A stretch of 64,000 nucleotides of DNA from a virus. Under the pieces are notes generated by a model. The model worked only from the letters and a program-made list of their open reading frames with translations. It was not told where the DNA came from and made no database searches. The position numbers were made by a program, and so were the translations under genes. The stretch is taken from the IMG/VR virus record IMGVR_UViG_3300047331_000009, positions 24,433-88,432 of that record; one strand, 5' to 3'. Of the stretch, positions 1-64,000 are shown one piece after another; the stretch's first letter is position 1; the number at the start of each line of letters is the position of its first letter.

Positions 1-218
1 TGGCCATGCAGCGCGGCCGATGCAGTCAGCAGCAGCGACGCCGCTTGCGCCATGGCGTGCCGCGCCTGCTCGTCGATGCCAAGATATTCGCTGTTCAAAT
101 TGAGGATCTGGTCGGTGATGCCGTCAACCTTGTCCCGCGCCTCGCGCAATCGCTCAATGCTGATCGGTCCGGCCGGCGGCGCCCGCCACGTGGCGAAAAG
201 CGCGTGCGGCGGCTTCAT
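1..218 (-). CDS. Hypothetical phage protein (C-terminus outside window)
   Basis: Reading leftward from an ATG at 218, the frame stays open to the window edge, giving at least 72 residues. The visible part is a helical, Ala-rich protein (for example ISIERLREARDKVDGI) with no recognised domain. The start overlaps the stop of the previous gene as ATGA, which supports the start and translational coupling. It is truncated only because the window ends. Confidence 0.7.
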   Translation of the reverse strand, partial: MKPPHALFATWRAPPAGPISIERLREARDKVDGITDQILNLNSEYLGIDEQARHAMAQAASLLLTASAALHG

Positions 219-394
219 TTCAGGCTGGCCCAGGTGAGGTTTTCCCGCGCCGTGGCCATGGGCGTCTCGCCATGGCTGTCGTATCGCACGAACACGTAGC
301 CGTCGTTGATCGAGACGATCTCGCCCACTTCTTCTTTGCCGAAATTGGAGTAGATCACCCGCCGTCCGATGTCGGAATTGCTTGGCGATATCAT
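215..394 (-). CDS. Small KOW/SH3-like phage protein
   Basis: A 59-residue protein with a compact beta-rich pattern (GRRVIYSNFGKEEVGEI, then DGYVFVRYDS) resembling small KOW/SH3-like barrels. The start at 394 is chosen over an upstream ATG because a GGAGGAA Shine-Dalgarno precedes it and it overlaps the upstream stop as ATGA. Function unknown; a nucleic-acid-binding role is only a guess from the fold pattern. Confidence 0.7.
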   Translation of the reverse strand: MISPSNSDIGRRVIYSNFGKEEVGEIVSINDGYVFVRYDSHGETPMATARENLTWASLK

Positions 395-606
395 TGTTTG
401 AGTTCCTCCGCTGCCTGTTTGACCAGCCACGCCGTCATGGACGGCGACATCCCGTCAATGTCTTCGAACCGCTCCGCCAGGAGCCGTTCGGCTGTCCAGC
501 CGCGTGCCCGCATGAACATGTACCCGCGTGCACAATCGCTGTCACTTACCGGAGTGGTGCGTGCCGGTGTTTTCGCCTCGCAGCATGGGCATGAATAGAG
601 CCTCAT
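391..606 (-). CDS. Small Cys-motif phage protein
   Basis: About 71 residues from the internal ATG (MRLYSCPCCEAKTPA). An N-terminal CPCC and a later Cys suggest a partial zinc ribbon. The C-terminal half is helical (WTAERLLAERFEDIDGM). A longer in-frame start at 681 exists, but its extra 25 residues are Arg-rich and look non-coding. It is the first gene left of a ~300-bp gap and is coupled to the next gene by ATGA. Function unknown. Confidence 0.6.
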   Translation of the reverse strand: MRLYSCPCCEAKTPARTTPVSDSDCARGYMFMRARGWTAERLLAERFEDIDGMSPSMTAWLVKQAAEELKQ

Positions 607-922
607 CGGTCTCGCCTTCAGTCGCTGATGCTGAGAAAGTCGCACGATGCGCGTTCTTGGTCGATCCTGGTGGTTCGCCACCTGATGCGTTCGTGAGCGG
701 GCAGACTGCTCGCCGAAATGGGAAACGTCAACTTCACCATTCCGTCAACTCGCAAACATCGAGACTGGCTGTATGTGTTTGTTCCAAACGTAACTTGCAT
801 GGCAAACCTGGATTTCCTGTTTGCGATGAAACGATTAAGCGGCGGTTTGCGGTCTTCCGCCGCTTAGGATGAAGGCCGGAAAGGCTGGCAACTCAATTCC
901 CGGCCTTTCCAGCCTTATCGTC
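607..922. other. Gap of about 315 bp between minus-strand genes
   Basis: No confident gene lies here. A 60-codon minus-strand frame (618-800) is possible, but it has no clear ribosome-binding site and is of unconvincing composition. The right end holds two tandem stem-loops (836-916), annotated separately. The left part may hold a promoter for the genes at 1-606; I see no clear -35/-10 pair. Confidence 0.6.
836..916 (-). terminator. Tandem stem-loops downstream of the 74-codon gene
   Basis: Just past the minus-strand stop at 923 come two hairpins. The first pairs 872-888 with 900-916 (17 bp with two G-U or mismatch positions, 11-nt loop). The second pairs TAAGCGGCGG (836-845) perfectly with CCGCCGCTTA (857-866). 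Neither has a long T-tract, so termination is likely but not certain. They separate the terminase-side operon from the last three genes on the left. Confidence 0.55.
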
Positions 923-1147
923 TTACTCGCCGATAACGACTTCGCCGGGTAGTAGATCCCGCTCAATGGCTTGTTCGATAAGATCGAGGGCATCGCGCAA
1001 CATCGCCCGCCGCTTGGCCCCGGACGTCGGAATGATCCGCTTGCACCAGAATTCGCCGCGCCCGGAGAAGCCCGAGATGCGCACGCTCTGCGCGTCGGTG
1101 GACGGATCGTAGAACTGCACCTGCTGGAACGCCCGCATCCTCGGCAT
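923..1147 (-). CDS. Hypothetical phage protein
   Basis: A 74-residue basic and polar protein with a helical acidic C-terminus (LRDALDLIEQAIERDLL). It starts 3 bp after the preceding stop and is followed by the tandem stem-loops, so it is probably the last gene of the terminase-side operon. ATG codons at 1147 and 1138 are both possible. No family recognised. Confidence 0.7.
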   Translation of the reverse strand: MPRMRAFQQVQFYDPSTDAQSVRISGFSGRGEFWCKRIIPTSGAKRRAMLRDALDLIEQAIERDLLPGEVVIGE

Positions 1148-1150
1148 CTG

Positions 1151-1468
1151 TCACTCGTCGTCCGGCCACGTGCGCTTGGAATAGCTTTGCTGCATCCGCG
1201 TCATCAGCCCCAGCACGTGATGTTCCTCGCCGTCCGACCACGCTTTGGACGCCTCAATGCACTTCTGGCGGTTGCCGCCTTCGGTGGCGATCGTGGCGAG
1301 GATGGCATAGCCCATCACCTTGCCCGCGCGGGCCTGATTGATCAGCCACAGCAGGGTCGGAATGAAATTGGTGTCGTCGGGTTCGGGCGGCGGTGTGAGG
1401 ATGCTGATCGAAGCCCCACCGGCCTTGGACGTGACCTTGCTGATGCGAACCCGCGCGGCGTCGGTCAT
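1151..1468 (-). CDS. Hypothetical phage protein
   Basis: A 105-residue protein. A helical segment (FIPTLLWLINQARAGKVMGY) is followed by a charged C-terminus. It contains one Cys and no zinc motif. The start at 1468 overlaps the upstream stop by 4 bp (ATGA). It belongs to the tightly packed left operon. Function unknown. Confidence 0.7.
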   Translation of the reverse strand: MTDAARVRISKVTSKAGGASISILTPPPEPDDTNFIPTLLWLINQARAGKVMGYAILATIATEGGNRQKCIEASKAWSDGEEHHVLGLMTRMQQSYSKRTWPDDE

Positions 1469-1704
1469 CGCTGTTTCGCCAGCACACGCCGGGCGGCGGC
1501 GTGAACTTCCCCGACGGTCGCCTCGATCTCCGTCTCGGTCTGGGTGTTCTGGTCGGGCGTGATGCCCATCACGAACGCGGCCAGCAGCTTCGCGTCGCGG
1601 TGCAGCAGGCCGAGTTCTAGGGTCAAGGCAAAGAACCTGCCGAACAACGTGAACTCGCGGCTTGGCTGCGTTGCCGTTGTTGGCGGCTTATCCGACGACA
1701 TCAT
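1465..1704 (-). CDS. Hypothetical phage protein
   Basis: A 79-residue protein beginning with two Met codons and preceded by a GGGGAGGA ribosome-binding site. It has a hydrophobic middle (LFGRFFALTLELGLL) and an acidic, Thr-rich C-terminal helix. The middle might be a membrane-associated helix but is not a clear transmembrane segment. Coupled by ATGA to the next gene. Function unknown. Confidence 0.7.
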   Translation of the reverse strand: MMSSDKPPTTATQPSREFTLFGRFFALTLELGLLHRDAKLLAAFVMGITPDQNTQTETEIEATVGEVHAAARRVLAKQR

Positions 1705-1960
1705 GGCGTGCTATCCTCCCCGCGCTGTGCGGGCGCCATCCCGCGTGCGAAAGCAGCCCGGTCCCAATCCCGGACTTAGCCGATTGGGTGGGGTGTACGG
1801 CCGCCGCGAACGGCCCGGCTTCGGCTGGGCCGTTCTGCGTCATGGCGGCGCTGTCATGGCCGTTGTGGCAGGGTCCGGCGCCGCAACGCTCGCAGGCTGG
1901 TCGGGTGACCACGTTTCCGGTCGCCAAGCACTCCCAGGCGCAGCTTGGGCGCATGGTCAC
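1688..1960 (-). CDS. Putative Cys-rich small protein
   Basis: A 90-residue frame with four Cys in the first 31 residues (SCAWEC, then CERCGAGPC), a possible zinc knuckle. The start at 1960 overlaps the upstream stop as ATGA and the end overlaps the next gene by 17 bp. The second half is Ala/Gly/His-rich and is crossed by a strong stem-loop (1808-1835), so the C-terminal half may not be under protein selection. Confidence 0.5.
   Translation of the reverse strand: MTMRPSCAWECLATGNVVTRPACERCGAGPCHNGHDSAAMTQNGPAEAGPFAAAVHPTQSAKSGIGTGLLSHAGWRPHSAGRIARHDVVG
1808..1835 (+). other. cUUCGg tetraloop hairpin
   Basis: Plus-strand RNA would form a 12-bp stem (GAACGGCCCGGC with GCTGGGCCGTTC, one G-U pair) closed by TTCG with a C-G closing pair, an exceptionally stable tetraloop. 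On the minus strand the G-U becomes an A-C mismatch, so the structure favours a plus-strand transcript, although all genes here are on minus. There is no T-tract. It could be an antisense-transcript terminator or an RNA element. Confidence 0.45.
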
Positions 1961-2136
1961 GGCACGCTGGTGATCTTGATGGTGATGATCTGCTCGCCGC
2001 AGTCGGCCATCCCAAACTCGGCCAGGAACTCGGTGATCATGTCCACCATGGGTTCATCGGCATCGAACGTCTGGGTGGCGACCACCATGCGCGGTTCGCT
2101 CGCCACCGTCAGCTTGATCTCGACATCATGCCTCAT
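1957..2136 (-). CDS. Hypothetical acidic phage protein
   Basis: A 59-residue protein starting MRHDVEIKLTVASEP, with alternating beta-like stretches and an acidic helix (MVDMITEFLAEFGMADCG). The long upstream extension of this frame is rejected because it is Arg/Ala-rich shadow sequence. The chosen ATG overlaps the previous stop by 4 bp, and its own stop overlaps the next start by 4 bp. Function unknown. Confidence 0.75.
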   Translation of the reverse strand: MRHDVEIKLTVASEPRMVVATQTFDADEPMVDMITEFLAEFGMADCGEQIITIKITSVP

Positions 2137-2528
2137 GCCGCACCGCCAGTATCGGGCCTCGTTTCGGGGTGCGTCGGCTGCTGCGGTGCCAGCATCAGCG
2201 CCTTTAGCTTGTCGAGCATCCAGTTGCACTCGGCCATGGTCAGCCCCGAGTCCAGGAACACAAGCGAACCGTCGTCCCGCTCGGACAGCAGCAGCAGGTT
2301 CGGCAGGTCCATCTGTGCCGCCGCGCCCAGCACCTCGGCGACGGAATGGAAATGCGTCGGCACCCGCAACAGGCTGGGTTTCGGCGCTGGTGCACCGGCA
2401 GGCGCGGCCTTGACGCGCGGCAGCACGGTATCGAGGTAGCACACGCCGAACAGCCCGCAGCGCTGGCACGTGCGTGGATAGGGCAGCCCGGCTTCGCGAC
2501 GTTCGCGCATGCAGGTCGGTTCAGCCAT
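2133..2528 (-). CDS. Hypothetical Cys-containing phage protein
   Basis: A 131-residue protein from the ATG at 2528, which overlaps the upstream stop by 8 bp. The N-terminus carries a likely zinc-binding set (CMRERREAGL, CQRCGLFGVCYLD). The middle resembles a small alpha/beta domain (LPNLLLLSERDDGSLVFLDS), and the C-terminus is Pro/Thr-rich and probably disordered. No family recognised. Confidence 0.7.
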   Translation of the reverse strand: MAEPTCMRERREAGLPYPRTCQRCGLFGVCYLDTVLPRVKAAPAGAPAPKPSLLRVPTHFHSVAEVLGAAAQMDLPNLLLLSERDDGSLVFLDSGLTMAECNWMLDKLKALMLAPQQPTHPETRPDTGGAA

Positions 2529-2742
2529 GATCGACGCTCCATTCGCCGGTTTCGAGCAGGTCAGCGGCAAACCGCAGGTCCTCGGCGACACGCTCGCGCT
2601 GCACCTCGTCGGGTTCGGACACGTCATGCACAGACACGCCCATCACCCATTCGCCCGCCGCGACGAAGTGGCGGATCTTGACGGTGTATTCCACCGGTTT
2701 GGCACGCAAGCGGTGAATCACGAAGGCATCGGCGCCGCTCAT
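2521..2742 (-). CDS. Hypothetical phage protein
   Basis: A 73-residue protein (MSGADAFVIHRLRAKPVEYT) with mixed beta strands and a C-terminal amphipathic helix (ERVAEDLRFAADLLETGEW). The start is fixed by an ATGA overlap with the upstream gene. Function unknown. Confidence 0.75.
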   Translation of the reverse strand: MSGADAFVIHRLRAKPVEYTVKIRHFVAAGEWVMGVSVHDVSEPDEVQRERVAEDLRFAADLLETGEWSVDHG

Positions 2743-3047
2743 GTCGGCACAATCAATTCGCGAGCGTCGATCAGATAGGAAAGGAAATGCCGGACCGCCT
2801 TTATCTGATCGAATGACAGGATTATTTGCATGGTCGTGTGAAAGGTTCTGCCGGTCTCTTCGTTCTTGTCGTCAAAACTACACATCTCGATGGTGACCGT
2901 GTCATACGGCTGGTCTTCTTCGATGCGAATTGCCAAAGACACGTCAGCCTCTCCATCGACCAGTTCGGCGGTAAACGGATAGGTCGGCGCATTAGGATTA
3001 GGATTCGCCACACTCTCGTTCAGATCCACCGAACCAGCATTGTTCAT
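2739..3047 (-). CDS. Hypothetical acidic phage protein
   Basis: A 102-residue acidic protein from the ATG at 3047 with an AGG-type ribosome-binding site. The middle is beta-rich (AELVDGEADVSLAIRIEED, YDTVTIEMCSFDD) and it ends in a helix (DQIKAVRHFLSYLIDAREL). The 89-codon upstream extension of the frame is GC-rich shadow sequence and was excluded. Function unknown. Confidence 0.75.
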   Translation of the reverse strand: MNNAGSVDLNESVANPNPNAPTYPFTAELVDGEADVSLAIRIEEDQPYDTVTIEMCSFDDKNEETGRTFHTTMQIILSFDQIKAVRHFLSYLIDARELIVPT

Positions 3048-3088
3048 CGACAAACCTGTCTGGGTCCTGGTTGTGCCATCGGGCTTGC

Positions 3089-3382
3089 TCAATTTGGCAC
3101 CCCCGCCTTGGAGCGGATCGCCCGCAGCCGCTCTTGCAGCGCCGCGTGATCCTCGGCCAGTCGGCTGCGCAACAGCGCATAGGCGTTCGCCACCTCCTGC
3201 AACTGGTCGAGATCGACCTGCGTGGCATCGCGGTAATCGTCGATGTGGATGTCGTAAAGGCGAAGCGTCGCCATCGCAGTCGGGTCCTCTCTCGGCCAGC
3301 CGCAGTAGACGCAAACGAGCGAGGCCGTGCCGCCCGTCCTAGAGCGGTAATCGCACCACGAGTTGCACCGCTCGATCCGCAC
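3089..3382 (-). CDS. Putative zinc-ribbon plus coiled-coil protein
   Basis: A 97-codon frame starting at GTG 3382, 6 bp after the previous stop. Residues 6-28 contain a C-x3-C ... C-x2-C arrangement (CNSWC, then CVYC) typical of a zinc ribbon. Residues 37-97 form a helical segment with a likely coiled coil (LDQLQEVANAYALLRSRLAE). An ATG at 3274 with a GAGAGG ribosome-binding site could start a 61-residue form lacking the zinc ribbon; both products may be made. Confidence 0.6.
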   Translation of the reverse strand: MRIERCNSWCDYRSRTGGTASLVCVYCGWPREDPTAMATLRLYDIHIDDYRDATQVDLDQLQEVANAYALLRSRLAEDHAALQERLRAIRSKAGVPN

Positions 3383-3388
3383 GCACCG

Positions 3389-3550
3389 TCACATCTTCTG
3401 CTTCTGCGTGGGCAGGCCGTAGCGCTGCGGCATCTCCACCTGTGCCACCTTCTCGTGCTTGACCGGGGTGTTGATCCCAGATCCGCCCTTCTGCGCCTGC
3501 TTGCGCTCCATCGTGCCTTTGCCTGGCTTCGTCTTTCCGGGTTTGCGCAT
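3389..3550 (-). CDS. Small basic Lys-rich protein
   Basis: A 53-residue, strongly basic protein (MRKPGKTKPGKGTMERKQAQ) starting one base after the stop of the Met/Lys-rich gene. It is disordered in appearance, with a short conserved-looking tail (EMPQRYGLPTQKQKM). Its position between terminase and the (absent) head genes suggests a packaging or head-associated nucleic-acid-binding role, by inference only. Confidence 0.65.
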   Translation of the reverse strand: MRKPGKTKPGKGTMERKQAQKGGSGINTPVKHEKVAQVEMPQRYGLPTQKQKM

Positions 3551-3551
3551 C

Positions 3552-3710
3552 TCACATCCGCTCTTTGTGCTTGCCCATCATGGGCATCTTGTCGGCCATC
3601 ATTTTGTCCGCCGACGGCTCGCCCTTCATCATCTTGCCGGGCATGGGCATCTTCGGCATCGGTCCTTTCATGCCCTTGCCTTTGGCCTTGGAGGGATGTT
3701 TTGACTTCAT
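3552..3710 (-). CDS. Met/Lys-rich 52-residue protein
   Basis: Only 52 residues, with 13 Met and 13 Lys, half of the protein. Motifs such as MPKMPMPGKMMKG and KMMADKMPMMGKH recur. No hydrophobic core or signal peptide is visible, so it is probably disordered. It lies in the terminase-side operon and is followed one base later by another small basic gene. Function unknown; a DNA- or head-associated peptide is a guess. Confidence 0.65.
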   Translation of the reverse strand: MKSKHPSKAKGKGMKGPMPKMPMPGKMMKGEPSADKMMADKMPMMGKHKERM

Positions 3711-3715
3711 GGGCG

Positions 3716-4114
3716 TCAGTCTCCGGCTGGGGTTGGTAGCTTGGGCGGCGGTGATTGCGGGGGTTCGGGCGTCGGATCGATCCGCCTGTAGCCGTTGGTG
3801 AACAACGCTCCCGGCGACACGGAACAGAAACCATCCTCGTAAATGACAGCGTAGCCGCCGATCTCGGCTCTATCCGCCATCGCGGGCACGGTGGGCCAGA
3901 ACGGTTCGATGGCACTGTCCGGCTCAGGCTTGACCATCAGGGTGATGCGGTCGTCGGGACCGCGCACGATCTCGCTGATCACGGCGGCGGCGACAACCTT
4001 GTGCGACTCGTATTTCGGCCACAGCACCCGCTGCGCCTGGGCCAGTGTCGGACCGGTTGGTGACTGGACCAGGGCAGCGAGCGCCATCGCAGGGTCTTTC
4101 GAAGGGTTCCGCAT
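3716..4114 (-). CDS. Hypothetical phage protein
   Basis: 132 residues from ATG 4114; an ATG at 4087 (MALAALVQSPTG) is an equally good start. A helical N-terminus leads to a beta-rich middle (DDRITLMVKPEPDSAIEPFW, GGYAVIYEDGFCSVS) and a Pro-rich tail (PTPEPPQSPPPKLPTPAGD). It ends 6 bp before the Met/Lys-rich gene. Its place downstream of terminase suggests a packaging or head accessory role, but no family is recognised. Confidence 0.65.
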   Translation of the reverse strand: MRNPSKDPAMALAALVQSPTGPTLAQAQRVLWPKYESHKVVAAAVISEIVRGPDDRITLMVKPEPDSAIEPFWPTVPAMADRAEIGGYAVIYEDGFCSVSPGALFTNGYRRIDPTPEPPQSPPPKLPTPAGD

Positions 4115-4159
4115 ACAGACGTAACAGACCCATTGGCGCGTCGCAAGAAAACGCGCGGA

Positions 4160-4384
4160 TCAGGGCGGATCGTCGCCCATCCGCGCCGCATGCAGGTTGA
4201 GCAGCCCCGCCTGGATCGCTTCGCGGCTCCACGGCATCGGACCGGACACGTGACGGTCGCCCAGCCAGATCACCCATTGCTCCGCACCGTCCGGCGCCGT
4301 TCCGATCAGCCCCTCGACCTCGCCGATGCGGGCCTGCCGCCACGCAAAGTGCGGGTTCGCACTGATGATCTCGGCGGCGTTCAT
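4160..4384 (-). CDS. Hypothetical phage protein
   Basis: A 74-residue protein starting MNAAEIISANPHFAWRQARI at 4384, where its ATG overlaps the terminase stop as ATGA. It is rich in Trp and mixed alpha/beta (EQWVIWLGDRHVSG). A longer start at 4396 lies inside terminase and is less likely. Function unknown; it is probably co-translated with terminase. Confidence 0.7.
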   Translation of the reverse strand: MNAAEIISANPHFAWRQARIGEVEGLIGTAPDGAEQWVIWLGDRHVSGPMPWSREAIQAGLLNLHAARMGDDPP

Positions 4385-5742
4385 GCGCCTAACCATGCGT
4401 TCGAGGCTTCGCCGCTGGCCTGCACCGTGCGCACCTCACGCCCAGACCGCACGACCGGACGCGCCGCCTTGTGCGCCACGCCCAGGGTGCGCAGCGCGTC
4501 CGCACCGTGGCTGGCCCAGTTGTGCAGCGGCGTTGACTTCCACTCGGCCAGCCGCTTGTTCCGCTCGCGCTGGTAGTGCTTCAGCGCCTCCAGCCCGGCG
4601 GCGCATTTCCGCTCGTCGAACCACATCCGCGCCATCAGCATGCGGGTTGCGTGGATCCCGTCGTCGACGCCGATGTTGGGCGCGGTCTCGAAGCGGATGC
4701 CGAGCGAGGCGGCGGTTTCCACCCGCGAGCGGCCGGAACCCAGTTCGCGCACCTCAATGTCGTGCGGGGCTGTGTGGCGGCCGTAGAGGTAGCCGCGCTT
4801 GTCCAGCACGGCGGCATAGTGCGGCAAGCCTTCGCCCTGCGCTTCGTAGTAATCGATCACCCGCAACTCGCGCCCGACGTCCTGGGTGAACCAGATCGCC
4901 GTGCTGTCGGCGACGCCGAGATCCCACCACGTATCCACCCGCGCGACCGGATCATACGGCACGCTGGTGATGCGGCCTTGCTCGCGCGCCTTGACGAGTT
5001 CGTCGTTGTAGATCGCGCCGTCGATGATCGGCTCGTCCCAGCGCCCGTCGAGCAGCGCCTTGCGCAGATGGTCGGGCAGCAGCATGAGCCGCTCGCGATA
5101 GCCGGTATCGGTCAGATGCGGGTTATCGTGCAGCCGAGCGGCGATGAACCGCAGCCGGAACTCCTTGCCCTTCACCTGCATCGTGCGGCGGCAGGACGCG
5201 CCATCGGCGCTGATCCCCCAGCGCTTCGCAATCCAGCGTGCGCCAGGACCGTCCGGGTTGCAGGTGGCGCGGATGTAGACCGGGATATCCAGCCGGTCAG
5301 GCCGGCGCAGGCGAGAAATCATGTAGGTGTAGGCGTAATCGCTTTCCCATTGCGCCAGTTCTTCCCAGCCGATCCACTGGAACTGACGGGACTGATACCG
5401 CATCACGTCGGTGTCGCGGTCGAGGTAGCCGAGTTCGAGACGCGCACCGGAGGGAAACCGCCATTCCGGTTCGACATAGCGGGCGCCTGGATACGCCGCC
5501 GGATAGATCGCCTGCGTGCGGTCCACCACCTCCTTCAGTTCGGGGTAGGACCGACGGAGCAGCAACGCTCGATACTCGGGCTGTTCGACGGCGCGACACT
5601 GCCCACCAAGCGCGTCGATCACCAGCGCATCGGTCTTACCGCCGCCAGCAGAGCCGCCGTAAAGCACCTCGTCCTCGGGCGCGGCCAGAAACTCGGCTTG
5701 GCGTTCGGTGGGCCGCCAGACAATGCGATCGCTGTTCGTCAT
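4381..5742 (-). CDS. terL: Terminase large subunit
   Basis: A 453-residue ATP-driven DNA-packaging motor with nuclease. The N-terminal ATPase has Walker A GGSAGGGKT at residues 29-37, a Walker B-like FQWIGWEEL at 121-129 and a coupling motif YIRATCNP at 156-163. The C-terminal RNase H-like nuclease starts at WWDLGVADST (Asp 274) and has a late Asp in HGADALRTLG. This is the common size and order for tailed phages. The start at 5742 overlaps the small-subunit stop as ATGA; 60 further upstream codons in frame are Arg-rich shadow. The product pumps DNA into proheads through the portal, which is not in this window. Confidence 0.95.
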   Translation of the reverse strand: MTNSDRIVWRPTERQAEFLAAPEDEVLYGGSAGGGKTDALVIDALGGQCRAVEQPEYRALLLRRSYPELKEVVDRTQAIYPAAYPGARYVEPEWRFPSGARLELGYLDRDTDVMRYQSRQFQWIGWEELAQWESDYAYTYMISRLRRPDRLDIPVYIRATCNPDGPGARWIAKRWGISADGASCRRTMQVKGKEFRLRFIAARLHDNPHLTDTGYRERLMLLPDHLRKALLDGRWDEPIIDGAIYNDELVKAREQGRITSVPYDPVARVDTWWDLGVADSTAIWFTQDVGRELRVIDYYEAQGEGLPHYAAVLDKRGYLYGRHTAPHDIEVRELGSGRSRVETAASLGIRFETAPNIGVDDGIHATRMLMARMWFDERKCAAGLEALKHYQRERNKRLAEWKSTPLHNWASHGADALRTLGVAHKAARPVVRSGREVRTVQASGEASNAWLGA

Positions 5743-6017
5743 GGGTCTTTCGGCGGCATCACGATCAGGCCCAGCACCGCCGCGCCCTCGCTGACGTAAT
5801 GTTCCGTCGCCTTGCGCTTGGGCGCGATATACTGCGCCAGTTCGGCAAACATTTTGGCGCGGAGTTCGACAGGATTTTTCCGATTGAGCGCGATTCGCGC
5901 CATGCCCGTGAGCGGGTCGCATTTCAGCGCCGCCAGCTTGGCGGCGACGTCGGCAGTCGCTTTGTTCGGGATGCCCTTGCGACTGCCGCCGCCCGTTTTT
6001 ACACCGTTACGTGCCAC
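5739..6017 (-). CDS. terS: Terminase small subunit
   Basis: A 92-residue DNA-recognition subunit. The N-terminal GGGSRKGIPNKATADV is the basic RKGxPNK motif often seen at the start of phage terminase small subunits. It is followed by a helical region (ELRAKMFAELAQYIAPKRKA). It sits directly upstream of the large subunit with a 4-bp overlap, which supports the call. The pac or cos site is usually in or next to this gene; I could not identify it. Confidence 0.85.
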   Translation of the reverse strand: MARNGVKTGGGSRKGIPNKATADVAAKLAALKCDPLTGMARIALNRKNPVELRAKMFAELAQYIAPKRKATEHYVSEGAAVLGLIVMPPKDP

Positions 6018-6052
6018 ATTCGATTTCGCACAGTTTCACACTTTGCCCGTGG

Positions 6053-6232
6053 TTACTTGAGCCAGCCGGGCGGCGCCGGGCGGATCATGTAAGGGCTGGT
6101 CGGCGCGGAACTTTCGATCGGCTCCTTGTAGCTGCCCGGACGCGAGCCGGAGCCGGTCGCGGTGTTCTGCGGCGCGCTGGTCTGCGCGGGCGCTTTGACG
6201 GTCGGTGTGTCGGAACCCAGTGCGCGGCCCAT
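6053..6232 (-). CDS. Small disordered phage protein
   Basis: A 59-residue Pro/Ser/Thr/Ala-rich protein starting MGRALGSDTPTVKAP, preceded by a clear AGGAG ribosome-binding site 7 bp before the ATG. No structured domain is visible. It is positioned immediately upstream of the terminase genes. Function unknown. Confidence 0.6.
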   Translation of the reverse strand: MGRALGSDTPTVKAPAQTSAPQNTATGSGSRPGSYKEPIESSAPTSPYMIRPAPPGWLK

Positions 6233-6318
6233 GAAAATCTCCTGTAGTGGCAAACGACAGATTGGAAGCAGCGGCACAATACGCAGGCTGGCACGGCGTT
6301 AGCAAGAAATGCACGGTT

Positions 6319-6735
6319 TCAGCGCTGTGGCCGTTGTTTGTCCTGCGTCATGATGGCCGGTATCTCGGGTAAATTCGCCAGGCCCTGGCTACGAAAGAAC
6401 GCGATCCAGCGACGCATGATCTCGACCGACGCTTGCTGGATCGCCAGTTCTTCCTCCAGCGCGGCGATCCTGCCACGCAGGATATCGCGGTCGGTCTCGC
6501 ACTGGCCAAGCCGCTGTCGCAGGTCGCTGATTGTGTCGAGCAGAGACTGACGGAATTTCGCTTGATCGGCCAAGCCGGTGTTGAGCGCATCGGCGCCGAT
6601 CTTGTCGTGCTCGCGCAGCATTGCGGCGCGCAAGGTCCTGACGGCGACAAACCACGATCCAGCGGCGGTTGCGAGGCTGGACAGAAAAGCCCAGGCCGCG
6701 ACTGGCAGCGAGGCGAGGCTTTCGATGATCGTCAC
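6319..6735 (-). CDS. Membrane-anchored coiled-coil protein (spanin-like?)
   Basis: A 138-residue protein. Residues about 8-33 form a hydrophobic N-terminal helix (SLPVAAWAFLSSLATAAGSWF). Residues about 55-115 form a long charged coiled coil (DLRQRLGQCETDRDILRGRI). This N-in anchored layout is shared by inner-membrane spanins (Rz) and by other phage membrane proteins. The gene is far from the endolysin, so the spanin idea is weak. It starts 7 bp after the PAS-protein stop and is probably co-transcribed with it. Confidence 0.65.
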   Translation of the reverse strand: MTIIESLASLPVAAWAFLSSLATAAGSWFVAVRTLRAAMLREHDKIGADALNTGLADQAKFRQSLLDTISDLRQRLGQCETDRDILRGRIAALEEELAIQQASVEIMRRWIAFFRSQGLANLPEIPAIMTQDKQRPQR

Positions 6736-6742
6736 GAGATTT

Positions 6743-7195
6743 TCAGGCGTCGGAAGCGCGGCGGCGGATCACCACGATCGTGAATACACCGTCCGGGATG
6801 ACAACCGGTCCCAGCCTCACCATCACGGGGATTTCCTCGCCGGTTTTGCGTTTCGCATTGAGGTGGAGATTTTCGCCCATGTCACGAATGCGCGGCGCAA
6901 GGTCGAAAGCCGCCCTGTGCTCAACGTGCCGCGCCCTCGCCTCGTCCGGCACAAGCACCTCGACTGGCTGGCCGATGAGTTCGGTGCGGTGATAGCCGAA
7001 CATCAGTTCAGCCTGATTGTTCACCGCGACGATCTCGCCCGCTTCGCTGACCACGACGACGGCATCGGGTAACGCCTCGGGGACGGCGCGAGCCAGGGCG
7101 TTGGCGCGCAGCGAAAGGCGCGCGTCATCCAGCGCGGCGGAGGCGACCTCGTGATAGTCCGCGAAACTCGGATCGGTGGGAAATCGCCAGGGCAC
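6743..7195 (-). CDS. Single PAS-domain protein
   Basis: A 150-residue cytosolic protein that is essentially one PAS domain (residues about 38-147): ALPDAVVVVSEAGEIVAVNN, the FGYHRTELIGQPVEVLVP helix region, the RKTGEEIPVMVRLGPV strand and a final beta strand (FTIVVIRR). PAS domains sense small molecules, light or redox state, or mediate dimerisation. There is no kinase, cyclase or HTH partner in the chain. The GTG start at 7195 is chosen for its GGAGG ribosome-binding site. It lies in the operon that leads into terminase, so it may tune late gene expression or interfere with a host sensor; both are inferences. Confidence 0.85.
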   Translation of the reverse strand: MPWRFPTDPSFADYHEVASAALDDARLSLRANALARAVPEALPDAVVVVSEAGEIVAVNNQAELMFGYHRTELIGQPVEVLVPDEARARHVEHRAAFDLAPRIRDMGENLHLNAKRKTGEEIPVMVRLGPVVIPDGVFTIVVIRRRASDA

Positions 7196-7241
7196 AGACG
7201 CACCTCCGCTGCATGGCCCGGCTTATAGCACTACTAGCGCA

Positions 7242-7276
7242 ACGATCCGATCGTGTTATTGCATCGCGACGATGCA
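7242..7276. promoter_or_regulatory. Paired inverted repeats upstream of the PAS gene
   Basis: Two palindromes lie in the 107-bp gap between minus-strand genes: ACGATC-C-GATCGT (7242-7254) and TGCATCG-CGA-CGATGCA (7260-7276). Their arm lengths and spacing fit dimeric repressor or activator sites. They lie 47-81 bp upstream of the GTG of the PAS gene, where an operator for the PAS-terminase transcript would be expected. No unambiguous -35/-10 pair was seen. Confidence 0.4.
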
Positions 7277-7302
7277 CGACTTTTGAGCGTGTCGCCAACG
7301 CA

Positions 7303-7548
7303 TCACGTAGGCTCGGTATCCCCTAAGCATACTGGGCAAGCGACGGTCTTAGGCGACCTTGCAGACGGCGCAGTCTTTGCCGGATGCAGGATGCTCAATC
7401 GGTCCATGTAATACCCCAGGCCCATAAGCAGCGGCAGGGCGTCGGGGTCGGTCACCCGGATCAGCCGGATCACCCAAAGCAGCAGCAACTGGATCAGCGC
7501 CCAGCGAGCGCTCAGGCACAGCCGATCCCACGATTGCTTGAATGTCAT
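7303..7548 (-). CDS. Small membrane protein with C-terminal CxxC
   Basis: An 81-residue protein from ATG 7548 (MTFKQSWDRLCLSARWALIQ). One strong transmembrane helix (ALIQLLLLWVIRLIRV) is followed by a second weaker hydrophobic stretch (ALPLLMGLGYYM) and a CPVC near the C-terminus. A GTG at 7611 would add 21 basic residues and is less likely. It is divergent from the rightward operon that starts at 7669. Function unknown. Confidence 0.6.
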   Translation of the reverse strand: MTFKQSWDRLCLSARWALIQLLLLWVIRLIRVTDPDALPLLMGLGYYMDRLSILHPAKTAPSARSPKTVACPVCLGDTEPT

Positions 7549-7668
7549 CGTATGTTTTCCCGGTTTTGTGTGGTCGGTTTTCCGTTTTGGTTTGCCAGGG
7601 TCAGATAGCACCGATATGGTGATGGTGGCTAACGCGCTCCTCGGCGGATCTGGGGTGGAGATTGAAAC

Positions 7669-8004
7669 ATGATCATACGCACATCATCGGGGCACCTCTT
7701 CCGGGTCCGCCCCGCCGACGGCATCGACCATGCTTGGCACGGCATACCCGTCAAACGCACCGCATCAGGCTTTGCTGCAAAATCCGGCGCTGTTGAGCGT
7801 CTCGTGCGCAAGGCTGGCTGCTACGAGGTCGACCGCGAAGAGGCGGCTGCTGCTCCAGCGCCCGCCACGGCCTTATCTGACAGCCGCATTGAGGCACTGG
7901 CAGGGTCAGCCCAGCACGGGTTCGCGAACTGGGCTGTGATGTGGGACGAATTGCGCTCGATGGCGGCAGAAATCCGGCGCTACCGTAACGGGGGAGCGAT
8001 CTGA
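7669..8004 (+). CDS. Hypothetical phage protein
   Basis: A 111-residue protein, first gene of the rightward operon, with a TGGAG ribosome-binding site before the ATG. The N-terminus looks beta-rich (MIIRTSSGHLFRVRPADGI); the C-terminus is helical (WAVMWDELRSMAAEIRRYR). Its last base is the first base of the next ATG. Function unknown. Confidence 0.7.
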   Translation: MIIRTSSGHLFRVRPADGIDHAWHGIPVKRTASGFAAKSGAVERLVRKAGCYEVDREEAAAAPAPATALSDSRIEALAGSAQHGFANWAVMWDELRSMAAEIRRYRNGGAI

Positions 8005-8513
8005 TGAGCAACGTTCAGATCCACCGCTACGAGTCCACTGGCGAAGCCTATGACGACAGCCAGTGCAACGAGGATATCCACGACGGCGACGTGCTGGTGG
8101 TGGCGTCCGAGGGCGTGGTTGGGATCTTGGTCAAGGCGTGGCCCATCGCGATCACCGAAGCGCGCGGCGCTTTTCACTTCGTCAAGGACGGCGACACGGT
8201 CAGCCGGTTTGTCACCGACGAATATCCCGACACCGATTACAGCGCCTCCCTGGCACTCGCCCAGGCCGAGGCGGATGCGATGCCCAAGCCCATGGCGCCG
8301 CCCGAACCCATCCAGGTGCTGTATCAGGCGATCGACGGCTATTCCGAGACGCGCGGCTACGCGACGGTCGAGGCTGCCCGCGAGTGGCCGCAGCGCATGA
8401 TCGGCGCCCACCCGGACATGGGCAGCCACTACGCGGTTTCGTTCGACGGCGTCGGCAAGGTGTCGGTGGCGGGCTGCACGCTGGATGATCTTTTCCCGCC
8501 GGGAGATCGCTGA
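8004..8513 (+). CDS. Hypothetical phage protein
   Basis: A 169-residue acidic protein with mixed alpha/beta content. The first half is beta-rich (GDVLVVASEGVVGILVKAWP) and the second contains DGVGKVSVAGCTLDDLFPPG. No catalytic motif recognised. Coupled to the previous gene by TGATG. Function unknown. Confidence 0.75.
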   Translation: MSNVQIHRYESTGEAYDDSQCNEDIHDGDVLVVASEGVVGILVKAWPIAITEARGAFHFVKDGDTVSRFVTDEYPDTDYSASLALAQAEADAMPKPMAPPEPIQVLYQAIDGYSETRGYATVEAAREWPQRMIGAHPDMGSHYAVSFDGVGKVSVAGCTLDDLFPPGDR

Positions 8514-8514
8514 C

Positions 8515-8745
8515 ATGAGCGACAGCACCGAGACGAGCATCAAGGCCATTCTTCAGCCCCGCTTCGAAGTGGTGGAAATGAAGGCGAAAACCCGCACCAC
8601 GGGGTACGGCGTGCACGACCACGGCAAGGGGTGGATATGCGAGGTGTTCATGTTTTCGGACATGAGCGTTGCGGCAGCCCAACACGCTGCCGCCGACTAT
8701 GCCGCACGCCACAACATCGACCAGCTATCAAGCGGAGGCAGGTGA
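8515..8745 (+). CDS. Hypothetical phage protein
   Basis: A 76-residue protein starting MSDSTETSIKAILQPRFEVV. The frame extends upstream into the previous gene, but the ATG 1 bp after that gene's stop is the natural start. Mixed beta/alpha (GWICEVFMFSDMSVAAAQ). Function unknown. Confidence 0.7.
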   Translation: MSDSTETSIKAILQPRFEVVEMKAKTRTTGYGVHDHGKGWICEVFMFSDMSVAAAQHAAADYAARHNIDQLSSGGR

Positions 8746-8746
8746 C

Positions 8747-9085
8747 ATGATCCGAGATATCGCCTCTCAGCTTGTGTTCTATGCCGAGATCGGCATCCCG
8801 CTGTTCATCGTCACCTTCATCGCGGTCGTGTTGCTTGGCGTGGCTCTTACGTTTCTTGAGGGTTGGGAACGCTCTGCCGGAAATTCGGCTCTGCGGGCGA
8901 AGTGGAGTCAGGATCTTCGTGAATTTTCGGCTGCGCTTTGGGCGGCGTTATGGGCCGCCGTCTGGGCAATCGGCTGGAGGGTCGCGGCCTCCTACTTCCT
9001 TTTTACGGTCTTCTGCGACGTCGTTCGCGGAATTGGCGTCCTGTTTCGCGGTGGTCAACTCTGCACATGGGCCGGGTGCTTCTGA
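8747..9085 (+). CDS. Integral membrane protein
   Basis: A 112-residue protein with two or three transmembrane segments: residues about 12-37 (YAEIGIPLFIVTFIAVVLLG), about 64-85 (Trp/Ala-rich) and a hydrophobic C-terminal stretch (ASYFLFTVFCDVV). The ATG at 8747 follows the previous stop by one base. Holin, superinfection-exclusion or an unrelated membrane function are all possible; nothing distinguishes them. Confidence 0.7.
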   Translation: MIRDIASQLVFYAEIGIPLFIVTFIAVVLLGVALTFLEGWERSAGNSALRAKWSQDLREFSAALWAALWAAVWAIGWRVAASYFLFTVFCDVVRGIGVLFRGGQLCTWAGCF

Positions 9086-9154
9086 CCGAACGACCTGACA
9101 CGCCTTCACTCAATGACTACGGGCGCCTCGCCGGTCCGGGGCAGGAAAACCACG

Positions 9155-10090
9155 ATGCCATACATCATCAAAACCGCCGCCGCCGAAATCCTCCCCCGCA
9201 CCTATCGCGAGCGTGCGGCAGCCGTCAAAGCCCTGACCCGCCGTGCGGAGATCGGCGCCCAGGTCTGGTGGTGCAAATACGGCCGCCATCCGAAGCTCCT
9301 GGTGGCAACCTTTGATCCAGCGGGCGTCACCCACCTCGACGTGCAGCCGAACGCCGCCCGTGCGCCCGGCAGCCTGGAATACGAGTTCCCTGATTACCCG
9401 GTCGAGACGCTGCCGCAGGATATTCCCGCCTGGATGGTGCCGACGCACTGGCACAACGACACGGCGCCATCGTGGACGTTTCGAGGCCCCGACGGGGCGA
9501 TGGTGATCTACATCGATTACGCCGACGTTTCGCAGCGCGAAATGCACTCGGACGGCTCGCGCCGCTTCACGCTGATGACGTTCGACGCAAACGATAGGCA
9601 CATGGGCGACTTCGCCACGGACGACTGGGCCGAAGCCAAAGGCACGCTGATCGCGATGCGGTGGACGCACGCCTGCCGCATCGGGATCGATGCGCACGGC
9701 ATCTACGCCCGTTCCGTGGGCGACAAGCCCGTGGCGATCGCCGAAGGGATCGAGGCCGAATTCAACGCCGATCTGGATGCGATGATGGCGTGCGGGGACG
9801 CAGGCCAGTACGCGATGAACGCGCTGGCCGCGATGGCGCTGATCCCCGAAAAAGAACGGCTGATCCAGCCGCCGCAGCCGGTCGAGGCCGAGGTTGCCGA
9901 AGCAACACCGGATGACTTCCTCGCCTGCCTCACCGGGCTGTCGGATGATCCGCTGCGCCGTGCCGCTCAGATCGCCTTGGCCGCGATCGATCTGACGATC
10001 TCGGTGGGTGATGGCACGCCAGCATTGACAGCGGCGCATCAGGCGCTGGTGGCGGTGTTGGGCAACGAGTGCGGCGGGAGCGAGGCATGA
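9155..10090 (+). CDS. Hypothetical phage protein, 311 residues
   Basis: The largest protein of the rightward small-gene operon. It starts MPYIIKTAAAEILPRTYRER at 9155 with an AGGAAAA ribosome-binding site; a 14-codon longer start at 9113 lacks one. The middle is beta-rich and Trp-rich (IPAWMVPTHWHNDTAPSWTF). The C-terminal ~70 residues are helical. No recognised domain. Its stop overlaps the next ATG by 4 bp. Confidence 0.75.
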   Translation: MPYIIKTAAAEILPRTYRERAAAVKALTRRAEIGAQVWWCKYGRHPKLLVATFDPAGVTHLDVQPNAARAPGSLEYEFPDYPVETLPQDIPAWMVPTHWHNDTAPSWTFRGPDGAMVIYIDYADVSQREMHSDGSRRFTLMTFDANDRHMGDFATDDWAEAKGTLIAMRWTHACRIGIDAHGIYARSVGDKPVAIAEGIEAEFNADLDAMMACGDAGQYAMNALAAMALIPEKERLIQPPQPVEAEVAEATPDDFLACLTGLSDDPLRRAAQIALAAIDLTISVGDGTPALTAAHQALVAVLGNECGGSEA

Positions 10091-10281
10091 GCGCCCTGCT
10101 TTGGTGGGTGTTGCCGGTGCTCGTGCTGCTCACCGCCTGCCGCTGGTTCGCCTGGATCTGGTCTGAGTTCCCGCCGCAGCTTCGCCGCTTCCTGGTCAAG
10201 TTCCTAGGCTCGATCGTGATCGCCGCCGCACTCGGGGTCACCGCCATGTTCGTACTGGTGCATCTGATGGGGAAAATCTGA
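10087..10281 (+). CDS. Small membrane protein
   Basis: A 64-residue protein with two hydrophobic helices: residues about 3-21 (ALLWWVLPVLVLLTACRWF) and about 39-61 (LGSIVIAAALGVTAMFVLVH), separated by a basic Pro-containing turn. The start overlaps the previous stop as ATGA. A two-helix holin-like topology is possible but not diagnostic. Confidence 0.7.
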   Translation: MSALLWWVLPVLVLLTACRWFAWIWSEFPPQLRRFLVKFLGSIVIAAALGVTAMFVLVHLMGKI

Positions 10282-10283
10282 CC

Positions 10284-10499
10284 ATGATCCGCGCTGGTGC
10301 CGGCGTCACCCACGCCACAACGGGACGGCTCGGGCGCGTGCTGCGCGGCAGGCCGTGCCGGGGCATGGTGCGTGTCCTCTTCGATGACACGGATACCGCC
10401 GTGGTGCTGCCCGAACGCGCCGTGCGGTTGTTCGCGGCCCGCTATGCCACCGCGAAAGGATGGCTCGCCCGAACCGCACCCACAAAACCCGGCTGCTGA
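10284..10499 (+). CDS. Small basic phage protein
   Basis: A 71-residue Arg-rich protein, beta-rich in the first half (VTHATTGRLGRVLRGRPCRG, MVRVLFDDTDTAVVLPE), reminiscent of small SH3-like or KOW proteins, with a helical tail. It starts 2 bp after the previous stop. Function unknown. Confidence 0.65.
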   Translation: MIRAGAGVTHATTGRLGRVLRGRPCRGMVRVLFDDTDTAVVLPERAVRLFAARYATAKGWLARTAPTKPGC

Positions 10500-10530
10500 C
10501 AACTGCGATGAATTGAAAGGTTTTCGCCAT

Positions 10531-10884
10531 ATGCCCACACATGCCAACCGAAACCCGATCCTGGCGGCCGTGCTGGCGGTCTGTGCGCACCAGCGCATCG
10601 CCGCCGGTGTGTGCCGCGACGGATCAGCGGTCGCCCGCATCGATGTCGTCCTCGCGGTGCTCGACGCAATGGCACAGACCTGCGCCGATCTGACGTCGGC
10701 CCGCTATGTCACGATCGCCGCCGAACGCGAGGCCGCCCGCGAAACCCGCCACTACGCCGAGGTGCACGACCTCGCGGCGCGTGGCGCCCTGGTAGGCGAC
10801 GCCTACGGCGATGCGCTGAAAGCCGTGCGCGAGCGGTTCGTGCAATACCACGCGGCGGTGGCCGCATTGTCGGAGGCAGAGTGA
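10531..10884 (+). CDS. Hypothetical helical phage protein
   Basis: A 117-residue, mostly alpha-helical protein (MPTHANRNPILAAVLAVCAH). It has an Ala-rich, charged C-terminal helix region (EREAARETRHYAEVHDLAAR). An AAAGG ribosome-binding site lies upstream of ATG 10531. Its stop overlaps the next ATG by one base. Function unknown. Confidence 0.7.
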   Translation: MPTHANRNPILAAVLAVCAHQRIAAGVCRDGSAVARIDVVLAVLDAMAQTCADLTSARYVTIAAEREAARETRHYAEVHDLAARGALVGDAYGDALKAVRERFVQYHAAVAALSEAE

Positions 10885-11180
10885 TGTTCGAAAAAGACGA
10901 AATGTGGACCATGCGCGACGGCACCCAGATCGCCGTGTCCGACATGGAAGAGTCGCATGTGCGCAACGCCTTGCGCATGGTGATCCGACACGATCGCAGG
11001 CGGAAAGAGCGGCGGGCCGAACGGGCTAGGCTGGAAATCTCCATGGTGGACTGCGACGGCGCGATGGCGATGACGGTGGGCGAAATGCAAGACCAACTTG
11101 ACGCCGAGGCCCGCGACCACCGGGGGATGACGTTCAACGCGCGGGACGGCTATTGGACGAATTTGCGGAAATCAACATGA
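10884..11180 (+). CDS. Hypothetical phage protein
   Basis: A 98-residue charged protein starting MFEKDEMWTMRDGTQIAVSD. It has a very basic helix (RHDRRRKERRAERARLEIS) and a mixed C-terminus. It overlaps the previous gene by 1 bp and the next as ATGA. Possibly nucleic-acid-binding from its charge; no family recognised. Confidence 0.7.
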   Translation: MFEKDEMWTMRDGTQIAVSDMEESHVRNALRMVIRHDRRRKERRAERARLEISMVDCDGAMAMTVGEMQDQLDAEARDHRGMTFNARDGYWTNLRKST

Positions 11181-11257
11181 CCAAGATCCTGGATCTACCG
11201 CTAGTGCTGTTCGCCCACGCGGCGGAGGTGATCGCCATACTGTCGGAGGTTGAATGA
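11177..11257 (+). CDS. Tiny 26-residue peptide gene
   Basis: The ATG at 11177 overlaps the previous stop (ATGA) and its stop overlaps the next ATG (TGATG). The peptide is a single amphipathic or hydrophobic helix (ILDLPLVLFAHAAEVIAILS). Such double coupling in a dense operon argues that it is translated, though selection on the peptide itself is unproven. Confidence 0.5.
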   Translation: MTKILDLPLVLFAHAAEVIAILSEVE

Positions 11258-11406
11258 TGGACGACGACGAACGCGAGTATGGCGACAGCGACGCCAGGGC
11301 AGATATGGCGCTGGAGAAAGAGAAGCGACGGCGAGCACGGTGGAGGCCAACCGACAGTGATCCATACCCCGACTGGACCGACGAACTGCCCGACGATTTG
11401 AGGTAG
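11257..11406 (+). CDS. Small highly charged phage protein
   Basis: A 49-residue protein (MDDDERE at the start, KEKRRRARWRP in the middle, DWTDELPDDLR at the end). Acidic ends flank a basic centre. It is the last gene of the rightward operon, coupled by TGATG, and faces the convergent leftward operon 14 bp away. Function unknown. Confidence 0.55.
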   Translation: MDDDEREYGDSDARADMALEKEKRRRARWRPTDSDPYPDWTDELPDDLR

Positions 11407-11420
11407 TTAAACGGGTCGAT

Positions 11421-12206
11421 CTAGGCATCCGCGCCTGGATCGGCCCAGACCATCTTTTCCTTGATCAGCCGCACCCGTATCGCCGCCGCGTTCGCCGCCA
11501 GCTTTTCCGCACCACCAGCGCCATCACGCTGCCCGTTTTCCACAATGCGCTGATAGGTCGCCAGCAACGTGCCGTCCGACATCGCCCCTGGCCGCACCTT
11601 CAACCGCTCGCTCGGCAAGCCCTGGCTGAACGTCCGTTCCCCCACCACCGTCGCCACCGCCGCTGCCACGTAGGCAACCGCCTCGGGCGTCGGGTCCTCG
11701 GGCTTGTGTGGCGGCTGCGCTGGCTGTGCACCGGCTGCCACCACCCGCGCCAGCCCGTCACGGATGCGCCTGTAGCGCCGCGCATGGGGCGCCAGCAGTT
11801 CCAGCACCTTGGCCGGGGTTGGCCACCACTCCAGCACCCGCAGCGCTTCAGCGGCCGTCTCGCCGGTCCACACCGCGTAGGGCAAATCACCGCAGGCCAT
11901 GGCGATGCCTTGCACCGCGAGCATCACCGCATCGTCCGCGATCGGCGCTTTCGGCAAATGCGGCGACAGCTTGCGGCACCACGCCGCAATCACGCCGATG
12001 GTGGCCGGGCGGCACTGGTGTTCCGCCTGGGGCAGCGCACGCCGGGCTTCGTCGATGTCGCGCGGTCCAGGCGTGCCGTGAACGGGATGCAAATCACCGT
12101 CGATCACCGCATCGCCGCCGACGTAATACCGCAACGAACCCGACATCGGCGGCAGGCTGGCCAGCGCCGGCAGCGTTTCAGTGCGGACGGAAAGTGCCCT
12201 GTTCAT
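11421..12206 (-). CDS. Hypothetical protein next to replication gene
   Basis: A 261-residue protein from ATG 12206, which has a GGAGG ribosome-binding site; its start overlaps the DUF1376 gene by 29 bp. Mostly helical, with many Trp/Pro/Ala (LEWWPTPAKVLELLAPHARR). It lacks Walker or zinc motifs. It is the last gene of the leftward early operon, in the place where phages often carry a helicase loader or second replication protein. That role is inferred from position only. Confidence 0.7.
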   Translation of the reverse strand: MNRALSVRTETLPALASLPPMSGSLRYYVGGDAVIDGDLHPVHGTPGPRDIDEARRALPQAEHQCRPATIGVIAAWCRKLSPHLPKAPIADDAVMLAVQGIAMACGDLPYAVWTGETAAEALRVLEWWPTPAKVLELLAPHARRYRRIRDGLARVVAAGAQPAQPPHKPEDPTPEAVAYVAAAVATVVGERTFSQGLPSERLKVRPGAMSDGTLLATYQRIVENGQRDGAGGAEKLAANAAAIRVRLIKEKMVWADPGADA

Positions 12207-13197
12207 CGGGCGTCGCCTCCAGGTCAAACTCGGTTGCGGTGCCATCGCCGCCGACGGTTTCGGTCCCGTTCAACTTGTCCACCCAGGCCCACGGGTCGTG
12301 CTTTTCGACCACGGGCGGCGGATCCCAAAGCCCCTCGACGATGCGGATCAGGTTGCGCGGTTCGAGCACGAAATCGAAGTTTGCCCGCCAGTCAGCGCGG
12401 TTTTTCCGCTCCGCGTTGGTCAGAAAGTTCGAGGCCGCCACCCGCTCGCAAAACCGCTGCCACTGCTCGGCATCCTCGCCGAAATCCTCGCGCCAGCGCC
12501 GCAGGAACGCATCGCGGCGGTTGGGCGTGATCTTCACCACCGGGCTGAGTTTGCCGCCGCAGACGCGGTTCCAGGTCGTGACCGCCCATTCGACGATCTC
12601 GGTCGGGTTCGGTTTCGCCTTGCCTGGTTTCGCCTCCGGCAAACCGTCCAACGGCGGTGGAATTCCGCCGTGGTCGTCCGCCAGGATGACCTCGGGACGA
12701 AGTCCCGTACTCTTTCTTCCTTTCTTTGGTGAAGGTGAAGGTGAAGGTCTGGCGTTTCGTTGACCTTTCGTTGGCCCTCCCGTTGCAACGCTCGTTGAAC
12801 GCTCGTTGACTTCTCGTTGCTCATTTCCGGGCGTTTCGTTGCCTGTATTTTGCATCTTGCGGGTACGCGCTTGGCCGGAAATCTTCCCAGCGGATCGACG
12901 TTGCTCTGTGTGGCTTTGCGCAATGGCGAGTTCTTCGTCCAGGCGCTTCTGCCGCAACACATCCCCATCACGCGCGAAGAAGGCTGTGAGAACCGGGCCT
13001 GACTGCTTCCAGGCTTTGGCATCCAACTTTCCGATGATGCACAACCGTTGTGGGGCAGCGGGCAACGCGCCGCCATGTGTCCATGCGTGCATCAGCAGCA
13101 GCATGTAGGCGCCGTGTTCGGTGGCAGACAAATGCGCTGTGTCGCGCATGTAATCGCCAATATAGAGCGGCATCCATGTAGATGGCTTCTTTTTCAA
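12178..13197 (-). CDS. DUF1376 (YdaU-like) replication-associated protein
   Basis: A 339-residue protein. Residues 5-95 match the DUF1376 pattern (STWMPLYIGDYMRDTAHLSA, then EHGAYMLLLMHAW), a winged-helix-like domain found in phage replication-initiation proteins. A low-complexity linker (SPSPSPKKGRK) leads to a helical C-terminal domain (TPNRRDAFLRRWREDFGEDA). The start is TTG at 13197, which overlaps the upstream stop as TTGA and follows GGGGGAGA. It likely binds the phage origin or recruits host replication proteins; that role is inferred from the family. Confidence 0.8.
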   Translation of the reverse strand: MKKKPSTWMPLYIGDYMRDTAHLSATEHGAYMLLLMHAWTHGGALPAAPQRLCIIGKLDAKAWKQSGPVLTAFFARDGDVLRQKRLDEELAIAQSHTEQRRSAGKISGQARTRKMQNTGNETPGNEQREVNERSTSVATGGPTKGQRNARPSPSPSPKKGRKSTGLRPEVILADDHGGIPPPLDGLPEAKPGKAKPNPTEIVEWAVTTWNRVCGGKLSPVVKITPNRRDAFLRRWREDFGEDAEQWQRFCERVAASNFLTNAERKNRADWRANFDFVLEPRNLIRIVEGLWDPPPVVEKHDPWAWVDKLNGTETVGGDGTATEFDLEATPDEQGTFRPH

Positions 13198-13520
13198 GTC
13201 CAGTCTCCCCCCCGGTATATTGGCGCGGTCGCAGCTTCGGCGCGTGCCAGGGCAATCTGATGGGCAAGATCCGCGCGGGCTAACAGCAGCAGCCGTTCCT
13301 CGGCTTGCATCGTATCTTCGGGCGACGGCGCGGGTTCGGGGTTGATCCTCGGGCGGCGGCTTTTCGGCATCCGCTGGAAGCTGATGCCCCTCGCACTGCA
13401 CTGCTGGGTGAGCGTGCCAAGACGCATAACGGTTATTACGGCGGTCTGTTTGGCAGAATAGCCCTGCTCCGCCAGCCTGCGGACTTTCTCGATGAACTCG
13501 GGGGTCCAGCGGGTGCTCAT
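13194..13520 (-). CDS. HTH DNA-binding protein
   Basis: A 108-residue protein whose first ~50 residues read as a helix-turn-helix (WTPEFIEKVRRLAEQGYSAK, TAVITVMRLGTLTQQCSARG), similar to homeodomain-like and GcrA-type N-termini. A basic linker and a helical C-terminus follow. It is directly upstream of the DUF1376 gene with a 4-bp overlap. Probably a transcriptional or replication accessory factor. Confidence 0.7.
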   Translation of the reverse strand: MSTRWTPEFIEKVRRLAEQGYSAKQTAVITVMRLGTLTQQCSARGISFQRMPKSRRPRINPEPAPSPEDTMQAEERLLLLARADLAHQIALARAEAATAPIYRGGDWT

Positions 13521-13532
13521 GGCTCTGTGGCT

Positions 13533-14036
13533 TCAGAAACCGACGCTGCTGATGGGCTGGTCTGGCTTGCAGCCGCGCCGCAAAGCAGTCTCCCGAAGCA
13601 CCTCGATGCTGGCCTTAACTTCAGCGCGGGCTTCGTCGATCTTCTCGCGATGCAGCAGAACCATGGTGAGATCGTTCGGCGTGCAATCGCGCTTGCGCTT
13701 CCAGCGTGGCATGGTCTTGTCGGCCTGCGGCACCGAGAAGTGCGTCGCCACGATGATACCAGGGAGGATGCCTTGGTCATCGAACGACAATGTTTCGTCC
13801 TGCCCGCCGCCCAACACCAAACTGATCCGCCGCGCCACGACATCGGCGACGGTTTCCGCGAAAAAGTTAGCGAACAGAATCGACGAGTATTCGACGAGCT
13901 TGGCGCCAATATCGGCGTTTGTATAACCTTTGCCCTTGGTGTCTTCGGCCTTCAATTCGGCTTCGACCTCCAGGATCTTGGCGTCCAGGCTGGCCCAAAG
14001 GTCAGCCGGAAAGCGCAGACGAATGTGTTGCGTCAT
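13533..14036 (-). CDS. Hypothetical phage protein
   Basis: A 167-residue protein. The N-terminus resembles ribbon-helix-helix-like proteins (MTQHIRLRFPADLWASLDAK) and is followed by charged helices and a region rich in basic residues (MPRWKRKRDCTPNDLTMVLL). The ATG at 14036 lies 4 bp after the previous stop. DNA binding is plausible but not shown. Confidence 0.7.
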   Translation of the reverse strand: MTQHIRLRFPADLWASLDAKILEVEAELKAEDTKGKGYTNADIGAKLVEYSSILFANFFAETVADVVARRISLVLGGGQDETLSFDDQGILPGIIVATHFSVPQADKTMPRWKRKRDCTPNDLTMVLLHREKIDEARAEVKASIEVLRETALRRGCKPDQPISSVGF

Positions 14037-14040
14037 GACA

Positions 14041-14997
14041 TCAGACCTTTTCGTTGGGATCGTAATCTTCCAGCGCGGATTGGCATTGCTCTATCCAGGC
14101 ACGCGCGGCGCCAAGGCGGTCGCGAATCATCAGCCGTTGCACCGGCATGCACGTCGCCAGAAGCGCATGCGGCGGCGCCGAACCGCCGAGTGTTGCCAAT
14201 GCGCTGGCCGCCGATCCGGCCAACCGCAGCGTCTCACTGATCCGCGCGAGTTCTTCTTCCGGCAATGGCGAATAGGTCTTGTTGCCGACGGAAATGCCGC
14301 GCCCTAGCACCTGCGCCAAGCCGCTGTAATGCCGGTCCGTCAGGCGCTTGATCTTCAGCATCTTGCACAACACGGCGGCGATCGTTTTCAGATCAGGAGA
14401 TGCCAGTTCCGCCTTGATTGCGGCTATCGTGTCGGCCAGTGCTTTCTTGTCGTCGCGCAGCTTCTGCGTCGCTTCCTTAATTGCCGCCTTGGTCTTGGCT
14501 TCCTGCTGGGCGTTGGCTTCTTTGACCGCATTGGCGATGATCTCCATTTCGGTCTCGGCGCGCGCCGCCACGGCCTTGGCGACCATTTCCTGTGCGTCTT
14601 TCAGTGTGATGTGTTCGCCGGATTCGGCGCGTTCGACAGCTTCTTCGCGGGCTTGCTGCGGAACGTCGGGCGCAGCCAGCGCGTAAAGGGCGGTCGCGTC
14701 GATCGTTAGAGAAGCAAAGTCCTCATACTGAGGAATTTGAAATGCACGGGCGACCTGCATGTATCGATCAGCCGTAGGTACAGACCAATTGAACTCACGT
14801 TCCAGCCACGGCAACCATTGCCCGTGCGGCTGATCGGCTTTCGCTTCGATCAGTTCCCGCCCAATCTCGATGATGCAGCCGCGCGCGACGTTGACCAGCG
14901 AACGTATCCGATCGGCGCGGTCGGCCAGGGGGATGTGGTTATGCCCGATCGACGCCGGGATGATGTCGCCCATCGCCAGTTGGACAGCTTTGTTCAT
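14041..14997 (-). CDS. DUF3102 domain protein
   Basis: A 318-residue protein. Residues about 40-90 (EIGRELIEAKADQPHGQWLP, WLEREFNWSVPTADRYMQVA) match the DUF3102 pattern seen in phage and plasmid DNA-metabolism genes. Long helical or coiled-coil stretches rich in Ala, Lys and Glu follow (residues about 115-220), then a small globular C-terminus. The start at 14997 overlaps the upstream stop as ATGA. The exact role of DUF3102 is unknown; a DNA-binding or regulatory role is usually assumed. Confidence 0.8.
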   Translation of the reverse strand: MNKAVQLAMGDIIPASIGHNHIPLADRADRIRSLVNVARGCIIEIGRELIEAKADQPHGQWLPWLEREFNWSVPTADRYMQVARAFQIPQYEDFASLTIDATALYALAAPDVPQQAREEAVERAESGEHITLKDAQEMVAKAVAARAETEMEIIANAVKEANAQQEAKTKAAIKEATQKLRDDKKALADTIAAIKAELASPDLKTIAAVLCKMLKIKRLTDRHYSGLAQVLGRGISVGNKTYSPLPEEELARISETLRLAGSAASALATLGGSAPPHALLATCMPVQRLMIRDRLGAARAWIEQCQSALEDYDPNEKV

Positions 14998-15209
14998 TGC
15001 GCCAATGCTCCTTTGATCAGCCCCAGCCCCACCGCCCAACAGGTCCAGCAGCGGGTGCGCGGCTTCACCTCGGCGCGGTCATCGCCCAGCCAGCGCCAGC
15101 CCCGCTTGCGCCCGCAGCCTTCCAGGCAGGGTGCTTCGGGGTCGTGGTCGCAGAACGGCATGTCGTGCCACAGGCCGCATCGGGGGCAGTAGTTGGCGTC
15201 GGCGCTCAT
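14994..15209 (-). CDS. Small zinc-finger protein
   Basis: A 71-residue protein with four Cys pairs or knuckles (NYCPRCGLWH, FCDH, CLEGCGRKRG, CWTCWAVG), enough for two zinc sites. The start at 15209 overlaps the upstream stop as ATGA. Probably a structural zinc protein acting with its DNA-metabolism neighbours; no specific family recognised. Confidence 0.7.
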   Translation of the reverse strand: MSADANYCPRCGLWHDMPFCDHDPEAPCLEGCGRKRGWRWLGDDRAEVKPRTRCWTCWAVGLGLIKGALAQ

Positions 15210-16150
15210 TCGCATAGCCCGTAGAGCGATGAGCATTGATCAGACGGGATGGCGCGGATCAGATCAAACTGCTTGCCACCCCGGCTGGTCTTCGACCACG
15301 CCACCACCTCATCAATTCGCGCATACTGGACCGATGGGTGCGGCCTGGAACGTCCCTGTTTGATGGGATCGGCGAAGAACGTCGCCGATGCGCGTTTCGA
15401 TACGTCGGCGACGATAGATTCCCACTCGCGAACGCGATCGATTTCTTCCGGCCAGCGGTCCGAGATTTCCATCAACTCGTCCTTGCCGCAGTTGATACAG
15501 GGCATGCAGCCCACCCGCTTCATCCCCATGGAATAAAGCGGGTTCAGCCATTGCCCGCGCGCCAGGATCGCATCGACGGTCTGCTGTGCCGTCAGGTCCA
15601 CGACCGGCCGCACGATCGGCCAGGGGCGATCGAGACATGCCGGCTCATAGGCGATTACATCGCGCCGGTTTTCACTCTCGTCGCGCCGGATGCCCTGCCA
15701 GGACTCCACCGGTCCATCGCGCATCGCTGCCAGGATGAAAGCATCCAGCACGTCGCCCTTCAGTAAGCCCGTGCAGAACTGCGCCTTGCGGGACGGAAAC
15801 CGGCCCTTCCACATGCACAGGTCGAGGTAGGGATTGCCTGTGGGGCGCAGCAGTTCCAGCGCCCGGTCGATCCGCGCGAGCGGGACGCCCATGTATTCCC
15901 AGTTCTCGGCGATGAACCTTCGCTTGCGCGCGAGGCGTTGGCAAAAATCAGCGCGCAGAATGGTGACAGGCAAGCCAAGCATCGCCGGCAGGTCGTTGCG
16001 CACAAAATCCATGGTCAGCGGATGCTCGTGGCCGGTGTCAGCCATCATCAGCCTGACGCGGTCCGGACCGTAGGCATCGATCGCGCGGTTGGCGGTTTCC
16101 TGACTGTCCTTGCCGCCCGAGACGGAGACGATGGCGATGATGTCTTTCAC
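15206..16150 (-). CDS. PAPS reductase-family PP-loop protein
   Basis: A 314-residue adenine-nucleotide alpha-hydrolase-type protein. The PP-loop is SVSGGKDSQETA (residues about 9-20), followed by ADTGHEHPLTMDFV and a C-terminal Cys cluster (VGCMPCINCGKDE). These are features of phosphoadenosine phosphosulfate reductase and DndC-like proteins, common in phages. It may activate sulfur or adenylate an intermediate for nucleic-acid modification. True sulfate assimilation is less likely in a phage. The GTG start at 16150 overlaps the ASCH-gene stop as GTGA. Confidence 0.8.
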   Translation of the reverse strand: MKDIIAIVSVSGGKDSQETANRAIDAYGPDRVRLMMADTGHEHPLTMDFVRNDLPAMLGLPVTILRADFCQRLARKRRFIAENWEYMGVPLARIDRALELLRPTGNPYLDLCMWKGRFPSRKAQFCTGLLKGDVLDAFILAAMRDGPVESWQGIRRDESENRRDVIAYEPACLDRPWPIVRPVVDLTAQQTVDAILARGQWLNPLYSMGMKRVGCMPCINCGKDELMEISDRWPEEIDRVREWESIVADVSKRASATFFADPIKQGRSRPHPSVQYARIDEVVAWSKTSRGGKQFDLIRAIPSDQCSSLYGLCE

Positions 16151-16527
16151 GTTGCCAGGTCTCCCCAACGTATCAAGACGCCCGAGAAGTCAGGCATGTC
16201 TGGATGGTTCACCTCCCAGAACTGGCGCATTGCCTGCCAATCCTCGAACCCGTCCGCGCGGGCGAAGTCGTCCAGGCCGTCTAGCAGCCGCAATCGCTTC
16301 CCATCGAACGCAGCGTGCGGCGGATACGCGATTTGCAGGTGGATCGGCTGAACATCCGTGCACGTCGCCACCGCGATCAGCGCACAGTGCTTGGTGCGCA
16401 TCCCCCGGTAGAGTTGCAGCGTATCGCCCGGCCGCGCATGCCGCTTGCGTTCGGCGCGGATGGTCTGGCGCTTGGTCCCCGCCAGGATCGGCGGCACGAA
16501 CATCTTGTTGAAGGAATACGCCACCAT
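16147..16527 (-). CDS. ASCH domain protein
   Basis: A 126-residue protein with the ASCH signature near the N-terminus (FVPPILAGTKRQTIRAERK) and a GDTLQLYRGMRTKHCALI strand pair. ASCH folds are related to PUA and are thought to bind RNA or modified nucleotides; some hydrolyse N4-acetylcytidine. It is coupled by TGATG upstream and GTGA downstream to the PAPS-reductase-like gene, so the two may act together in nucleic-acid modification. Confidence 0.75.
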   Translation of the reverse strand: MVAYSFNKMFVPPILAGTKRQTIRAERKRHARPGDTLQLYRGMRTKHCALIAVATCTDVQPIHLQIAYPPHAAFDGKRLRLLDGLDDFARADGFEDWQAMRQFWEVNHPDMPDFSGVLIRWGDLAT

Positions 16528-17081
16528 CACGCGATCGCCTTGCGACGAAAGCGCGGCAGGTTCTGCACGTCGCGCACCATGTTGACACCGTGAAGATCCG
16601 CCCAGGCCCGGAACCTGACGCCCTGATCATTGGCCCAGGCCGAAATCTCGTTGAAATCCGCCGCATAGGCGGGTCTGCGCGACTTGATCGCTTCGTCCTC
16701 GGGGTTGGCCAGGATGGCGAACGGACGCTTGAAGCGCGGCAGATTTAGCTGGTCGCGCTTTTCGTTCACCCGGCGCAAATCGTCCCAGCCGCGCCAGCTT
16801 ATGTCGTGCGCCTGCGCGAACCGCGCCACCTCTTCGGGCATCGCCGCCACCGCCGGCACCTCCGCCTCGTCCTGCACCGGCATCGCAGCGATGCCCGCGA
16901 TGATCTCGGGCGGCAGATAGCCGGGCGGCGGGATGGCGGGCACCGGCAGCCCCAGCGCCAGCGCCTCATAGGCGCTGATGGCGATGTCCAAAGCGTCGAT
17001 CGCCGCGACCAGCCGCGCCTTCTCCATCAGCAGCCGGGAGAGGAAATCGACATTCAGGGTCGGGGCTGGAAACGCGCTCAT
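16527..17081 (-). CDS. Tandem-repeat protein of unknown function
   Basis: A 184-residue protein from ATG 17081 (ATGA overlap with the GcrA-like gene). The N-terminal half is helical (LLMEKARLVAAIDALDIAIS). The C-terminal half holds two similar ~38-residue units at residues 85-122 and 146-183, sharing W-x-DL-x2-VN-x3-RD-x2-NLPRF-[KR]-R. The units look like small DNA-binding helical modules, perhaps HTH-like. Function unknown; a regulatory or DNA-binding role fits the neighbours. Confidence 0.7.
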   Translation of the reverse strand: MSAFPAPTLNVDFLSRLLMEKARLVAAIDALDIAISAYEALALGLPVPAIPPPGYLPPEIIAGIAAMPVQDEAEVPAVAAMPEEVARFAQAHDISWRGWDDLRRVNEKRDQLNLPRFKRPFAILANPEDEAIKSRRPAYAADFNEISAWANDQGVRFRAWADLHGVNMVRDVQNLPRFRRKAIA

Positions 17082-17704
17082 GCCCGGCGCGGCACCTTCA
17101 CATGCGTGGCCGCATGGTGCTCGGCGCAATAGCCCGATCCCTGCAACGTCGGTTTGCGGCACAGCAGCGGGCTGCCGTCGGCATTGAATTTCGTGCGCTC
17201 GTTGTTCGACCACATCGGCATCGAGCAGCAGCCCACACGGCGCGGCAGGAACACCGTGGTCGGCGGCACGATGGCGAGGCTAGGGCGGGGCGGGGCGGGT
17301 ACTGGTGCAGCCACTGGCGCCGCCACTGGTGGCGCTACTGGCGCCACCGCTGGAGGAAGCCTGGCGGGCTTGTTCGGCGGCGGTGGCGGCGGCAGCGGAA
17401 CCACGACCTCTTCGACAACGATCGGTGCGGGTTCGGGCGCTTCGAGACTGGGCAGCGGCGCGAGTGTGACGGTCGGGAACGGTCGCGGCGGCGGCAACAC
17501 CGGCGTGACCACCGGACCAACGCTCATATGCTCGCGCCGAATGGGCGAGGGCCGAACAGGCAGGTCGATGCGATGCGCGCGGCCAACGATGGCGTTTTTC
17601 GATTTCTTCAACTGCCGCCCGATTTCAGCGGTCGGCAGCCCCTGAAGCCACAAAACGCGCAGCTTGTCGTCCTCTTCGGGTGGCCAGACAGGTTTTGCGC
17701 CCAT
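17078..17704 (-). CDS. GcrA-like cell-cycle regulator
   Basis: A 208-residue protein. The N-terminus (WPPEEDDKLRVLWLQGLPTA, EIGRQLKKSKNAIVGRAHRI) matches the HTH of alphaproteobacterial GcrA. A Pro/Val/Ala-rich linker (residues about 65-150) leads to a C-terminal Cys/His region (CCSMPMW, CRKPTLQGSGYCAEHHAAT) that matches the GcrA tail. GcrA binds sigma70-RNA polymerase and acts at promoters with methylated GANTC sites. This copy is one base downstream of a DNA methyltransferase (TGATG). The phage version may reprogram host or phage promoters; this is inferred. Confidence 0.85.
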   Translation of the reverse strand: MGAKPVWPPEEDDKLRVLWLQGLPTAEIGRQLKKSKNAIVGRAHRIDLPVRPSPIRREHMSVGPVVTPVLPPPRPFPTVTLAPLPSLEAPEPAPIVVEEVVVPLPPPPPPNKPARLPPAVAPVAPPVAAPVAAPVPAPPRPSLAIVPPTTVFLPRRVGCCSMPMWSNNERTKFNADGSPLLCRKPTLQGSGYCAEHHAATHVKVPRRA

Positions 17705-18852
17705 CACGCCACCTCCGCGTCGCGGCACGCCATGTAGGCGCGGATCACTTCCGCGCCGAGGACCGGGTTGATCGCGTTGCCGTAGTGGCGCAGCTTGGCC
17801 ACGTCGCCGGGATGCCTTGCAGCCAGCGGGAAAATTCCGGGTTGAGCAGGCCGCCTTTTGCCGTCGGTGCAGTCGAGCCATTCAATGTCGCGCCAGAAAT
17901 CACATGCGCGACCTGATGGTTCAGGTTCTCGCCCTTGTTGCCGCCGCCCCGCTCCGCATAGGTCTTGTGCGCCGGCGTGCGGTAATCGCGCGAATTGGGC
18001 GTCGCCCAGCCGGTAAGCAGCAGTTTCGTCGCCGCGTGCAGATTGTCCGGCGTCTTGCCCGCGTCCATCCGCTTGGCCGAGAAGCCCGAGGACTCCGCAT
18101 CCTCCGGCCTCGGCGTCGGCCAGCCGCTGGTCCGCGCCGCCGTGTTGAGGTTGATCCCGCCTGATCCGCGCGTTTGCTTGCTGGCCAGGGCTTCCGAGTT
18201 CGACCGCGCATCGACCGCCGCCGGCGTCGGCGACCCTGCCATTTGTTGCTTGCAAAAAGCATTGAGTCCGATCTGCACTTTGCGTCCGGCCAGCGTCAGG
18301 CCGTTCGCTTGCAGATCGTTGGGGATGCTCTGTCCCCCGTCCGGCGCCGTGGGCGTCGGCCACCCACCACAGCCTTTGCCGGATGTTGGGAGCCCCCACG
18401 CCCGCAGACGGAAAATCGATCGCCCCGATGGTGTAACCGCGCGCTTCCAGGTCAGTTGATACAAGGTCGAGCCACAAGAGGCCGTCGCCGCCCGCAGTCT
18501 GTTCGCCAAAGACGACATCAGGACGGCACTGTTCGATGAGCCAGAACCAGTCGGGCCAAAGGTGCCGCTCGTCAGCAAACCCTTTTCTCTGGCCTGGCGC
18601 GGCGAAAGGCTGGCATGGGCACGATCCCGTCCATACCGGGCGCTGGTCGGGCCATCCGGCCATGCGCAAGGCGCAGGCCCATAATCCGATTCCGGCAAAG
18701 AAGTGGCATTGCGCGTAGCCGTCGAGGTCAGCAGGGCAGACGTCGCGGATGTCGCGTTGATCGACATCACCACGGGGAATAAGTCCATCTGCGATGAGGT
18801 TGCGGAGCCATCCTGCGGCATGGCGGTTCACCTCGTTGTAGTAGGCGGTCAT
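17704..18852 (-). CDS. DNA cytosine-5 methyltransferase
   Basis: A 382-residue C5-cytosine methyltransferase. Motif I is FFAGIG (51-56). Motif IV is TGSCPCQPF, with the catalytic Cys in PCQ (79-81). The motif VI position reads VFGEQ (114-118), with Gln where cellular enzymes have ENV; this form is common in phage enzymes. Motif VIII is IRQRLWWVA and motif X is RHYGNAINP near the end. The region between motifs VIII and X is low-complexity in this frame and is the target-recognition position. The start at 18852 overlaps the upstream stop as ATGA. It likely protects phage DNA from restriction. A second long frame overlaps almost all of it. Confidence 0.9.
   Translation of the reverse strand: MTAYYNEVNRHAAGWLRNLIADGLIPRGDVDQRDIRDVCPADLDGYAQCHFFAGIGLWACALRMAGWPDQRPVWTGSCPCQPFAAPGQRKGFADERHLWPDWFWLIEQCRPDVVFGEQTAGGDGLLWLDLVSTDLEARGYTIGAIDFPSAGVGAPNIRQRLWWVADAHGAGRGTEHPQRSASERPDAGRTQSADRTQCFLQATNGRVADAGGGRCAVELGSPGQQANARIRRDQPQHGGADQRLADAEAGGCGVLGLLGQADGRGQDAGQSARGDETAAYRLGDAQFARLPHAGAQDLCGAGRRQQGREPEPSGRACDFWRDIEWLDCTDGKRRPAQPGIFPLAARHPGDVAKLRHYGNAINPVLGAEVIRAYMACRDAEVA
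17745..18821 (-). CDS. Overlapping reading frame inside the methyltransferase gene
   Basis: A 358-codon open frame on the same strand but in another frame, spanning nearly the whole methyltransferase gene. It carries blocks I recognise from hypothetical proteins annotated in other phages: LTSGTFGPTGSGSS, LYQLTWKRAVTPSGRSIF, GWPTPTAPDGG, ATPNSRDYRTPA and LNPEFSRWLQGIP. Its strongest blocks (TPT-x-D, LNPEFSRWL) fall where the methyltransferase frame is low-complexity, as expected if both frames are under selection. It has no separate ribosome-binding site that I can identify, so translation is unproven. It may be a true overprinted gene or a conserved shadow. Confidence 0.45.
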   Translation of the reverse strand: MPQDGSATSSQMDLFPVVMSINATSATSALLTSTATRNATSLPESDYGPAPCAWPDGPTSARYGRDRAHASLSPRQAREKGLLTSGTFGPTGSGSSNSAVLMSSLANRLRAATASCGSTLYQLTWKRAVTPSGRSIFRLRAWGLPTSGKGCGGWPTPTAPDGGQSIPNDLQANGLTLAGRKVQIGLNAFCKQQMAGSPTPAAVDARSNSEALASKQTRGSGGINLNTAARTSGWPTPRPEDAESSGFSAKRMDAGKTPDNLHAATKLLLTGWATPNSRDYRTPAHKTYAERGGGNKGENLNHQVAHVISGATLNGSTAPTAKGGLLNPEFSRWLQGIPATWPSCATTATRSTRSSARK

Positions 18853-19037
18853 GACGCCGTCTCTTGCAGGGCGGCATTGCCCGCCTCGGTCCACCAGACA
18901 CGGGCGACGCGCGTGCCCACCCATTCCAGGCGGGCAAAACCGGCTTTCTGCAACGCCGTGACGATGTCCCAGGCGGGATCACGGCTGCCCACCGTGACGG
19001 GGCAGCGCAACAGAAACTCTCGCATTTCTCGGGTCAT
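18849..19037 (-). CDS. Small winged-helix-like protein
   Basis: A 62-residue protein (MTREMREFLLRCPVTVGSRD, then DIVTALQKAGFARLEWVGTR and VWWTEAGNAALQ). Its helix-helix-strand layout resembles a small winged-helix domain of the type that reports an end-of-gene fold. It overlaps the RusA stop and the methyltransferase start as ATGA. Function unknown. Confidence 0.65.
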   Translation of the reverse strand: MTREMREFLLRCPVTVGSRDPAWDIVTALQKAGFARLEWVGTRVARVWWTEAGNAALQETAS

Positions 19038-19534
19038 GCCAGAACACCTTGCCCTGAGAGGTTGATCGGCCGCACCTCGATCACGACGCGCGGGCGGTCG
19101 CTGTAGCGTTTCCAGAAAAACACGTCCGTGGCCTGGGCGTCGTCCACCCAGACGATGCCTTTCAGCGCATCAACCTGCTTCATGAGGTTGTCGAAATCCG
19201 GCCTTGGCGTCGGGCGGATCAGATCCGCCAGGGCGCGCCGGCGCTTCGCACCGGACCAACTCGGCGGCACCGGCATGAACGCGCCGTAGCGCAGATCGAT
19301 CGGTCCAGAGAACGGCGCGCGCCCGGCCATCTGGTCATACGCCATCTGCCGCAAATCCGCCTGTTCGCTGCGGGTCTCGGCATAGGTGTAGGTGCTGACG
19401 AAAGGCTTTTTCGTCTTGTCACGCGGGGTGATGATCCGCCGCCCGTCGCGCTTCCACGCCGTCGGTATGCCCGGCAACACGATCCTGATGACCGTCTCGG
19501 CTGGCGCCGGCAGCACGGCAAGCGCGCCGTCCAT
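19034..19534 (-). CDS. rusA: RusA-family Holliday junction resolvase
   Basis: A 166-residue endonuclease. The N-terminal strand IRIVLPGIPTAWKRDGRR and the acidic core PRPDFDNLMKQVDALKGIVW with VDDAQATDVFFWKRY give the conserved Asp residues (DxD-x-DN and DD) of RusA. RusA dimers cleave four-way junctions, useful after RecT/YqaJ recombination and before packaging. The start at 19534 lies one base after the previous stop; a longer frame to 19591 is unlikely. Confidence 0.9.
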   Translation of the reverse strand: MDGALAVLPAPAETVIRIVLPGIPTAWKRDGRRIITPRDKTKKPFVSTYTYAETRSEQADLRQMAYDQMAGRAPFSGPIDLRYGAFMPVPPSWSGAKRRRALADLIRPTPRPDFDNLMKQVDALKGIVWVDDAQATDVFFWKRYSDRPRVVIEVRPINLSGQGVLA

Positions 19535-19535
19535 T

Positions 19536-20264
19536 TCAGTGCACGGCCGCCGGGATGGCGACCGGCAAATCTCCTTGCGAATGTTCGGCATGCGGTTGCG
19601 CCGCCGTCGCCTTTTTGGCGCGTGGGGCCTTACCTGTGCTGGGCTTGGCGCTGGCCTTGGCCGGGCTCGCCTTGGGCTGTCTCGGTGCGGTGTCGCTGGT
19701 GATGCCTGGGATCATTTCGTCGGCTATGGCCATCTGCCCGCCGCGCCAGCCGTCATTCCATTTCCGCTCGCCGAGGCTGCCTTCGGGATAGGGGTTGGTA
19801 CTGCGCGGATGCCCCGACCGGCCCGCCTTGGTGCCACGGTCAAAGGCGATGAGAACCTGATTTTCCTCTTCTTCGTCGTTGGTCGCCTCTTGCACGTCGA
19901 ACCGGCCCAGCAGCTTCTCGCGGATACCTGGCAGGAAGCCCGAGAGGTCGAGCATCCTGAGTTCCTCGCGCTTTTCGATCAGCACCAGATCGGGGTCCTG
20001 GAAACGCACCGCCAGCGCAGAGGCAATCGCCTTGGTATCAACGCCGCGTTTCTTCGCCTCTTTCAGATAGGCGCGGTATGCGCCGAGTTTGCCGCGTGCC
20101 ACCTCGGCGGCACTTTCCACCGCGATCTTCAGCACCAGCGCCTCCTGGTAGGCTTTCCGCTTGGTGGCGTCGGTGCAGTTCGGACCGGGCGAAGCGGGTG
20201 GCGCCGGGTCCTCGAAATCGTCGTCGTCATTGATCACAGACCGTGCAGACTTGCGGGCCATCAT
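19536..20264 (-). CDS. Hypothetical protein with RMF-like motif
   Basis: A 242-residue protein. The N-terminal helical domain (KRKAYQEALVLKIAVESAAE, YRAYLKEAKKRGVDTKAIAS) is followed by an acidic stretch. A motif at about residues 155-180 (NPYPEGSLGERKWNDGWRGG) resembles the ribosome-modulation-factor-like W-x2-GW-x2-G pattern seen in phage proteins. The Lys/Ala/Pro-rich tail is disordered. Two adjacent ATGs could start it. A nucleic-acid-binding role is plausible. Confidence 0.7.
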   Translation of the reverse strand: MMARKSARSVINDDDDFEDPAPPASPGPNCTDATKRKAYQEALVLKIAVESAAEVARGKLGAYRAYLKEAKKRGVDTKAIASALAVRFQDPDLVLIEKREELRMLDLSGFLPGIREKLLGRFDVQEATNDEEEENQVLIAFDRGTKAGRSGHPRSTNPYPEGSLGERKWNDGWRGGQMAIADEMIPGITSDTAPRQPKASPAKASAKPSTGKAPRAKKATAAQPHAEHSQGDLPVAIPAAVH

Positions 20265-20270
20265 GCTGTC

Positions 20271-20495
20271 CTATCGTTGCGAAGCGGGCTTGGGGCGACC
20301 ACGCCAGACCGAAGCGCAAGCGAGGTCGTCATAGATGTCGATTTTCAGTTGAGTGCCGCCGAGACGGCGCGCGGCGGCCACGGCTGACCGGGCCAGCGGT
20401 TCGGCTGCGGCCAGGGTTTCGACCGGCGGGCGTTGCCAGATGGTGCAAAGACTGCCATCCCGGTCGATATGGTGGACCATCACGTGCAGGCTCAT
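20271..20495 (-). CDS. Hypothetical phage protein, first of leftward operon
   Basis: A 74-residue protein (MSLHVMVHHIDRDGSLCTIW) with alternating strand/helix character and a basic tail. It is the first gene after the intrinsic terminator at 20514-20555, with an AAGG ribosome-binding site. It appears to open the leftward early operon. Function unknown. Confidence 0.7.
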   Translation of the reverse strand: MSLHVMVHHIDRDGSLCTIWQRPPVETLAAAEPLARSAVAAARRLGGTQLKIDIYDDLACASVWRGRPKPASQR

Positions 20496-20513
20496 GCGGC
20501 AGAAACCTTGGCC

Positions 20514-20555
20514 AATAAAAAGTCGGACGGCTCAAGTTCGGGGGGGAGCCGTCCG
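20514..20555 (-). terminator. Intrinsic terminator downstream of the minus-strand repressor
   Basis: On the minus strand a perfect 10-bp stem (CGGACGGCTC with GAGCCGTCCG, 20546-20555 and 20524-20533; 12-nt loop) is followed by a T-rich run (CTTTTTATT, 20522-20514). This is a textbook rho-independent terminator. It lies between the repressor gene (stop at 20633) and the first gene of the leftward operon (ATG at 20495), leaving almost no room for a promoter after it. Confidence 0.85.
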
Positions 20556-20632
20556 CAGTTCAAACAGGGAGGAAACTGGCAGACTGCGCGCCCACGGACG
20601 CACCCGGTCTGCCGGCGGGGTTGGTAAACCGG

Positions 20633-20860
20633 CTAGGCCGCGACTTTCGCCGCCGGCCCATCCGGTGATTGTGAAAACGCATAGAAGTCGTTTGGTTGGA
20701 CAGCGCCTTTCGTGACAATGCTAATCTGTTCAAGCACTTCGGGGCGTGGAATACGCTCGCCGCCAAGATAGCGGTGCAGCGCGGCGATACTCACCCCGAT
20801 AAGGGGTGCGAACGCTGTCAGGCTGATGTGGTGGTCATCCAGATAGGTTCGAAGTTTCAT
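20633..20860 (-). CDS. HTH repressor (Cro/CI-like)
   Basis: A 75-residue DNA-binding protein. Residues 3-40 form an HTH of the XRE/Cro type (LRTYLDDHHISLTAFAPLIG, VSIAALHRYLGGERIPRPEV). The short size suits a Cro-like protein. It is divergent from a longer HTH gene at 20986 across a 125-bp intergenic region, the classical lysis-lysogeny switch layout. The transcript ends at the strong terminator at 20514-20555. Confidence 0.8.
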   Translation of the reverse strand: MKLRTYLDDHHISLTAFAPLIGVSIAALHRYLGGERIPRPEVLEQISIVTKGAVQPNDFYAFSQSPDGPAAKVAA

Positions 20861-20985
20861 GGCCGCACATCACCACACTGGCGTATGCGCGGCAAGTGGA
20901 GATTTTACCGGACCGGCGATGGAAGTTTCGCGAAAAACTGGCCACGTTGCGAAAGCGCGCGGGAAACCCCAGCAAAGAGAGAACG
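20861..20985. promoter_or_regulatory. Lysis-lysogeny switch region
   Basis: The intergenic region between two divergent HTH genes must hold both promoters. Visible candidate operators are a perfect 10-bp palindrome TTTCGCGAAA (20926-20935) and an imperfect inverted repeat CCGCACAT...ATGCGCGG (20863-20892) next to the minus-strand start. I see no convincing consensus -35/-10 pair, which is common in alphaproteobacterial phages. Confidence 0.55.
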
Positions 20986-21411
20986 ATGAGCAGTGCGATC
21001 GGCGAGCGGATCAAGCAGCAGCGCGAAAAGCGCAACATGAAACAACACGAACTTGCCCAGGCCGTCGGCACGTCGGCGCAAACGATTTCCCGGCTGGAAA
21101 CCGGTACCCGTCAGATCACCGAGGTCTGGATCGCCAAGCTATCCAGCGCGCTGGGCTGCTCTGCGGCCGATCTCCTGCCTGAAGCGACTGATGTAACACG
21201 CCTCCAGCCAGCGACGCGCGACCTCCCGTTGCTCGACGAGACTGAACTGATGCTGGTGTATTTCTGGCGCAGCCTCAGCGCCTCCACTCGCCATGTCATT
21301 CTGCGATTTGTCACCTTCTGGTCGATCGAGGCGATGCGGAGCGACGGTGATCGGGCGATGGCCGAGGCCGTCAAAGCCGCCGCCGTGCGCAAGAAAATGG
21401 GCGAACGATAA
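20986..21411 (+). CDS. XRE-family repressor
   Basis: A 141-residue protein. Residues about 4-58 form a clear XRE HTH (IGERIKQQREKRNMKQHELA, QAVGTSAQTISRLETGTRQI). The C-terminal ~70 residues are helical (ELMLVYFWRSLSASTRHVIL) and may dimerise. The start at 20986 has a GAGAG ribosome-binding site; 30 upstream in-frame codons lie in the switch region and are unlikely to be translated. It is the probable lysogeny repressor or its antagonist. Confidence 0.85.
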   Translation: MSSAIGERIKQQREKRNMKQHELAQAVGTSAQTISRLETGTRQITEVWIAKLSSALGCSAADLLPEATDVTRLQPATRDLPLLDETELMLVYFWRSLSASTRHVILRFVTFWSIEAMRSDGDRAMAEAVKAAAVRKKMGER

Positions 21412-21541
21412 AATATCAGCCATAAAACCTGGGTCCCGCCGGTTCACGTATTGCGAATTTTATACCAGTTTGGCGAATAACCTCTAGACAATAGGCTTAC
21501 CAAAGTGGTGAGTTGGGCGCCGCCATCTGGGAGCCCGCGCC
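21412..21541. other. Intergenic region upstream of recombination operon
   Basis: No gene is seen. It includes an AT-rich stretch (about 21455-21475) that contrasts with the GC-rich surroundings and is the most likely promoter position for the rightward operon that follows. No clear -35/-10 pair can be assigned. Confidence 0.4.
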
Positions 21542-21754
21542 GTGTCGCTGTTTGCCATCAGCAATCCCGACAGCCTGCCGCACCACCTATTGATATGTGT
21601 CAACGGGGAGGCAGACAAGCCGCTATTCCGCCCCCCAGTACGCCAGCAACACGCGCCGTTTTCGGCCGCTGATCGAAAACTGCGCGATTCCAACGGCGAC
21701 ACCGCGCGTTACCGCCAAATCCGCGACAAAAATAAATCCGGCCGCGCGGCATGA
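21542..21754 (+). CDS. Possible small basic protein
   Basis: A 70-codon frame starting at GTG 21542 (MSLFAISNPDSLPHHLLICV) whose stop overlaps the next ATG as ATGA. The coupling supports it, but there is no clear ribosome-binding site and the C-terminal half is basic and low-complexity. It may instead be leader sequence. Function unknown. Confidence 0.4.
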   Translation: MSLFAISNPDSLPHHLLICVNGEADKPLFRPPVRQQHAPFSAADRKLRDSNGDTARYRQIRDKNKSGRAA

Positions 21755-22158
21755 TCAGCATGATCGAGGCCGCCAGCCTGCTGCGACAGGCACTGCGCCT
21801 GCAACCAGGGATACCACTCTCCAGCACGGTGATTAACCCGACCGTCAGCGGCGCCCATGAACGCGCCCAGCACCAAGCCGGCTCGATCTATGTCGCGACA
21901 CACCGGCTGGTCGATACGCCATCCATGCGGCAAGTCGCCGAAATGCTGAACGAACCTCTGTTTATTCAAGATACGCTCGGCGAACGGGCGTTGGCGGAAG
22001 CGCAGGCCGTGCTGCGCGGACGTGTGCTGAACGTGGCCTCTTGCGACTATCTGTTCGCAGGACGCCGCCACAGCGCGCGGGTCAATGAAGCCACGGTTAC
22101 CGCAGCGGTGGACCTGATCACCGATGCAATCACCCAACAACAGCAGAAGGTTGCCTGA
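21751..22158 (+). CDS. Hypothetical phage protein
   Basis: A 135-residue protein, helical with Ala/Gln/Val content (MISMIEAASLLRQALRLQPG ... AAVDLITDAITQQQQKVA). ATGs at 21751 and 21760 are both possible. It opens the run of coupled genes leading to the recombination enzymes. Function unknown. Confidence 0.7.
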   Translation: MISMIEAASLLRQALRLQPGIPLSSTVINPTVSGAHERAQHQAGSIYVATHRLVDTPSMRQVAEMLNEPLFIQDTLGERALAEAQAVLRGRVLNVASCDYLFAGRRHSARVNEATVTAAVDLITDAITQQQQKVA

Positions 22159-22159
22159 A

Positions 22160-22660
22160 ATGGACGTAATGACCGCCCCACCGCCCGCCCCACCGGTCAC
22201 CCAATCGGCGGATCCCGCGCGCGAGGTCCTGCCCGGCGTGACGGTCAGCGACATGATGGCCGCAATGCGGGTCCTGGCCAGCGAAATCAGCCCGAACGCC
22301 GAGTGCGCCTTCATGGTCATGTACCGCTATGGCGGCAATCACGGTTTACTGACGGTCTATCCGAGTGGCATCGCCGCCGCCAGCGAACGGTGCCACCATT
22401 TCGACGGTTTCAGCTTCCAGGAAACCATCGCCAAGGCCCGCGCGTGGAGCGTTACCTATCTTCAGGAACGCAGCGAAACCCTCATCCGCCGCCTCGCACT
22501 GGCGATTATCGACCTCTACGACGGCGAAGGCCGCGCCACCGTCGAGGCGTTGGCCAAGCGTGATTTCAAACCCGCCGAGATTTTGGAGTTCCGCGACGCC
22601 GCCTGCTTCCGCGCCAGCAGCATGGCCGGGCTCCGCCCCTTCACGGTGGAGGCGGCGTGA
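22160..22660 (+). CDS. Hypothetical phage protein
   Basis: A 166-residue protein. A Pro/Ala-rich N-terminus (TAPPPAPPVTQSADP) is followed by a globular part (NAECAFMVMYRYGGNHGLLT, ERSETLIRRLALAIIDLYDG). The ATG lies one base after the previous stop. It precedes the exonuclease/RecT cassette and may be an accessory protein. No family recognised. Confidence 0.7.
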   Translation: MDVMTAPPPAPPVTQSADPAREVLPGVTVSDMMAAMRVLASEISPNAECAFMVMYRYGGNHGLLTVYPSGIAAASERCHHFDGFSFQETIAKARAWSVTYLQERSETLIRRLALAIIDLYDGEGRATVEALAKRDFKPAEILEFRDAACFRASSMAGLRPFTVEAA

Positions 22661-23802
22661 TGTCGGAAACCCTCATCGAAGAGGACGTGGTCGCGGCCGA
22701 GGATCAGCCCGCCAAGCCCGCCTCCGCGCTCGCCACCATCACCGCGCTGGTGCCCGCGCAGGTGTTCGCACCGGGCGGGATCAACACGCTGCTGGGCAAA
22801 CTCGAAACCGAGGTGCGCGCCCAGGCGAAAACCCTGGCCGATATCAGCAAGCCGAAGAACCGCAAGGCCATCGCCAGCCTCGCCTACAAGGTGGCACGGT
22901 CGAAGACCGCCCTCGATGACATGGGCAAGGATCTCGCCGCCGAATGGAAACGCCTCGCCGGGCTGGTCGATGCCGACCGGCGCGACCTGCGTGACCGGCT
23001 GGATGCGCTGAAAGCCGAGGTGTCGGCGCCGCTCGAACGCTACGAGGCGGAAGAAGCGGCGCGCATGGCCGGGCATGAAACCGCCATCGCCGCCATTGTC
23101 GCACTGGCCTCTGACATCGACGGACTGACCGCCGAACAGATATCCGAACGGCTCTGGTCGGTACCGGGGATGGATGCCCGCGCATGGCAGGAATATGCCT
23201 ACCGCGCCCAGGAGGTGACCGAGGCGACCATCGCGCGGCTGAACGAAGCGCATGATGCCGCCGTCCTGGCCGAAGCCGCCGCCGCCGAGGCTGCCGCCGC
23301 CAAACAGGCCGAAGCCGCGCGCATCGCCGCAGAGAACGAAGCCGCGCGGCTCGCCCACGAAGCCCAGATCGCCGAGAACGCCCGCGCGGTGGCACTGATG
23401 GAGGCCGACGCCAAGGCGGAGCGCGAGCGTCAGGCCGCCGCCCTCGCGTTGGCCGAAGCCGAGGAAAAAACGGCGGCCGCCCTGAAAGCCGCCGAAGACG
23501 CCGCCAAACAGGCCGCAGCGGACAAAGTCGCGGCTGCGGCCAAAGCCGACGCGGACGCCGCCGCAGCGGTCGAGGCGGAGCGGCGCCGGGTTGCCGCCGA
23601 AGCAGCGGCCGAAGCCGCCGAGGCCGCGCGGCGGGAAAGCAGCAAGGCCCACCGCAAGCGCATCAACGCCCAGGTGCTGGCTGACATGCACATGGCGATC
23701 AAAGACATCGAACTGCCGGCGGAAACCGCCGCCGCCGTGCTCAAGGCGGTGATCATCGCCATCGCCTTGCAGAAAGTCCGCCACGTCTCGATCGATTACT
23801 AG
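22660..23802 (+). CDS. Ala-rich coiled-coil protein of recombination cassette
   Basis: A 380-residue protein. The N-terminal part (AIASLAYKVARSKTALDDMG, KDLAAEWKRLAGLVDADRRD) resembles phage proteins that accompany RecT/exonuclease genes. Residues about 200-330 are an extreme Ala/Glu/Lys-rich coiled coil, with a short globular C-terminus (AAAVLKAVIIAIALQKVRHV). A GTG at 22657 and the ATG at 22660 overlap the previous stop. Possibly a scaffold or host nuclease inhibitor; unproven. Confidence 0.75.
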   Translation: MSETLIEEDVVAAEDQPAKPASALATITALVPAQVFAPGGINTLLGKLETEVRAQAKTLADISKPKNRKAIASLAYKVARSKTALDDMGKDLAAEWKRLAGLVDADRRDLRDRLDALKAEVSAPLERYEAEEAARMAGHETAIAAIVALASDIDGLTAEQISERLWSVPGMDARAWQEYAYRAQEVTEATIARLNEAHDAAVLAEAAAAEAAAAKQAEAARIAAENEAARLAHEAQIAENARAVALMEADAKAERERQAAALALAEAEEKTAAALKAAEDAAKQAAADKVAAAAKADADAAAAVEAERRRVAAEAAAEAAEAARRESSKAHRKRINAQVLADMHMAIKDIELPAETAAAVLKAVIIAIALQKVRHVSIDY

Positions 23803-23812
23803 GAACCCACGC

Positions 23813-24226
23813 ATGACCACGGATCTGGAAATGACCGCCATCAGCGCCGCCTATGCGGCGCTTGAAGGCATGACGACGGCGCAATGGCAGCGTGCGCTGA
23901 ATTACCTAGGCGACCGTCTCGCCGGCGACGATCGCACCGCGTTCGTTGCCAGTCTCGGGCAGGCCCACCCCGAACCCACGCAATGGGTGATCAGGGGGGA
24001 TCTCGATATCCGCGAACCCACGCGCGAGGCGGCGGTGCTGGAAAGCATCGAAGAAGCCTGGACACCGATCGAGGTCAACGGTGTCGCCATCGTCTCGCAG
24101 GAATGGGCGGTCATCACGCCCGACGACGACGGCCGCGAAGTCTACTGGTTCGCAAGGCGCGAACTGGCCGACCTTTTCATCACCGCCGCGATGCAGGACG
24201 GCATCAACACGGAGCACGCGCCATGA
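23813..24226 (+). CDS. Hypothetical phage protein
   Basis: A 137-residue acidic protein (MTTDLEMTAISAAYAALEGM). It has a C-terminal beta/alpha region (AIVSQEWAVITPDDDGREVY). The start lies 10 bp after the coiled-coil gene and the stop overlaps the exonuclease ATG (ATGA). Function unknown. Confidence 0.7.
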   Translation: MTTDLEMTAISAAYAALEGMTTAQWQRALNYLGDRLAGDDRTAFVASLGQAHPEPTQWVIRGDLDIREPTREAAVLESIEEAWTPIEVNGVAIVSQEWAVITPDDDGREVYWFARRELADLFITAAMQDGINTEHAP

Positions 24227-25200
24227 TCATTGCCGAGATCACCGAACACACCGCTGAATGGCACGCCGCGCGGCTGAAGAACATCGGCGGGTCCGAGATC
24301 GCCGGGCTGTTCGGCGTGCAGGCTGACTACGCCCCGTCCGCCTACACCCTGCATATGGTCAAATCCGGGCGCATCCCAGCCCCGCCGGTGGACGACAAAC
24401 CGGGCTCGCGGGTCTGGTTCGGCATCAAGCTGGAACCCACCATCGCCGCCCTGGCGGCCGAACTGCACGGCTGGAAACTGGCCAAGGGCGGTTATTGCCT
24501 CGATGACACGACACCGGGCATGGCGTGCTCGCTGGATTACCTGATCACCGAACCGGGGCCTGAAGAAATCAAACTCGGCTTCGAGGGGCCGGGGGTGTTG
24601 CAGATCAAGAACATCGACGGCATCCAGTTTCGCCAGAAATGGACCGCCGACGAACCGCCGTTCCCGATCCTCTTGCAGCTACAGCACGAAATCGCCTGTT
24701 CGGGCTGCACCTGGGGGGTCATCGTTGGCATGGTCGGCGGCAACGAATTGCCCGCCTACCGCTATGCCAAGCGCGAGAAGACCATCGCCCTGATCCGCAA
24801 GCGGGTCACCGAGTTCTGGGAGGGCGTGCGGGCCAAAAAAGCCCCGCTGGTGGATGGCACCGACAGCACCGCCGCCGCCATCGCCGCCCTTTACCCGACG
24901 CTGGGTATCAAGCTGCCGCTCGATCTGACCACCGACAACGAACTGCCCGAAATATGCGCCGGGCTGATCGTGGCGACGGCCGATCGCAAGGCCGCCGAGG
25001 CGAACGAAAACGAGTTCAAGAACCGGCTGACAGAGAAGCTGAAAGGCCACAAGAACGCGGTGGCCAGCGGCTACGCCATCAATGGCGTGTTCACCCCGGA
25101 AAACCCCGGCCAGCGCGCCGGCGACCTGCCGCCCAGCCAGATCATCGGCAAACGCGCGGAAAGCATCTGGTTCAAGGTGAAGGAGTTGGTCGGGGCATGA
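24223..25200 (+). CDS. YqaJ-like (lambda Exo-type) recombination exonuclease
   Basis: A 325-residue PD-(D/E)xK nuclease. Family features are IGGSEIAGLFG (residues about 20-30), EPTIAALAAEL, SLDYLITEPG with the metal-binding Asp, GVLQIKNIDG (the E/Q-x-K motif, here Gln-Ile-Lys) and LLQLQHEIACSGC. It would degrade one strand of dsDNA to give 3' overhangs for RecT. The start at 24223 overlaps the previous stop as ATGA; a long upstream extension in frame is shadow. It is grouped with DnaQ-like and RecT genes. Confidence 0.9.
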   Translation: MIIAEITEHTAEWHAARLKNIGGSEIAGLFGVQADYAPSAYTLHMVKSGRIPAPPVDDKPGSRVWFGIKLEPTIAALAAELHGWKLAKGGYCLDDTTPGMACSLDYLITEPGPEEIKLGFEGPGVLQIKNIDGIQFRQKWTADEPPFPILLQLQHEIACSGCTWGVIVGMVGGNELPAYRYAKREKTIALIRKRVTEFWEGVRAKKAPLVDGTDSTAAAIAALYPTLGIKLPLDLTTDNELPEICAGLIVATADRKAAEANENEFKNRLTEKLKGHKNAVASGYAINGVFTPENPGQRAGDLPPSQIIGKRAESIWFKVKELVGA

Positions 25201-25832
25201 CATACGTGGTCTGGGATACCGAAACCACCGGCCTGCCGCTGTTCAATCAGCGGTCGACCGATCCGCGTCAGCCGCATCTGGTCCAGATCGCCATGCTGAT
25301 GCTGGCCGACGACGGCAGCGAAACCTCCATGGCATCGCTGATCGTCCGCCCCGAGGGGTGGACGGTCCCCGAGGATGTCACCGCCATCCACGGCATCAGC
25401 CATGAACGCGCGATGGATGAAGGCGTGTCGGAAAACCTCGCCGCGCTGCTGTTTGTGGATCTTCAGGCCCGCGCCAGCCTGCGGGTCGCGCATAATGAGA
25501 GTTTCGACCGCCGCATCATGCGCATAGCCATGACGCGCGCCGGCGTCCCGCGCGATGTGATCGAGGCGATCGAGGCGCGGCCGTCCTTCTGCACCTGCAA
25601 GGCCGCCCAGCCGATCATTCGCCTGCCGCCCACCGAACGGATGGTCGCGACCGGGCGTACTGGTGCCAAGCCGCCCAAACTCGAAGAGTGCATCCGCTTC
25701 TTCTTCAATGAGGAACTGGCGGGCGGGCATGACGCGCTGATCGATGCCCGCGCCTGCGCCCGCGTCTACCGCGCCATCATCGCCATCGACAGCGCCGCAC
25801 CAGCCACCGCGCCGCTGGAGACCACCCCATGA
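25197..25832 (+). CDS. DnaQ-like 3'-5' exonuclease
   Basis: A 211-residue DEDDh exonuclease. ExoI is VVWDTETTG (Asp7, Glu9), ExoII is VAHNESFDRRIM and ExoIII is HDALIDARA (His and Asp). This is the single-domain proofreading or RNase T type. It sits between the YqaJ-like exonuclease and RecT with 4-bp overlaps on both sides and probably trims 3' ends during recombination or replication. Confidence 0.9.
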   Translation: MTYVVWDTETTGLPLFNQRSTDPRQPHLVQIAMLMLADDGSETSMASLIVRPEGWTVPEDVTAIHGISHERAMDEGVSENLAALLFVDLQARASLRVAHNESFDRRIMRIAMTRAGVPRDVIEAIEARPSFCTCKAAQPIIRLPPTERMVATGRTGAKPPKLEECIRFFFNEELAGGHDALIDARACARVYRAIIAIDSAAPATAPLETTP

Positions 25833-26239
25833 TGCACAAGCCGGGCCGGCCATGTCCCTACTGCCAGGGCGAGGTCACGTTCATGGCCAACAGCGCACCG
25901 ATCTACAACGGGCGCAATTTCGGTCCGATCCACATCTGCCACCCCTGCCGCGCCTGGGTCGGCTGCCATCCCAACACCTATAACCCGCTGGGACGGCTCG
26001 CCGATGCGACCTTGCGCAAGGCCAAGAGCAACGCCCACCGCGCCTTTGATCCGCTCTGGCAGGCCATACAGGTCCGCGACGGCATTTCCAAAGGCGAGGC
26101 CCGCGCAAGAGCCTACCGATGGCTGGCGCAGCAACTCGGCATCGATCCCCCGGCCTGCCATATCGGCATGTTCGATGTCGAACTCTGCCGCCGGGTCGTG
26201 AGTGTGTGTGAACCCTACAAACAGAAAGACGTAGCATGA
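25829..26239 (+). CDS. DUF3268 zinc-finger protein
   Basis: A 136-residue protein whose N-terminus has the pattern CPYCQGEVTF ... YNGRNFGPIHICHPCRAWVG, followed by HPNTYNPLGRLADATLRKAK. This matches the zinc-binding DUF3268 family found in phages. The C-terminus is helical. The first ATG overlaps the DnaQ stop. It likely supports recombination or DNA metabolism, inferred from context. Confidence 0.8.
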   Translation: MMHKPGRPCPYCQGEVTFMANSAPIYNGRNFGPIHICHPCRAWVGCHPNTYNPLGRLADATLRKAKSNAHRAFDPLWQAIQVRDGISKGEARARAYRWLAQQLGIDPPACHIGMFDVELCRRVVSVCEPYKQKDVA

Positions 26240-27651
26240 GCGGCGCACCTGACTGGTCGGACATCCCCCCGCCCGAGGATACCGGAAGAGGCCCCTCCGG
26301 CGGGCGCAGCAAGCGCAGCGGTCCGCCGCCGATGACCGAAGAGCAGTTGAAAGCCGCGAGTGCGGATTTCTTCGAGTGGCTGGCCGCACCCGAGACGCAC
26401 GTGCAACTGAAAATGCTGCTCCCCGATCATGTCGACGCCGACGTGTTCATCGCCACCGCCAAGAGTGCGGTGCTGACCAAGCCGCAGTTGCTGCGCGAGG
26501 ACTTCCGCCCCTCGCTGATGATCGGGCTGATGAAAGCCGCCGCCCAGGGGCTGCTGCCGGACGGCAAGCAAGGTGTCCTGGTGCCGCGCTACGACAGCGA
26601 CTCCCGCACGACCGTCATCGCGTGGCAGCCGATGATCTGGGGTGTGGTCAAACTCGGCCGCGAAACCGGCGCCATCCGCGAAATCCGCGCCATGCTGGTG
26701 TTCTACGGCGAACCGTTCCGCATCATTCAGGGCGATCAGAACATCATCGAGCACGAGGTTGATCTCGACATCGTCGATGCCGCCTACGCCGCGCTCAACG
26801 CCGGGCGCGACGCCAACGGCAATCCGCTGTCGAGGCCGCTGGATTTCATCGCCCATGTGCGCGCCGCCTACTGCCTGATCACCGGCATGGACGGCACCAT
26901 CACCAAACGCTGGATGACCCGCCAGCGCCTGATCAGCCTGTGGGAAAGCACCAGGGCCGAGAAAGGCCCGTGGTCGGGCCGCTGGGTGGATGAAATGTTC
27001 CTCAAGGGGATGATCCTGTTCACCGCCAAATGGATCAACCTCGATCCCAACAGTATCGCCGCCAAGCGCTTCCAGGCGGCGATGCTGACCGATCTGAACA
27101 TCGATTTCGACCGCGACGACAACATCGTGCCGCTCGCCGCCGAACCGGCGGCACTGCCGGCCCCTGGCGACCGGCTGACCGCGTTCGAGGACGGGCTGAT
27201 GAACCTCAAACCCACCAAGGCCCCCGTCGAAACCCAACCGCACTCCGCGCGCCATCCCGGCACGGCCAAGGCCAAGCCCACCGACGTGCCAGCCAGGGAA
27301 GTCAAGCCGGAGACCAAGCCAGCCGCCGCCAAGCCCGCCAGGACGGCCAAGGCCGCGCCAGCGGAGGACAAGCCCATCCCGTTCATCGAACGCGCCGCAA
27401 CCGCCCTGCTGATCGATGGCGGGGTGGGTTTTAAGTGGATGCGAACGCTGGAATTCGCGTTGCGCGATTGCCCCAGCATGGATGATCTTGCCGCCCTGAA
27501 AGCGGTGCCCTCGGTGGTGCGCAACAGCAAGGCGGCACCGGCCGCCGTGAAGACCGAGATTGCCCTGCTGTTCCGCAACGCGGCCGAACGGCTCAGTAAC
27601 TTTCACAACCAGGACGGATGGCCCATGGACGAAACAGGACAGGCAGCGTGA
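26236..27651 (+). CDS. recT: RecT-family ssDNA annealing protein
   Basis: A 471-residue recombinase. The core (residues about 60-200) has the RecT pattern: DFRPSLMIGLMKAAAQGLLP, DGKQGVLVPRYDSDSRTTVI, AWQPMIWGVVKLGRETGAIR and MLVFYGEPFRIIQGD. A Pro/Ala/Lys-rich linker and a small helical C-terminal domain follow. RecT coats and anneals ssDNA produced by the neighbouring exonuclease. The protein is longer than typical RecT because of the C-terminal extension. Coupled by ATGA to the upstream gene. Confidence 0.85.
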   Translation: MSGAPDWSDIPPPEDTGRGPSGGRSKRSGPPPMTEEQLKAASADFFEWLAAPETHVQLKMLLPDHVDADVFIATAKSAVLTKPQLLREDFRPSLMIGLMKAAAQGLLPDGKQGVLVPRYDSDSRTTVIAWQPMIWGVVKLGRETGAIREIRAMLVFYGEPFRIIQGDQNIIEHEVDLDIVDAAYAALNAGRDANGNPLSRPLDFIAHVRAAYCLITGMDGTITKRWMTRQRLISLWESTRAEKGPWSGRWVDEMFLKGMILFTAKWINLDPNSIAAKRFQAAMLTDLNIDFDRDDNIVPLAAEPAALPAPGDRLTAFEDGLMNLKPTKAPVETQPHSARHPGTAKAKPTDVPAREVKPETKPAAAKPARTAKAAPAEDKPIPFIERAATALLIDGGVGFKWMRTLEFALRDCPSMDDLAALKAVPSVVRNSKAAPAAVKTEIALLFRNAAERLSNFHNQDGWPMDETGQAA

Positions 27652-27869
27652 GCGACATCGCCCAGGCGCTCCGCATCAGCGGACGCATCAACGAAATGGT
27701 CGGGCAGGTGTTCGCACCGGTCGCACTGACGATGGCCAGGGAAGGCTGGGACGGCCAGTATCAGGCGATGTTCTGGCAGGCCCTGGCGCGCGATGCGATG
27801 GTCCGCTCGATCGACGCGCGCAACGGCAAAACCAAAGCCCCCGCCAGGGGAACCCCCGACGATGGATAA
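27648..27869 (+). CDS. Hypothetical phage protein
   Basis: A 73-residue protein starting at GTG 27648, which overlaps the RecT stop as GTGA (SDIAQALRISGRINEMVGQV). It is helical with a basic, disordered tail. Probably an accessory of the recombination cassette; no family recognised. Confidence 0.65.
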   Translation: MSDIAQALRISGRINEMVGQVFAPVALTMAREGWDGQYQAMFWQALARDAMVRSIDARNGKTKAPARGTPDDG

Positions 27870-28260
27870 GCCGCCCATGGGCGCCCCATGCAACCATTGC
27901 GGCTATTGCTGCCGCACGGCGCTTTGCATGCTGGGCCAGTCGATTTTCGGAGAACACATGCCAGCACCGTGCCCCGCTCTGATCACCCAGGGCGGGGTTT
28001 CGTCTTGTGGGATCGCCGACCAGCCATCCGCCTTTGTGCGCCACGCCGGCGGCGCGCGTGGCGCAAGGCGTCTCCGTATCGCCGCGAAGCTGCTGATCGG
28101 CGCCGGCCTCGGCTGCGATGCGCAGGACGAGAACGAACCGTTCAGTCCGACCTTCGATGCCGACATGACCGCGCACTATCGCGCCAACCACGCCCGGCTG
28201 CACCGCGCCGCAGCCGTGTGGGGTCTGATGCTGACAACACGGAGAGGACACAATGCCTGA
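27862..28260 (+). CDS. CxxCxxCC metal-binding protein (YkgJ-like)
   Basis: A 132-residue protein starting MDKPPMGAPCNHCGYCC. The N-terminal CNHCGYCCRTALC, followed by Cys residues at CPALI and SSCGIADQ, matches the YkgJ-type zinc/iron-chelating Cys cluster. The C-terminal half is helical. The start overlaps the previous gene by 8 bp. The function of this family in phages is unknown. Confidence 0.7.
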   Translation: MDKPPMGAPCNHCGYCCRTALCMLGQSIFGEHMPAPCPALITQGGVSSCGIADQPSAFVRHAGGARGARRLRIAAKLLIGAGLGCDAQDENEPFSPTFDADMTAHYRANHARLHRAAAVWGLMLTTRRGHNA

Positions 28261-28468
28261 CCAGGACGAACGCGATCGCGACGACGGGCTGGAATGGGGT
28301 CACATGGTCGATGGCATGTTCCGGCCGTTGCCCAAGCTGCCGCTGCTGCGCGCCGGGCTTGGGCCGCCGCCGTTCGATGTGAAAATGTGGGATGACACGG
28401 TCCGCCATGTCTGCCACCGCCCGCTCGACACCGCACCAGTACCGGCGCCGGAGCGTTCCGATGGGTGA
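28253..28468 (+). CDS. Small phage protein
   Basis: A 71-residue protein (MPDQDERDRDDGLEWGHMVD), acidic at the start and Pro-rich in the middle (PLLRAGLGPPPFDVKMW). It overlaps both neighbours by 8 bp. Function unknown. Confidence 0.6.
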   Translation: MPDQDERDRDDGLEWGHMVDGMFRPLPKLPLLRAGLGPPPFDVKMWDDTVRHVCHRPLDTAPVPAPERSDG

Positions 28469-29003
28469 GGCCCGCCGCAAGCTGGATGCCGACGCCTGCG
28501 GCATCCCCAGGCCGCGCGACGACGTTTGCCCGTCCTGTCACTCCCGCAAGGTCTTCTCCATCCCGCAAGAAAGCTGGCCGGAGGGCATCAGCATCGACTG
28601 CGAATGGCAAGGCTGCATCGAGTGCAGCGCGGTCTGGGAAGCCTTCCCGCCGGTCTACGCGCGTGATCCGGTCTGCGCCGAACCCTGCGACAATTGCGCC
28701 TTCCGCCCAGGATCGCCCGAACAGGCGGATCCGGTGAAGTGGCGCGCTTTGCTCGACACGCTCAAACCCCACCCGTCCGGCTTCGGCTTCACCGGCAAGT
28801 TCTACTGCCACAAAGGCGTGCCGATCGATCAGACCAAGGGACCAGGCAACTTCTTATTCCCTCAGAAGCCGATGCTGATCGATGGCGAGCCGGTCCGGCG
28901 CGCCGACGGCAGCATCGCGACAACCGAAGATCCCGCCCAGATGCGGACATGCACGGGTTTTCTGCGCATGGTCTGGGCACGCACCAAAAAGGTGAAACCA
29001 TGA
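28461..29003 (+). CDS. Zinc-ribbon protein
   Basis: A 180-residue protein starting MGEARRKLDADACGIPRPRD. It has Cys pairs suited to two zinc sites (CPSCHSRKVFS, GCIECSAVWEA, CAEPCDNCAFRPG) and a C-terminal His/Cys region (GKFYCHKGVPIDQ, MRTCTGFLR). The start overlaps the previous stop by 8 bp. Probably a nucleic-acid-associated zinc protein; family not recognised. Confidence 0.7.
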   Translation: MGEARRKLDADACGIPRPRDDVCPSCHSRKVFSIPQESWPEGISIDCEWQGCIECSAVWEAFPPVYARDPVCAEPCDNCAFRPGSPEQADPVKWRALLDTLKPHPSGFGFTGKFYCHKGVPIDQTKGPGNFLFPQKPMLIDGEPVRRADGSIATTEDPAQMRTCTGFLRMVWARTKKVKP

Positions 29004-29506
29004 GCACGACAACCCCCCCCTGGCAGGCCGACGTCATCACCACGCCGCCGACGATCGAAAGCGAGCACGCGCGCATCTGGTTCATGCCGCTGCTCGAACG
29101 CCATGAGTTCCGCCACGCCGGCGTCGCCTTGTGGCTGATCGAGGCCGCCTGGGCGCATCCCTTCTGGCACAGCTATGTCATGTCGCTGGTGCACCTGCGC
29201 AGCGAGGAAGGCCGCGAAGAGCCGAAGATTTACATCCCCGGCGCGACGCATGAAATGGTCCTGATGGCGGCCGATCCGCAGTATGCGCGCCAGCCGATGA
29301 TGGACACGCTCGATTTCCGGCTGCTGTCGCCGCCGAACTTCGCGGCACAGATGGTGATGCCCGACGACGATGCCGCGATGGCGAATGTCGAACGCGCGAT
29401 GCCGCTGATCGCCAAGGGCGAGTTGTCGCCCGACACCGATTTCATCGCTCAATGGGTGGCGATGTTCGGCGACAGCATGCTGCGCGAGAAGACCACCAAG
29501 CACTGA
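29000..29506 (+). CDS. Hypothetical phage protein
   Basis: A 168-residue protein starting MSTTTPPWQADVITTPPTIE at the ATGA overlap with the zinc-ribbon gene. Mostly helical and Trp/Met-rich (FRHAGVALWLIEAAWAHPFW). The long upstream extension in frame is shadow. It is the last gene of the coupled recombination operon. Function unknown. Confidence 0.7.
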   Translation: MSTTTPPWQADVITTPPTIESEHARIWFMPLLERHEFRHAGVALWLIEAAWAHPFWHSYVMSLVHLRSEEGREEPKIYIPGATHEMVLMAADPQYARQPMMDTLDFRLLSPPNFAAQMVMPDDDAAMANVERAMPLIAKGELSPDTDFIAQWVAMFGDSMLREKTTKH

Positions 29507-29560
29507 GGTGCAATTCAACCTCGCATTTTACCCAGCACTCGAACCGGAGGACAAAACCGT

Positions 29561-29890
29561 ATGACCGATCCCCGCTGGCTCGACGCTGGCGCCGCCGCTG
29601 ATTATCTTTCGATCAGGGTTGACGCCTTCCTGCGCGCGGTGCGCGATGGCCGGATACCCCAGCCATCACATCATCTTGGTGAACGCACTGCGCGTTGGGA
29701 TCGAACCCAATTAGATGCAACGATGAGTGGGGGGACAGCTTCTACCGACGCAAGGACCGCATTTGATGCCCTGGCAGAAAAAATCAAAGAAGAAGGCCGC
29801 AAGGGTCGTTCGTTACACGCTAAAGGACGGCACCCAGGTAGAAAGAACATACGCACCCTACACCCCAAAGCCGCAACCGCGTCCACGTGA
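29561..29890 (+). CDS. Xis/AlpA-like excisionase candidate
   Basis: A 109-residue protein. The N-terminal part has the winged-helix pattern of MerR-type excisionases: WLDAGAAADYLSIRVDAFLR, then AVRDGRIPQPSHHLGERTAR and RWDRTQLDA. Such proteins bend attachment-site DNA and favour excision. Its ATG has a GGAGG ribosome-binding site. The last ~41 codons (a basic stretch) overlap the first 125 bp of the integrase gene in another frame. Its position directly before the integrase supports the call. Confidence 0.7.
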   Translation: MTDPRWLDAGAAADYLSIRVDAFLRAVRDGRIPQPSHHLGERTARWDRTQLDATMSGGTASTDARTAFDALAEKIKEEGRKGRSLHAKGRHPGRKNIRTLHPKAATAST

Positions 29891-30752
29891 CACGCTTACG
29901 GCCTTGATCGACGCCTACAAGGACTCCCCGGAATTCCGGGGAATGGCGCAATCGACCAAAACAACCTATTCGATCTACTTGCGCCCGCTGGATATCGTCG
30001 GGCAGGTGGCGCCGGGCGAGGTGAAGCGGCGCAATATCCTCACCACGCGGGATGTCATCGCCAGCGAACGCGGCAATGCCGCCGCCAACTATTTTGTCAC
30101 GGTTGCGCGGCAGTTGTTCAATTGGGCAATCGATCGCGAGTGGGTCGAGATCAATCCGGCCGCCAAGATCAAGAAGCTGGAAACCGGCCACCTGACGGCC
30201 TGGACGCAGGAACAGGCCAACACCGCGCTGGCCGGTCTGCCGGAGCACCTGCGCCGAGTTGTCGTCCTGGGTATGCACACCGGGCAACGCCGTGGCGATT
30301 TGTGCAGCATGACATGGGCCGCCTATGACGGCGAGCGGATCCGCCTGCGCCAGCAAAAGACCGGCGCGGTTTTGGTGCTGCCGGTGCATCCCGACCTGAA
30401 GGCGGAACTCGACGCCTGGAAGCCAACCGCCACCGCCATGACGATGCTGACCAACGCGGATGGGAGACCGTGGCTGCCCAACAACCTGTCCTATCACATG
30501 CCGGCGGCGCTGGCCCGGCTGGGGTTGCCTGACGATTTAAACGTGCACGGGTTGCGTAAACTGGCGGCTGCCAACCTCGCGGATGCGGGCTGCTCGACCA
30601 AGCAAATCATGGCGGTCACCGGGCATCGGACGCTTGCGATGGTCGAATTGTATACTCGCAGTGCTGATCAGGAGGCTTTGGCATCGGCGGCAATCTATCG
30701 CTTGCGCAACATACAAAATTCTACAAAATACAAAAACCGGACCAAAAACTAG
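29766..30752 (+). CDS. int: Tyrosine recombinase (phage integrase)
   Basis: A 328-residue integrase. A basic N-terminus (MPWQKKSKKKAARVVRYTLK) precedes a SAM-like core-binding domain (residues about 45-135) and the catalytic domain. Catalytic residues are in MHTGQRRGDLC (Arg175), HGLRKL (His261, Arg264), TGHRTL (His287) and the tyrosine in VELYTRS (Tyr296). It would integrate phage DNA into the host chromosome. The start at 29766 is preferred over 29727 because the extra 13 residues lack a ribosome-binding site; it lies inside the Xis-like gene, so the two are coupled. Confidence 0.92.
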   Translation: MPWQKKSKKKAARVVRYTLKDGTQVERTYAPYTPKPQPRPRDTLTALIDAYKDSPEFRGMAQSTKTTYSIYLRPLDIVGQVAPGEVKRRNILTTRDVIASERGNAAANYFVTVARQLFNWAIDREWVEINPAAKIKKLETGHLTAWTQEQANTALAGLPEHLRRVVVLGMHTGQRRGDLCSMTWAAYDGERIRLRQQKTGAVLVLPVHPDLKAELDAWKPTATAMTMLTNADGRPWLPNNLSYHMPAALARLGLPDDLNVHGLRKLAAANLADAGCSTKQIMAVTGHRTLAMVELYTRSADQEALASAAIYRLRNIQNSTKYKNRTKN

Positions 30753-30860
30753 GATAATCATGATGTTAAGTGGCATCCACTTCATCTTCCGTAAGATGAA
30801 TGTGTTGATTTTGTTGACACATTTTCTACAAACCTTTTTTCAATTCGTGGTCGTTATCGA
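30753..30860. other. AT-rich palindromic region, candidate attP core
   Basis: Just after the integrase stop the sequence becomes clearly AT-rich. It holds two adjacent perfect hairpins: AAGTGG-CAT-CCACTT (30768-30782) and TTCATCTT-CCGT-AAGATGAA (30781-30800). A TTGACA follows at 30814-30819 without a good -10. Phage attachment sites usually lie beside int and are AT-rich, so this is the best candidate for the attP core. No tRNA 3' end match was recognised. Confidence 0.4.
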
Positions 30861-30966
30861 TGCCTGACGCGGCTCTTGTAAGGCAATTTGTTCGCTCGGT
30901 GTTCTGGTGAATAATGAGCGTCCGAACGGCCGAAACAGAGCCAATTTTCCCACATTCGCAACCGAG

Positions 30967-31025
30967 AAACTGTGACGAAAACTGTGACGAAACTGTGAGC
31001 CGACACAGTTTCCCTCACAGTTTCG
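30967..31025. repeat. Cluster of AAACTGTG direct and inverted repeats
   Basis: Three direct copies begin at 30967, 30979 and 30990 (AAACTGTGACGA twice, then AAACTGTGAGC), spaced 12 and 11 bp, about one helical turn. Two inverted copies follow at 31003-31011 (ACACAGTTT) and 31015-31025 (TCACAGTTTCG). The cluster lies 215-270 bp beyond the integrase gene. The layout fits integrase arm-type binding sites, an Xis site array or a replication iteron cluster. Confidence 0.6.
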
Positions 31026-31100
31026 CCCCGTTCGCGTCCCGTTCAGGGTGGAGAAATGCCCCACGAAACCGACAAAACCGGGCGCATTTTTCCATACCGC

Positions 31101-31331
31101 TCACCACCGATGATCCAGCGGCCCATCCCCCTCGATGGCACACCCGGCCGCCTGCATCTCGCTCGCCAGAACGAACACGGGGCGCATGTTGCCCCCCTTC
31201 AACACCTCGCCATCAGCCCCGCGCGGCACCTTGCCCAGCCGCTTCGAAATCCAGCCGATCCTGCGGAAATCGCTCGGGTAGATATTGCCGATATGCACCT
31301 CGCCGCGCTTGGCTTCCGGGTGGTCGATCAT
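31101..31331 (-). CDS. Small antisense-oriented phage protein
   Basis: A 76-residue protein on the strand opposite to its neighbours (MIDHPEAKRGEVHIGNIYPS, then DFRRIGWISKRLGKVPRGAD and RPVFVLASEMQAAGC). The sequence has the look of a real small globular protein. It lies alone between integrase and the next rightward genes, so it probably has its own promoter. Function unknown; a lysogeny-expressed gene is possible given its place. Confidence 0.55.
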   Translation of the reverse strand: MIDHPEAKRGEVHIGNIYPSDFRRIGWISKRLGKVPRGADGEVLKGGNMRPVFVLASEMQAAGCAIEGDGPLDHRW

Positions 31332-31390
31332 GCGGGCTGTTTACACCAGATTGGTTAGGGTCTAGCGAGGCGACAGGGAGATTTTACCAG

Positions 31391-31645
31391 ATGCAGATTA
31401 CGATCTCGCCCACCCCTGAGTTTTTTATGGCTGGCGACGTGATGGTTCGCATGTGGACCGGCACGGACCAGAACGGCAACCATCTCGTCGCCCTGGTCAC
31501 CGCCGTCGGCTTCTCGGGCCAAGCCGAAGACATCGCCGAGGGGCTGGTGTCGATCCCGCCGCCGGACGAAGCCGAGGCGCGCCGCTGGGCCGAGGAAGTG
31601 ATGTCCGGCCGTCCGTTCAAGGAGGACAAAGATGCACTCGACTGA
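31391..31645 (+). CDS. Hypothetical phage protein
   Basis: An 84-residue protein starting MQITISPTPEFFMAGDVMVR. A beta-rich first half is followed by an acidic helix (DEAEARRWAEEVMSGRPFKE). The long upstream frame to 30914 crosses the repeat cluster and is not coding. Its end overlaps the next gene by 14 bp. Function unknown. Confidence 0.7.
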   Translation: MQITISPTPEFFMAGDVMVRMWTGTDQNGNHLVALVTAVGFSGQAEDIAEGLVSIPPPDEAEARRWAEEVMSGRPFKEDKDALD

Positions 31646-32231
31646 GAAGCTGGCCGCCGCGTTGCGCGACGCCGGGCTCAACGCCATGGCGCTTAAAGCG
31701 AAGAATGGCTGGTACCACGATTTCCTGTCGCCACTCGACATGCCCTCCGTGCAGCTTGCCCACGATCTGAAGACCTATGCCGAGGCGCAGTCCTGGCCGC
31801 GCCGCAATGAGGCGCAAGCCGTCCTCGAACGCCACATGAACGGCGATTTCGACGCCACCAAGGAAGAAAGCGAAGCCTGGGCGAGAACCACAGAAGGCCA
31901 GCAAGCGATGCGGGCTTTGATTGGGCCTCACGCCGCTGGTGCGTCGGAAAGCACCGCTCAATCCAGGCCCGCGATGGAGATCGGCCGGCTTGCGCTGCGT
32001 CAGGACGGCCCGCTCTGGGTGGCCTATTTTGCCGCGCCCGACACGATGGATGGCGCGGTGAAAATCGCCTCGATCCTGCTCACATGCGTGGCCGATCCGA
32101 AGCACAAGGCGACGTTCATGGCGCTGATGCGCGACATCGTCAGCGACATCATCGAATCCAACATCGGCCATCGCCCGGACTGGCCGCAGCCCGACGGCCA
32201 GCCGCCCAAAGAAAGCGAGTCCAGATCATGA
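31632..32231 (+). CDS. Hypothetical phage protein
   Basis: A 199-residue protein. A helical N-terminus (MHSTEKLAAALRDAGLNAMA) leads to a beta/alpha C-terminal part (LWVAYFAAPDTMDGAVKIAS, MALMRDIVSDIIESNIG). It starts 14 bp before the previous stop with a GGAGG within that gene. Function unknown. Confidence 0.7.
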   Translation: MHSTEKLAAALRDAGLNAMALKAKNGWYHDFLSPLDMPSVQLAHDLKTYAEAQSWPRRNEAQAVLERHMNGDFDATKEESEAWARTTEGQQAMRALIGPHAAGASESTAQSRPAMEIGRLALRQDGPLWVAYFAAPDTMDGAVKIASILLTCVADPKHKATFMALMRDIVSDIIESNIGHRPDWPQPDGQPPKESESRS

Positions 32232-32725
32232 AAGCCTATCTGGTTGACGCCGGCGCACGGCGCATCAGCGCGATCGAGTACGAATACGACACCATGCGCC
32301 AGTATTTGCCGGGCGGGCTGTGCATCGGTGCGGTGTTCGACAACGGCGATGTGCTCTACGTTGACGATGAAGGCTGTTTGCGCCCGGCGACGGTTGCCTT
32401 CCGCATCCGGCAGCGCAAGGACGGCCAGCCGATGATGTCCAACGCCATCCTGACCGGTCCCGACGACCTCGAGTCGACGCGGCCCCCGGCATTCACCATC
32501 GCTCAGTTGCAAGCCGAAATCGAATGGCTCACGGTGCCCGAGGCGCTGGCATGGTTCGAGGCAATGGCGAACCAGCCTTGTGTGACCAGCCGCGTCGCCG
32601 ACGATCCGGTGATGATCCATGCGGTTTGGGCGGATCTCTTGCGCAATCTGAAAGGCGGTGACGGATATGACCCAAGGGCAGATGAACGGCTGATCAAAGG
32701 TGTCATTGGTGGCCGCGATGTCTGA
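32228..32725 (+). CDS. Hypothetical phage protein
   Basis: A 165-residue protein starting MKAYLVDAGARRISAIEYEY. The first ~75 residues are beta-rich (GGLCIGAVFDNGDVLYVDDE); the rest is helical (FTIAQLQAEIEWLTVPEALA). The start overlaps the upstream stop as ATGA. The N-terminal part resembles small phage proteins of unknown function. Confidence 0.7.
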   Translation: MKAYLVDAGARRISAIEYEYDTMRQYLPGGLCIGAVFDNGDVLYVDDEGCLRPATVAFRIRQRKDGQPMMSNAILTGPDDLESTRPPAFTIAQLQAEIEWLTVPEALAWFEAMANQPCVTSRVADDPVMIHAVWADLLRNLKGGDGYDPRADERLIKGVIGGRDV

Positions 32726-32945
32726 CGACAACCGAGACGATCACCTCGTCTGGGCCAAGGCCCGCGCCCTCGAGTACGTCGATGCCGGGAACATTATGCA
32801 CGCCATGGCGTCACTCACCAGCGATCTGACCAAGCACGACGAAACGCACAAGCTGGTCACACGGGATCTGCTTGTCGAAACCACCCGGATCGCGATGCGC
32901 GGCGATGTCGAGGCCGCGCGGGCGTTCATCAACGGTTTGGCCTGA
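32718..32945 (+). CDS. Small helical phage protein
   Basis: A 75-residue, all-helical acidic protein (MSDDNRDDHLVWAKARALEY, then RDLLVETTRIAMRGDVEAAR). The ATG overlaps the previous stop by 8 bp; a start 6 codons earlier is possible. Function unknown. Confidence 0.65.
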   Translation: MSDDNRDDHLVWAKARALEYVDAGNIMHAMASLTSDLTKHDETHKLVTRDLLVETTRIAMRGDVEAARAFINGLA

Positions 32946-33227
32946 GTGTATTGCATCGCGCCGCCGCGCCCGCACCGCGCGAACTATATGTTCACAGAGA
33001 GACACGGGCGCCTGCTGGTGTTCGATCTATGCATGCCCCGCGCCCCCTCGGTCACCAACGACGTGGAACGGGTGATCGCCGATTTCGTAGCCATGGGCTT
33101 TGACCTCGCGAAAAAGCGGCTGTTCTATCAGGACAGCATGCGCCAATGGGCCGAGATCGTGACGGACGGCGACAATCAGTTTGTCGGCTTCGAACCGGTC
33201 GAGGGGCCGGACGACTGGCGCGACTGA
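32946..33227 (+). CDS. Hypothetical phage protein
   Basis: A 93-codon frame starting at GTG 32946 directly after the previous stop; an ATG at 32988 (MFTERHGRLLVFDLCMPRAP) would give 79 residues. Neither has a clear ribosome-binding site. Mixed beta/alpha. Its 3' end overlaps the convergent minus-strand gene by 52 bp. It is the last gene of the rightward run. Confidence 0.6.
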   Translation: MYCIAPPRPHRANYMFTERHGRLLVFDLCMPRAPSVTNDVERVIADFVAMGFDLAKKRLFYQDSMRQWAEIVTDGDNQFVGFEPVEGPDDWRD

Positions 33228-33367
33228 AGCAAGGTTTTCAGCCCGTTGAGCAACCGGTCTTCGGCCGCCTGATGCGCGGCAAGCCGGTCGTTCTGGGCGT
33301 TCAGGATCACGAAACCCGCCACCACCAGCAGCAGCCCCAGCCCGAAGATCACCGACGCCCAGTGCAT
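33176..33367 (-). CDS. Small single-pass membrane protein (lysis candidate)
   Basis: A 63-residue protein with one N-terminal transmembrane helix (WASVIFGLGLLLVVAGFVIL) and a short charged helical tail (AQNDRLAAHQAAEDRLLNGL). It lies at the end of the leftward late operon, downstream of the endolysin and glycosyltransferase, where holin or spanin genes are common. The N-in anchored form would fit a small spanin or a pinholin; neither is proven. Confidence 0.6.
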   Translation of the reverse strand: MHWASVIFGLGLLLVVAGFVILNAQNDRLAAHQAAEDRLLNGLKTLLQSRQSSGPSTGSKPTN

Positions 33368-33370
33368 CGG

Positions 33371-34369
33371 TCAGTCCATCCGAATGTCGTCTTCGTTGCG
33401 GATGATCAGCATGCGCCGCAGCCCATCGCGCAGCAGCCGGTTGTCGCCGTTCAGCGACGGGATGCCCTGCCAGTCCCAGGTCAGATCCTTGTCGGGATCG
33501 AACTTGCTTTCTTCCAGCACTTCCTTGCGCGTGAGGTAGTAGCGCAGGGATTTCTGGCCATGAAACCCATGCAGCAAGGTTCCCGGCACCACGCCGATAT
33601 CCTGGCGGATATGCTCATGGCAGCGCGCGGCGAACTCGCGCAGCCGCCGCGTTGCCCCAGGTGACGTGTAGGCTTCGGATTTCGCCAGCTTGCCGGCAAA
33701 CGCCAGCGCCGCATGGAAATCGGCCGATCCGGTCACCATCCAGTCCGGCAGCCCGCCGATGCCGTCCCAGGCTTCGCGGCGGATTACCCAGGCATAGCCG
33801 TAATGCTGGCGGGCATCTTTCTTGTTGGGGTTCTTCAGCATCGCGCGCGACGGTTGCTGGCCGTAATCCTCGGCCGACACCGACACATCGCCCGCCATCC
33901 AGGCCGCCGAAAAGCTGCGGTCGGCATCGTTGCCCCACTCGTTGCGCATCACCTCGCCGTTCGGCCCGAGATCTACCGAATGCGACCATGGCTGACCGAC
34001 GCGGTGGTGTTGCAGCATGTGCACCGCTTCCTTGGCCCAGTCCGGCCGGACGAATTTGCAGTCGCCATCGATCCAGGCGAGGTATTTCCAGTCATGCGGC
34101 AGGGTGCGGACGCCGCATTTGATCAGCGCCTCCTTGATCCACAGTTCCTGGTTGGCGCCGCCGCGCACCTGCACGAGATTGACATCGCGCATGTCGGGCG
34201 AAGCACGGTCGAACTGAAACGGCCGCTCGCCGAAGGCGTGCTCCACCAGCGTGAGGCGAACCCCGCTGTTGAGCATGAAATGGACGGTTTCGATAATCAG
34301 CCGGATGCGTGAGGCGAAGCGGCGGGGGTTGGAGTAGACCAGCACGACATGCAGCAGGTCCGCACGCAT
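33371..34369 (-). CDS. Glycosyltransferase-like protein
   Basis: A 332-residue protein with a GT-A-type fold pattern. An N-terminal strand (LLHVVLVYSNPRRFASRI) is followed by the acidic metal/sugar-nucleotide motif in YLAWIDGDCKFVRPDW (Asp101-Gly-Asp103), then WVIRREAWDGIGGLPDWM, typical of glycosyltransferase acceptor regions. It may glycosylate a virion protein, phage DNA or host surface polysaccharide. It is placed in the late region between endolysin and a small membrane protein. Confidence 0.75.
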   Translation of the reverse strand: MRADLLHVVLVYSNPRRFASRIRLIIETVHFMLNSGVRLTLVEHAFGERPFQFDRASPDMRDVNLVQVRGGANQELWIKEALIKCGVRTLPHDWKYLAWIDGDCKFVRPDWAKEAVHMLQHHRVGQPWSHSVDLGPNGEVMRNEWGNDADRSFSAAWMAGDVSVSAEDYGQQPSRAMLKNPNKKDARQHYGYAWVIRREAWDGIGGLPDWMVTGSADFHAALAFAGKLAKSEAYTSPGATRRLREFAARCHEHIRQDIGVVPGTLLHGFHGQKSLRYYLTRKEVLEESKFDPDKDLTWDWQGIPSLNGDNRLLRDGLRRMLIIRNEDDIRMD

Positions 34370-34394
34370 AGAAGGGTCCTAATGTGGGGGGAAG

Positions 34395-34517
34395 TCACGC
34401 AGGCGGCGGGGCGATCGAAGCGCCCGCAGAATACTTCGGTTGGGTGGCGTTCGTCGCGTGCAAAGCGTCGGCCGGCAGCATATTTGCCAGCCGATAGCAG
34501 GCGCCGTCCGCGATCAT
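34395..34517 (-). CDS. Tiny 40-residue protein
   Basis: A 40-codon gene starting MIADGACYRLANMLPADALH whose ATG overlaps the endolysin stop (ATGA). It has one Cys and an Ala/Pro-rich tail. There is no clear transmembrane helix. The overlap argues for translation coupled to the endolysin; the function is unknown. Confidence 0.4.
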   Translation of the reverse strand: MIADGACYRLANMLPADALHATNATQPKYSAGASIAPPPA

Positions 34518-35119
34518 GTCTCTTTGGTTTCGGGTGTGTGACCGTTTTCCGCAACCGGCCAAACCGGATGCACCTTTGAGGCCAGGATCGACAGCACCAG
34601 ATCGCGGCAGGCTTCCGCCCTGGCATCCCAGCCGCGTTCGAAATACCGCGCGGCAAGCCTTGTGGCGTAGAACTCTTCGCGCCGCGAACACAGCAGCCGC
34701 GACAGCGCCGGTTGATCCTGCGCCCGCGCCGCCGCGATGGTCAGCGGTCCGATGGCGCGGTCCTGTGCGACGCCGATCAACGCTTGCAGGAAGAGTGCGG
34801 CGTGCCCTGGCCCGCAGTTCACCGCCGCATCGAACACCTGGATGCCGATAGGCCCTAGCGCATCGCAGTTGCAGGCGTTCCAGAACATCGTGCGGTAGAG
34901 CGGCAGCAGGTCGGGCCTCAACACCCGCTTGAAACCGGCCATCGAAACCGGATCGCCATGCAGTTCCCGCCAACTCGCCCAGGTGTCGTATGTCACCCCC
35001 CAGCTTGTCGCCCCGCCGGGATCGGATGTGGTGATGTGATACGGCTGTCCGTCATTCTCCGGCAGCCAGATGAAATCCATTGCCTCGCTGAAAAGGTCCG
35101 CTGTTTGGGCTGCGGTCAT
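34514..35119 (-). CDS. Endolysin, GH108-type peptidoglycan hydrolase
   Basis: A 201-residue lysozyme-like protein. The N-terminal part has FIWLPENDGQPYHITTSDPG and GGATSWGVTYDTW, the GH108 signature with a probable catalytic Glu21. The middle (CDALGPIGIQVFDAAVNCGP, LQALIGVAQDRAIGPLTI) matches the family's C-terminal subdomain. There is no signal peptide, so a holin is needed for release. The ATG overlaps the collar-protein stop by one base (TAATG). Confidence 0.9.
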   Translation of the reverse strand: MTAAQTADLFSEAMDFIWLPENDGQPYHITTSDPGGATSWGVTYDTWASWRELHGDPVSMAGFKRVLRPDLLPLYRTMFWNACNCDALGPIGIQVFDAAVNCGPGHAALFLQALIGVAQDRAIGPLTIAAARAQDQPALSRLLCSRREEFYATRLAARYFERGWDARAEACRDLVLSILASKVHPVWPVAENGHTPETKET

Positions 35120-36060
35120 TATGAGGACGTTCCTGTGAAGATGATCCAGTTATCCACTTCGGTCGGCGGCATGTTCTGCGAACTGCCGGTCAACGTCGAG
35201 GTGACGGTGGTAACCGCTGTTGCGGTAATCCCGGTCGTCGCCGTGCCTGTCGTGGTGGCCAACTGGATGGTGCCGGCGCCGAAGTTGTTGACGGCTGATC
35301 CCGAACCGCTGACTTGGTTCCAGACATTCGGCAAGCTGTGCTGATGGCCGGCATCGCCGATGCTGACGGTGGTTGACGCGGTCAGCGTATCGGTCTGCGC
35401 AAGCTGGTTACCGCCCGCCTGGCCCACCGTGGTGGCCAGGATGCCCGATACCGCCTGGGTCACCCGGTTGGCGGCGGATCCGCCCATGTTGTCGGCGCCG
35501 ATGCTCATGCGGCCGCGCTTGTCGGGCACGTTGAAGGTGGTCGATCCGTCGCCGGTACCGTAGGCGGTGCCCAGCACGGCGAACAGCAGCGCATAGGTGG
35601 TGCGCGACACCGCCTGCCCGTAGCAAAGCAGCCAGCCGGTCGGTGCGGTGGCACCGCCATAGGCGATCATCGTGCCGATCGGGTTGCCGCCCAGGGTGGC
35701 TTGATACTCGGTCAGCGCCGCCAGGATGGCCGATTGCGGCGAAACCAGATTGTCGATGGTCCAGAACGGATTGGTCGGCGGGTCGGTATCGTTGGCCGGC
35801 GCCAGCACCAGCTTGTAAGCCAGCGTCGGGTCGAGCCACAGCCCGCATGACGTGCCGGTGGCCGACGGTGCCACCTCGCCCCGGACATTCAGCACGATCG
35901 GGTCCGGCAGCGCGGTCGCACCGGATGCGTCGGTAAAGGCCGCCTGCTTGGTGGTGGTGCCGGCGGCGTAGACGAAGAGTTGGCCGCCCACCAGCAGCAC
36001 GCCGTTGTTGTCGGTGTATTGCTGGACCGGCTGCGGGGCGAGGATCATCGTGTTGGTCAC
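35119..36060 (-). CDS. Tail collar-domain fibre protein
   Basis: A 313-residue protein. The middle holds the phage tail-collar pattern: GTMIAYGGATAPTGWLLCYG, QAVSRTTYALLFAVLGTAYG, TGDGSTTFNVPDKRGRMSIG. The C-terminus is a Thr/Gly-rich shaft with NMPPTEVDNWIIF at the end. Such proteins form fibre tips or short tail fibres. The GTG start at 36060 has a GGAGG ribosome-binding site 8 bp upstream; 26 more in-frame codons upstream are Arg-rich and unlikely. Confidence 0.88.
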   Translation of the reverse strand: MTNTMILAPQPVQQYTDNNGVLLVGGQLFVYAAGTTTKQAAFTDASGATALPDPIVLNVRGEVAPSATGTSCGLWLDPTLAYKLVLAPANDTDPPTNPFWTIDNLVSPQSAILAALTEYQATLGGNPIGTMIAYGGATAPTGWLLCYGQAVSRTTYALLFAVLGTAYGTGDGSTTFNVPDKRGRMSIGADNMGGSAANRVTQAVSGILATTVGQAGGNQLAQTDTLTASTTVSIGDAGHQHSLPNVWNQVSGSGSAVNNFGAGTIQLATTTGTATTGITATAVTTVTSTLTGSSQNMPPTEVDNWIIFTGTSS

Positions 36061-36177
36061 GGCGCGGCACCTCCAAGGAGCGACAGACACTCCGATGAGC
36101 ATGGACGATGCCCGGCAAGCCCCGCGCCGGTGCGGCAAGACGTTCTAGCCGATTATCCGCCGCGTCGCCATGCAGGC

Positions 36178-37935
36178 TTACTTGCCGTCGATTTGCGCCC
36201 ACAGGATCACCACCGGGAACTGGTCGGCGGCGGTCAGTTCGAATATCCGGTCGGACTGGCTGTAGCGCCGGGTCGAACCAAGGCGGTTGAACTTCACCAC
36301 CTGCGCGGTCTTGCCGTTGGGGCCGACGGGCTGGATGCGCTGGTCACTCCATGTTGAACCGCCGTCGTCGGACCAACGCAGCATCACATGCGGCTGGGTG
36401 CCTTCTGGCACGTCGATGCCGGTCTGCATGGCGATTTGCAGGGCGGCGAATCGGTCAGCCTCGGACGTTGCGTTGGCCAACGCCCGCCAGCGCCGCAGCC
36501 AGCGCCGCGCCGTGCCGTTGTCGGTCAAGGTCTTGACGTTGAAGGCGTACAGGTTGCCCGAGGCGTAATCGCCCAGCACGCCCTCGCCACCCGAACCGGG
36601 ATTGGCAGTCACCACGGTCTGTGCGGAGGCGTTGGGCGCTGATCCGCCCGCCGTCAGTGTCCCGCCGGTGATGCCGAACGGACCGCCGCGCCCGGCATTG
36701 GTCCCGAAAGAGGATGGCGTGCCGTTCGAGGTCAGAAACACCGGCGGCTGTGTGCCGAACGGGCTTGAACCATCGCTGCCGAGTTGCTGCGCGCCGCCGT
36801 CATAGGCGATGAACTTGCGCCGGTTGGCCATAACCGTCAGGTCGACGAACGCTGCGGTGTTGGAAAACCAGAGATCCGCCACGACCGCTTCGCCGGTGCT
36901 GCCGCCCGAGACGGAAATCAGCGGTTGCGTCGGCGATCCGGTGTCGGAACGGCTGAAATAGACTGTGCCATTGGCCGCGATGAACACGCCGACATCGAAG
37001 AAGGTAAAGGCTGTCCAGGTTGCCGGGTTGCCGATGATGGTGCTGGCGCCGGATGATCCGCCGGTGAAGGTGTAGAACCAGTATTTCGTGCCGTCCGGGG
37101 ACAGCAGGATCAGCCCGCCGGTGACCAGAAACCCCCAGCCCAGCGGCCCGACATAGGGCAGGGTGACGAAGGCGGCGGCGAACAGCGCGTTGTGGCCCGA
37201 ATTGCTGAGGGTGATCTTGTTGTAGCTGGCCGCTGCGGCGTTGGTGCTGCTGACCGTGACGATCGAGGGCACGCCGTCGCCGGCGAGCCCGTCCTGCATG
37301 AAGTAATTGAAGCCGCCGCCGGTGTCGGGATAGCAGGCCGGGGTCCGCTGGGTCTGGCTGGTGTCGGCGCCAGGCCAGACGGTTGCAATCGAGGTGGTGC
37401 CATCGGCATGCCCCAGCACCGCGTTGCCCGCCCCGGTGGCGCCGAATTCCAGCGCCTGAAGCATGTAGGACACGCCCTGCCATTTGATCGGATAGCTGCA
37501 CTGGCCCACACCGCTCCATGACGGGATCGATGTCGCGGTCATGCTCTGTGCGGCATAGGTGCCTGCGGTGTAGCTGCCGATGAAGCTGTAGCCGGTATTG
37601 CCCGCCAGGAAATTGGTGGCCGAGGTCAGCGTGGTGACGCCGTTCCACTGCGCCCAGTTGCCGCCCGACCACGCGGCATTGATGTTCGAGGTGGTCACCG
37701 CCGCGCCGATATCGATCGTGGTATAGCCGGTCGGGGTCAGCAGCCACGTTTGCAGCCCGTCCACGGCGGTGCCGGTATTGCTGAAATACACACCCGAGGT
37801 GGCAATCGGCTCATCGGCGATCCAGGCAAGGCCAGGAATCACGCCCGACTGCACCGGCAGGGTGTAGGGTAGCAGGTTCAGCGTCAGGTTGACCGTGCCC
37901 TGGTATTGCGCCGTGACGGCGCCATAGGTCGGCAT
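36178..37935 (-). CDS. gp10-like tail stabilisation protein
   Basis: A 585-residue beta-rich structural protein. The last ~80 residues (MLRWSDDGGSTWSDQRIQPV, FNRLGSTRRYSQSDRIFEL) match the C-terminus of P22 gp10-type packaged-DNA stabilisation proteins (SDDGG-x-TWS and the NRLGS pattern). The rest is Gly/Thr/Ser-rich with repeated blade-like strands, as in beta-propellers. It probably plugs the portal after packaging. It lies 3 bp after the PurD-like gene. Confidence 0.7.
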   Translation of the reverse strand: MPTYGAVTAQYQGTVNLTLNLLPYTLPVQSGVIPGLAWIADEPIATSGVYFSNTGTAVDGLQTWLLTPTGYTTIDIGAAVTTSNINAAWSGGNWAQWNGVTTLTSATNFLAGNTGYSFIGSYTAGTYAAQSMTATSIPSWSGVGQCSYPIKWQGVSYMLQALEFGATGAGNAVLGHADGTTSIATVWPGADTSQTQRTPACYPDTGGGFNYFMQDGLAGDGVPSIVTVSSTNAAAASYNKITLSNSGHNALFAAAFVTLPYVGPLGWGFLVTGGLILLSPDGTKYWFYTFTGGSSGASTIIGNPATWTAFTFFDVGVFIAANGTVYFSRSDTGSPTQPLISVSGGSTGEAVVADLWFSNTAAFVDLTVMANRRKFIAYDGGAQQLGSDGSSPFGTQPPVFLTSNGTPSSFGTNAGRGGPFGITGGTLTAGGSAPNASAQTVVTANPGSGGEGVLGDYASGNLYAFNVKTLTDNGTARRWLRRWRALANATSEADRFAALQIAMQTGIDVPEGTQPHVMLRWSDDGGSTWSDQRIQPVGPNGKTAQVVKFNRLGSTRRYSQSDRIFELTAADQFPVVILWAQIDGK

Positions 37936-37938
37936 CGC

Positions 37939-39264
37939 CTAAGCCTGCATGTCCAGCGCGTAGCCGTATTTGTGCAGCTCGCGGATCTTCTCGATCACCT
38001 TGTCGCCGATGTCGGTGCGGTACATCCGGTTGGGGAAATGGATCTGATCCACGGTGCCATAGACCTTCTGTTGCGCCCGGCCGATGGTCTTGCCCAGCGC
38101 GGTCGCCACCAGCACGTATTCGCCGGCGGTCTGATAGGTCGGGCGGTCGACCACCTTGCCGTCCTCCATCACCGGGCCTTTGCCCATCATCACCTCGACC
38201 AGATGGATATTGGCCAGCGCCTCGCCCGCACCTCGGATCGGCACGCCCTCGACCTCGGCGGCGGCGGCCTTGTCGTAAGGGTAGCAGGGTTGTGCCATGA
38301 CCACGCCGATGGCGACGTCGTTGGACACGCGCAAGCTATCCTTGCCGATGAGCAAATCGGCCATCCACTGTGCCGGGTCGCCCCGGTGCGAGGCCGCCTG
38401 TATCCACCATGCCGGATAGCCGCACCTGGCAGTGACTTCGAGGAAATGCGCCTCGCCTTTCTGGTCGATGATCGCGCCGATGGCGAAATCCCCCCGGTGG
38501 CCCAGGGTGCGCAGGATCGGTTCCAGCGGCAGCAGCATCTGTTCGGCCAGCTTGTCCTTGTCGGTGTACTGGCAGACCGAACCCTGCTCGCCCGTGGCCG
38601 GGCCGAGTTCTTCGTTCATCAGGTTCTTGTGCTCAAAGCAGATTTGCCAGCGGCCGGGCAGAAACCCTTCCGGCCCCATCCAGCCCGAGACGCCGATTTC
38701 GCCGATGCGTTCGATTTTTTCCTGTAACATCGCCTTGCCCTTCAGCACCTTGCCGAGTGCGATCTGGCGGCGCAGCCAGCCCACCATGTCGGCGGGGTCT
38801 TTGCCCACATAGGTCAGCGATTTGTCTTCCTCGTCGCCCATCGGCTTGAACACCCAGGCGCGGTCGGACTTGCGGGCAAAGGCTTCGGCGTCGGCGAGGC
38901 TGTCGAAGGTCTGGAACGCCGGCACCTCGACGCCGATCGAGGCCATCGCCTCCATCCCGGCGGAGCGGACGATTTCGAGGCGGGCGGAGGCGACGGTCGG
39001 GGCGAAGATCCGATAGCCGAAATCGGCGCGGTAGCGGTCCATCTCCCACAGATAGCGGTTGTTGGCCGTCACGAAGATCAGCCCGTCCTTGGCCCATGCC
39101 ATATGCTGCTTGTAATCGTCCACCAGGGCGATACCCGGAAAGCCCTCGGCGTATTTCGTGGGTTTTTTCGAGTAGCGGAACATGCGGACGTCATGGCCAG
39201 CGGCCACGCATCGCATGGCGAAGTCCAGGCCGACGTGATCGGTGTCGATTACGAGTACCCGGAT
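37939..39264 (-). CDS. PurD-like ATP-grasp ligase, apparent ATC start
   Basis: A 441-residue protein similar to phosphoribosylamine-glycine ligase. The N-domain begins VLVIDTDHVGLDFAMRCVAA, and the ATP-grasp core has WVFKPMGDEEDKSLTYV and HFLEVTARCGYPAWW. The first ATG (39216) would cut off the first beta-strand. The full domain starts at ATC 39264, 5 bp after GGAGG, with no ATG, GTG or TTG in frame. A mutated ATG or a true non-AUG start are both possible. ATP-grasp enzymes in phages may ligate amino acids to DNA bases or proteins; the substrate here is unknown. It is co-directional with tail genes. Confidence 0.8.
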   Translation of the reverse strand: MRVLVIDTDHVGLDFAMRCVAAGHDVRMFRYSKKPTKYAEGFPGIALVDDYKQHMAWAKDGLIFVTANNRYLWEMDRYRADFGYRIFAPTVASARLEIVRSAGMEAMASIGVEVPAFQTFDSLADAEAFARKSDRAWVFKPMGDEEDKSLTYVGKDPADMVGWLRRQIALGKVLKGKAMLQEKIERIGEIGVSGWMGPEGFLPGRWQICFEHKNLMNEELGPATGEQGSVCQYTDKDKLAEQMLLPLEPILRTLGHRGDFAIGAIIDQKGEAHFLEVTARCGYPAWWIQAASHRGDPAQWMADLLIGKDSLRVSNDVAIGVVMAQPCYPYDKAAAAEVEGVPIRGAGEALANIHLVEVMMGKGPVMEDGKVVDRPTYQTAGEYVLVATALGKTIGRAQQKVYGTVDQIHFPNRMYRTDIGDKVIEKIRELHKYGYALDMQA

Positions 39265-39331
39265 AGCAACCTCCTGCGACCATCACCAAATTGGCATTGC
39301 CCGTCGCCGGGGTGCCGCGTAAGGTCAGTTT

Positions 39332-39553
39332 ATGACGGCGCGCGATCAAGAAGAACAGGATTGGAAAATCACGCTCATGCAGACCGACATCGCCAACAAA
39401 CAGGCCGACACGGGGCTGAAATCTGAACAGTTGCGGTGGGAGCCATGGAAAGCCCTGTCGGCCGCGTTCGGCGCCGGGGTCGCGGTTGCCTCCGCGCTGA
39501 TCGCCGCGATTACGTGGGTTGTTCATGGTGTGATGACCGGGCGGTTCTGGTGA
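39332..39553 (+). CDS. Small membrane protein
   Basis: A 73-residue protein with a polar, helical N-terminus (TARDQEEQDWKITLMQTDIA) and a C-terminal transmembrane helix (AAFGAGVAVASALIAAITWV). An AAGG ribosome-binding site precedes the ATG. It is the first of a three-gene plus-strand cluster inside the minus-strand late region. Possibly a lysis or exclusion protein; unproven. Confidence 0.65.
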   Translation: MTARDQEEQDWKITLMQTDIANKQADTGLKSEQLRWEPWKALSAAFGAGVAVASALIAAITWVVHGVMTGRFW

Positions 39554-39600
39554 TATCGCCAACTTCGAAGCGATGGATACGCCCGACTGAAAGGCCGCTA

Positions 39601-39834
39601 ATGACCGAGCAAGAGGCACATGACGCCAGGATCGAGGCGTTGAAAGCGCGCTATAAGGAGTTTTGTCGCCAAACTCGTTGGACGGATTGGAGCAACAACT
39701 TGATCATCGCCTTCTGGGTCTTCTTGACTGTCTTATTGATCGTGCTGTCCTTTAATCTTGCGCCTGTCGGGGAAAACAGTTGCCAGCCGGTGTTTCCGGC
39801 CGGCACGGTGATCACCATCCCGCCCGCCCGATGA
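39601..39834 (+). CDS. Small membrane protein
   Basis: A 77-residue protein: a charged helix (DARIEALKARYKEFCRQTRW), then a strong transmembrane helix (LIIAFWVFLTVLLIVLSFNL), then a short outside tail with one Cys. The ATG is chosen over a 55-codon upstream extension that overlaps the previous gene. Its stop overlaps the next ATG. A holin or spanin role is possible from topology. Confidence 0.65.
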   Translation: MTEQEAHDARIEALKARYKEFCRQTRWTDWSNNLIIAFWVFLTVLLIVLSFNLAPVGENSCQPVFPAGTVITIPPAR

Positions 39835-40172
39835 CCGAAAAGCTAACCATTTTCGAAACCGTTGGCGAAGCCTGCCGCTGGCTGGGCCTGACACCACGCG
39901 AGCGAACCTTGTTGCGTGACTGTGTTTGGGCGCGCCAGCTAGTTGCGAACGGGAATTTCCTGGTCCAGCCATCGCGGATGCCTGCCGCCCGGCGGATGAT
40001 CGAACGCGGCTATCTACGCCAGTCAGAAAACCAGCCGGTGTTGTTCGATCCCGAGGATTTCGGGCTGGTCGTGGTCATGGATCAACCGCACCTCGACAAG
40101 CTGATCACCGACGCCAACGCAACGCTCACTCCACCCGACCGTAATCCGTCTTCCCCAGAAAGTTCGCCATGA
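39831..40172 (+). CDS. Hypothetical phage protein
   Basis: A 113-residue protein starting MTEKLTIFETVGEACRWLGL at an ATGA overlap. Helical N-terminus, Arg-rich middle (MPAARRMIERGYLRQSENQP), beta-like C-terminus. Its 3' end overlaps the convergent HELVE gene by 47 bp. Function unknown. Confidence 0.65.
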   Translation: MTEKLTIFETVGEACRWLGLTPRERTLLRDCVWARQLVANGNFLVQPSRMPAARRMIERGYLRQSENQPVLFDPEDFGLVVVMDQPHLDKLITDANATLTPPDRNPSSPESSP

Positions 40173-40485
40173 GGTGTTCGATCAGCATGGCGCGGCGGTG
40201 CTGCTCACGATACGGCGCCTCGGGATGGTCGCCGGGTTCGCCGTCGCCGCTGAAAGTGAAATCAAACGTATCGACTTCGCCTTGAGTGACGCCTGCTTTG
40301 TGGCAAAGTTTAACCTCCACCAGTTCATGCAGGGCGACCAGAAACGCCTCGTCATGGTCGAGTGGATCACCGCCGACAACCTGGATGATGAGGTTGCCTT
40401 CGTGGTCGAAAAACCAGTCTCCCGTCGTGTCGTAACGCATCTGGCTTTGAGGAAGACACTCAATGATTATTTTCGGAAATGCCAC
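40126..40485 (-). CDS. HELVE-motif protein (possible metalloprotein)
   Basis: A 119-residue protein. FLVALHELVEVKLC (His53-Glu54) resembles a zincin helix but lacks the third-ligand His at the usual position of HExxH. A second conserved-looking block near the end is YREQHRRAMLIEHLMANFLG. The family is familiar from phage genomes but its function is not. It may bind metal or be a degenerate peptidase. It lies between plus-strand genes and overlaps both. Confidence 0.6.
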   Translation of the reverse strand: MAFPKIIIECLPQSQMRYDTTGDWFFDHEGNLIIQVVGGDPLDHDEAFLVALHELVEVKLCHKAGVTQGEVDTFDFTFSGDGEPGDHPEAPYREQHRRAMLIEHLMANFLGKTDYGRVE

Positions 40486-40685
40486 TTGATCCTACCACCA
40501 AACTGGTTCTGCAAAGCGTTTGCCTTGGGCTTTGGTTCGGCTTTAGCGAGTATCGCAAAGAGCGCAAGCGAAGGCGCATAGAAGCCGGCATCCCACCCCT
40601 TGCACAGCGATTGGGATGGCTGGCCGCCCGATTATGCTGGTCACTGGCGGTTATCGCCCGGTCGAATCGTCATCGTCGGGATTGA
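40479..40685 (+). CDS. Possible small membrane protein
   Basis: A 68-codon frame (MPLDPTTKLVLQSVCLGLWF) with one short hydrophobic segment and a very basic tail (RKERKRRRIEAG). It overlaps the divergent HELVE gene by 7 bp and the convergent lysozyme-like gene by 45 bp. Plausible as a small membrane protein, but not certain. Confidence 0.45.
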   Translation: MPLDPTTKLVLQSVCLGLWFGFSEYRKERKRRRIEAGIPPLAQRLGWLAARLCWSLAVIARSNRHRRD

Positions 40686-43394
40686 CCCGCCGGTGGAATA
40701 GGCGCCAGCCCCGGCGGCGCCGCCCTGGCCGATAGCGCGCAGTGCGTTCGATACGCCCTGCCGCTTCCAGCCGGGTTGTTCCAACAGCCTGTTCATGATC
40801 ATGTTTTCGATGCCGGTTGCCCTTTTGCTATAGGGCAGCGACGCGCCCAAGCCGGCAGCGGTACCCCAAAGGATGCGCGCAATCACAGCCGACGGGTCGT
40901 TGGCGAACGCATTTGCCGAAGCCGCGCCGAGCCCGCCCAGCATAGCGGCGCGGCCGGCGGTTCCGCTGTCTCCCACCTTGCTGGGCAGCACTTCGCGTCC
41001 CGCCCTGGCAAGGTCCTGCATCTCTTCCTCGCCCCTGCGATACGATGCCTTATCCTTCGATCGGGTAAGAGAAAGGATCGCGTCATCCAACTGTGCCGGG
41101 CTGAACGCGCCATCAGGCTGCGCGTTCGTGCCTTTGGTCGCACGCTGGACGATCTTGAACTTGTGCCATCCGTCGTCGATCCGGTCCTTGGCTTCCTGCA
41201 TGGTCTTATTATGCGTCGCCATCATGTCGTCCAACGCCTTGTCAGCATCACGCAGATACCGCGCCTGCTGCTGCTGGTAGACGTTGCCGAGCCTCAGCGG
41301 CTTGATGATTTCGTCCAGCCGCGTGCCGATGTTCTGCGCCTGTTCACCGGTAATGCGCCCGTTTCCGTCGAATTTGTCGAGGATCTCGGTCTGGATCGTG
41401 TGGCGCAATTCCGCCACTTGGTCGGGTGGCAGCTTTTTGCTGATCGCATCGTTGACCACCCCGTTAAGGTTCCGCACGAACGTCGGATCACGAATTCCGG
41501 TCATGTTCGGGATAACGAGGTTGTAGGCGGCCTTGAATTGCTGCTCGGCCCATTTGATTGCGTCGAAGCCTGCATCCAGTCCGGGTGGCAGTTTGGTGCC
41601 GATGGAAGCCAATGCCCGATTGATTGCCGCCCGATTGAACGTTTGCAGGCTGCGCTGGCGCGCGGCGGCAATGGCCGATCCGGCAATCACCGTCGACGTT
41701 GCCTTGTCTTCGATGTTCTTCAGCCAGCCGCCCGCCATCTGGCCTGGTGTCAGTTCAACGCCCTCGCGCATCAGCTTGCGCGTCGCGGCGGTCAGTGTGG
41801 GCGCTGCCGCGCGCGATGCGAGGTCGCCAAGACCGCCAGCAAGGGTGCTGACGGCGGCCCCCTTGAGAACCTGCCCGCCCTTGTCTCGCCAGTAATCTTT
41901 GTCGCCAGTGGGTTCCAGCGCGCCGCCGACACCGCCAGCCACGCCGGCTTTCAGTGCGTTGCGCGCCACCCGGCTGCCGATCTTGCCGATGAGCTTGCCG
42001 GCAACCAACTCCGTGCCAAGGCCGGGAATGAGCATGCCACCCGCAAAATCGCCTATGCCGGTGGCCCAGGGATGCGCCTTTTCGTCCGCCTCCATGGCTT
42101 TGTCGATGGCTTGGTCCTGGCCAGCAGCCCAATCGTACAAGGATTTCCCGGCCTGCCCAACCGCGCCGCGCTGCGGCTCCTGGCCGGTGACAAGCCCGCT
42201 GAGGTTTTGCTGCGGCGGCGAAAAATAGTCGCCAACCGCCTGTATTCCCTTGCCTGCCAGTTCCAGCGCACCAAGCCCCTCGCGCGCAACACCCGCGCCA
42301 GCACCCTTGGCCGCCGAGACGGCCGCGCTGTCGGGTTCCTCGGGCGGCGCATATTTGGCGTAGGGGTCTTGTTCCCCCGCTCCGCCCTGTTCACCAGCCC
42401 CTTGGCCGGGCGGCGTGTATTTCGCATATGGGTCGTCTTCCGCCGCCTCCGCACGCGGGATGATCGCATCGCCGATGCTCTGCATCATCGATCGCGGCTT
42501 CTCAGCCTTCGGCGCCTCGACCTTGGGAAAGGCGTTCGGCAGGATCTTGCCTTGCTGGCCAACCAGTTCAGTCGGTTCACCCTTGCCGTTCTTCTGGATC
42601 GCCACCGGGATCGCATCCACGCCGGCATGCTTGGCCAGCAACGCCCGATGCCGCCCGTCCTGGTCGGTCACCGTGCCGGTGTTGCCATCCACATCGACAT
42701 CCAGCGTCGGGATGGCCTCGATCGGCTCGCCCCGGTCCACCGACGACAACAGCGACCGCCCCGCCGGGTTGGAAAACGGCCGTCCCCCCAGCACCGGCGA
42801 AAGGTCGAGGTAATCGTCCGGCGACATCATCACCACGTCGGTGTTCGGCCGCTTGGCATACTCCGCCATCGCATAGGGCGAAAACCGGAAGTCCGGCGTC
42901 TCCGTCTTCGGCGGACGCTCGGCCCACAGCACCGATTTCGGCCGCTCGAACACCCGCTTGAAACTGTCCTCGGCATCCGCTCGGTTGGTGGTGTTTTGCA
43001 GCTTTTCCCGCAATTTCGGGTAATCGCGCTTCAACTCGTTGTCGGCGAACTCGAACTGGGTGTCAGGGTCGGTCGGCTTCGTGCCGCGCTCCTTGGCGAA
43101 CGCCTCCAACGCCTTCCGCCGCTCGCCCTCATGCTGGAACAGCCCGATCGCCGCCCCACCCGGTCCGATCGCGGTGGGGTCGCCGCTGGATTCGCGGGTC
43201 ATGTTGTCGGCCATCCCGCGCGCCCCGGCGTCGGAATAGCCCCGGTCCTTCCATTTCTGGACCATATCGCCGTACGACAGCTTGCCGCCGTCCCAGCCTT
43301 TGGCTTTCGGGTCGGTTCCGCCCTGGCCTTCCTGCCTGGACCGAGGCCGGATGGTCATGGTCGGAATGTCGGTGTCGCTGTCGGCCATGCTCAT
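40641..43394 (-). CDS. Ejection protein with lysozyme-like domain
   Basis: A 917-residue virion protein. The N-terminus carries a phage lysozyme-like domain (residues about 41-120): ARGMADNMTRESSGDPTAIG, with Glu68 as likely catalytic residue, and AAIGLFQHEGERRKALEAF. Residues about 160-260 contain a ParB-like/polyvalent segment (VVMMSPDDYLDLSPV, TDQDGRHRALLAKHAG). Ala/Gly-rich helices follow. IPTMTIRP occurs at residues 10-17 and again near the C-terminus. The start overlaps the giant gene's stop as ATGA. It probably enters the periplasm to open peptidoglycan. Confidence 0.75.
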   Translation of the reverse strand: MSMADSDTDIPTMTIRPRSRQEGQGGTDPKAKGWDGGKLSYGDMVQKWKDRGYSDAGARGMADNMTRESSGDPTAIGPGGAAIGLFQHEGERRKALEAFAKERGTKPTDPDTQFEFADNELKRDYPKLREKLQNTTNRADAEDSFKRVFERPKSVLWAERPPKTETPDFRFSPYAMAEYAKRPNTDVVMMSPDDYLDLSPVLGGRPFSNPAGRSLLSSVDRGEPIEAIPTLDVDVDGNTGTVTDQDGRHRALLAKHAGVDAIPVAIQKNGKGEPTELVGQQGKILPNAFPKVEAPKAEKPRSMMQSIGDAIIPRAEAAEDDPYAKYTPPGQGAGEQGGAGEQDPYAKYAPPEEPDSAAVSAAKGAGAGVAREGLGALELAGKGIQAVGDYFSPPQQNLSGLVTGQEPQRGAVGQAGKSLYDWAAGQDQAIDKAMEADEKAHPWATGIGDFAGGMLIPGLGTELVAGKLIGKIGSRVARNALKAGVAGGVGGALEPTGDKDYWRDKGGQVLKGAAVSTLAGGLGDLASRAAAPTLTAATRKLMREGVELTPGQMAGGWLKNIEDKATSTVIAGSAIAAARQRSLQTFNRAAINRALASIGTKLPPGLDAGFDAIKWAEQQFKAAYNLVIPNMTGIRDPTFVRNLNGVVNDAISKKLPPDQVAELRHTIQTEILDKFDGNGRITGEQAQNIGTRLDEIIKPLRLGNVYQQQQARYLRDADKALDDMMATHNKTMQEAKDRIDDGWHKFKIVQRATKGTNAQPDGAFSPAQLDDAILSLTRSKDKASYRRGEEEMQDLARAGREVLPSKVGDSGTAGRAAMLGGLGAASANAFANDPSAVIARILWGTAAGLGASLPYSKRATGIENMIMNRLLEQPGWKRQGVSNALRAIGQGGAAGAGAYSTGGSIPTMTIRPGDNRQ

Positions 43395-46300
43395 TGCCTC
43401 AAAGCGTTGCGGGACGGCGATTTCGGTATGCTGCGGCTTATCGCAGCCAGGGCGTTCGGCGCCTCCGCAAGCCCGCCAGGCTTCGACGCCCTGCCAGCCA
43501 TCCACGCCAGCGCGTTGCGGATCATATCGCTGCCGGCTACCTCTTGCGCTGCCGCATCTGCGCGGCTTGGTTGATCGGCCGGCGTTGCGACATCGGCTTG
43601 TCCTTGTCCTCCAGATAGCCCCTTACCTCGGCCACCATCCGCTTTACGTCCGGGTCCGGATCCGCCTCGTACTGGTCGAGGAAGGCTTGCAACTCGCTCT
43701 TCGGGGCGAACTCGTCGGGTGGATCGATCAATCTGCCGCTTATCATAGCCCAGGTCTTTCAATGTCTGCTCGACAGCCAGCTTGATAGCGGGCGGCAGTT
43801 CACGGGTGGACACATAGTTGGTGATCCCTTCCGCATCCAGCAGCCGGTTGGTGACTTCGGCGCGGAACTGGCCCGCTACTTCTTCGCTCACGTCGCCGGC
43901 GGTAACCCGCTTGCGCAGCAATTGCCGAGCGGTTGCATCCGCCCGGTCGTATGCCTCGCCCAATGTCTTGGCGTTCGCTGCCACCTCATCAGCGGTCCGC
44001 ACGAACCCGGCGTTGGCACCCAGCGAGGCGATCGAGGTCGATCCGTCATGCCCATGCACGACCATATGGCTGACGCCCGGATTTGCCATGTAGACGATAT
44101 CCGGCCGTGACTGCCCGGTGTTGTTGGGGTGGTTGTGGTGCAGCGTGACGCTGTTGTTCGTCCTGGCGATGTTGGCGTGCGGAAAATCGACTTCGCGGCG
44201 CTGATTGTTGGTCCCGGCATGCACAATCCGCCCGGTCGCATTGTCCACCACCGCGATGTGCTCGTGGTGGGTTTCGATGCCCTTCTGCCGGGTCCAGTCG
44301 CCAGCCTCGCCATGGCCTTGCTCCGGCGCCTCGAACAGCAGGTCGGTGAAGTTCATCCCGCCGTCGGGCCATGGCGAAACCCGTTTGCTTGCCGCTTGGC
44401 GCTTCGTCAGCGCCGCAACATCGGCCGCCGCAACCTTGTCACGCGCCGTTCTCAGGCGGGCGAGTTCGTCCGGCGTGAAGTGCTTGCCGGTGTAGCTGTC
44501 GATATCCACGCTGGCGCGGCCGATGCCTTCCTTGGCCGGCACGTAGATACGCTTGCCATTGAGCGAATGGCCCCGGATCAGAGCGAGGCCCTTATTCTCC
44601 CAGGCGACGGTCCCGCCGATGTCTCCGGCCAGCGGCGTCGCCCATGTCTGTTTCGTATCCGCACCACCCGGCTTGCGCTCGAACAGCGCCATCCCCTCAG
44701 TCTGCACCGCGTCGCGCAACGCCGGCGTGATGTCGAAGGAATGGACGGTAGCAAAGGCTTTGCTACGGTCTCCCACCGATGACGATTGCCCACGGTTGAG
44801 TGCCTCGTAAGCATCAGCCTCCGGTCCACCTCGGACCTCGCTCCGCCCGACCTTGGCACCGTATTTCCCGACGATCTTCTGCACCGTCCTGGGCAGAATG
44901 TCGTCGTAGAAGCCGGTCATGCCCTCGCCGCCGACTTTCAGATCAAGGCCGCGAAGCGTTCGCCTGATACTGCTGGCCTGCGTGATTTTGTCGCCCTCGG
45001 GATTTCGCGCCAGCAGTTTGTCCGCCGCCGCCTTGCCGATTATGTCGGGCAACTCAGCCGTTTTGGCGTAGCGGTTAATCACCGCAAAGCCGTCCTGATC
45101 GAACGCCTTGAAATTTCCGCCCTCGGGGTTGTTGGGGCTTTGGTCATATTCGACGCGGCTGATATGCTTGGACAGGTTATACCGGTCCGCGTGCAGCTCC
45201 CCCGGCGACCACGCCACACGGTCAAAGCCGTTATCCACGGCGAATTTGATCATCCGCTTCATCACCAGCGCCGGCCACGTGGTCTTGAACGGCGCGTTGG
45301 GGACGCGATCGCCCTGATACGGCCTTTGTGCCCGGTCAGCCTCCAATTCGTTCAGGCGGTCAATCGTGTCAGCAACCGCTGCGTCCTGGGTCTGGAAGGC
45401 GCTCGACGTCATGTGCCGGCCATCGGGGTCCGTCACGAGAAAGCCGGTCGGGAACTTGATGACGCTATAGCCCGCCGGTAGCGATGTGATTTTTTCCGGG
45501 ACGGGTGGCGGCTCAATATACCCTTCCCTCCGCCCTTTCTGGTGCCAGTCGCTTTGCACCTCATGGACCATCAGCACCCGCGCGCCGTCCGGGGCGGTGA
45601 ACTCGTCAATACGGGCATGAGCAACGACATTCGGTTCGTGCCAGTGTCCTGAAAGGTAGTCGCCGCCCTGCTGACGGTCTTTCGCGCGATGCACAGGAAC
45701 ACCGTAGTGCTCCGCGCTTTCTCTGCTGTCCCACAATGTTGGCGCGCCTGGGTTCGGCGTCGTGGGGCCTTGCGTGATAAACGAACCGTTGCCGCGCTGA
45801 ATGGCAAATCCCGTGCCTGAAGGGTGAGGTACTACATTGTAGACTTGCCGTTCGGCACTCGGCGGCAGTGTGAACACCACCTCGCGGTAATTCGGCGTGG
45901 CCTGGAACGGCTTCAGCCAAGAGGCGTATTTCGGCGGTTCTTTTGTCGATTGCTCTAAGGCATCCCAAAACCTGTCAAGCAGATCATCCGATCCGCCCTT
46001 GTCAGCAATGTCCCTTGACGAGATTTCGCCAAGCTCTTTCTTGATCCCAAGCGCACGAAGTTCCGGCTCCAGCGCCAGCAAGGCGGCACGGGCTTCGGCG
46101 CCACCCTTGTGCACCTCCCGCACATCCAGCCGGTTGGCCGCCACGAAATCCTGGATCTGCTGCTTGGTCACCGACGGCTGGCCTTTCAGCCAGTCATCCA
46201 GACCCATCCATTCAATCTCTTCCGGCTTCACGCCCGGCGCCTTGGTGATCTGCGCCAGCATCTGCTGACCGGTCCCCTTGGCCTGCTTCAGCCCGTCCGC

Positions 46301-49300
46301 CGCCCGCTGCACCGCCGAGTAGAGCGGCACCGATATGCCACCGCTGTCCTCGGCCAGCCCGCCGCGCGGCAGCCCGCGCACCGGCCGGTCCGCATCATCG
46401 GCGCCGCGATCCATGTTGAAATCGAGGCCGCGCGTCGGCGAGAACGCGCTCGCCGGCACCGGCTTGGCCGTAGCATCAAGCGCCGCCCTGTTCGCCTCGC
46501 GCGAAAGGTAATCGTCGCGTGCTTGACCTAGCCGCTCCCACTCTTGGGGCTTGAAGCCCCTCGGCGTCATCATGCCGATGTGGTTGCGGCCCGGTTCCGC
46601 AGGCATGCCCTTTTTGAACCCCACAAACGTGGTCTCGTCCGGTCCCCACAGGTTTGTGGTGCCCTTGATCAGCGCGAGGTCTCGGTTGTGCCAGACCAGT
46701 TCGCCGTGCCAGACATACGGGTCGCCCTCGGACACCCCTCTGGTCGCTTCCAGATGCGGCTTGACCCAGTCCGGCGCTTCCCGCGACACCACTTGCGGCG
46801 GCTCGTGAACCGTGAAAATCCGCAGCCCGTTGGCGTCCATCGCCGCGAGGTAGGGCACCTCGCCCTCGTCGGTGACCAGGAAATAGTCGTCGGCCACCCG
46901 ATGCCCACGCACCGTGCGGGGCTCCCCGTCCACGTAAATGTCGGTATCCATCGGCGCGCCGTTGCGCAGCCATGACGGCGGCGGGTTTGGATTGGTCTGT
47001 AAATCGTCTTCCAGCGCGGCAAGCTGCTGGCGCACTTTGGTCAGCTTTTCCTGCTGCGGGAAATCCTGTTTGCCAGCCGCTTCCAGCGCGGGGATCGACG
47101 CAATCTTCTCGGCGGCCTCAGTCGCCCAGGATTGTTGTTTTTGGCGCCGTTGGTTCAGTTCATTGGCGATGCGCAGCACCGTCAATCCGGTCACCCAGTC
47201 TACAAACTGCCCGCTCGGGGGGTCGTAGATCTCGATGCGCGGCGCCTCGTTCAAGTTGAACGGGCTGCTCCAGTTACCGACGATATCAAAACCGCCGACT
47301 GTCGCGAGTTTCCGCTTCTCGCCCCTGGCGACCTGGGCGATCGCCTTGTCAAGCGCATCCTGAAGATCGCTGCCGGTATCAAACCAGCGCCCGGTGGACC
47401 TGGCGCTTTCAATCGCCGCCTGCGCCCGGTCTTTGGCGCCAATCAGCCGGTCAAGGCGCCGTTCAACGTGACCGAACGGCTTGCCTTCGTCCTTTAAATC
47501 TTGAAGCCCCTTCCGCGCCTTGGAGATTTGATCGTCCAAACCGGCGATCTTGGTGTCCAGGTCAGCGATTTTGGCCGCCGCCTGGGCCTCGTCGCCGTCA
47601 ATCTCATACCACTTGCGGTCGTCTCCATCGGCCTCGGCCGCCTTCGCCGCACGGTCAACCGATGCTTCCCAGCGATCGGCGTAACGGCCTTGCTCGGCCG
47701 CCTGCTGCTGCAAACGCTCGCCGCTCACCCGCCGATCGCGGGCAAGCTGGATCGCCTCGGCCTGACCTCGCGTGTGCAACCGCTCGCGGCGCTGCAAACG
47801 GTCCACATCGGCCTTGTATTTCGCCCGGATCATAATTCTCGGGTCGCCGGCAGCGGCCGACAAGGTTTTCGAGAAGTCCTCCTCCTCCGCCATATCCGCC
47901 GCATCGCCCTCGATATTGCCGATGCGCTTGCCGCTGGTGTCGTTGAACGCGGCGATGAACGCCTTGATGAACTTGTCTTTGACCTGAAGAACCTGCCAGC
48001 GGCGGCCGTCGATGCCTTCGGTCACGTAGCGGTATTCGTATGCCATGTTCCAGGTGTTGCCCTGGCGGTTCATGCGGCCGTTGCGCTGTTCCAGATCACC
48101 CGGACGCCATGGCGCGTCAAAGTGGTGAATGGCGCGCAACCGCTGCTGCATGTTGACGCCAACGCCCAGCGTGCCGCTCTGGCCGATGGCAATCCGGTAC
48201 TTGCCGGAGTTCATGCCGTCGGCGATCTCTTTCTTCTTCTCCGCTTTCATCCCGCCGGCGACGACGGCGATTTGGTCACGCGGGATGCCGCCCTCGACCA
48301 GCTTCTTGATCAGTTCATCGACCACAACGAAGCGGCTGGCCCGCCCCTCGGACGATTTCACCGGATTGAACCCGCGATCGAGGAAGATCGCCTGCGCCGC
48401 GTCCGGCTCGCCGTAGTGACGCAGCACGTTGCGCACGATGCGGTTGATCTTGCTGTCTTCGGTGTCCGGCGCGTCCGGGTTGTACAGCCTGGGATCGATG
48501 CCGGTGTTGGCGGAGTTGGTCTCGATGCGGATCGGCACCCGCTCGTCACCCTGCTGCATCCACTCCTTTTTCTGCTTCCCGTCAGCGGCCTTAAACTCGC
48601 GGGCCAGTTCACGCAGTTCGTCGAGGATCTCCACCTGGGCGGGCGACATCTCGCCCACGTCGGTGACCACCTTGATGTAGGGGCGCCCCTCCGGCTTCAG
48701 GGTCCGGCCGTTCATCAGGAAATTAAGCTCTTCCGGCGTCAGATCCGGCGATGTCAGGGTCTTGCCCGACGGTGTCGGCCGTGGCTTGAATTCGGGCATG
48801 TCCTTGGCCTGGACGACATCAACGAACTCCGACATCTGGCGCACCAGTTCATCGACGTTGTTGAATGCCGCGAGCCGTTTCACGGGCTCAATCTCGCCGG
48901 TGCTGGTCAGTTCGATGTCGTTGGTCGCGTCGGCGAAGGTGTTGAACCAGGCATCCCACTCCTTGATGCCGGCTTCCTCCATCCGGTCATCCATGAAGTA
49001 GCGAGCCATGTTGAAGATTTCGTTCAACGTGTTGGTCACAGGCGTCCCGGTGAACAGGAACACGCCCTTCCCGGCGTTGTTGGCCTTGACGTATTTGGTC
49101 AGGAAATCAAGCGCGATGGAGCGGTCGCTGGCCTTCTTGTTCAGCCCGCGCATCTTCATCGCCGTGGCGAACGGCGGCTTTTTGAACTCGTGCGCTTCGT
49201 CCACCAAAATGGCGTCGATGCCCAGTTGCTCAAACGGCACGGCGTCCTCTTGCGAGGCGCGGTTGGCCTGTTTCTCGATGTTGTTCAGAAGCGTCTGTAT

Positions 49301-52300
49301 CTGCCGGACAACATCCTTCGCGGTCGGGCTGCGCAGGCGCCCCATCGCCTTCTTGTCCGTTTTGGACGCTTCGATCAGGCTGTAAATCTCTTCCGGCGTC
49401 AGCGTAATGTCATCCTCGGCCGCCGCCTCGATCGCGGCGTTTTCCAGTTCCGCGATTTGTTCCGCCGCCAATGCCATCAGCGTCGGCTTGGTCAGCGCCA
49501 TGCGGTCAATCAGGCTGTGCGGCATGATCACCGCATCCCAGTCCTCGTTGGCGATGCGGCGCAGGCTGGTGGCGATCTCGTCCGGCTTTAGCTGGCTGAT
49601 GTAGAAGAATTTGCCGCCCGGGTACATGTCCTGGAACTCTTGGGCGACGGCGGCGCTGTTGGCGTTGTGCGCGAACACCACGGGCTTGCGGAATTTGCCG
49701 TAGCGGCGCCCTTCAACCGCGACGCCAGCCATGGTGTAGCTTTTGCCGGTGCCGACCTCATGGGCAAACAGTCCGCGCCCGAGCACCACGGCGCGCCAGA
49801 TGGCGTTGATCTGATGCCGGCGCAGCGAAAACGGGTCGTTGCCCCGGCGCAGCGCCATCCCCGACAGATCCATGAACGATCCGTCAAAGTGTGGTTTGGC
49901 GATGGCGTTCATCGACTCGTTGAAGGCTTGTTCGAAAGCCAGCTTGCGTTCCGGGTCTGACCACGCCCAGTCGGTGAACTTGTCTTTGAGATCCTGGACT
50001 TTGGCGTTGACTTCCTCGGTCGCCTTCTCGTCAAGGTGATCGTTGCCGTCGGCGTCTTTATAGGTGAGTCTGATGGACCGGTTGCCCATCGCCGCCATCA
50101 TCAACTGGTTGAACGGGTAATCTTCGTGCCCGTGGACAGTCCTGGCCTCAGCCTTGCGGTTTATGGAACGGTCATTGAACCGCACCTTCCAGCGGCTCCC
50201 GGCGAACCGGACATCCACGGCCGCGCGCTGATCGGGGGTCAGAGCCAACAGGTCGCCGATAAAGGCCCGGTATGCGTCGTCACCCACCCAGGTCGCACCC
50301 AGCTTCGCCTCGATGTTGTAATAGGGCGTGTCGGGCGGCAAAACCTTGGTCAGCGCGTCGATCGACGGCTGCATTTTGGCGTCGCCAGCGGCCAGCGCGT
50401 CCTTGGCCTCACGCAGCTTGCGCCGGACGTTGCCTGACAGATAATCGTCGGTCGCCTGAAAACCGCCGCCCGGCGTTCGCAGGATGGCGCCCTGGTCGAG
50501 CAACACATCCTCAACCGCGTTGCGCGGCTTGCCGGTCAGTTCGGCCACGCGGTCGAGGTCGAAATTTGCCTGCTCGTTGCGCGCCAGGACAAATGCGTCG
50601 GCGATCGAGGGGTTTTCCAGGTTCCGCCTCGAACGCACCGTCGGCTCGGTCAGAATGGGCGAAGGCGTCCCGTCCGGCCGTTCCAGCGATTCAACCGCCG
50701 AACGCGCCGGGTCCTTCATGCGGTCGAGCACACGCAAGCCGTCAGATTTACCGATCGGACCGTGCGCGGCGCGGAACTGGTCGTACTGCGCCTTCAGCGA
50801 CTTGCGCAGCGTGTCGGCTTCCGGCTTGCCGTCACGTTCGGCGTCGATCAGCGCGCCATACGTCTTGCGCATCCCGATCATGCGGCGAACCTGATCTTCG
50901 CGCGCCTTCACCACCTTGGCCGAACCCGTGGTCATCCCGCTTTTCAGGTCGTCAAGCCGAGCCAGCCGCTCGCCCTGAACCTGATAAAGATGGCCGTCGT
51001 CAGCGATGACGATGTTGCCCTGCCGGTCCTTCGTGTTGTTGATCAGAAAGCGCGGCTCGCGTCCGCGCATCACGGGCTGGTAGGCGTCCGTTGGCAGCGT
51101 CGCCGGCAGCGCTTGCAGCCGTTCCTCCAGGTCGTCGGGGCGATGCACGATCATTCCCGGCCGCCCCGAAGTGGTGCCGTGGCCCCAATCGAGGGTGCCA
51201 AGCACGTTCTGCGGGTGATCCTGGAAGTACTGGTTCACCCTTATGTCGCCATGCTCGGTGCTCATCTCGGTGGCATCGATCCACGGCTCATCGACGGCAT
51301 TGGCCAGCGGTTCCGCCCGCTTCTGCAAGATGATGATGTCGGCGACAACGTTGGTGCCGGCGTAATCCTTGAACGCACCGGACGGCAGGCGGAACGCAGC
51401 AATCAGCTTGCCTTTCTTCGCCATTTCCAGCCTAGCGGCGCGGCCAACGCTGTCCATTGTGCCGTTGCTGGTGATGCCGACCACGAGCCCGCCCGGCCGG
51501 ACCTGATCAAGCGCCTTGAGGAAAAAGTAATTGTGCAAGGCCGGTGAAAGCCTGTCATAGCGCCGGTCGGGCGGGCTTTGCTGCGCGAACGGCCAGTTGC
51601 CGATGACCAGATCATAGAAATTGTCGGCGGTTTTGCTTTCCTCGTAGCCTTTCACATGGATACCAGCGTGCGGATACAGCAGCTTCGCCATTTCGCCGGT
51701 GGTCTTCTCCTTCTCGATGCCGGTCAGATCGCTTTGACCCATCAGGTCGCGCGGCATCATGCCGAAGAAGTTGCCGACACCCATGGACGGTTCCAGCACC
51801 CGCCCGCCCCTGAAGCCCATGTGGCGAACCATGTCCCACATCGCGGCGACGGTAGGCGGGTCGGTGTAATGGGCGTTGCGGATGGAGTCGCGGGCACTTT
51901 CCCACGCCTCTCTGCCCAGGTGCTCACGCAGCCAGCGGCCTTCTTCCTCCCATCCCTCGCGGTAGGGTTGGCGTTCGAAACTGCCCTGGAAAACTTCCTG
52001 ACCGAACGATCCCCAGCCGATGAACCCGGCCATGGTCTCCAGTTCTTCCTGGGTCGGATCGCGGCCTTCCGCCTGGATGTCTTCAAGCGCCCTTAAAGCG
52101 GCGCGGTTGCGGGCGAAACGCTGCTTCGGCCCGGATCCGCCGATTATTCGCTTGGGGTCGTCAATGTGGAAATTGGGTCGGGTGACGGCTGGGTTTGCGG
52201 TTCGTCCTCCGGCTCCATCAGGCACCACTCCCGTGTCGCCTGTTCCTCCGCGTCCGGTGGCGGCATCCCCGCCGCTATGTACTGCTGGCGTGCCTCCCAC

Positions 52301-55300
52301 CTCTTCTGATCCAGGACGAACGCCAGCTTCTCCGCCATCCCCGCTGCGTCCAGTCGGTGCAGCATTTTCGGTCGAACCTGGCTCCAGTGGCGCAGAAGGT
52401 CGGTTTCCCTTGGGCTTCCGGGTGCCAGACCGCGATGGGCGAGATCCGCCACCTGCTGCTTGATCCACGCCGCTGTTTTCGGTTCGATCGCCATCTTCGG
52501 CCTCCGGGGTCTCCGATATGGCGTTTTCGCCCGGCGTTTGCAAATCAGGTGTGGGTGCGGCGGCGGGCTGATCCGCTGGTGTGTAGAATATGTCGCCAAA
52601 TAGCTTTTTGTGGTCGCGCGCCAGCCGCCCAAGAAGCGCGTCAAATGCAGCGAGCATCCCGGCTGCGTTCTCGCGGTTCTTCGCCAGCGGCACCTTCTCG
52701 CTAAACCCCATAAAGCCCGCATAGAACGGGTCGCTCACAAGCAAATCGTCAACGTCTGTCCCGTGCTTCCCGGCGGTTTGCAGGAGTGCAAAGATAGCGT
52801 CGCGCGCCTCATTACCGGCCCGCGCGAGCGTCGTCGTGTTGGGCGTCCCCATCGCGTCGCGCAGCGCTGTTACCTGGGCGTCGGCTGCGGCTACGGCTTG
52901 AGCGATCTCAACCGCTGCTTGCGTCATTTGCCTAGGCAGGCTGATCTTCCGGCCTGATGGCAAGACGACTTCAACGCGGTCGGTCCCAGTCGCGGCGGGT
53001 GCAGCGGCGCCGTCGAACAGATCGGCTTGCGCCTCGATCGCGGCGACCTCGCCCTGGAACTGCCGGGCGCCATCGACCGGGAACGTCTCGCGCATGTACT
53101 GCACCATCACCGGCGCGTCGTTGTAAGTGGCGCGGGCGGCAATGTATTGCGCGACGGCGGTTTTTTGCGCCGGCGTCAGCGGATAGCGGATCGACACATC
53201 GAGCGCATTGGGGTCGTCTTCGGGCGCCATCCCAAGCTGGGCGGCATGCGTCTCATCGACGAAATCGGTGACCGACGGCTTCATCTGCTCGTCATCCAGC
53301 GCATGCACAATGTCGCTGTGCGTCTGGTTTTCCGATCCAGCAATCATGCTGCCGTCCGGCAGGGCGAACCGCGCGTCCAGAATATCCCTTGTGTCGGGCG
53401 CCGGGTCGAACAATTCCGCCCGTTCCAGGTCTTCGGGAGTGATAATGCGCGTGGGCTTTGGTGGCGTTTTGGCATCTGCGCCGGGCGCAGGCTGTGCGGC
53501 GTTCCGCAGCCTCTGGTATTGCTCTGCGACGGCCTCCGGTGTGAGGTTGCCCGGCATCCCGCGCCGGATTTCAGCCGCCACCTCTGGGCGGCCCTGTGCC
53601 GTCCATAGATCGGCGATATGGTTCATCTGCTGCGCCAGCGATTCTTGTGCAGCACTCGGCAGCGCCGATGGCGCATTTGAAGTTCCGGCTCGCGCTTTGG
53701 TGTCGGTTTTTGGCGTCGGCGAGGGCGTCGGTGTCCAATCCGGGTTGTCGGTCGCACCGCGCGTATAGGTCAGCAGCTTCTCACGCTGCGCCGGCGTCAG
53801 ATTGTTCGCATCCGCCAGGGCGTTGAACATCTCGCTGGCCTTGGCCTGCCCCTGATCGCGCAGCGTGTCGGCGATCTTCACAGACCAGTCGTGCGATGCC
53901 GGATGGGTGTCGTCCTGGCTGGGCGGTTCGGGCGCTGGTGCGGGCTTCGCTTGCGGCGTCTCGGTGGGCGGCTTCTGCCCGTCCGGGTGCATGTGGATGT
54001 AGCCGCCCGGCCTGAACAGCCGTTTGCCGCGTTCGAACGCCGCCTTGCGCCCCTGCGGTGTCTGGCTTCTGGCATCGTTGGCGGCACCGATCGCCTCGTG
54101 CAACTGCGCCTGGCGCAGAAACTCCGTCAGCGAGAGATCGCCGTAGCGCCGTTCCCGGTAAGCCGGATCGAGGTCGTCCAGCGTCATCTTCCATTCGGGC
54201 TTGGCGGGCGGTTCTTCTGGCTTGGCGGCCGGTTTCGCGGCGGGCGCCTCGGTTTTTGATTCCGGCTTCGCCCCTGGCTTGGCGCGCTTGATCGTTGCTC
54301 CCTCGCCCATCTTCCGCTCGCCAGTGGCGTCGAAATAAGGGCGAGGGGCGAGGACGCTTTCGAGGTCTTCTGGGCGATAGGATACTTCTTTGCCGTTGTC
54401 CCATCGGACGTCGATCATATTCCCCTGTTCCGGCTTATTCCTGTGCACGGCGCCGACATAGGTGACGGTGAATGTGTCTCCTTGGTCGGTCGTTACGTGA
54501 TCCCCATCGCGCAACGTATCAGCCACGAGTTTGGAGTCCGGATTTTCGTGAAACTTCTGGCCGGGTTTAAGTTTGGTCGGCGGCGCTTCGTCATCAGCGT
54601 TGGCCTTCTTCGCCTCTTTTGCCTCCAGTTCGAAATCCGGGATTTTCAAGTTGTGCTTGGTGGCGAACGCCTTGATCGGCGCTACCGCCGCTTTGATTTC
54701 CGCCCGGTTGGGAAAAATCGTCCTGCCGCGCTTGTCAAAGTAGTTTGCAAAGCGCGGGTCAGCCTGTTGGATCAATCCCATCAGGGTTTCGGCGACCTTG
54801 CCGCCCCAATGCGGCCAGCCGTCTGAGTTGCGGTTGACCGCATCCCGATACTCGCCGAGCCAGCGTGTCGTCGGTCCCAACAACGGGTCATCGCGCCAGC
54901 GGTCGATTGCTTCGTCGATTTCGGGTTCGTTCATCCAGTAAGACGGCCGCTCTGCCCCGGTGCGCGGTGGGCGTTGCTCTGCCGCAATCTCTGTTGCGGT
55001 CGGCGGTCTTTTCGCGGTTTCACGTTTGGGCTTCACCGCCGGTTCGGCGGCTTCGCCGGCGGGCTCGCCGTTAAACGATAAATCATCCGGGGATTTATCG
55101 GTCTTGACATTCTCCGCCGCTTGCTCTGCGGCTTTTTCGTCCTCGTGCTTCTGCACCGCCGTCCCGAGCCCGACACCATCCTCGGCCTGGATTTGCTCGA
55201 CCGGCCGCGCCTTCGGCACCTCGGCTTCAGGCTCACTTTCGGGGGTTTCACCCTTGGTTTCGCCCTTGGTTTTCCCCTTGGTTTTGCCCTCGGCAGGCTC

Positions 55301-57448
55301 GACCACCTTCAGCCGCTCGTTGTCGTCATCCGAACCGTCCGCCGCACCCAGCCACGGCACGCCGGCATCGAACGTCGCCATCCGGCCTTTCGGGTTGCGG
55401 TAAACCGTCTCGCCTTCAGCGTTCTTTCCGGCCGTTTCCCACGGGCCTTCATGCGCGCTCTTCAGGTCTTCGGGCGGCGGCTCGCCGTCGGGCGGTATGA
55501 CCGCTGGCGGGGTTTCCGCTGCCAGCTTCTCCGCCTCATGGGTCTGCACCGCCGTGCCGAGCGGAACGCCGTCTTCCGCCTGGATTTCGCTGACGGTGCG
55601 CGGTTGCGGCTTTTCAGGAGCACCAGCCGGGAGATCAGCGCCGGCCCCAGCGGTTTCTCCGCCGGCCGCCGCCGTCGGCCCGGACTTTCCGGGGCCTTGC
55701 TGCCCGGCGTTTTCGGTTGGCGGCGGGGTGTTCGTACTATCGGGTCCTGCCGGTTCATCAGCAGTTGGCGCAGCCGTGACCTCGCGGGTATCAACCACTG
55801 ATCCGGGGTGCACGAGCGTATAAGCGCCCGCTGCCTGGTCAACGACATAAATCCCGTCCGGCCGGACGCCGACGAGCGTGCCGGTCGCGTATTCGCCCCG
55901 GTTCTGGTCAAAGAAGGTGACGCGGGTGCTCTTTTCCGGCTCGGCTTGCGGTTTCGCCTTTTCTGGTTCGTCGGGCACGAACTCTTCCGGCTTGGCTTGC
56001 TCCAGTGCCGGCGCTGGCGTTTCGGATGCCGCAGGTGGCGGCGCCGGTTCGTCCAGCGTCGCCGGTCCAAGCGGTTGCTCGGCCTTTGGCGCATCTTCCG
56101 TGCGCGGGTCATAGCCGTGCTTTCTCTTGAAATCGCGCCACATATCATCGAGTTCGGACGCCGCGCCGCCCGGTCCGCCCGATGGCGGCGGCGATGGACC
56201 GCCATCAGGTCCGGCCGTCGGTCCTCCGCCAACAGGCGGCGGCTCAACACGCGGTTTCGGCCCGGCTGGCGGTTCGGTCGCGGCGGGAAAACGTCCGCCA
56301 CGCATCGCCGGGAACAGCGCCGGAGCCAGCGCAAAGGTGGCCGCGCCGACATCCGCGCGTTGCTGTGGATTGGTGATGTCGAACTGGAGCGGGCTGATGC
56401 CAAGACCGCGCAGGATTTGGCGGCCCCATTCCGGCTGATGTCCCCATTCGACCGCGCCGGTCTGCTGGTTCGTCGCATAGGGCAGCACTTGGCCATACGT
56501 GTATCCTGGCTTGTCCGCAAAGCCGGTCCGCCAGTCTTCCCCCATGTTTTTCAGCCAATTGGCGCCAAACTGCGGAATATCCAGCGGGTTTGCGGTTTGC
56601 ATGCCGGGAGGCAATTGACCGGTTTTCGGGTCCATCTGCCCGATACCCAACTCATCGAGCGGTGGCATGGTCTGCGCTGCGGCAGGCTGTCCGGCACCGC
56701 TCGCGGCGGCTGGCTGCGGCGCACCGCCTGTATCGATCGGATTGCCCAGATCATCCACCGGTGGCACCGCCGGGCTTGCCGCGCCCGGCTGCGCTGCGCT
56801 ACCGTCCTCTTCGGGTACCAGCCAGTCATTTGCGCCCGCGCCAGTTCCCGGATTTGCCCGCGCTTGCCCCGTGGGCGGATCCGGGACGAACTGATCACCC
56901 GCCGGCGCATCCGGGACAAACGCATCGGCGTTCTGGTCTGGCCGCTTGGCCCGGTCCCGATCGTCGAAAAGCACCTTTCCGTCTAGGCCAACAAGCTGGT
57001 CCTTGGCGTTCCACTTCGGCGCCTTGGCCGGGTCCGCCCACTGGCTTTCATTCGAGAACGTCTCGTGAAACGGCGTTTTCCACCAGTCCGGGTAGTGCGG
57101 CTTGCCGTCATTCGGATCGACCTTGGTTCCGGCCGGTTCGACGTCCTCGGGTATCTTCCCCTCGGTCTGTAGCTTCTTCCAGGTTTTCGGGTCCTGCGAG
57201 GCTTTCCAGTAGCCGCGCATGTCGTAATCGGCCTGCGGGCTGTCATCGTTGGGGATATCGTTGGCTTTCACCCACGCCTGGAACTTCTTTTCCTCGGCCG
57301 GTGACAGCGTGGTGGTGAAATCTCTCGCGCCGGGCTTGGTCCACGCCTTGTTGCGCTCGAACGCCGCCTTGGCGCGGCGGCCTTCCTCGGGGTCATCGTC
57401 AGCGGCGACAGCCCAATCATCGGGGAGGTTTTGCTGGTCAAGCGGCAT
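43391..57448 (-). CDS. Giant polyvalent protein: methyltransferase, SNF2 helicase and JAMM-like motif
   Basis: A single 4,685-residue reading frame. The N-terminus (HETFSNESQWA near residue 130) looks like an internal virion protein. Residues about 500-1700 are low-complexity, with a repeated IQAEDGV-x-LGTAVQ unit. A methyltransferase-like domain has VLEPSMGVGNFFG (about 1883) and DLVIGNWPFA (about 1945). A SNF2 helicase has EVGTGKSYT (about 2563), LVDEAHEF (about 2747), FTGTPVTN (about 2800) and QRNGRMNRQGN (about 3122). Polyvalent-protein blocks follow (LYSAVQRAADGL, about 3703; HEVQSDWHQKGR, about 3970). A JAMM-like HHNHPNNTGQSRPD is at about 4437. It is probably ejected with DNA to block restriction (DarB-like). 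TAATG and ATGA overlaps flank it. Confidence 0.85.
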   Translation of the reverse strand: MPLDQQNLPDDWAVAADDDPEEGRRAKAAFERNKAWTKPGARDFTTTLSPAEEKKFQAWVKANDIPNDDSPQADYDMRGYWKASQDPKTWKKLQTEGKIPEDVEPAGTKVDPNDGKPHYPDWWKTPFHETFSNESQWADPAKAPKWNAKDQLVGLDGKVLFDDRDRAKRPDQNADAFVPDAPAGDQFVPDPPTGQARANPGTGAGANDWLVPEEDGSAAQPGAASPAVPPVDDLGNPIDTGGAPQPAAASGAGQPAAAQTMPPLDELGIGQMDPKTGQLPPGMQTANPLDIPQFGANWLKNMGEDWRTGFADKPGYTYGQVLPYATNQQTGAVEWGHQPEWGRQILRGLGISPLQFDITNPQQRADVGAATFALAPALFPAMRGGRFPAATEPPAGPKPRVEPPPVGGGPTAGPDGGPSPPPSGGPGGAASELDDMWRDFKRKHGYDPRTEDAPKAEQPLGPATLDEPAPPPAASETPAPALEQAKPEEFVPDEPEKAKPQAEPEKSTRVTFFDQNRGEYATGTLVGVRPDGIYVVDQAAGAYTLVHPGSVVDTREVTAAPTADEPAGPDSTNTPPPTENAGQQGPGKSGPTAAAGGETAGAGADLPAGAPEKPQPRTVSEIQAEDGVPLGTAVQTHEAEKLAAETPPAVIPPDGEPPPEDLKSAHEGPWETAGKNAEGETVYRNPKGRMATFDAGVPWLGAADGSDDDNERLKVVEPAEGKTKGKTKGETKGETPESEPEAEVPKARPVEQIQAEDGVGLGTAVQKHEDEKAAEQAAENVKTDKSPDDLSFNGEPAGEAAEPAVKPKRETAKRPPTATEIAAEQRPPRTGAERPSYWMNEPEIDEAIDRWRDDPLLGPTTRWLGEYRDAVNRNSDGWPHWGGKVAETLMGLIQQADPRFANYFDKRGRTIFPNRAEIKAAVAPIKAFATKHNLKIPDFELEAKEAKKANADDEAPPTKLKPGQKFHENPDSKLVADTLRDGDHVTTDQGDTFTVTYVGAVHRNKPEQGNMIDVRWDNGKEVSYRPEDLESVLAPRPYFDATGERKMGEGATIKRAKPGAKPESKTEAPAAKPAAKPEEPPAKPEWKMTLDDLDPAYRERRYGDLSLTEFLRQAQLHEAIGAANDARSQTPQGRKAAFERGKRLFRPGGYIHMHPDGQKPPTETPQAKPAPAPEPPSQDDTHPASHDWSVKIADTLRDQGQAKASEMFNALADANNLTPAQREKLLTYTRGATDNPDWTPTPSPTPKTDTKARAGTSNAPSALPSAAQESLAQQMNHIADLWTAQGRPEVAAEIRRGMPGNLTPEAVAEQYQRLRNAAQPAPGADAKTPPKPTRIITPEDLERAELFDPAPDTRDILDARFALPDGSMIAGSENQTHSDIVHALDDEQMKPSVTDFVDETHAAQLGMAPEDDPNALDVSIRYPLTPAQKTAVAQYIAARATYNDAPVMVQYMRETFPVDGARQFQGEVAAIEAQADLFDGAAAPAATGTDRVEVVLPSGRKISLPRQMTQAAVEIAQAVAAADAQVTALRDAMGTPNTTTLARAGNEARDAIFALLQTAGKHGTDVDDLLVSDPFYAGFMGFSEKVPLAKNRENAAGMLAAFDALLGRLARDHKKLFGDIFYTPADQPAAAPTPDLQTPGENAISETPEAEDGDRTENSGVDQAAGGGSRPSRSGTRKPKGNRPSAPLEPGSTENAAPTGRSGDGGEAGVRPGSEEVGGTPAVHSGGDAATGRGGTGDTGVVPDGAGGRTANPAVTRPNFHIDDPKRIIGGSGPKQRFARNRAALRALEDIQAEGRDPTQEELETMAGFIGWGSFGQEVFQGSFERQPYREGWEEEGRWLREHLGREAWESARDSIRNAHYTDPPTVAAMWDMVRHMGFRGGRVLEPSMGVGNFFGMMPRDLMGQSDLTGIEKEKTTGEMAKLLYPHAGIHVKGYEESKTADNFYDLVIGNWPFAQQSPPDRRYDRLSPALHNYFFLKALDQVRPGGLVVGITSNGTMDSVGRAARLEMAKKGKLIAAFRLPSGAFKDYAGTNVVADIIILQKRAEPLANAVDEPWIDATEMSTEHGDIRVNQYFQDHPQNVLGTLDWGHGTTSGRPGMIVHRPDDLEERLQALPATLPTDAYQPVMRGREPRFLINNTKDRQGNIVIADDGHLYQVQGERLARLDDLKSGMTTGSAKVVKAREDQVRRMIGMRKTYGALIDAERDGKPEADTLRKSLKAQYDQFRAAHGPIGKSDGLRVLDRMKDPARSAVESLERPDGTPSPILTEPTVRSRRNLENPSIADAFVLARNEQANFDLDRVAELTGKPRNAVEDVLLDQGAILRTPGGGFQATDDYLSGNVRRKLREAKDALAAGDAKMQPSIDALTKVLPPDTPYYNIEAKLGATWVGDDAYRAFIGDLLALTPDQRAAVDVRFAGSRWKVRFNDRSINRKAEARTVHGHEDYPFNQLMMAAMGNRSIRLTYKDADGNDHLDEKATEEVNAKVQDLKDKFTDWAWSDPERKLAFEQAFNESMNAIAKPHFDGSFMDLSGMALRRGNDPFSLRRHQINAIWRAVVLGRGLFAHEVGTGKSYTMAGVAVEGRRYGKFRKPVVFAHNANSAAVAQEFQDMYPGGKFFYISQLKPDEIATSLRRIANEDWDAVIMPHSLIDRMALTKPTLMALAAEQIAELENAAIEAAAEDDITLTPEEIYSLIEASKTDKKAMGRLRSPTAKDVVRQIQTLLNNIEKQANRASQEDAVPFEQLGIDAILVDEAHEFKKPPFATAMKMRGLNKKASDRSIALDFLTKYVKANNAGKGVFLFTGTPVTNTLNEIFNMARYFMDDRMEEAGIKEWDAWFNTFADATNDIELTSTGEIEPVKRLAAFNNVDELVRQMSEFVDVVQAKDMPEFKPRPTPSGKTLTSPDLTPEELNFLMNGRTLKPEGRPYIKVVTDVGEMSPAQVEILDELRELAREFKAADGKQKKEWMQQGDERVPIRIETNSANTGIDPRLYNPDAPDTEDSKINRIVRNVLRHYGEPDAAQAIFLDRGFNPVKSSEGRASRFVVVDELIKKLVEGGIPRDQIAVVAGGMKAEKKKEIADGMNSGKYRIAIGQSGTLGVGVNMQQRLRAIHHFDAPWRPGDLEQRNGRMNRQGNTWNMAYEYRYVTEGIDGRRWQVLQVKDKFIKAFIAAFNDTSGKRIGNIEGDAADMAEEEDFSKTLSAAAGDPRIMIRAKYKADVDRLQRRERLHTRGQAEAIQLARDRRVSGERLQQQAAEQGRYADRWEASVDRAAKAAEADGDDRKWYEIDGDEAQAAAKIADLDTKIAGLDDQISKARKGLQDLKDEGKPFGHVERRLDRLIGAKDRAQAAIESARSTGRWFDTGSDLQDALDKAIAQVARGEKRKLATVGGFDIVGNWSSPFNLNEAPRIEIYDPPSGQFVDWVTGLTVLRIANELNQRRQKQQSWATEAAEKIASIPALEAAGKQDFPQQEKLTKVRQQLAALEDDLQTNPNPPPSWLRNGAPMDTDIYVDGEPRTVRGHRVADDYFLVTDEGEVPYLAAMDANGLRIFTVHEPPQVVSREAPDWVKPHLEATRGVSEGDPYVWHGELVWHNRDLALIKGTTNLWGPDETTFVGFKKGMPAEPGRNHIGMMTPRGFKPQEWERLGQARDDYLSREANRAALDATAKPVPASAFSPTRGLDFNMDRGADDADRPVRGLPRGGLAEDSGGISVPLYSAVQRAADGLKQAKGTGQQMLAQITKAPGVKPEEIEWMGLDDWLKGQPSVTKQQIQDFVAANRLDVREVHKGGAEARAALLALEPELRALGIKKELGEISSRDIADKGGSDDLLDRFWDALEQSTKEPPKYASWLKPFQATPNYREVVFTLPPSAERQVYNVVPHPSGTGFAIQRGNGSFITQGPTTPNPGAPTLWDSRESAEHYGVPVHRAKDRQQGGDYLSGHWHEPNVVAHARIDEFTAPDGARVLMVHEVQSDWHQKGRREGYIEPPPVPEKITSLPAGYSVIKFPTGFLVTDPDGRHMTSSAFQTQDAAVADTIDRLNELEADRAQRPYQGDRVPNAPFKTTWPALVMKRMIKFAVDNGFDRVAWSPGELHADRYNLSKHISRVEYDQSPNNPEGGNFKAFDQDGFAVINRYAKTAELPDIIGKAAADKLLARNPEGDKITQASSIRRTLRGLDLKVGGEGMTGFYDDILPRTVQKIVGKYGAKVGRSEVRGGPEADAYEALNRGQSSSVGDRSKAFATVHSFDITPALRDAVQTEGMALFERKPGGADTKQTWATPLAGDIGGTVAWENKGLALIRGHSLNGKRIYVPAKEGIGRASVDIDSYTGKHFTPDELARLRTARDKVAAADVAALTKRQAASKRVSPWPDGGMNFTDLLFEAPEQGHGEAGDWTRQKGIETHHEHIAVVDNATGRIVHAGTNNQRREVDFPHANIARTNNSVTLHHNHPNNTGQSRPDIVYMANPGVSHMVVHGHDGSTSIASLGANAGFVRTADEVAANAKTLGEAYDRADATARQLLRKRVTAGDVSEEVAGQFRAEVTNRLLDAEGITNYVSTRELPPAIKLAVEQTLKDLGYDKRQIDRSTRRVRPEERVASLPRPVRGGSGPGRKADGGRGKGLSGGQGQADVATPADQPSRADAAAQEVAGSDMIRNALAWMAGRASKPGGLAEAPNALAAISRSIPKSPSRNALRQ

Positions 57449-59553
57449 TATGGCGCCGGGAACGCATTGCCGTCGGCGTCGTAGAGCCGTCCGGTGGAAT
57501 CACGCCACATCTGACGGCTTGGGCTGTAGACGCTGCCGCGCGGCACACGCGCCGGACGTGGCGGAATGGCGGTCTTTGGCTGCGTCGCACCGGGCTTGGC
57601 GGCGGCGGCATTATCCTGCGCGGTCAGCGGCACGAGGTAGCCGCCGCGCTTGACGAATTTGCCGCCGTTATAGGTCGTGCCGTCGGGGTCCTTGGCACGC
57701 GCTGCGGGCACCTCGACCGCGCCCTGCGGCTTGGCTCCTTCGTCCTTCTTGGCCGGTGTTGTGTCGGCCTTCTTCTCGCCTGGCATCTTGTCGCCAAGGA
57801 TTTGCTTCGTCGCCCCGACGCCGAAATTCCTGCTGAACGCATCGGCGGTTTCCGGGTGTTGCTGTAGATTTTTCACCGCATCGGGCGGGATCTGCGTGCC
57901 TTCCGGCCATCTTCCGCCGGCGCTGGTCATAACTTCTGGCGGCGGCTTTGCTGTTTCGCCCGCGCCCGCCTTTCCGCTTTCGCCCGAAGACAGCCCGAGT
58001 TGCTGGATGGTTTCGGGCAGCAGTTTCTTTTCGAACGCAAACGGCCCCGATGTGAAGTTGGTCGAATCCTCGTATTGCTGCTTCAGCGTCCTCGCCTGTC
58101 CGCCCATCAGCAGCTTGAAACTGTTGATCACAGCGCCCAGCGCTTCACGCGAATTGGACGCATCAAGGGCCTTGCCGAATTGTGCGCGGTCGGATTCGGC
58201 GCCGATGCCGCCCCCGATGGCCTTTTGCAGTTCGGTGCCGACAATCTGTTTCAAGCCGTTGAAATTGGTCGGCGCCGGCACCCCAAACTCAATCGCAATC
58301 GTGTTCGCGAGACGATTGAACAGCGCGACATTGCCATTGTTCAGCGCGTCAGCAGCCTTATCCAGCACATCGAGATGCTGCACAGCGGTGTTCAAAGACC
58401 GGATCGTGTCGCCCTTCTTGCCGGGGCCAAACTCGATCATGGCGCGGTTGACTTCCTGGAAGCGCCCTTCCTCATAGTCCGGGTTCAGCTTCATCACCCG
58501 TGCCATCACCTCCGGCCCGCCAGGGCGGACCTTGGCAAAGCCGGACAGCGGCGCGGTGCGATACGAAGCGATTTCTTCGGCCAGCGAATCCCACGCCGCA
58601 GGGTCGCTCTTGGTGCCCTGGGCGATCTTGATGCGGCTTTCCACCTCCATGTCTTTGTCGATGTTGGAGCGGTTCTTCCACTCCGGGTCAGCGTCGAGGT
58701 CGTCACGAAACCGCTCACGGGTTTCCGCAACCGAACCCGCAGCCGGCGGCTTCTGGATTTGAAACGTCTTGTCGAGCGGTCTGCGGTCGCCGTCGGCTGA
58801 CACCCATTCGCCGGTCTGCCTGTTCTGCTGCGCCATGACGCGAACCGGCTTGCCGTCCTGCGTGACGATGCCTTGCACCACGGGGCCAAAATCGGTCCGG
58901 CCTTCTTCCGCCCGGTCGTGCCGCTCGCGCTCCTTCAGCGACTCTTCCTCGCGCGCCTCGGTGCGCTGATCCTTCGCCGCCTTCGCCTGATTGGACCGCC
59001 ACTCCTGAAAGTTCTTCGATCCCTGGACAAACTGCCCGATTTTGGTCGGGTCCCATTGCGTCGGCAGGTTTTGCACTTCCTGCGGCGTCAGCGCTCCGCC
59101 CTCTTTCAGCCTGTTGTATGCGGCGGTAATGCCCTCCTGCGCATGCGCCCCGGCTTGCTCCGGCGTCGCTCCGGCCTTCACCTCATCCTGATACGTCTCG
59201 TAGATCGGCGCGTAGGCGTCGCTCATGAGGTCCATTTTGTCGCTGAACGCCTTGGACTTCAGCATGTCGGTCTGGAGCTGGCGCTGCTGGTTGACCAGCA
59301 TGTTCTGCTGCAACGCCATCCCGGCCTGCGGATCGATGCCGTAGACCTGTTTCATCACATCCGGGGTCGGGTTGCCCTTGTCGTCGATCGCGCCCGGCTG
59401 CGAGAGGATGCCGCGCAGCGCGTTCTGCCGGCCCATCTGCTGCTTCGCGGCATCGACCTGCATCATCGCTTGCGCGTTCTGCATCATGGTGCCGATGTCC
59501 GGCCCGATCGGGGTCGGCCGGAAGCCGTTAACGAGGGTCGGATCGAGGCCCAT
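57448..59553 (-). CDS. Internal virion / ejection protein
   Basis: A 701-residue protein with long helical, Gln/Ala/Met-rich N-terminal segments (MMQNAQAMMQVDAAKQQMGR, LQQNMLVNQQRQLQTDMLKS), a coiled coil (about residues 190-220) and a Pro/Lys-rich C-terminus. This composition and its place between a gp7-like gene and the giant gene fit podovirus ejection proteins. The ATG overlaps the upstream stop (TGATG); the stop overlaps the giant gene's ATG (TAATG). Confidence 0.75.
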   Translation of the reverse strand: MGLDPTLVNGFRPTPIGPDIGTMMQNAQAMMQVDAAKQQMGRQNALRGILSQPGAIDDKGNPTPDVMKQVYGIDPQAGMALQQNMLVNQQRQLQTDMLKSKAFSDKMDLMSDAYAPIYETYQDEVKAGATPEQAGAHAQEGITAAYNRLKEGGALTPQEVQNLPTQWDPTKIGQFVQGSKNFQEWRSNQAKAAKDQRTEAREEESLKERERHDRAEEGRTDFGPVVQGIVTQDGKPVRVMAQQNRQTGEWVSADGDRRPLDKTFQIQKPPAAGSVAETRERFRDDLDADPEWKNRSNIDKDMEVESRIKIAQGTKSDPAAWDSLAEEIASYRTAPLSGFAKVRPGGPEVMARVMKLNPDYEEGRFQEVNRAMIEFGPGKKGDTIRSLNTAVQHLDVLDKAADALNNGNVALFNRLANTIAIEFGVPAPTNFNGLKQIVGTELQKAIGGGIGAESDRAQFGKALDASNSREALGAVINSFKLLMGGQARTLKQQYEDSTNFTSGPFAFEKKLLPETIQQLGLSSGESGKAGAGETAKPPPEVMTSAGGRWPEGTQIPPDAVKNLQQHPETADAFSRNFGVGATKQILGDKMPGEKKADTTPAKKDEGAKPQGAVEVPAARAKDPDGTTYNGGKFVKRGGYLVPLTAQDNAAAAKPGATQPKTAIPPRPARVPRGSVYSPSRQMWRDSTGRLYDADGNAFPAP

Positions 59554-60440
59554 CAGTTATTCCAGACGGTGGCCGGAATGTTGTTCGGCCCCACCGGCGC
59601 ACCCCAGCCGGAGGTATCGACCATCTGCCCGGCATAGGCGCTTGGCTGGCCTGGAATGGGCGCTCCGCCTTGGTTCATCAGCGCATACAGCAGCGCATTG
59701 ACGCCGCCGCCGCCGTTAGGAGCCCCGCCGGTGCCAGGTCCGCCGGTCAGCCCGCCGCCGATGTTGTTCAGCGCGTTGGTAATGCCACCCCACAGCGCAT
59801 TGGACGAACCGACGATGCCCGAGCCTTGCGCCTCGCCGGCGCCGATGGCGTTGGCACCCGCCTGTTTGGCGACGTTGGCACCGAGGCTGGAAATCGAGTT
59901 GGTGGCGTTCTGGCCGGTGGAAACCAGACCGCCGAGGTTTCCGAGAAGCCCCTGGAACGCGCCGCTGGCGCTGTTGAGATAGTTGGTGAAGTTCTGATTG
60001 GCGAGGCCCTGGCCAGTGGCCTGCAACTGCTTGAGCGCGTTGCCGCCCACCCCGCCACCGGTCGCGGCGGCGTTGTTCACCGCCTGCGTGCCCTGCTGCA
60101 AGGCGTACTGGTAACCGGGTGATGCCTGGAATGTGGCCGGGTTGATGCCCGCACCGCCGCCGCCGATGCCCAGCATTTGCAGGATGGGATCGGTCGCGTT
60201 GCCTGCGGTGCCGGGTCCGATGTTCAGCAGCTTCTGGATTTGCGCCAGCGCGTTGGTGCCGGCGGCTTGATACGGCGCATAGGCTTGTTGCGCCGTGGCG
60301 TAATTTTGCTCTTCGAGGTTCGTTGCCTCGCGAAACGCCTGTTCCTCGGCTTTCGCGGCTTTGCTTTCGGCGCCGGCGCCGAAGATCCCGGATGCGATCG
60401 AACCGACGGCGCCTATGCCGGACGCGATAAGATAGGGAAT
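59553..60440 (-). CDS. gp7-like DNA ejection protein, apparent ATT start
   Basis: A 295-residue Ala/Gly-rich protein. From the ATT at 60440 it reads PYLIASGIGAVGSIASGI, a membrane-active-looking helix, then AAQAYAPYQAAG-type sequence and LAQIQKLLNIGPG. The C-terminal part has GGVGGNALKQLQATGQGLAN, well known from podoviral DNA-transfer proteins. The first ATG (60176) would discard 88 clearly coding residues. ATT lies 6 bp after GGAGG, with no ATG, GTG or TTG in frame between. It probably helps form the trans-envelope channel. Confidence 0.8.
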   Translation of the reverse strand: MPYLIASGIGAVGSIASGIFGAGAESKAAKAEEQAFREATNLEEQNYATAQQAYAPYQAAGTNALAQIQKLLNIGPGTAGNATDPILQMLGIGGGGAGINPATFQASPGYQYALQQGTQAVNNAAATGGGVGGNALKQLQATGQGLANQNFTNYLNSASGAFQGLLGNLGGLVSTGQNATNSISSLGANVAKQAGANAIGAGEAQGSGIVGSSNALWGGITNALNNIGGGLTGGPGTGGAPNGGGGVNALLYALMNQGGAPIPGQPSAYAGQMVDTSGWGAPVGPNNIPATVWNN

Positions 60441-60577
60441 GGGACACCTCCGGCGCCGATTGCGCTGTCAGAAACGGAAGATGCCCGGAACGTCCCACGC
60501 CGGTGTGGTCGAGGCGCCTGTGTAGCACCGTGGCCGCGTGATCGGCAACGATGCTGCAAAACCACCGGCCTGTGCGG

Positions 60578-60607
60578 TTGCTGATTGTCTGCCGCGCAGT
60601 GTATGTG
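60578..60607 (+). promoter_or_regulatory. Possible promoter for the 60.6 kb plus-strand genes
   Basis: TTGCTG (60578-60583), an 18-bp spacer and TATGTG (60602-60607) lie 33 bp before the ATG at 60641. They lie in a 200-bp gap between divergent genes, where a rightward promoter is required. The match to consensus is only moderate. Confidence 0.3.
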
Positions 60608-60640
60608 TTTACCGAAACGGCGACACAGAGGGGAATTGCG

Positions 60641-60988
60641 ATGTCTGACGATCTGATCCTGGCGGCTTTGGATGATCTAGGACGCGATTTTAGGGGACTG
60701 AGAAACACCGTGGTGAATTCGGGGGTCGCTCACGCTAACAGACTCGACGAGCTTGCCGCTGAGGTTAATTTATTCCGCCGCGATCTGACGGCGCGTATCG
60801 ACCGACTTCAAGATCGCCTCGATGCTAAGACAATCGTGGGCTTTGGTGACGCCGACAGCGCAGAAGAAACGGCGCCGGATGCGCTCCGTGAAAGCCTCCC
60901 GCTGGCCGAACAAGCCAAGAGTTTGTTCAATCTCTATATCGAGTTGGAAGCGCGCGTGATCGCGCTGGAAAAAGCCAAGCGCAAATGA
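60641..60988 (+). CDS. Small coiled-coil phage protein
   Basis: A 115-residue protein starting MSDDLILAALDDLGRDFRGL with an AGAGGGG ribosome-binding site. Residues about 25-55 and 90-115 are amphipathic helices (DLTARIDRLQDRLDAK, YIELEARVIALEKAKRK). This style is common in small phage proteins expressed early or with lysis genes. Its stop overlaps the next ATG (ATGA). Function unknown. Confidence 0.7.
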   Translation: MSDDLILAALDDLGRDFRGLRNTVVNSGVAHANRLDELAAEVNLFRRDLTARIDRLQDRLDAKTIVGFGDADSAEETAPDALRESLPLAEQAKSLFNLYIELEARVIALEKAKRK

Positions 60989-61098
60989 TGCCGGCCCCTC
61001 GCTGGGCGTTTCCGGTGCTGATGGGTCTTCTGGCCGTGGAAGGCAGCGCGATCGTGTGGCTGCTTGTTCTGATCGCCATCAAGACGGGCGCGATCTGA
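60985..61098 (+). CDS. Tiny single-pass membrane protein
   Basis: A 37-residue protein (MMPAPRWAFPVLMGLLAVEG) that is nearly all one transmembrane helix, continuing WLLVLIAIKTG. The ATG overlaps the previous stop (ATGA) and the stop overlaps the next ATG (TGATG). Its size and topology would suit a small lysis or antiholin-like peptide. Confidence 0.55.
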   Translation: MMPAPRWAFPVLMGLLAVEGSAIVWLLVLIAIKTGAI

Positions 61099-61205
61099 TG
61101 GCCGAGACGGACAAAACCATCCGCAAGCTGAATTACTGCATCTGGATGTGCGCGATCAGCTTGCTTTTGTCGGTGGTCGAGTTGGTGCTGGTTTACCGTC
61201 TTTAG
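61098..61205 (+). CDS. Tiny single-pass membrane protein
   Basis: A 35-residue protein: a short polar N-terminus (MAETDKTIRKLNYCIWM) then a hydrophobic helix (ISLLLSVVELVLVYRL). It is coupled by TGATG to the previous tiny membrane gene, and its last 4 bp overlap the convergent minus-strand gene. The pair may work together at the membrane. Confidence 0.55.
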   Translation: MAETDKTIRKLNYCIWMCAISLLLSVVELVLVYRL

Positions 61206-61543
61206 CTGAACAGCACCCCATCCATAGCGTGCGCGGTCACTGTCGTCCCCGCCGAGGCCAGCGCCTGAATGAACCCGCCTTCACCGATCACCGGCACGTC
61301 GACATCGAGGTTCGAGTAAGCCGGCACAGACAAGGTCGGGCAGAAATTGTTGCCCGATCCAGCCGTGCCGGCGGATGGCACACCGTAAGCCGTGACGGTT
61401 GCGGCCACCGCCGTGGTGTTGGTGAAGCGGATGCGCCCGCGCGCCAGCACCGAGGCCGCGCTGCCAGTCGAGACCGTGTACAGCGTCGCCGCCGAGGTGG
61501 TCAGCACCGTCGGCGTAAACATCTGAATGACTTGCACGCTCAT
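61202..61543 (-). CDS. Hypothetical virion-associated protein
   Basis: A 113-residue Thr/Ala/Val-rich, beta-rich protein (TVSTGSAASVLARGRIRFTN, NTTAVAATVTAYGVPSAG). It looks like a small beta-sandwich structural protein and lies directly downstream of tail-fibre-like genes. It could be a fibre-associated or decoration protein. A GAGAGA ribosome-binding site precedes the ATG. Confidence 0.65.
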   Translation of the reverse strand: MSVQVIQMFTPTVLTTSAATLYTVSTGSAASVLARGRIRFTNTTAVAATVTAYGVPSAGTAGSGNNFCPTLSVPAYSNLDVDVPVIGEGGFIQALASAGTTVTAHAMDGVLFS

Positions 61544-61559
61544 GGCTGTGTCTCTCGCG

Positions 61560-62897
61560 TCAGGTGAAGGCTCTGGTCAAGCCGTTGGGGTCGAAGCACT
61601 GGATTGAAAATGCCGACGGCGTCGCGGTCGATTGCGGCGAGATCCCGACAAACACGCTGGCAATGGTGGTGATGTAATTGCCCGCGATCGTGGTCGAATA
61701 GATCGTCGACCACACCACGCCGTCGGTGCTCATTTCGTAATAGATGTTGGTTCCGTCATTGTGGCAGCCGAGCCAGATTTGCGCGCCGCCCGTGAACACC
61801 GGCGGCGAAGGCTGCGAACTGGCGCCGGCTTCGGTATTGGCGTCGCTGAAATCGACCAGATACAGCCCGCTGCTCGAATTGAACCGATACAGGACCTGAT
61901 ATTTCGTGCCGTCGCTGAAACCCCAGACCAGACCGCGCTGTGGGGTAATGCCGGGATCGTCGCACACAAGCATGGCAATCCGGTACGGCGTTGACGGGGC
62001 TGGGTACGTAATTCCCCGTAGATCGAACAAGTTGGCCCCGGTGTCGCTCAGGGTGATGACCTTTTCGGTCGAGGACTGCGCAATCGAGGTCGTGCCGGAG
62101 ACGTTGACCTGGGTGAAGGAAGACAGCGAGGGCACGCCGGCGGCGATGTTGAAGAACGGCAGCGTGGTGCCGCCGCCGCCCGATGCCGACAGGGTGCCGC
62201 CCGACAGCGTCAGCCCCGAACCCAGCGATGTCACCGTCCCGCCGTTCCAGTTCGCCGCGATGGTGCCCGAGGTGGTGATCGTGCCACCCGTCAGGCCCCC
62301 GCCAGCCACGATGGTCGAAACCCCGCCGCCGCCGCCGCCCGTGGCGATCAGCGTGCCACCGGTCAGCGACAGACCGCTGCCCAGCGTGGTCACCGTGCCG
62401 CCGTTCCAGTTCGCTTCGAGGGTGTTGGCGGACGTGAACAGCCCCGCACCCACGGTGGTGATGGTGCCGGCTTCCCAGTTCGGCACCAGTGATCCGCCGG
62501 AGATCGCAAGCCCGGTGCCCAGCGCGTTGACCGTGCCGCCGTTCCAGTTCGCCGCCAGGGTGTTCGATGCGGTGTGCAGTCCAGGGCCGACGGTGGTGAT
62601 TGCCCCGCCCGACCATTGCGCGTTGATCGTCCCGCCGCTGATCGAAAGCCCGGTGCCCAGCGGATCGAGGGCCACGGTGCCGGGCGAGGTGATGGTCAGG
62701 CCGGTTCCCACCGCGCTCAATGCCGTGCCGCCGCCTACCACGGTCACCCAGGCGCTGGTTTGGGTATCCCACAGCGACAGCACGCCGGTATCGTCGGCGT
62801 AGTAAAGCGCCAGTGCGGTGGTTGCGATCGGCGGCGTGGTCGGCCGCGCCGATGCCAAACCCTGGCCGAGATAGTCGGTGAGGATGGATGATGTCAT
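61560..62897 (-). CDS. Repeat-rich tail fibre-like protein
   Basis: A 445-residue protein. Residues about 50-240 are made of ~18-20-residue units such as ANWNGGTVTTLGSGLSLTGG and GTGLAISGGSLVPNWEAG, a beta-solenoid-like fibre shaft. The last ~190 residues form a beta-rich globular domain (YRIAMLVCDDPGITPQRG, QIWLGCHNDGTNIYYEMSTD) that resembles a lectin-like receptor-binding tip. The start overlaps the upstream gene as ATGA. It probably contacts the host surface. Confidence 0.75.
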   Translation of the reverse strand: MTSSILTDYLGQGLASARPTTPPIATTALALYYADDTGVLSLWDTQTSAWVTVVGGGTALSAVGTGLTITSPGTVALDPLGTGLSISGGTINAQWSGGAITTVGPGLHTASNTLAANWNGGTVNALGTGLAISGGSLVPNWEAGTITTVGAGLFTSANTLEANWNGGTVTTLGSGLSLTGGTLIATGGGGGGVSTIVAGGGLTGGTITTSGTIAANWNGGTVTSLGSGLTLSGGTLSASGGGGTTLPFFNIAAGVPSLSSFTQVNVSGTTSIAQSSTEKVITLSDTGANLFDLRGITYPAPSTPYRIAMLVCDDPGITPQRGLVWGFSDGTKYQVLYRFNSSSGLYLVDFSDANTEAGASSQPSPPVFTGGAQIWLGCHNDGTNIYYEMSTDGVVWSTIYSTTIAGNYITTIASVFVGISPQSTATPSAFSIQCFDPNGLTRAFT

Positions 62898-63667
62898 CGG
62901 ATTTCAACCATGATGCACTGGCCGAGCGGATCGGCGATGAGGGTGGGGCCTGGCAGGTCGCCATTGACCAGCGGCGCCCAGATCGGCGCGGTCAGCGGAT
63001 TGATTGCCAGGGTGCCCAGCGTTGTCAGGGTGAGGCCGTAGCCGACCGATATGCTTTGCCCGGCTGCGGCAACCGTCCCGGCATTGCCGAACAGGCTATC
63101 GGCCGCCACGGTGATGGTGCCTGCGCCGCCCGATGTTCCTGATCCCCCGAGCACGGCCAGCGTCAGCGCCTCGTTGGCCAGTGCGGTGGCGTCGTTCACC
63201 TGCCCGCGCGTATCCCGGATCGTATAGGCATAGGTCGTATCGATGCTGTCTGACACGGACAGCGTGCCGCTCGCCAGCGTGAGGTTGCTGCCGATCGCCA
63301 CCTCGCTGGGGACCGCCGCCAGCGAACCGCCATTGCCCAGCAAGGTGCCTGCCGGGAGGCTTGCCAGATTGATCGTGCCGCTGTTGAACGCCAGCGACGA
63401 TCCGACCTCGACCGTTCCCGGCTGCGCGGCGGTAGCGGTGGCATTGCCCAGCAGCGTCTCCGCCGGCATGTCGGGTGCGGAGATTGTCCCGCCGCTGCTC
63501 AGATCCGCCGCCGACAGCACCGCACTTGCGGTGGTCACCAGCGGCGAGGCGAGGGTCCCGGAATTGTTGAAAAGCGTATTCAGCGCCCGCCACCAGGAAC
63601 GCGCGATGTTGCCGTCCTTGTCGGTGAACTGTTCGCGCGGGGCGAGGATGATCGGTTTGATGGTCAT
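62894..63667 (-). CDS. Tail fibre-like protein
   Basis: A 257-residue protein. The conserved N-terminus (IILAPREQFTDKDGNIARSW) is of the kind that attaches fibre proteins to the tail. Gly/Thr/Ala-rich repeats follow (LLGNATATAAQPGTVEVGSS, LLGNGGSLAAVPSEVAIGSN), like the next gene downstream. A short C-terminal cap ends it. Starts with ATGA overlap. It probably forms the upper shaft of the same fibre. Confidence 0.75.
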   Translation of the reverse strand: MTIKPIILAPREQFTDKDGNIARSWWRALNTLFNNSGTLASPLVTTASAVLSAADLSSGGTISAPDMPAETLLGNATATAAQPGTVEVGSSLAFNSGTINLASLPAGTLLGNGGSLAAVPSEVAIGSNLTLASGTLSVSDSIDTTYAYTIRDTRGQVNDATALANEALTLAVLGGSGTSGGAGTITVAADSLFGNAGTVAAAGQSISVGYGLTLTTLGTLAINPLTAPIWAPLVNGDLPGPTLIADPLGQCIMVEIR

Positions 63668-64000
63668 GCCAGCAGGCGGAACTGTTCAACGAGATGCGGC
63701 GGGATCAGCTTGCACACGTCGCGTTTCCGGCCGCGCGTGATACCGTCGGTGATCACCGCGCCGATATCGTGCGCCTGGATGTTCAGCCGTTGCAGGTTGC
63801 GGATGCGGTCCCAGGAAATGCTGGCATCCGGCATCAGATGCCGCAGGCACCGCGCCACGGTGGCGGTATTGCAGAGATCATCATACGCCACGCGCATGAT
63901 TGCATGGTGATGCACCGAGTCGAGAACGCCTTGCAGAAGCTCGCAGATATTGCTGTCGGGCAAGCGCAGCCGCCGCAGCGAGGCTTCCACCTCCCGGATC
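63664..64000 (-). CDS. Hypothetical virion-region protein (5' end outside window)
   Basis: The frame stays open to the right edge, so the true start is probably outside; GTG 63990 is the first candidate inside (108 residues). It is a mostly helical, Arg- and Leu-rich protein (LRLPDSNICELLQGVLDSVH, SWDRIRNLQRLNIQAHDIGA). It precedes the tail-fibre-like genes and so may be a head-tail connector or completion protein, by position only. Confidence 0.6.
   Translation of the reverse strand, partial: IREVEASLRRLRLPDSNICELLQGVLDSVHHHAIMRVAYDDLCNTATVARCLRHLMPDASISWDRIRNLQRLNIQAHDIGAVITDGITRGRKRDVCKLIPPHLVEQFRLLA

Follow-up and report, generated by a model that had tools for sequence, protein, structure and literature searches.

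A single gene of 14,058 bp fills 22% of the window (the whole 64,000-bp stretch of DNA analysed here) and roughly 16% of the enclosing virus record (88,432 bp). By its open reading frame and its homology it encodes a DarB-like polyvalent protein, which by analogy with its relatives is probably ejected and protects the incoming DNA in cis. Similar giants of comparable size have been described before, relatives of 3,640-5,007 aa being annotated as DarB-like on record, and the protein described here adds another, with a combination of side domains of its own. The gene and its neighbours are as follows.

43391..57448, minus strand: giant gene, DarB-like polyvalent protein, 4,685 aa
57448..59553, minus strand: upstream gene of 701 aa, overlapping by 1 bp, with homologues upstream of the L014 and L078 giants from IMG/VR
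59553..60176, minus strand: 'DNA ejection' protein of 207 aa (phrog_598, E=2.1e-11)
40641..43394, minus strand: downstream gene of 917 aa, overlapping by 4 bp, with an N-terminal Phage_lysozyme2 domain (E=2.8e-22)

The single uninterrupted frame that had been reported is confirmed. It begins with ATG on the minus strand, which the preliminary description had left unstated, and has no internal stop across its 4,685 codons; the computed product has a mass of 510.5 kDa and a pI of 5.5. Such an ORF as a chance product is excluded, because 4,685 stop-free codons at this GC content have a probability of log10 P = -55.8 and shuffled versions of the window (mononucleotide, n=20, three frames of one strand) reach an open stretch of at most 415 codons. 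Both ends of the virus record share 127 identical bases, which suggests that it is complete. The overlaps of 1-4 bp described earlier measure 1 bp at the 701-aa gene (TAATG) and 4 bp at the 917-aa gene (ATGA), given that the latter starts at the ATG at 43394. An assembly error fusing separate genes had been named as a finding that would refute the description. Nothing in the record itself speaks for such an error, although the PBC5 giant is split into two overlapping frames on record. Codon-position GC bias extends over the whole frame, at its weakest in the final 185 codons, and the core described below lies within one frame in L014, an independent IMG/VR phage, and in all but one of the 47 other complete sister ORFs, a set that includes three near-duplicate pairs. 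For practical purposes an assembly error is refuted. With a median of 4,743.5 codons in its sister ORFs, the giant is not unusual in size. An opposite-strand ORF inside the conserved core (47501-49591, 696 aa) was taken to be a high-GC by-product.

The core of the protein (aa 1700-3260) is a DarB-type dyad, with an LPD36-like motif, an N6-adenine methylase and a full SNF2 motif set.

51869..52153 (approximate limits), minus strand: LPD36-like region, with a GWGS (GXGU) motif at aa 1811
51179..51877 (approximate limits), minus strand: gamma-class N6-adenine methylase domain
47939..49831 (approximate limits), minus strand: SNF2-type motor

The DarB-like kinship suggested in the preliminary description is borne out overwhelmingly by homology: the profile phrog_10089 ('DarB-like antirestriction') covers aa 1668-3253 with 1421 bits, and the core matches 110 of 50,697 phage records, 51 of which span at least 80% of the query. 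The GXGU motif of LPD36 has been defined previously (PMC5512222), and the homologous methylase-SNF2 dyad with its LPD36 GXGU and TP motifs is present here. The methylase reads NAHYTDPP from aa 1858, VLEPSMGVGNFFG from aa 1884 and VIGNWPFAQ from aa 1948; the motor has motif stretches that start at aa 2561 (Walker A), 2747 (DEAH), 2798 (TGTP), 3097 and 3121 (QRNGRMNRQG). Methylase and SNF2 motifs align, with substitutions, to nine other giants and to P1 DarB. The proposed methyltransferase-like domain, complete SNF2 helicase and JAMM-like motif are each borne out at the level of motifs. The core is 93% identical to that of the L014 giant and is under purifying selection (dN/dS 0.087 for the methylase and 0.089 for the motor). 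Identity with a defence system (DISARM DrmD, BREX BrxH and others) was rejected, NCBIfam scores lying far under their cut-offs; nearly all of these matches fall in the C-terminal part of the helicase, at about aa 3040-3171, and one, weak, is to the methylase.

Methylation by the giant is uncertain, because motif IV reads NWPF, not NPPF (the catalytic consensus being NPP(Y/F)). This variant marks a lineage. Among 66 sister loci we scored NWPF in 54, NYPF in 2 and NVPF in 1, with 9 unscored, five of which show NWPF under a looser pattern; among 79 genome giants, it occurs in 10 of the 11 with at least 45% identity (1 unscored) and in 0 of the 68 with less (27 unscored). P1 DarB itself carries NVPF. 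These observations would fit a core that protects by occupancy, in which the NWPF methylase is a relic that binds DNA or AdoMet, while restriction complexes are swept off by the SNF2 motor. We treat this reading as possible but less likely: the methylase has kept motif I and the YTxP motif, its dN/dS is low, and motif IV keeps its N, P and F, beyond what a relic would require.

The giant had been placed among ejection-protein genes, and the 207-aa ejection protein, the 701-aa gene and the 917-aa gene with its lysozyme domain do adjoin it. A lysozyme-bearing gene follows the giant in L014 and L078 too, starting about 970 bp past it in L014, without overlap. The 917-aa protein contains two DPYAKY motifs, and its aa 518-810 match two records, named DNA ejection protein and lytic transglycosylase. 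A ParB-like domain suspected by eye at its aa 200-320, and in L020, was rejected when Pfam at E<=1 was silent; the same stretch compared with PDB sequences gave unrelated weak rows only. No DarA, Ddr, Hdf or Ulx partner was named among 19 proteins scanned with PHROGs and 10 with Pfam, and none of the P1 partners (DarA, DdrA, DdrB, Hdf, Ulx) is known in Lessieviruses (PMC9144972). The portal and coat proteins are 38% (E=4e-125) and 41% (E=4e-84) identical to those of Vibrio phage VvAW1, and the portal's relatives carry the name P22-like; judged from these sequences, the host phage of the giant is probably a podovirus with a P22-like portal. Against the head stretch of JC1, the terminase matches at E=5e-26, the portal only at E=0.01 and 18% identity, and the coat protein not at all; against Pseudomonas phage USP_18 the terminase matches and the other head genes show no match. 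The ejection-gene neighbourhood, together with an N-terminal piece held in common with a protein of podovirus Tunturi_3 (see below), might also point to a mainly structural ejection protein that shapes the conduit, with a secondary enzymatic core. Such a role is unlikely given that conservation is highest in the core, whereas the wings change almost freely.

The giants of Bcep22-like podoviruses (JC1 gp69, 4,515 aa; DC1; BcepIL02) resemble ours in size and in their one-frame methylase-SNF2 core (about 31% identical); their wings are without matches to the window giant, and the head genes of these phages are unlike those found here. The DC1 and CSP3 records annotate an N-terminal transglycosylase within the giant, as can be seen by eye for JC1, whereas in the window phage the lysozyme lies in the next gene and aa 1-860 of the giant give no Pfam match better than E=0.9, with no N-terminal transglycosylase. 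The closest core among phage records (47%) is that of the USP_18 giant (4,947 aa), whose match outside the core is limited to aa 3303-3556. Both this giant and that of Pseudomonas phage 8P (5,145 aa), with a core mostly about 29% identical, overlap an upstream gene of 634 or 652 aa by 1 bp, as in the window. VvAW1 shares the order ejection protein, gene, giant in addition to its related portal and coat, but its DarB-like protein is smaller (3,640 aa), with a core 30% identical and unmatched wings. P1 DarB (2,255 aa) has a methylase followed by an SNF2-type motor, in the same order; it is half the size, and BLAST matches three short separate core stretches only. Polyvalent proteins (Iyer et al., 2017) are large, often >2,000 aa, with disparate domains encoded among late/virion genes, and here a methylase, an SNF2 motor and a JAMM motif stand within 4,685 aa in such a late module, with the DarB-type dyad and LPD36-like motif. 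The likeness does not extend to the Pfam level: ten segments of the giant gave zero matches to polyvalent/LPD models at E<=1, domains that are common in the wings of sister giants. Literature searches found no titles on this giant lineage (titles only), and a single unrelated paper for the strings QSDWH and GNWPF.

Carriage in the virion has been observed for relatives. The JC1 giant, placed after two virion-associated genes, was detected with 51 unique peptides by mass spectrometry of CsCl-purified virions (PMC9144972), a result that applies to the window giant by analogy, because the head genes of the two phages differ and the terminase alone matches clearly. P1 DarB is a head protein of the virion, packed through its N-terminal 30 residues (PMC9024508), and gives protection in cis against type I restriction (PMC5512222); we found no anti-restriction effect in the literature for podoviral giants of this kind, P1 DarB alone having such evidence. 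The two virion findings argue against a giant that acts late in the producing cell, by pre-packaging DNA modification or phage exclusion, and is never delivered. Its gene lies in the late module and the methylase and motor could conceivably work there, but we consider this quite improbable. Under the preferred reading of an ejected protein, the giant would be made late and packed in the head beside the neighbouring ejection proteins, as its position and relatives suggest, and would be released into the cell largely unfolded, before or together with the DNA. The SNF2 motor would then track the incoming dsDNA, the N6-adenine methylase fused to it would modify or shield this DNA in cis, and type I-like restriction enzymes might fail as a result, as with P1 DarB. 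That giants would need at least partial unfolding in the conduit has already been remarked upon (PMC8402733). Passage of some 510 kDa of protein through a short phage tail, followed by refolding, would make a strong test of how proteins are ejected, and also of anti-restriction carried in with the DNA.

Three further regions lie on the C-terminal side.

46769..47881, minus strand: post-helicase region, aa 3190-3560; between 26 and 40 of the 47 complete sister ORFs have a match, the number varying along the region
44696..46135, minus strand: C-wing module, aa 3772-4251, with an ExQSDW signature and a tentatively GNAT-like predicted fold
43805..44323, minus strand: JAMM/JAB domain, aa 4376-4548, with E4396, H4438, H4440, S4447 and D4450

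The C-wing module has no Pfam name. Its predicted structure (mean pLDDT 66) aligns in VIA with 6edw (ICL2; Z 10.2) and AtaT (Z 9.5); Foldseek gave nothing significant, with MreB as the top row (E=0.054) and the best acetyltransferase at E=0.083. GNAT enzymes have an acetyl-CoA loop, R/QxxGxG/A, after strand 4. By eye, an invariant ExQSD follows the matching strand and a clear acetyl-CoA loop is not seen. The JAMM zinc-site residues (E ... HxHP ... S..D) do not vary across the 20 aligned sequences, a set that includes the window giant and several near-duplicates. PfJAMM1 is the top VIA-align match to the predicted structure (Z 6.1, rmsd 3.6, 113 aligned), with RadC at Z 4.4; Foldseek found nothing at E<=0.001 and the JAB Pfam model was unmatched. 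Targets of the JAMM and GNAT-like parts could be host or own proteins, or nucleotides.

At the other end, the protein varies greatly.

56942..57385, minus strand: N-terminal domain, aa 22-169
56810..56932, minus strand: short repeats FVPDAP / FVPDPP / WLVPEE, about aa 173-213
52649..56848, minus strand: variable Pro/Ala-rich linker, aa 201-1600
55145..55609, minus strand: linker cassette 1, aa 614-768, sharing 67% identity with the L014/L070 giant
54284..54589, minus strand: linker cassette 2, aa 954-1055, sharing 69% identity with the L014/L070 giant

The N-terminal domain is absent from the closest relative, L014, and present in L078; its sole match among the 50,697 phage records is the C-terminus of a hypothetical protein of Tunturi_3. 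The internal-virion-like N-terminus of the preliminary description has this one protein and L078 as its basis. The supposed low-complexity linker of about 1,200 residues is indeed a variable Pro/Ala-rich linker, but the two conserved cassettes show that it is not purely low-complexity. It has zero homology at E<=1e-5 in the 47 complete sister ORFs, and aa 201-1640 are 36% identical to L014.

We also looked at repeats near the N-terminus, using 48 giants: those of the window, L014, USP_18 and 8P and 44 sister ORFs read from the first Met, with L070, L074, L093 and L094 dropped and the near-duplicate pair L049/L050 kept. The motif [NDKEQ]P[YWF]xx[YF], set post hoc after matches were known, occurs 12 times in the first 80 residues (3,840 residues; 7 of 48 giants) versus 7 times in 229,799 residues elsewhere. 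As an exact N-terminal tag it was rejected: 37 held-out giants have 0 in the first 80 residues (2 in 133,608 elsewhere), and 129 neighbouring ORFs show no enrichment (1 in 10,320 vs 5 in 49,297). The held-out set was taken from 79 giants, 42 being left out (for an open 5' end, the lack of an early Met, an N-terminus already seen, or a core starting before residue 400). A looser repeat test reached p<=0.01 for 16 of the 48 giants versus 1 of 48 internal control stretches, with weaker support when held out (p<=0.0083 in 6 of 37 giants vs 1 of 37 controls). For the window giant the test gave p=0.50 in the first 90 residues, which is not significant, and p=0.015 in aa 150-240.

Overall, a near-constant core is combined with exchanged wings. 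The L014 giant (IMG/VR contig 3300035189_000033; 4,349 aa) shares the C-wing and JAMM parts and has homologous neighbours, and differs in lacking the N-terminal domain and in its reordered cassettes, cassette 2 coming before cassette 1 in the L014/L070 giant; a wall hydrolase stands in the neighbouring gene; and homologous wings occur without such a core in L020. One might see in this a swappable delivery chassis, with duplicated N-terminal motifs as packing or ejection tags, exchangeable payloads in the wings, interchangeable cores (an ADP-ribosyltransferase in L020), so that phages would swap cassettes to re-arm a single virion slot; in this lineage the fixed, altered active site of the methylase (NWPF) may then mean changed chemistry or a purely steric anti-restriction motor. 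We regard this as doubtful in its full form. Constant core and exchanged wings do provide a natural comparison set for telling address from payload, and for asking whether the NWPF methylase is still active. In L020, which has no methylase-motor core, the wings are 36-47% identical to those of the window giant, and Pfam detects ART-PolyVal (E=2.7e-17).

The window giant is a real DarB-like polyvalent giant of ordinary size, with an unusual set of wings (the parts that flank its methylase-SNF2 core) and encoded by a phage with a P22-like portal. This kind of protein is already known, and what is worth following is the exchange of wings and a lineage marked by an NWPF motif. The preliminary description had reported a single uninterrupted frame with 1-4 bp overlaps with its neighbours, and both points hold.

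43391-57448, minus strand: giant gene, 4,685 residues, stop-free

Such a frame is not due to chance, since the log10 P of a chance stop-free frame is -55.8 and the longest open stretch after mononucleotide shuffling of the window was 415 codons (20 shuffles). Codon-position GC shows a coding pattern along the frame, which peaks in the core and is lowest in the final 185 codons. The overlap with the upstream gene is 1 bp (TAATG) and that with the downstream gene 4 bp (ATGA). The virus record containing the window is 88,432 bp long with 127 identical bases at its two ends, which would fit a complete genome, either circular or with terminal redundancy.

Residues 1668-3253 of the giant match the PHROGs family phrog_10089 ('DarB-like antirestriction') at 1421 bits. 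In tblastn searches the core (aa 1650-3260) has matches in 110 of 50,697 phage records, all below 60% identity, and at least 80% of the query is covered in 51 of these; Pseudomonas phages USP_18 and USP_25 are the top two among the matches listed (best 60 of 110), at 46.9% identity. The core was aligned with L014 (the closest relative), USP_18, 8P, JC1, Pavtok, POI1126, SopranoGao, Atu_ph08, Y7 and P1 DarB. The earlier claim of a methylase-like domain and a SNF2 helicase is supported by this alignment, in which the LPD36 GXGU motif, the YTxP motif and methylase motifs I and IV appear in order with substitutions, as do the SNF2 motifs from Walker A to VI with some residues substituted. These are the features of the methylase-helicase dyad as given by Iyer et al. 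2017 (PMC5512222). In a PDB profile search, weak matches came from SNF2 proteins and from a single subunit of a type I methyltransferase, and some rows were unrelated.

Comparison with relatives reveals a constant core and changing wings.

86.5-kb IMG/VR contig 3300035189_000033 (L014): giant of 4,349 aa, closest relative of the window giant

The two giants are 93.7% identical in the methylase region (dN/dS 0.087), 95.3% in the motor (dN/dS 0.089) and 89.4% in the region between them (aa 2190-2520; dN/dS 0.241). In a single global alignment the linker (aa 201-1640) is 36% identical, with 410 residues of the window giant lacking a partner in L014 and 161 extra residues in L014. Two linker cassettes (aa 614-768 and 954-1055) are 67-69% identical and stand in reversed order, and the L014 giant is without the N-terminal domain. 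Scanning IMG/VR with the core alignment gave 67 loci, 48 of them with a complete ORF of 1,896-7,100 codons stop to stop (median 4,743.5). L070 is the L014 contig itself, and without it 47 sister ORFs were compared, including three pairs with identical last 300 residues. Residues 1901-3200 are common to 46 of the 47 (the exception, L094, is the 1,896-codon ORF), and linker residues 201-1600 have no match at E<=1e-5 in any of them. Residues 1-190 are matched in one (L078) and parts of aa 3696-4272 in five (L033, L055, L072, L074 and L079, two being duplicates). After a size limit on input and removal of duplicates, Pfam searches covered 32 N-wings (InPase in 14, ddrB-ParB in 3, SLT in 3) and 30 C-wings (LPD39 in 14, ART-PolyVal in 8, LPD3 in 6) of the 48 ORFs; none of these six domains is found by Pfam in the window giant. 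The PLxRFG string, present in 25/47 sister ORFs, is also absent from it. Homologous wings occur without the core in one phage, where a 2,592-codon ORF (L020, 3618-11393) is 36-47% identical to the window giant in the C-wing, in the JAMM part and in a linker cassette at aa 505-721, carries an ART-PolyVal domain and has no match to the methylase-motor core; L021 gives identical figures from another assembly.

Methylase motif IV of the window giant reads NWPF. Across 66 sister loci (L070 left out) it is NWPF in 54, NYPF in 2 and NVPF in 1, with 9 unscored, of which 5 show NWPF under a looser pattern. The genome scan took the best 80 of 165 loci and yielded 79 giants; NWPF occurs in 10 of the 11 at or above 45% identity (1 unscored) and in none of the 68 below it (26 NPPF, 11 NVPF, 3 NPPY, 1 NIPY, 27 unscored). 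By this distribution NWPF marks a lineage of giants, and it may change the chemistry of the methylase.

The JAMM-like motif noted previously is present: its zinc-site E, HxHP, S and D are invariant in all 20 aligned sequences, window giant and L014 included. With the predicted model of this part (aa 4280-4620; mean pLDDT 80.4), Foldseek found no structure at E<=0.001. JAB/MPN proteins top a second-look list (PfJAMM1, Z 6.1, rmsd 3.6, 113 aligned; for RadC, Z 4.4, rmsd 3.3, 96 aligned), with Z values that, as the tool notes, may mean a common arrangement only. From motif and model we take it as a candidate JAMM domain, which may cut peptides or nucleic acid. Its pairing with the core is not unique, since the core lies in the same ORF at 16/21 loci found with the JAMM part, several being near-duplicates. 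For the C-wing module (aa 3690-4290) the predicted model reaches a mean pLDDT of 66.4, a modest confidence, and Foldseek found nothing significant with it (first row MreB, E 0.054; first acetyltransferase row, E 0.083). VIA-align on the Foldseek list placed acetyltransferase-type folds on top (6edw, Z 10.2, rmsd 3.3, 153 aligned), with AtaT at Z 9.5 (rmsd 4.0, 134 aligned). The ICL2 domain matched in 6edw is a GNAT, and the module is tentatively GNAT-like in predicted fold. ExQSD, AP and W are invariant across all aligned copies; ExQSD is present in 7/47 sister ORFs and 3/79 genome giants. An ORF with an open 3' end (L027:4647-17144) carries about three copies of this (ExQSDW) module.

By PHROGs this phage has genes for the portal (phrog_156), scaffold, major head protein and head closure. 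The portal has matches in 227 phage records, and of the best 15 of these several carry the name P22-like. VvAW1 is matched by portal (E=4e-125) and coat (E=4e-84). In the JC1 head stretch terminase is the only clear match (portal E=0.01 at 18%), and in that of USP_18 the sole one. The ejection cassette here comprises, in this order, a 207-aa ejection protein, a 701-aa protein, the giant and a 917-aa protein with Phage_lysozyme2, whose aa 518-810 hit a record called 'DNA ejection protein' and another called 'lytic transglycosylase'; in VvAW1 a 'DNA ejection' protein is followed by one gene and then by a DarB-like giant (3,640 aa). The four-gene order is kept with homologues in L014, where ~970 bp separate giant and lysozyme gene, and in L078, and in no other sister locus at E<=1e-4, many stretches being short. 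JC1, Pavtok, SopranoGao and rhizobial giants have, by eye, a wall-hydrolase-like N-terminus (so annotated in Pavtok), whereas in the window-giant lineage the wall hydrolase is in the next gene. The lysozyme protein (40641-43394, minus strand) contains DPYAKY twice at about aa 317-351, and its L078 counterpart NPYAAF twice. Beside the cassette, 37939-39216 (minus strand) matches GARS_C (purine synthesis; E=3.5e-12). Outside the window, L002:10074-12857 (minus strand of the same record) encodes a 927-aa protein of mostly short degenerate repeats with no PHROGs match at E<=0.01.

The best explanation, which we consider probable, is a DarB-like polyvalent ejection protein that protects entering DNA in cis. 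Computation on the giant itself shows the open frame, the domains, intact motifs, purifying selection and the genomic setting; the giant would be packed into the virion, ejected unfolded and refolded, and may then protect DNA in cis against type I-like restriction. JC1 gp69 (4,515 aa) is reported as virion-associated with 51 unique peptides (PMC9144972), and P1 DarB as a protein of the phage head that carries a packing signal at its N-terminus (PMC9024508). Iyer et al. proposed that methylation of the entering DNA is coupled to translocation (PMC5512222), and the need for such proteins to unfold has been discussed (PMC8402733). Our confidence was lowered slightly because JC1, the relative whose virions were analysed, has other head genes.

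Short duplicated motifs occur in the first 90 residues of 16/48 giants (the 48 being the window giant, L014, USP_18, 8P and 44 sister ORFs) versus 1/48 control stretches, and in 6/37 versus 1/37 for held-out giants (examples are L033, L037, L041, L054, L077, L079, L083, L095, USP_18 and 8P); they are possible packing tags. The exact motif as first defined did not replicate and was rejected. Pavtok gp27 (5,007 aa) was called the longest known phage protein in 2021 (PMC8402733); single frames in L079 (7,100 codons), L033 (6,423) and L038 (at least 6,745, both ends open) are longer, as is the annotated 8P protein (5,145 aa). The 3,764-aa protein of Serratia phage Parlo has domain matches to a transglycosylase, a methyltransferase, a helicase and an acyltransferase, and is described as presumably homologous to DarB (PMC6606913). 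In Pseudomonas phage Itty13 (L009, 8598-20933) a 4,112-codon open frame runs through the DarB-like match, in a region where the annotation of the record places three proteins on the other strand. The giant of Sinorhizobium phage PBC5 (L008) is split into overlapping frames (6913-13503 and 12930-22709) annotated as two DarB-like proteins.
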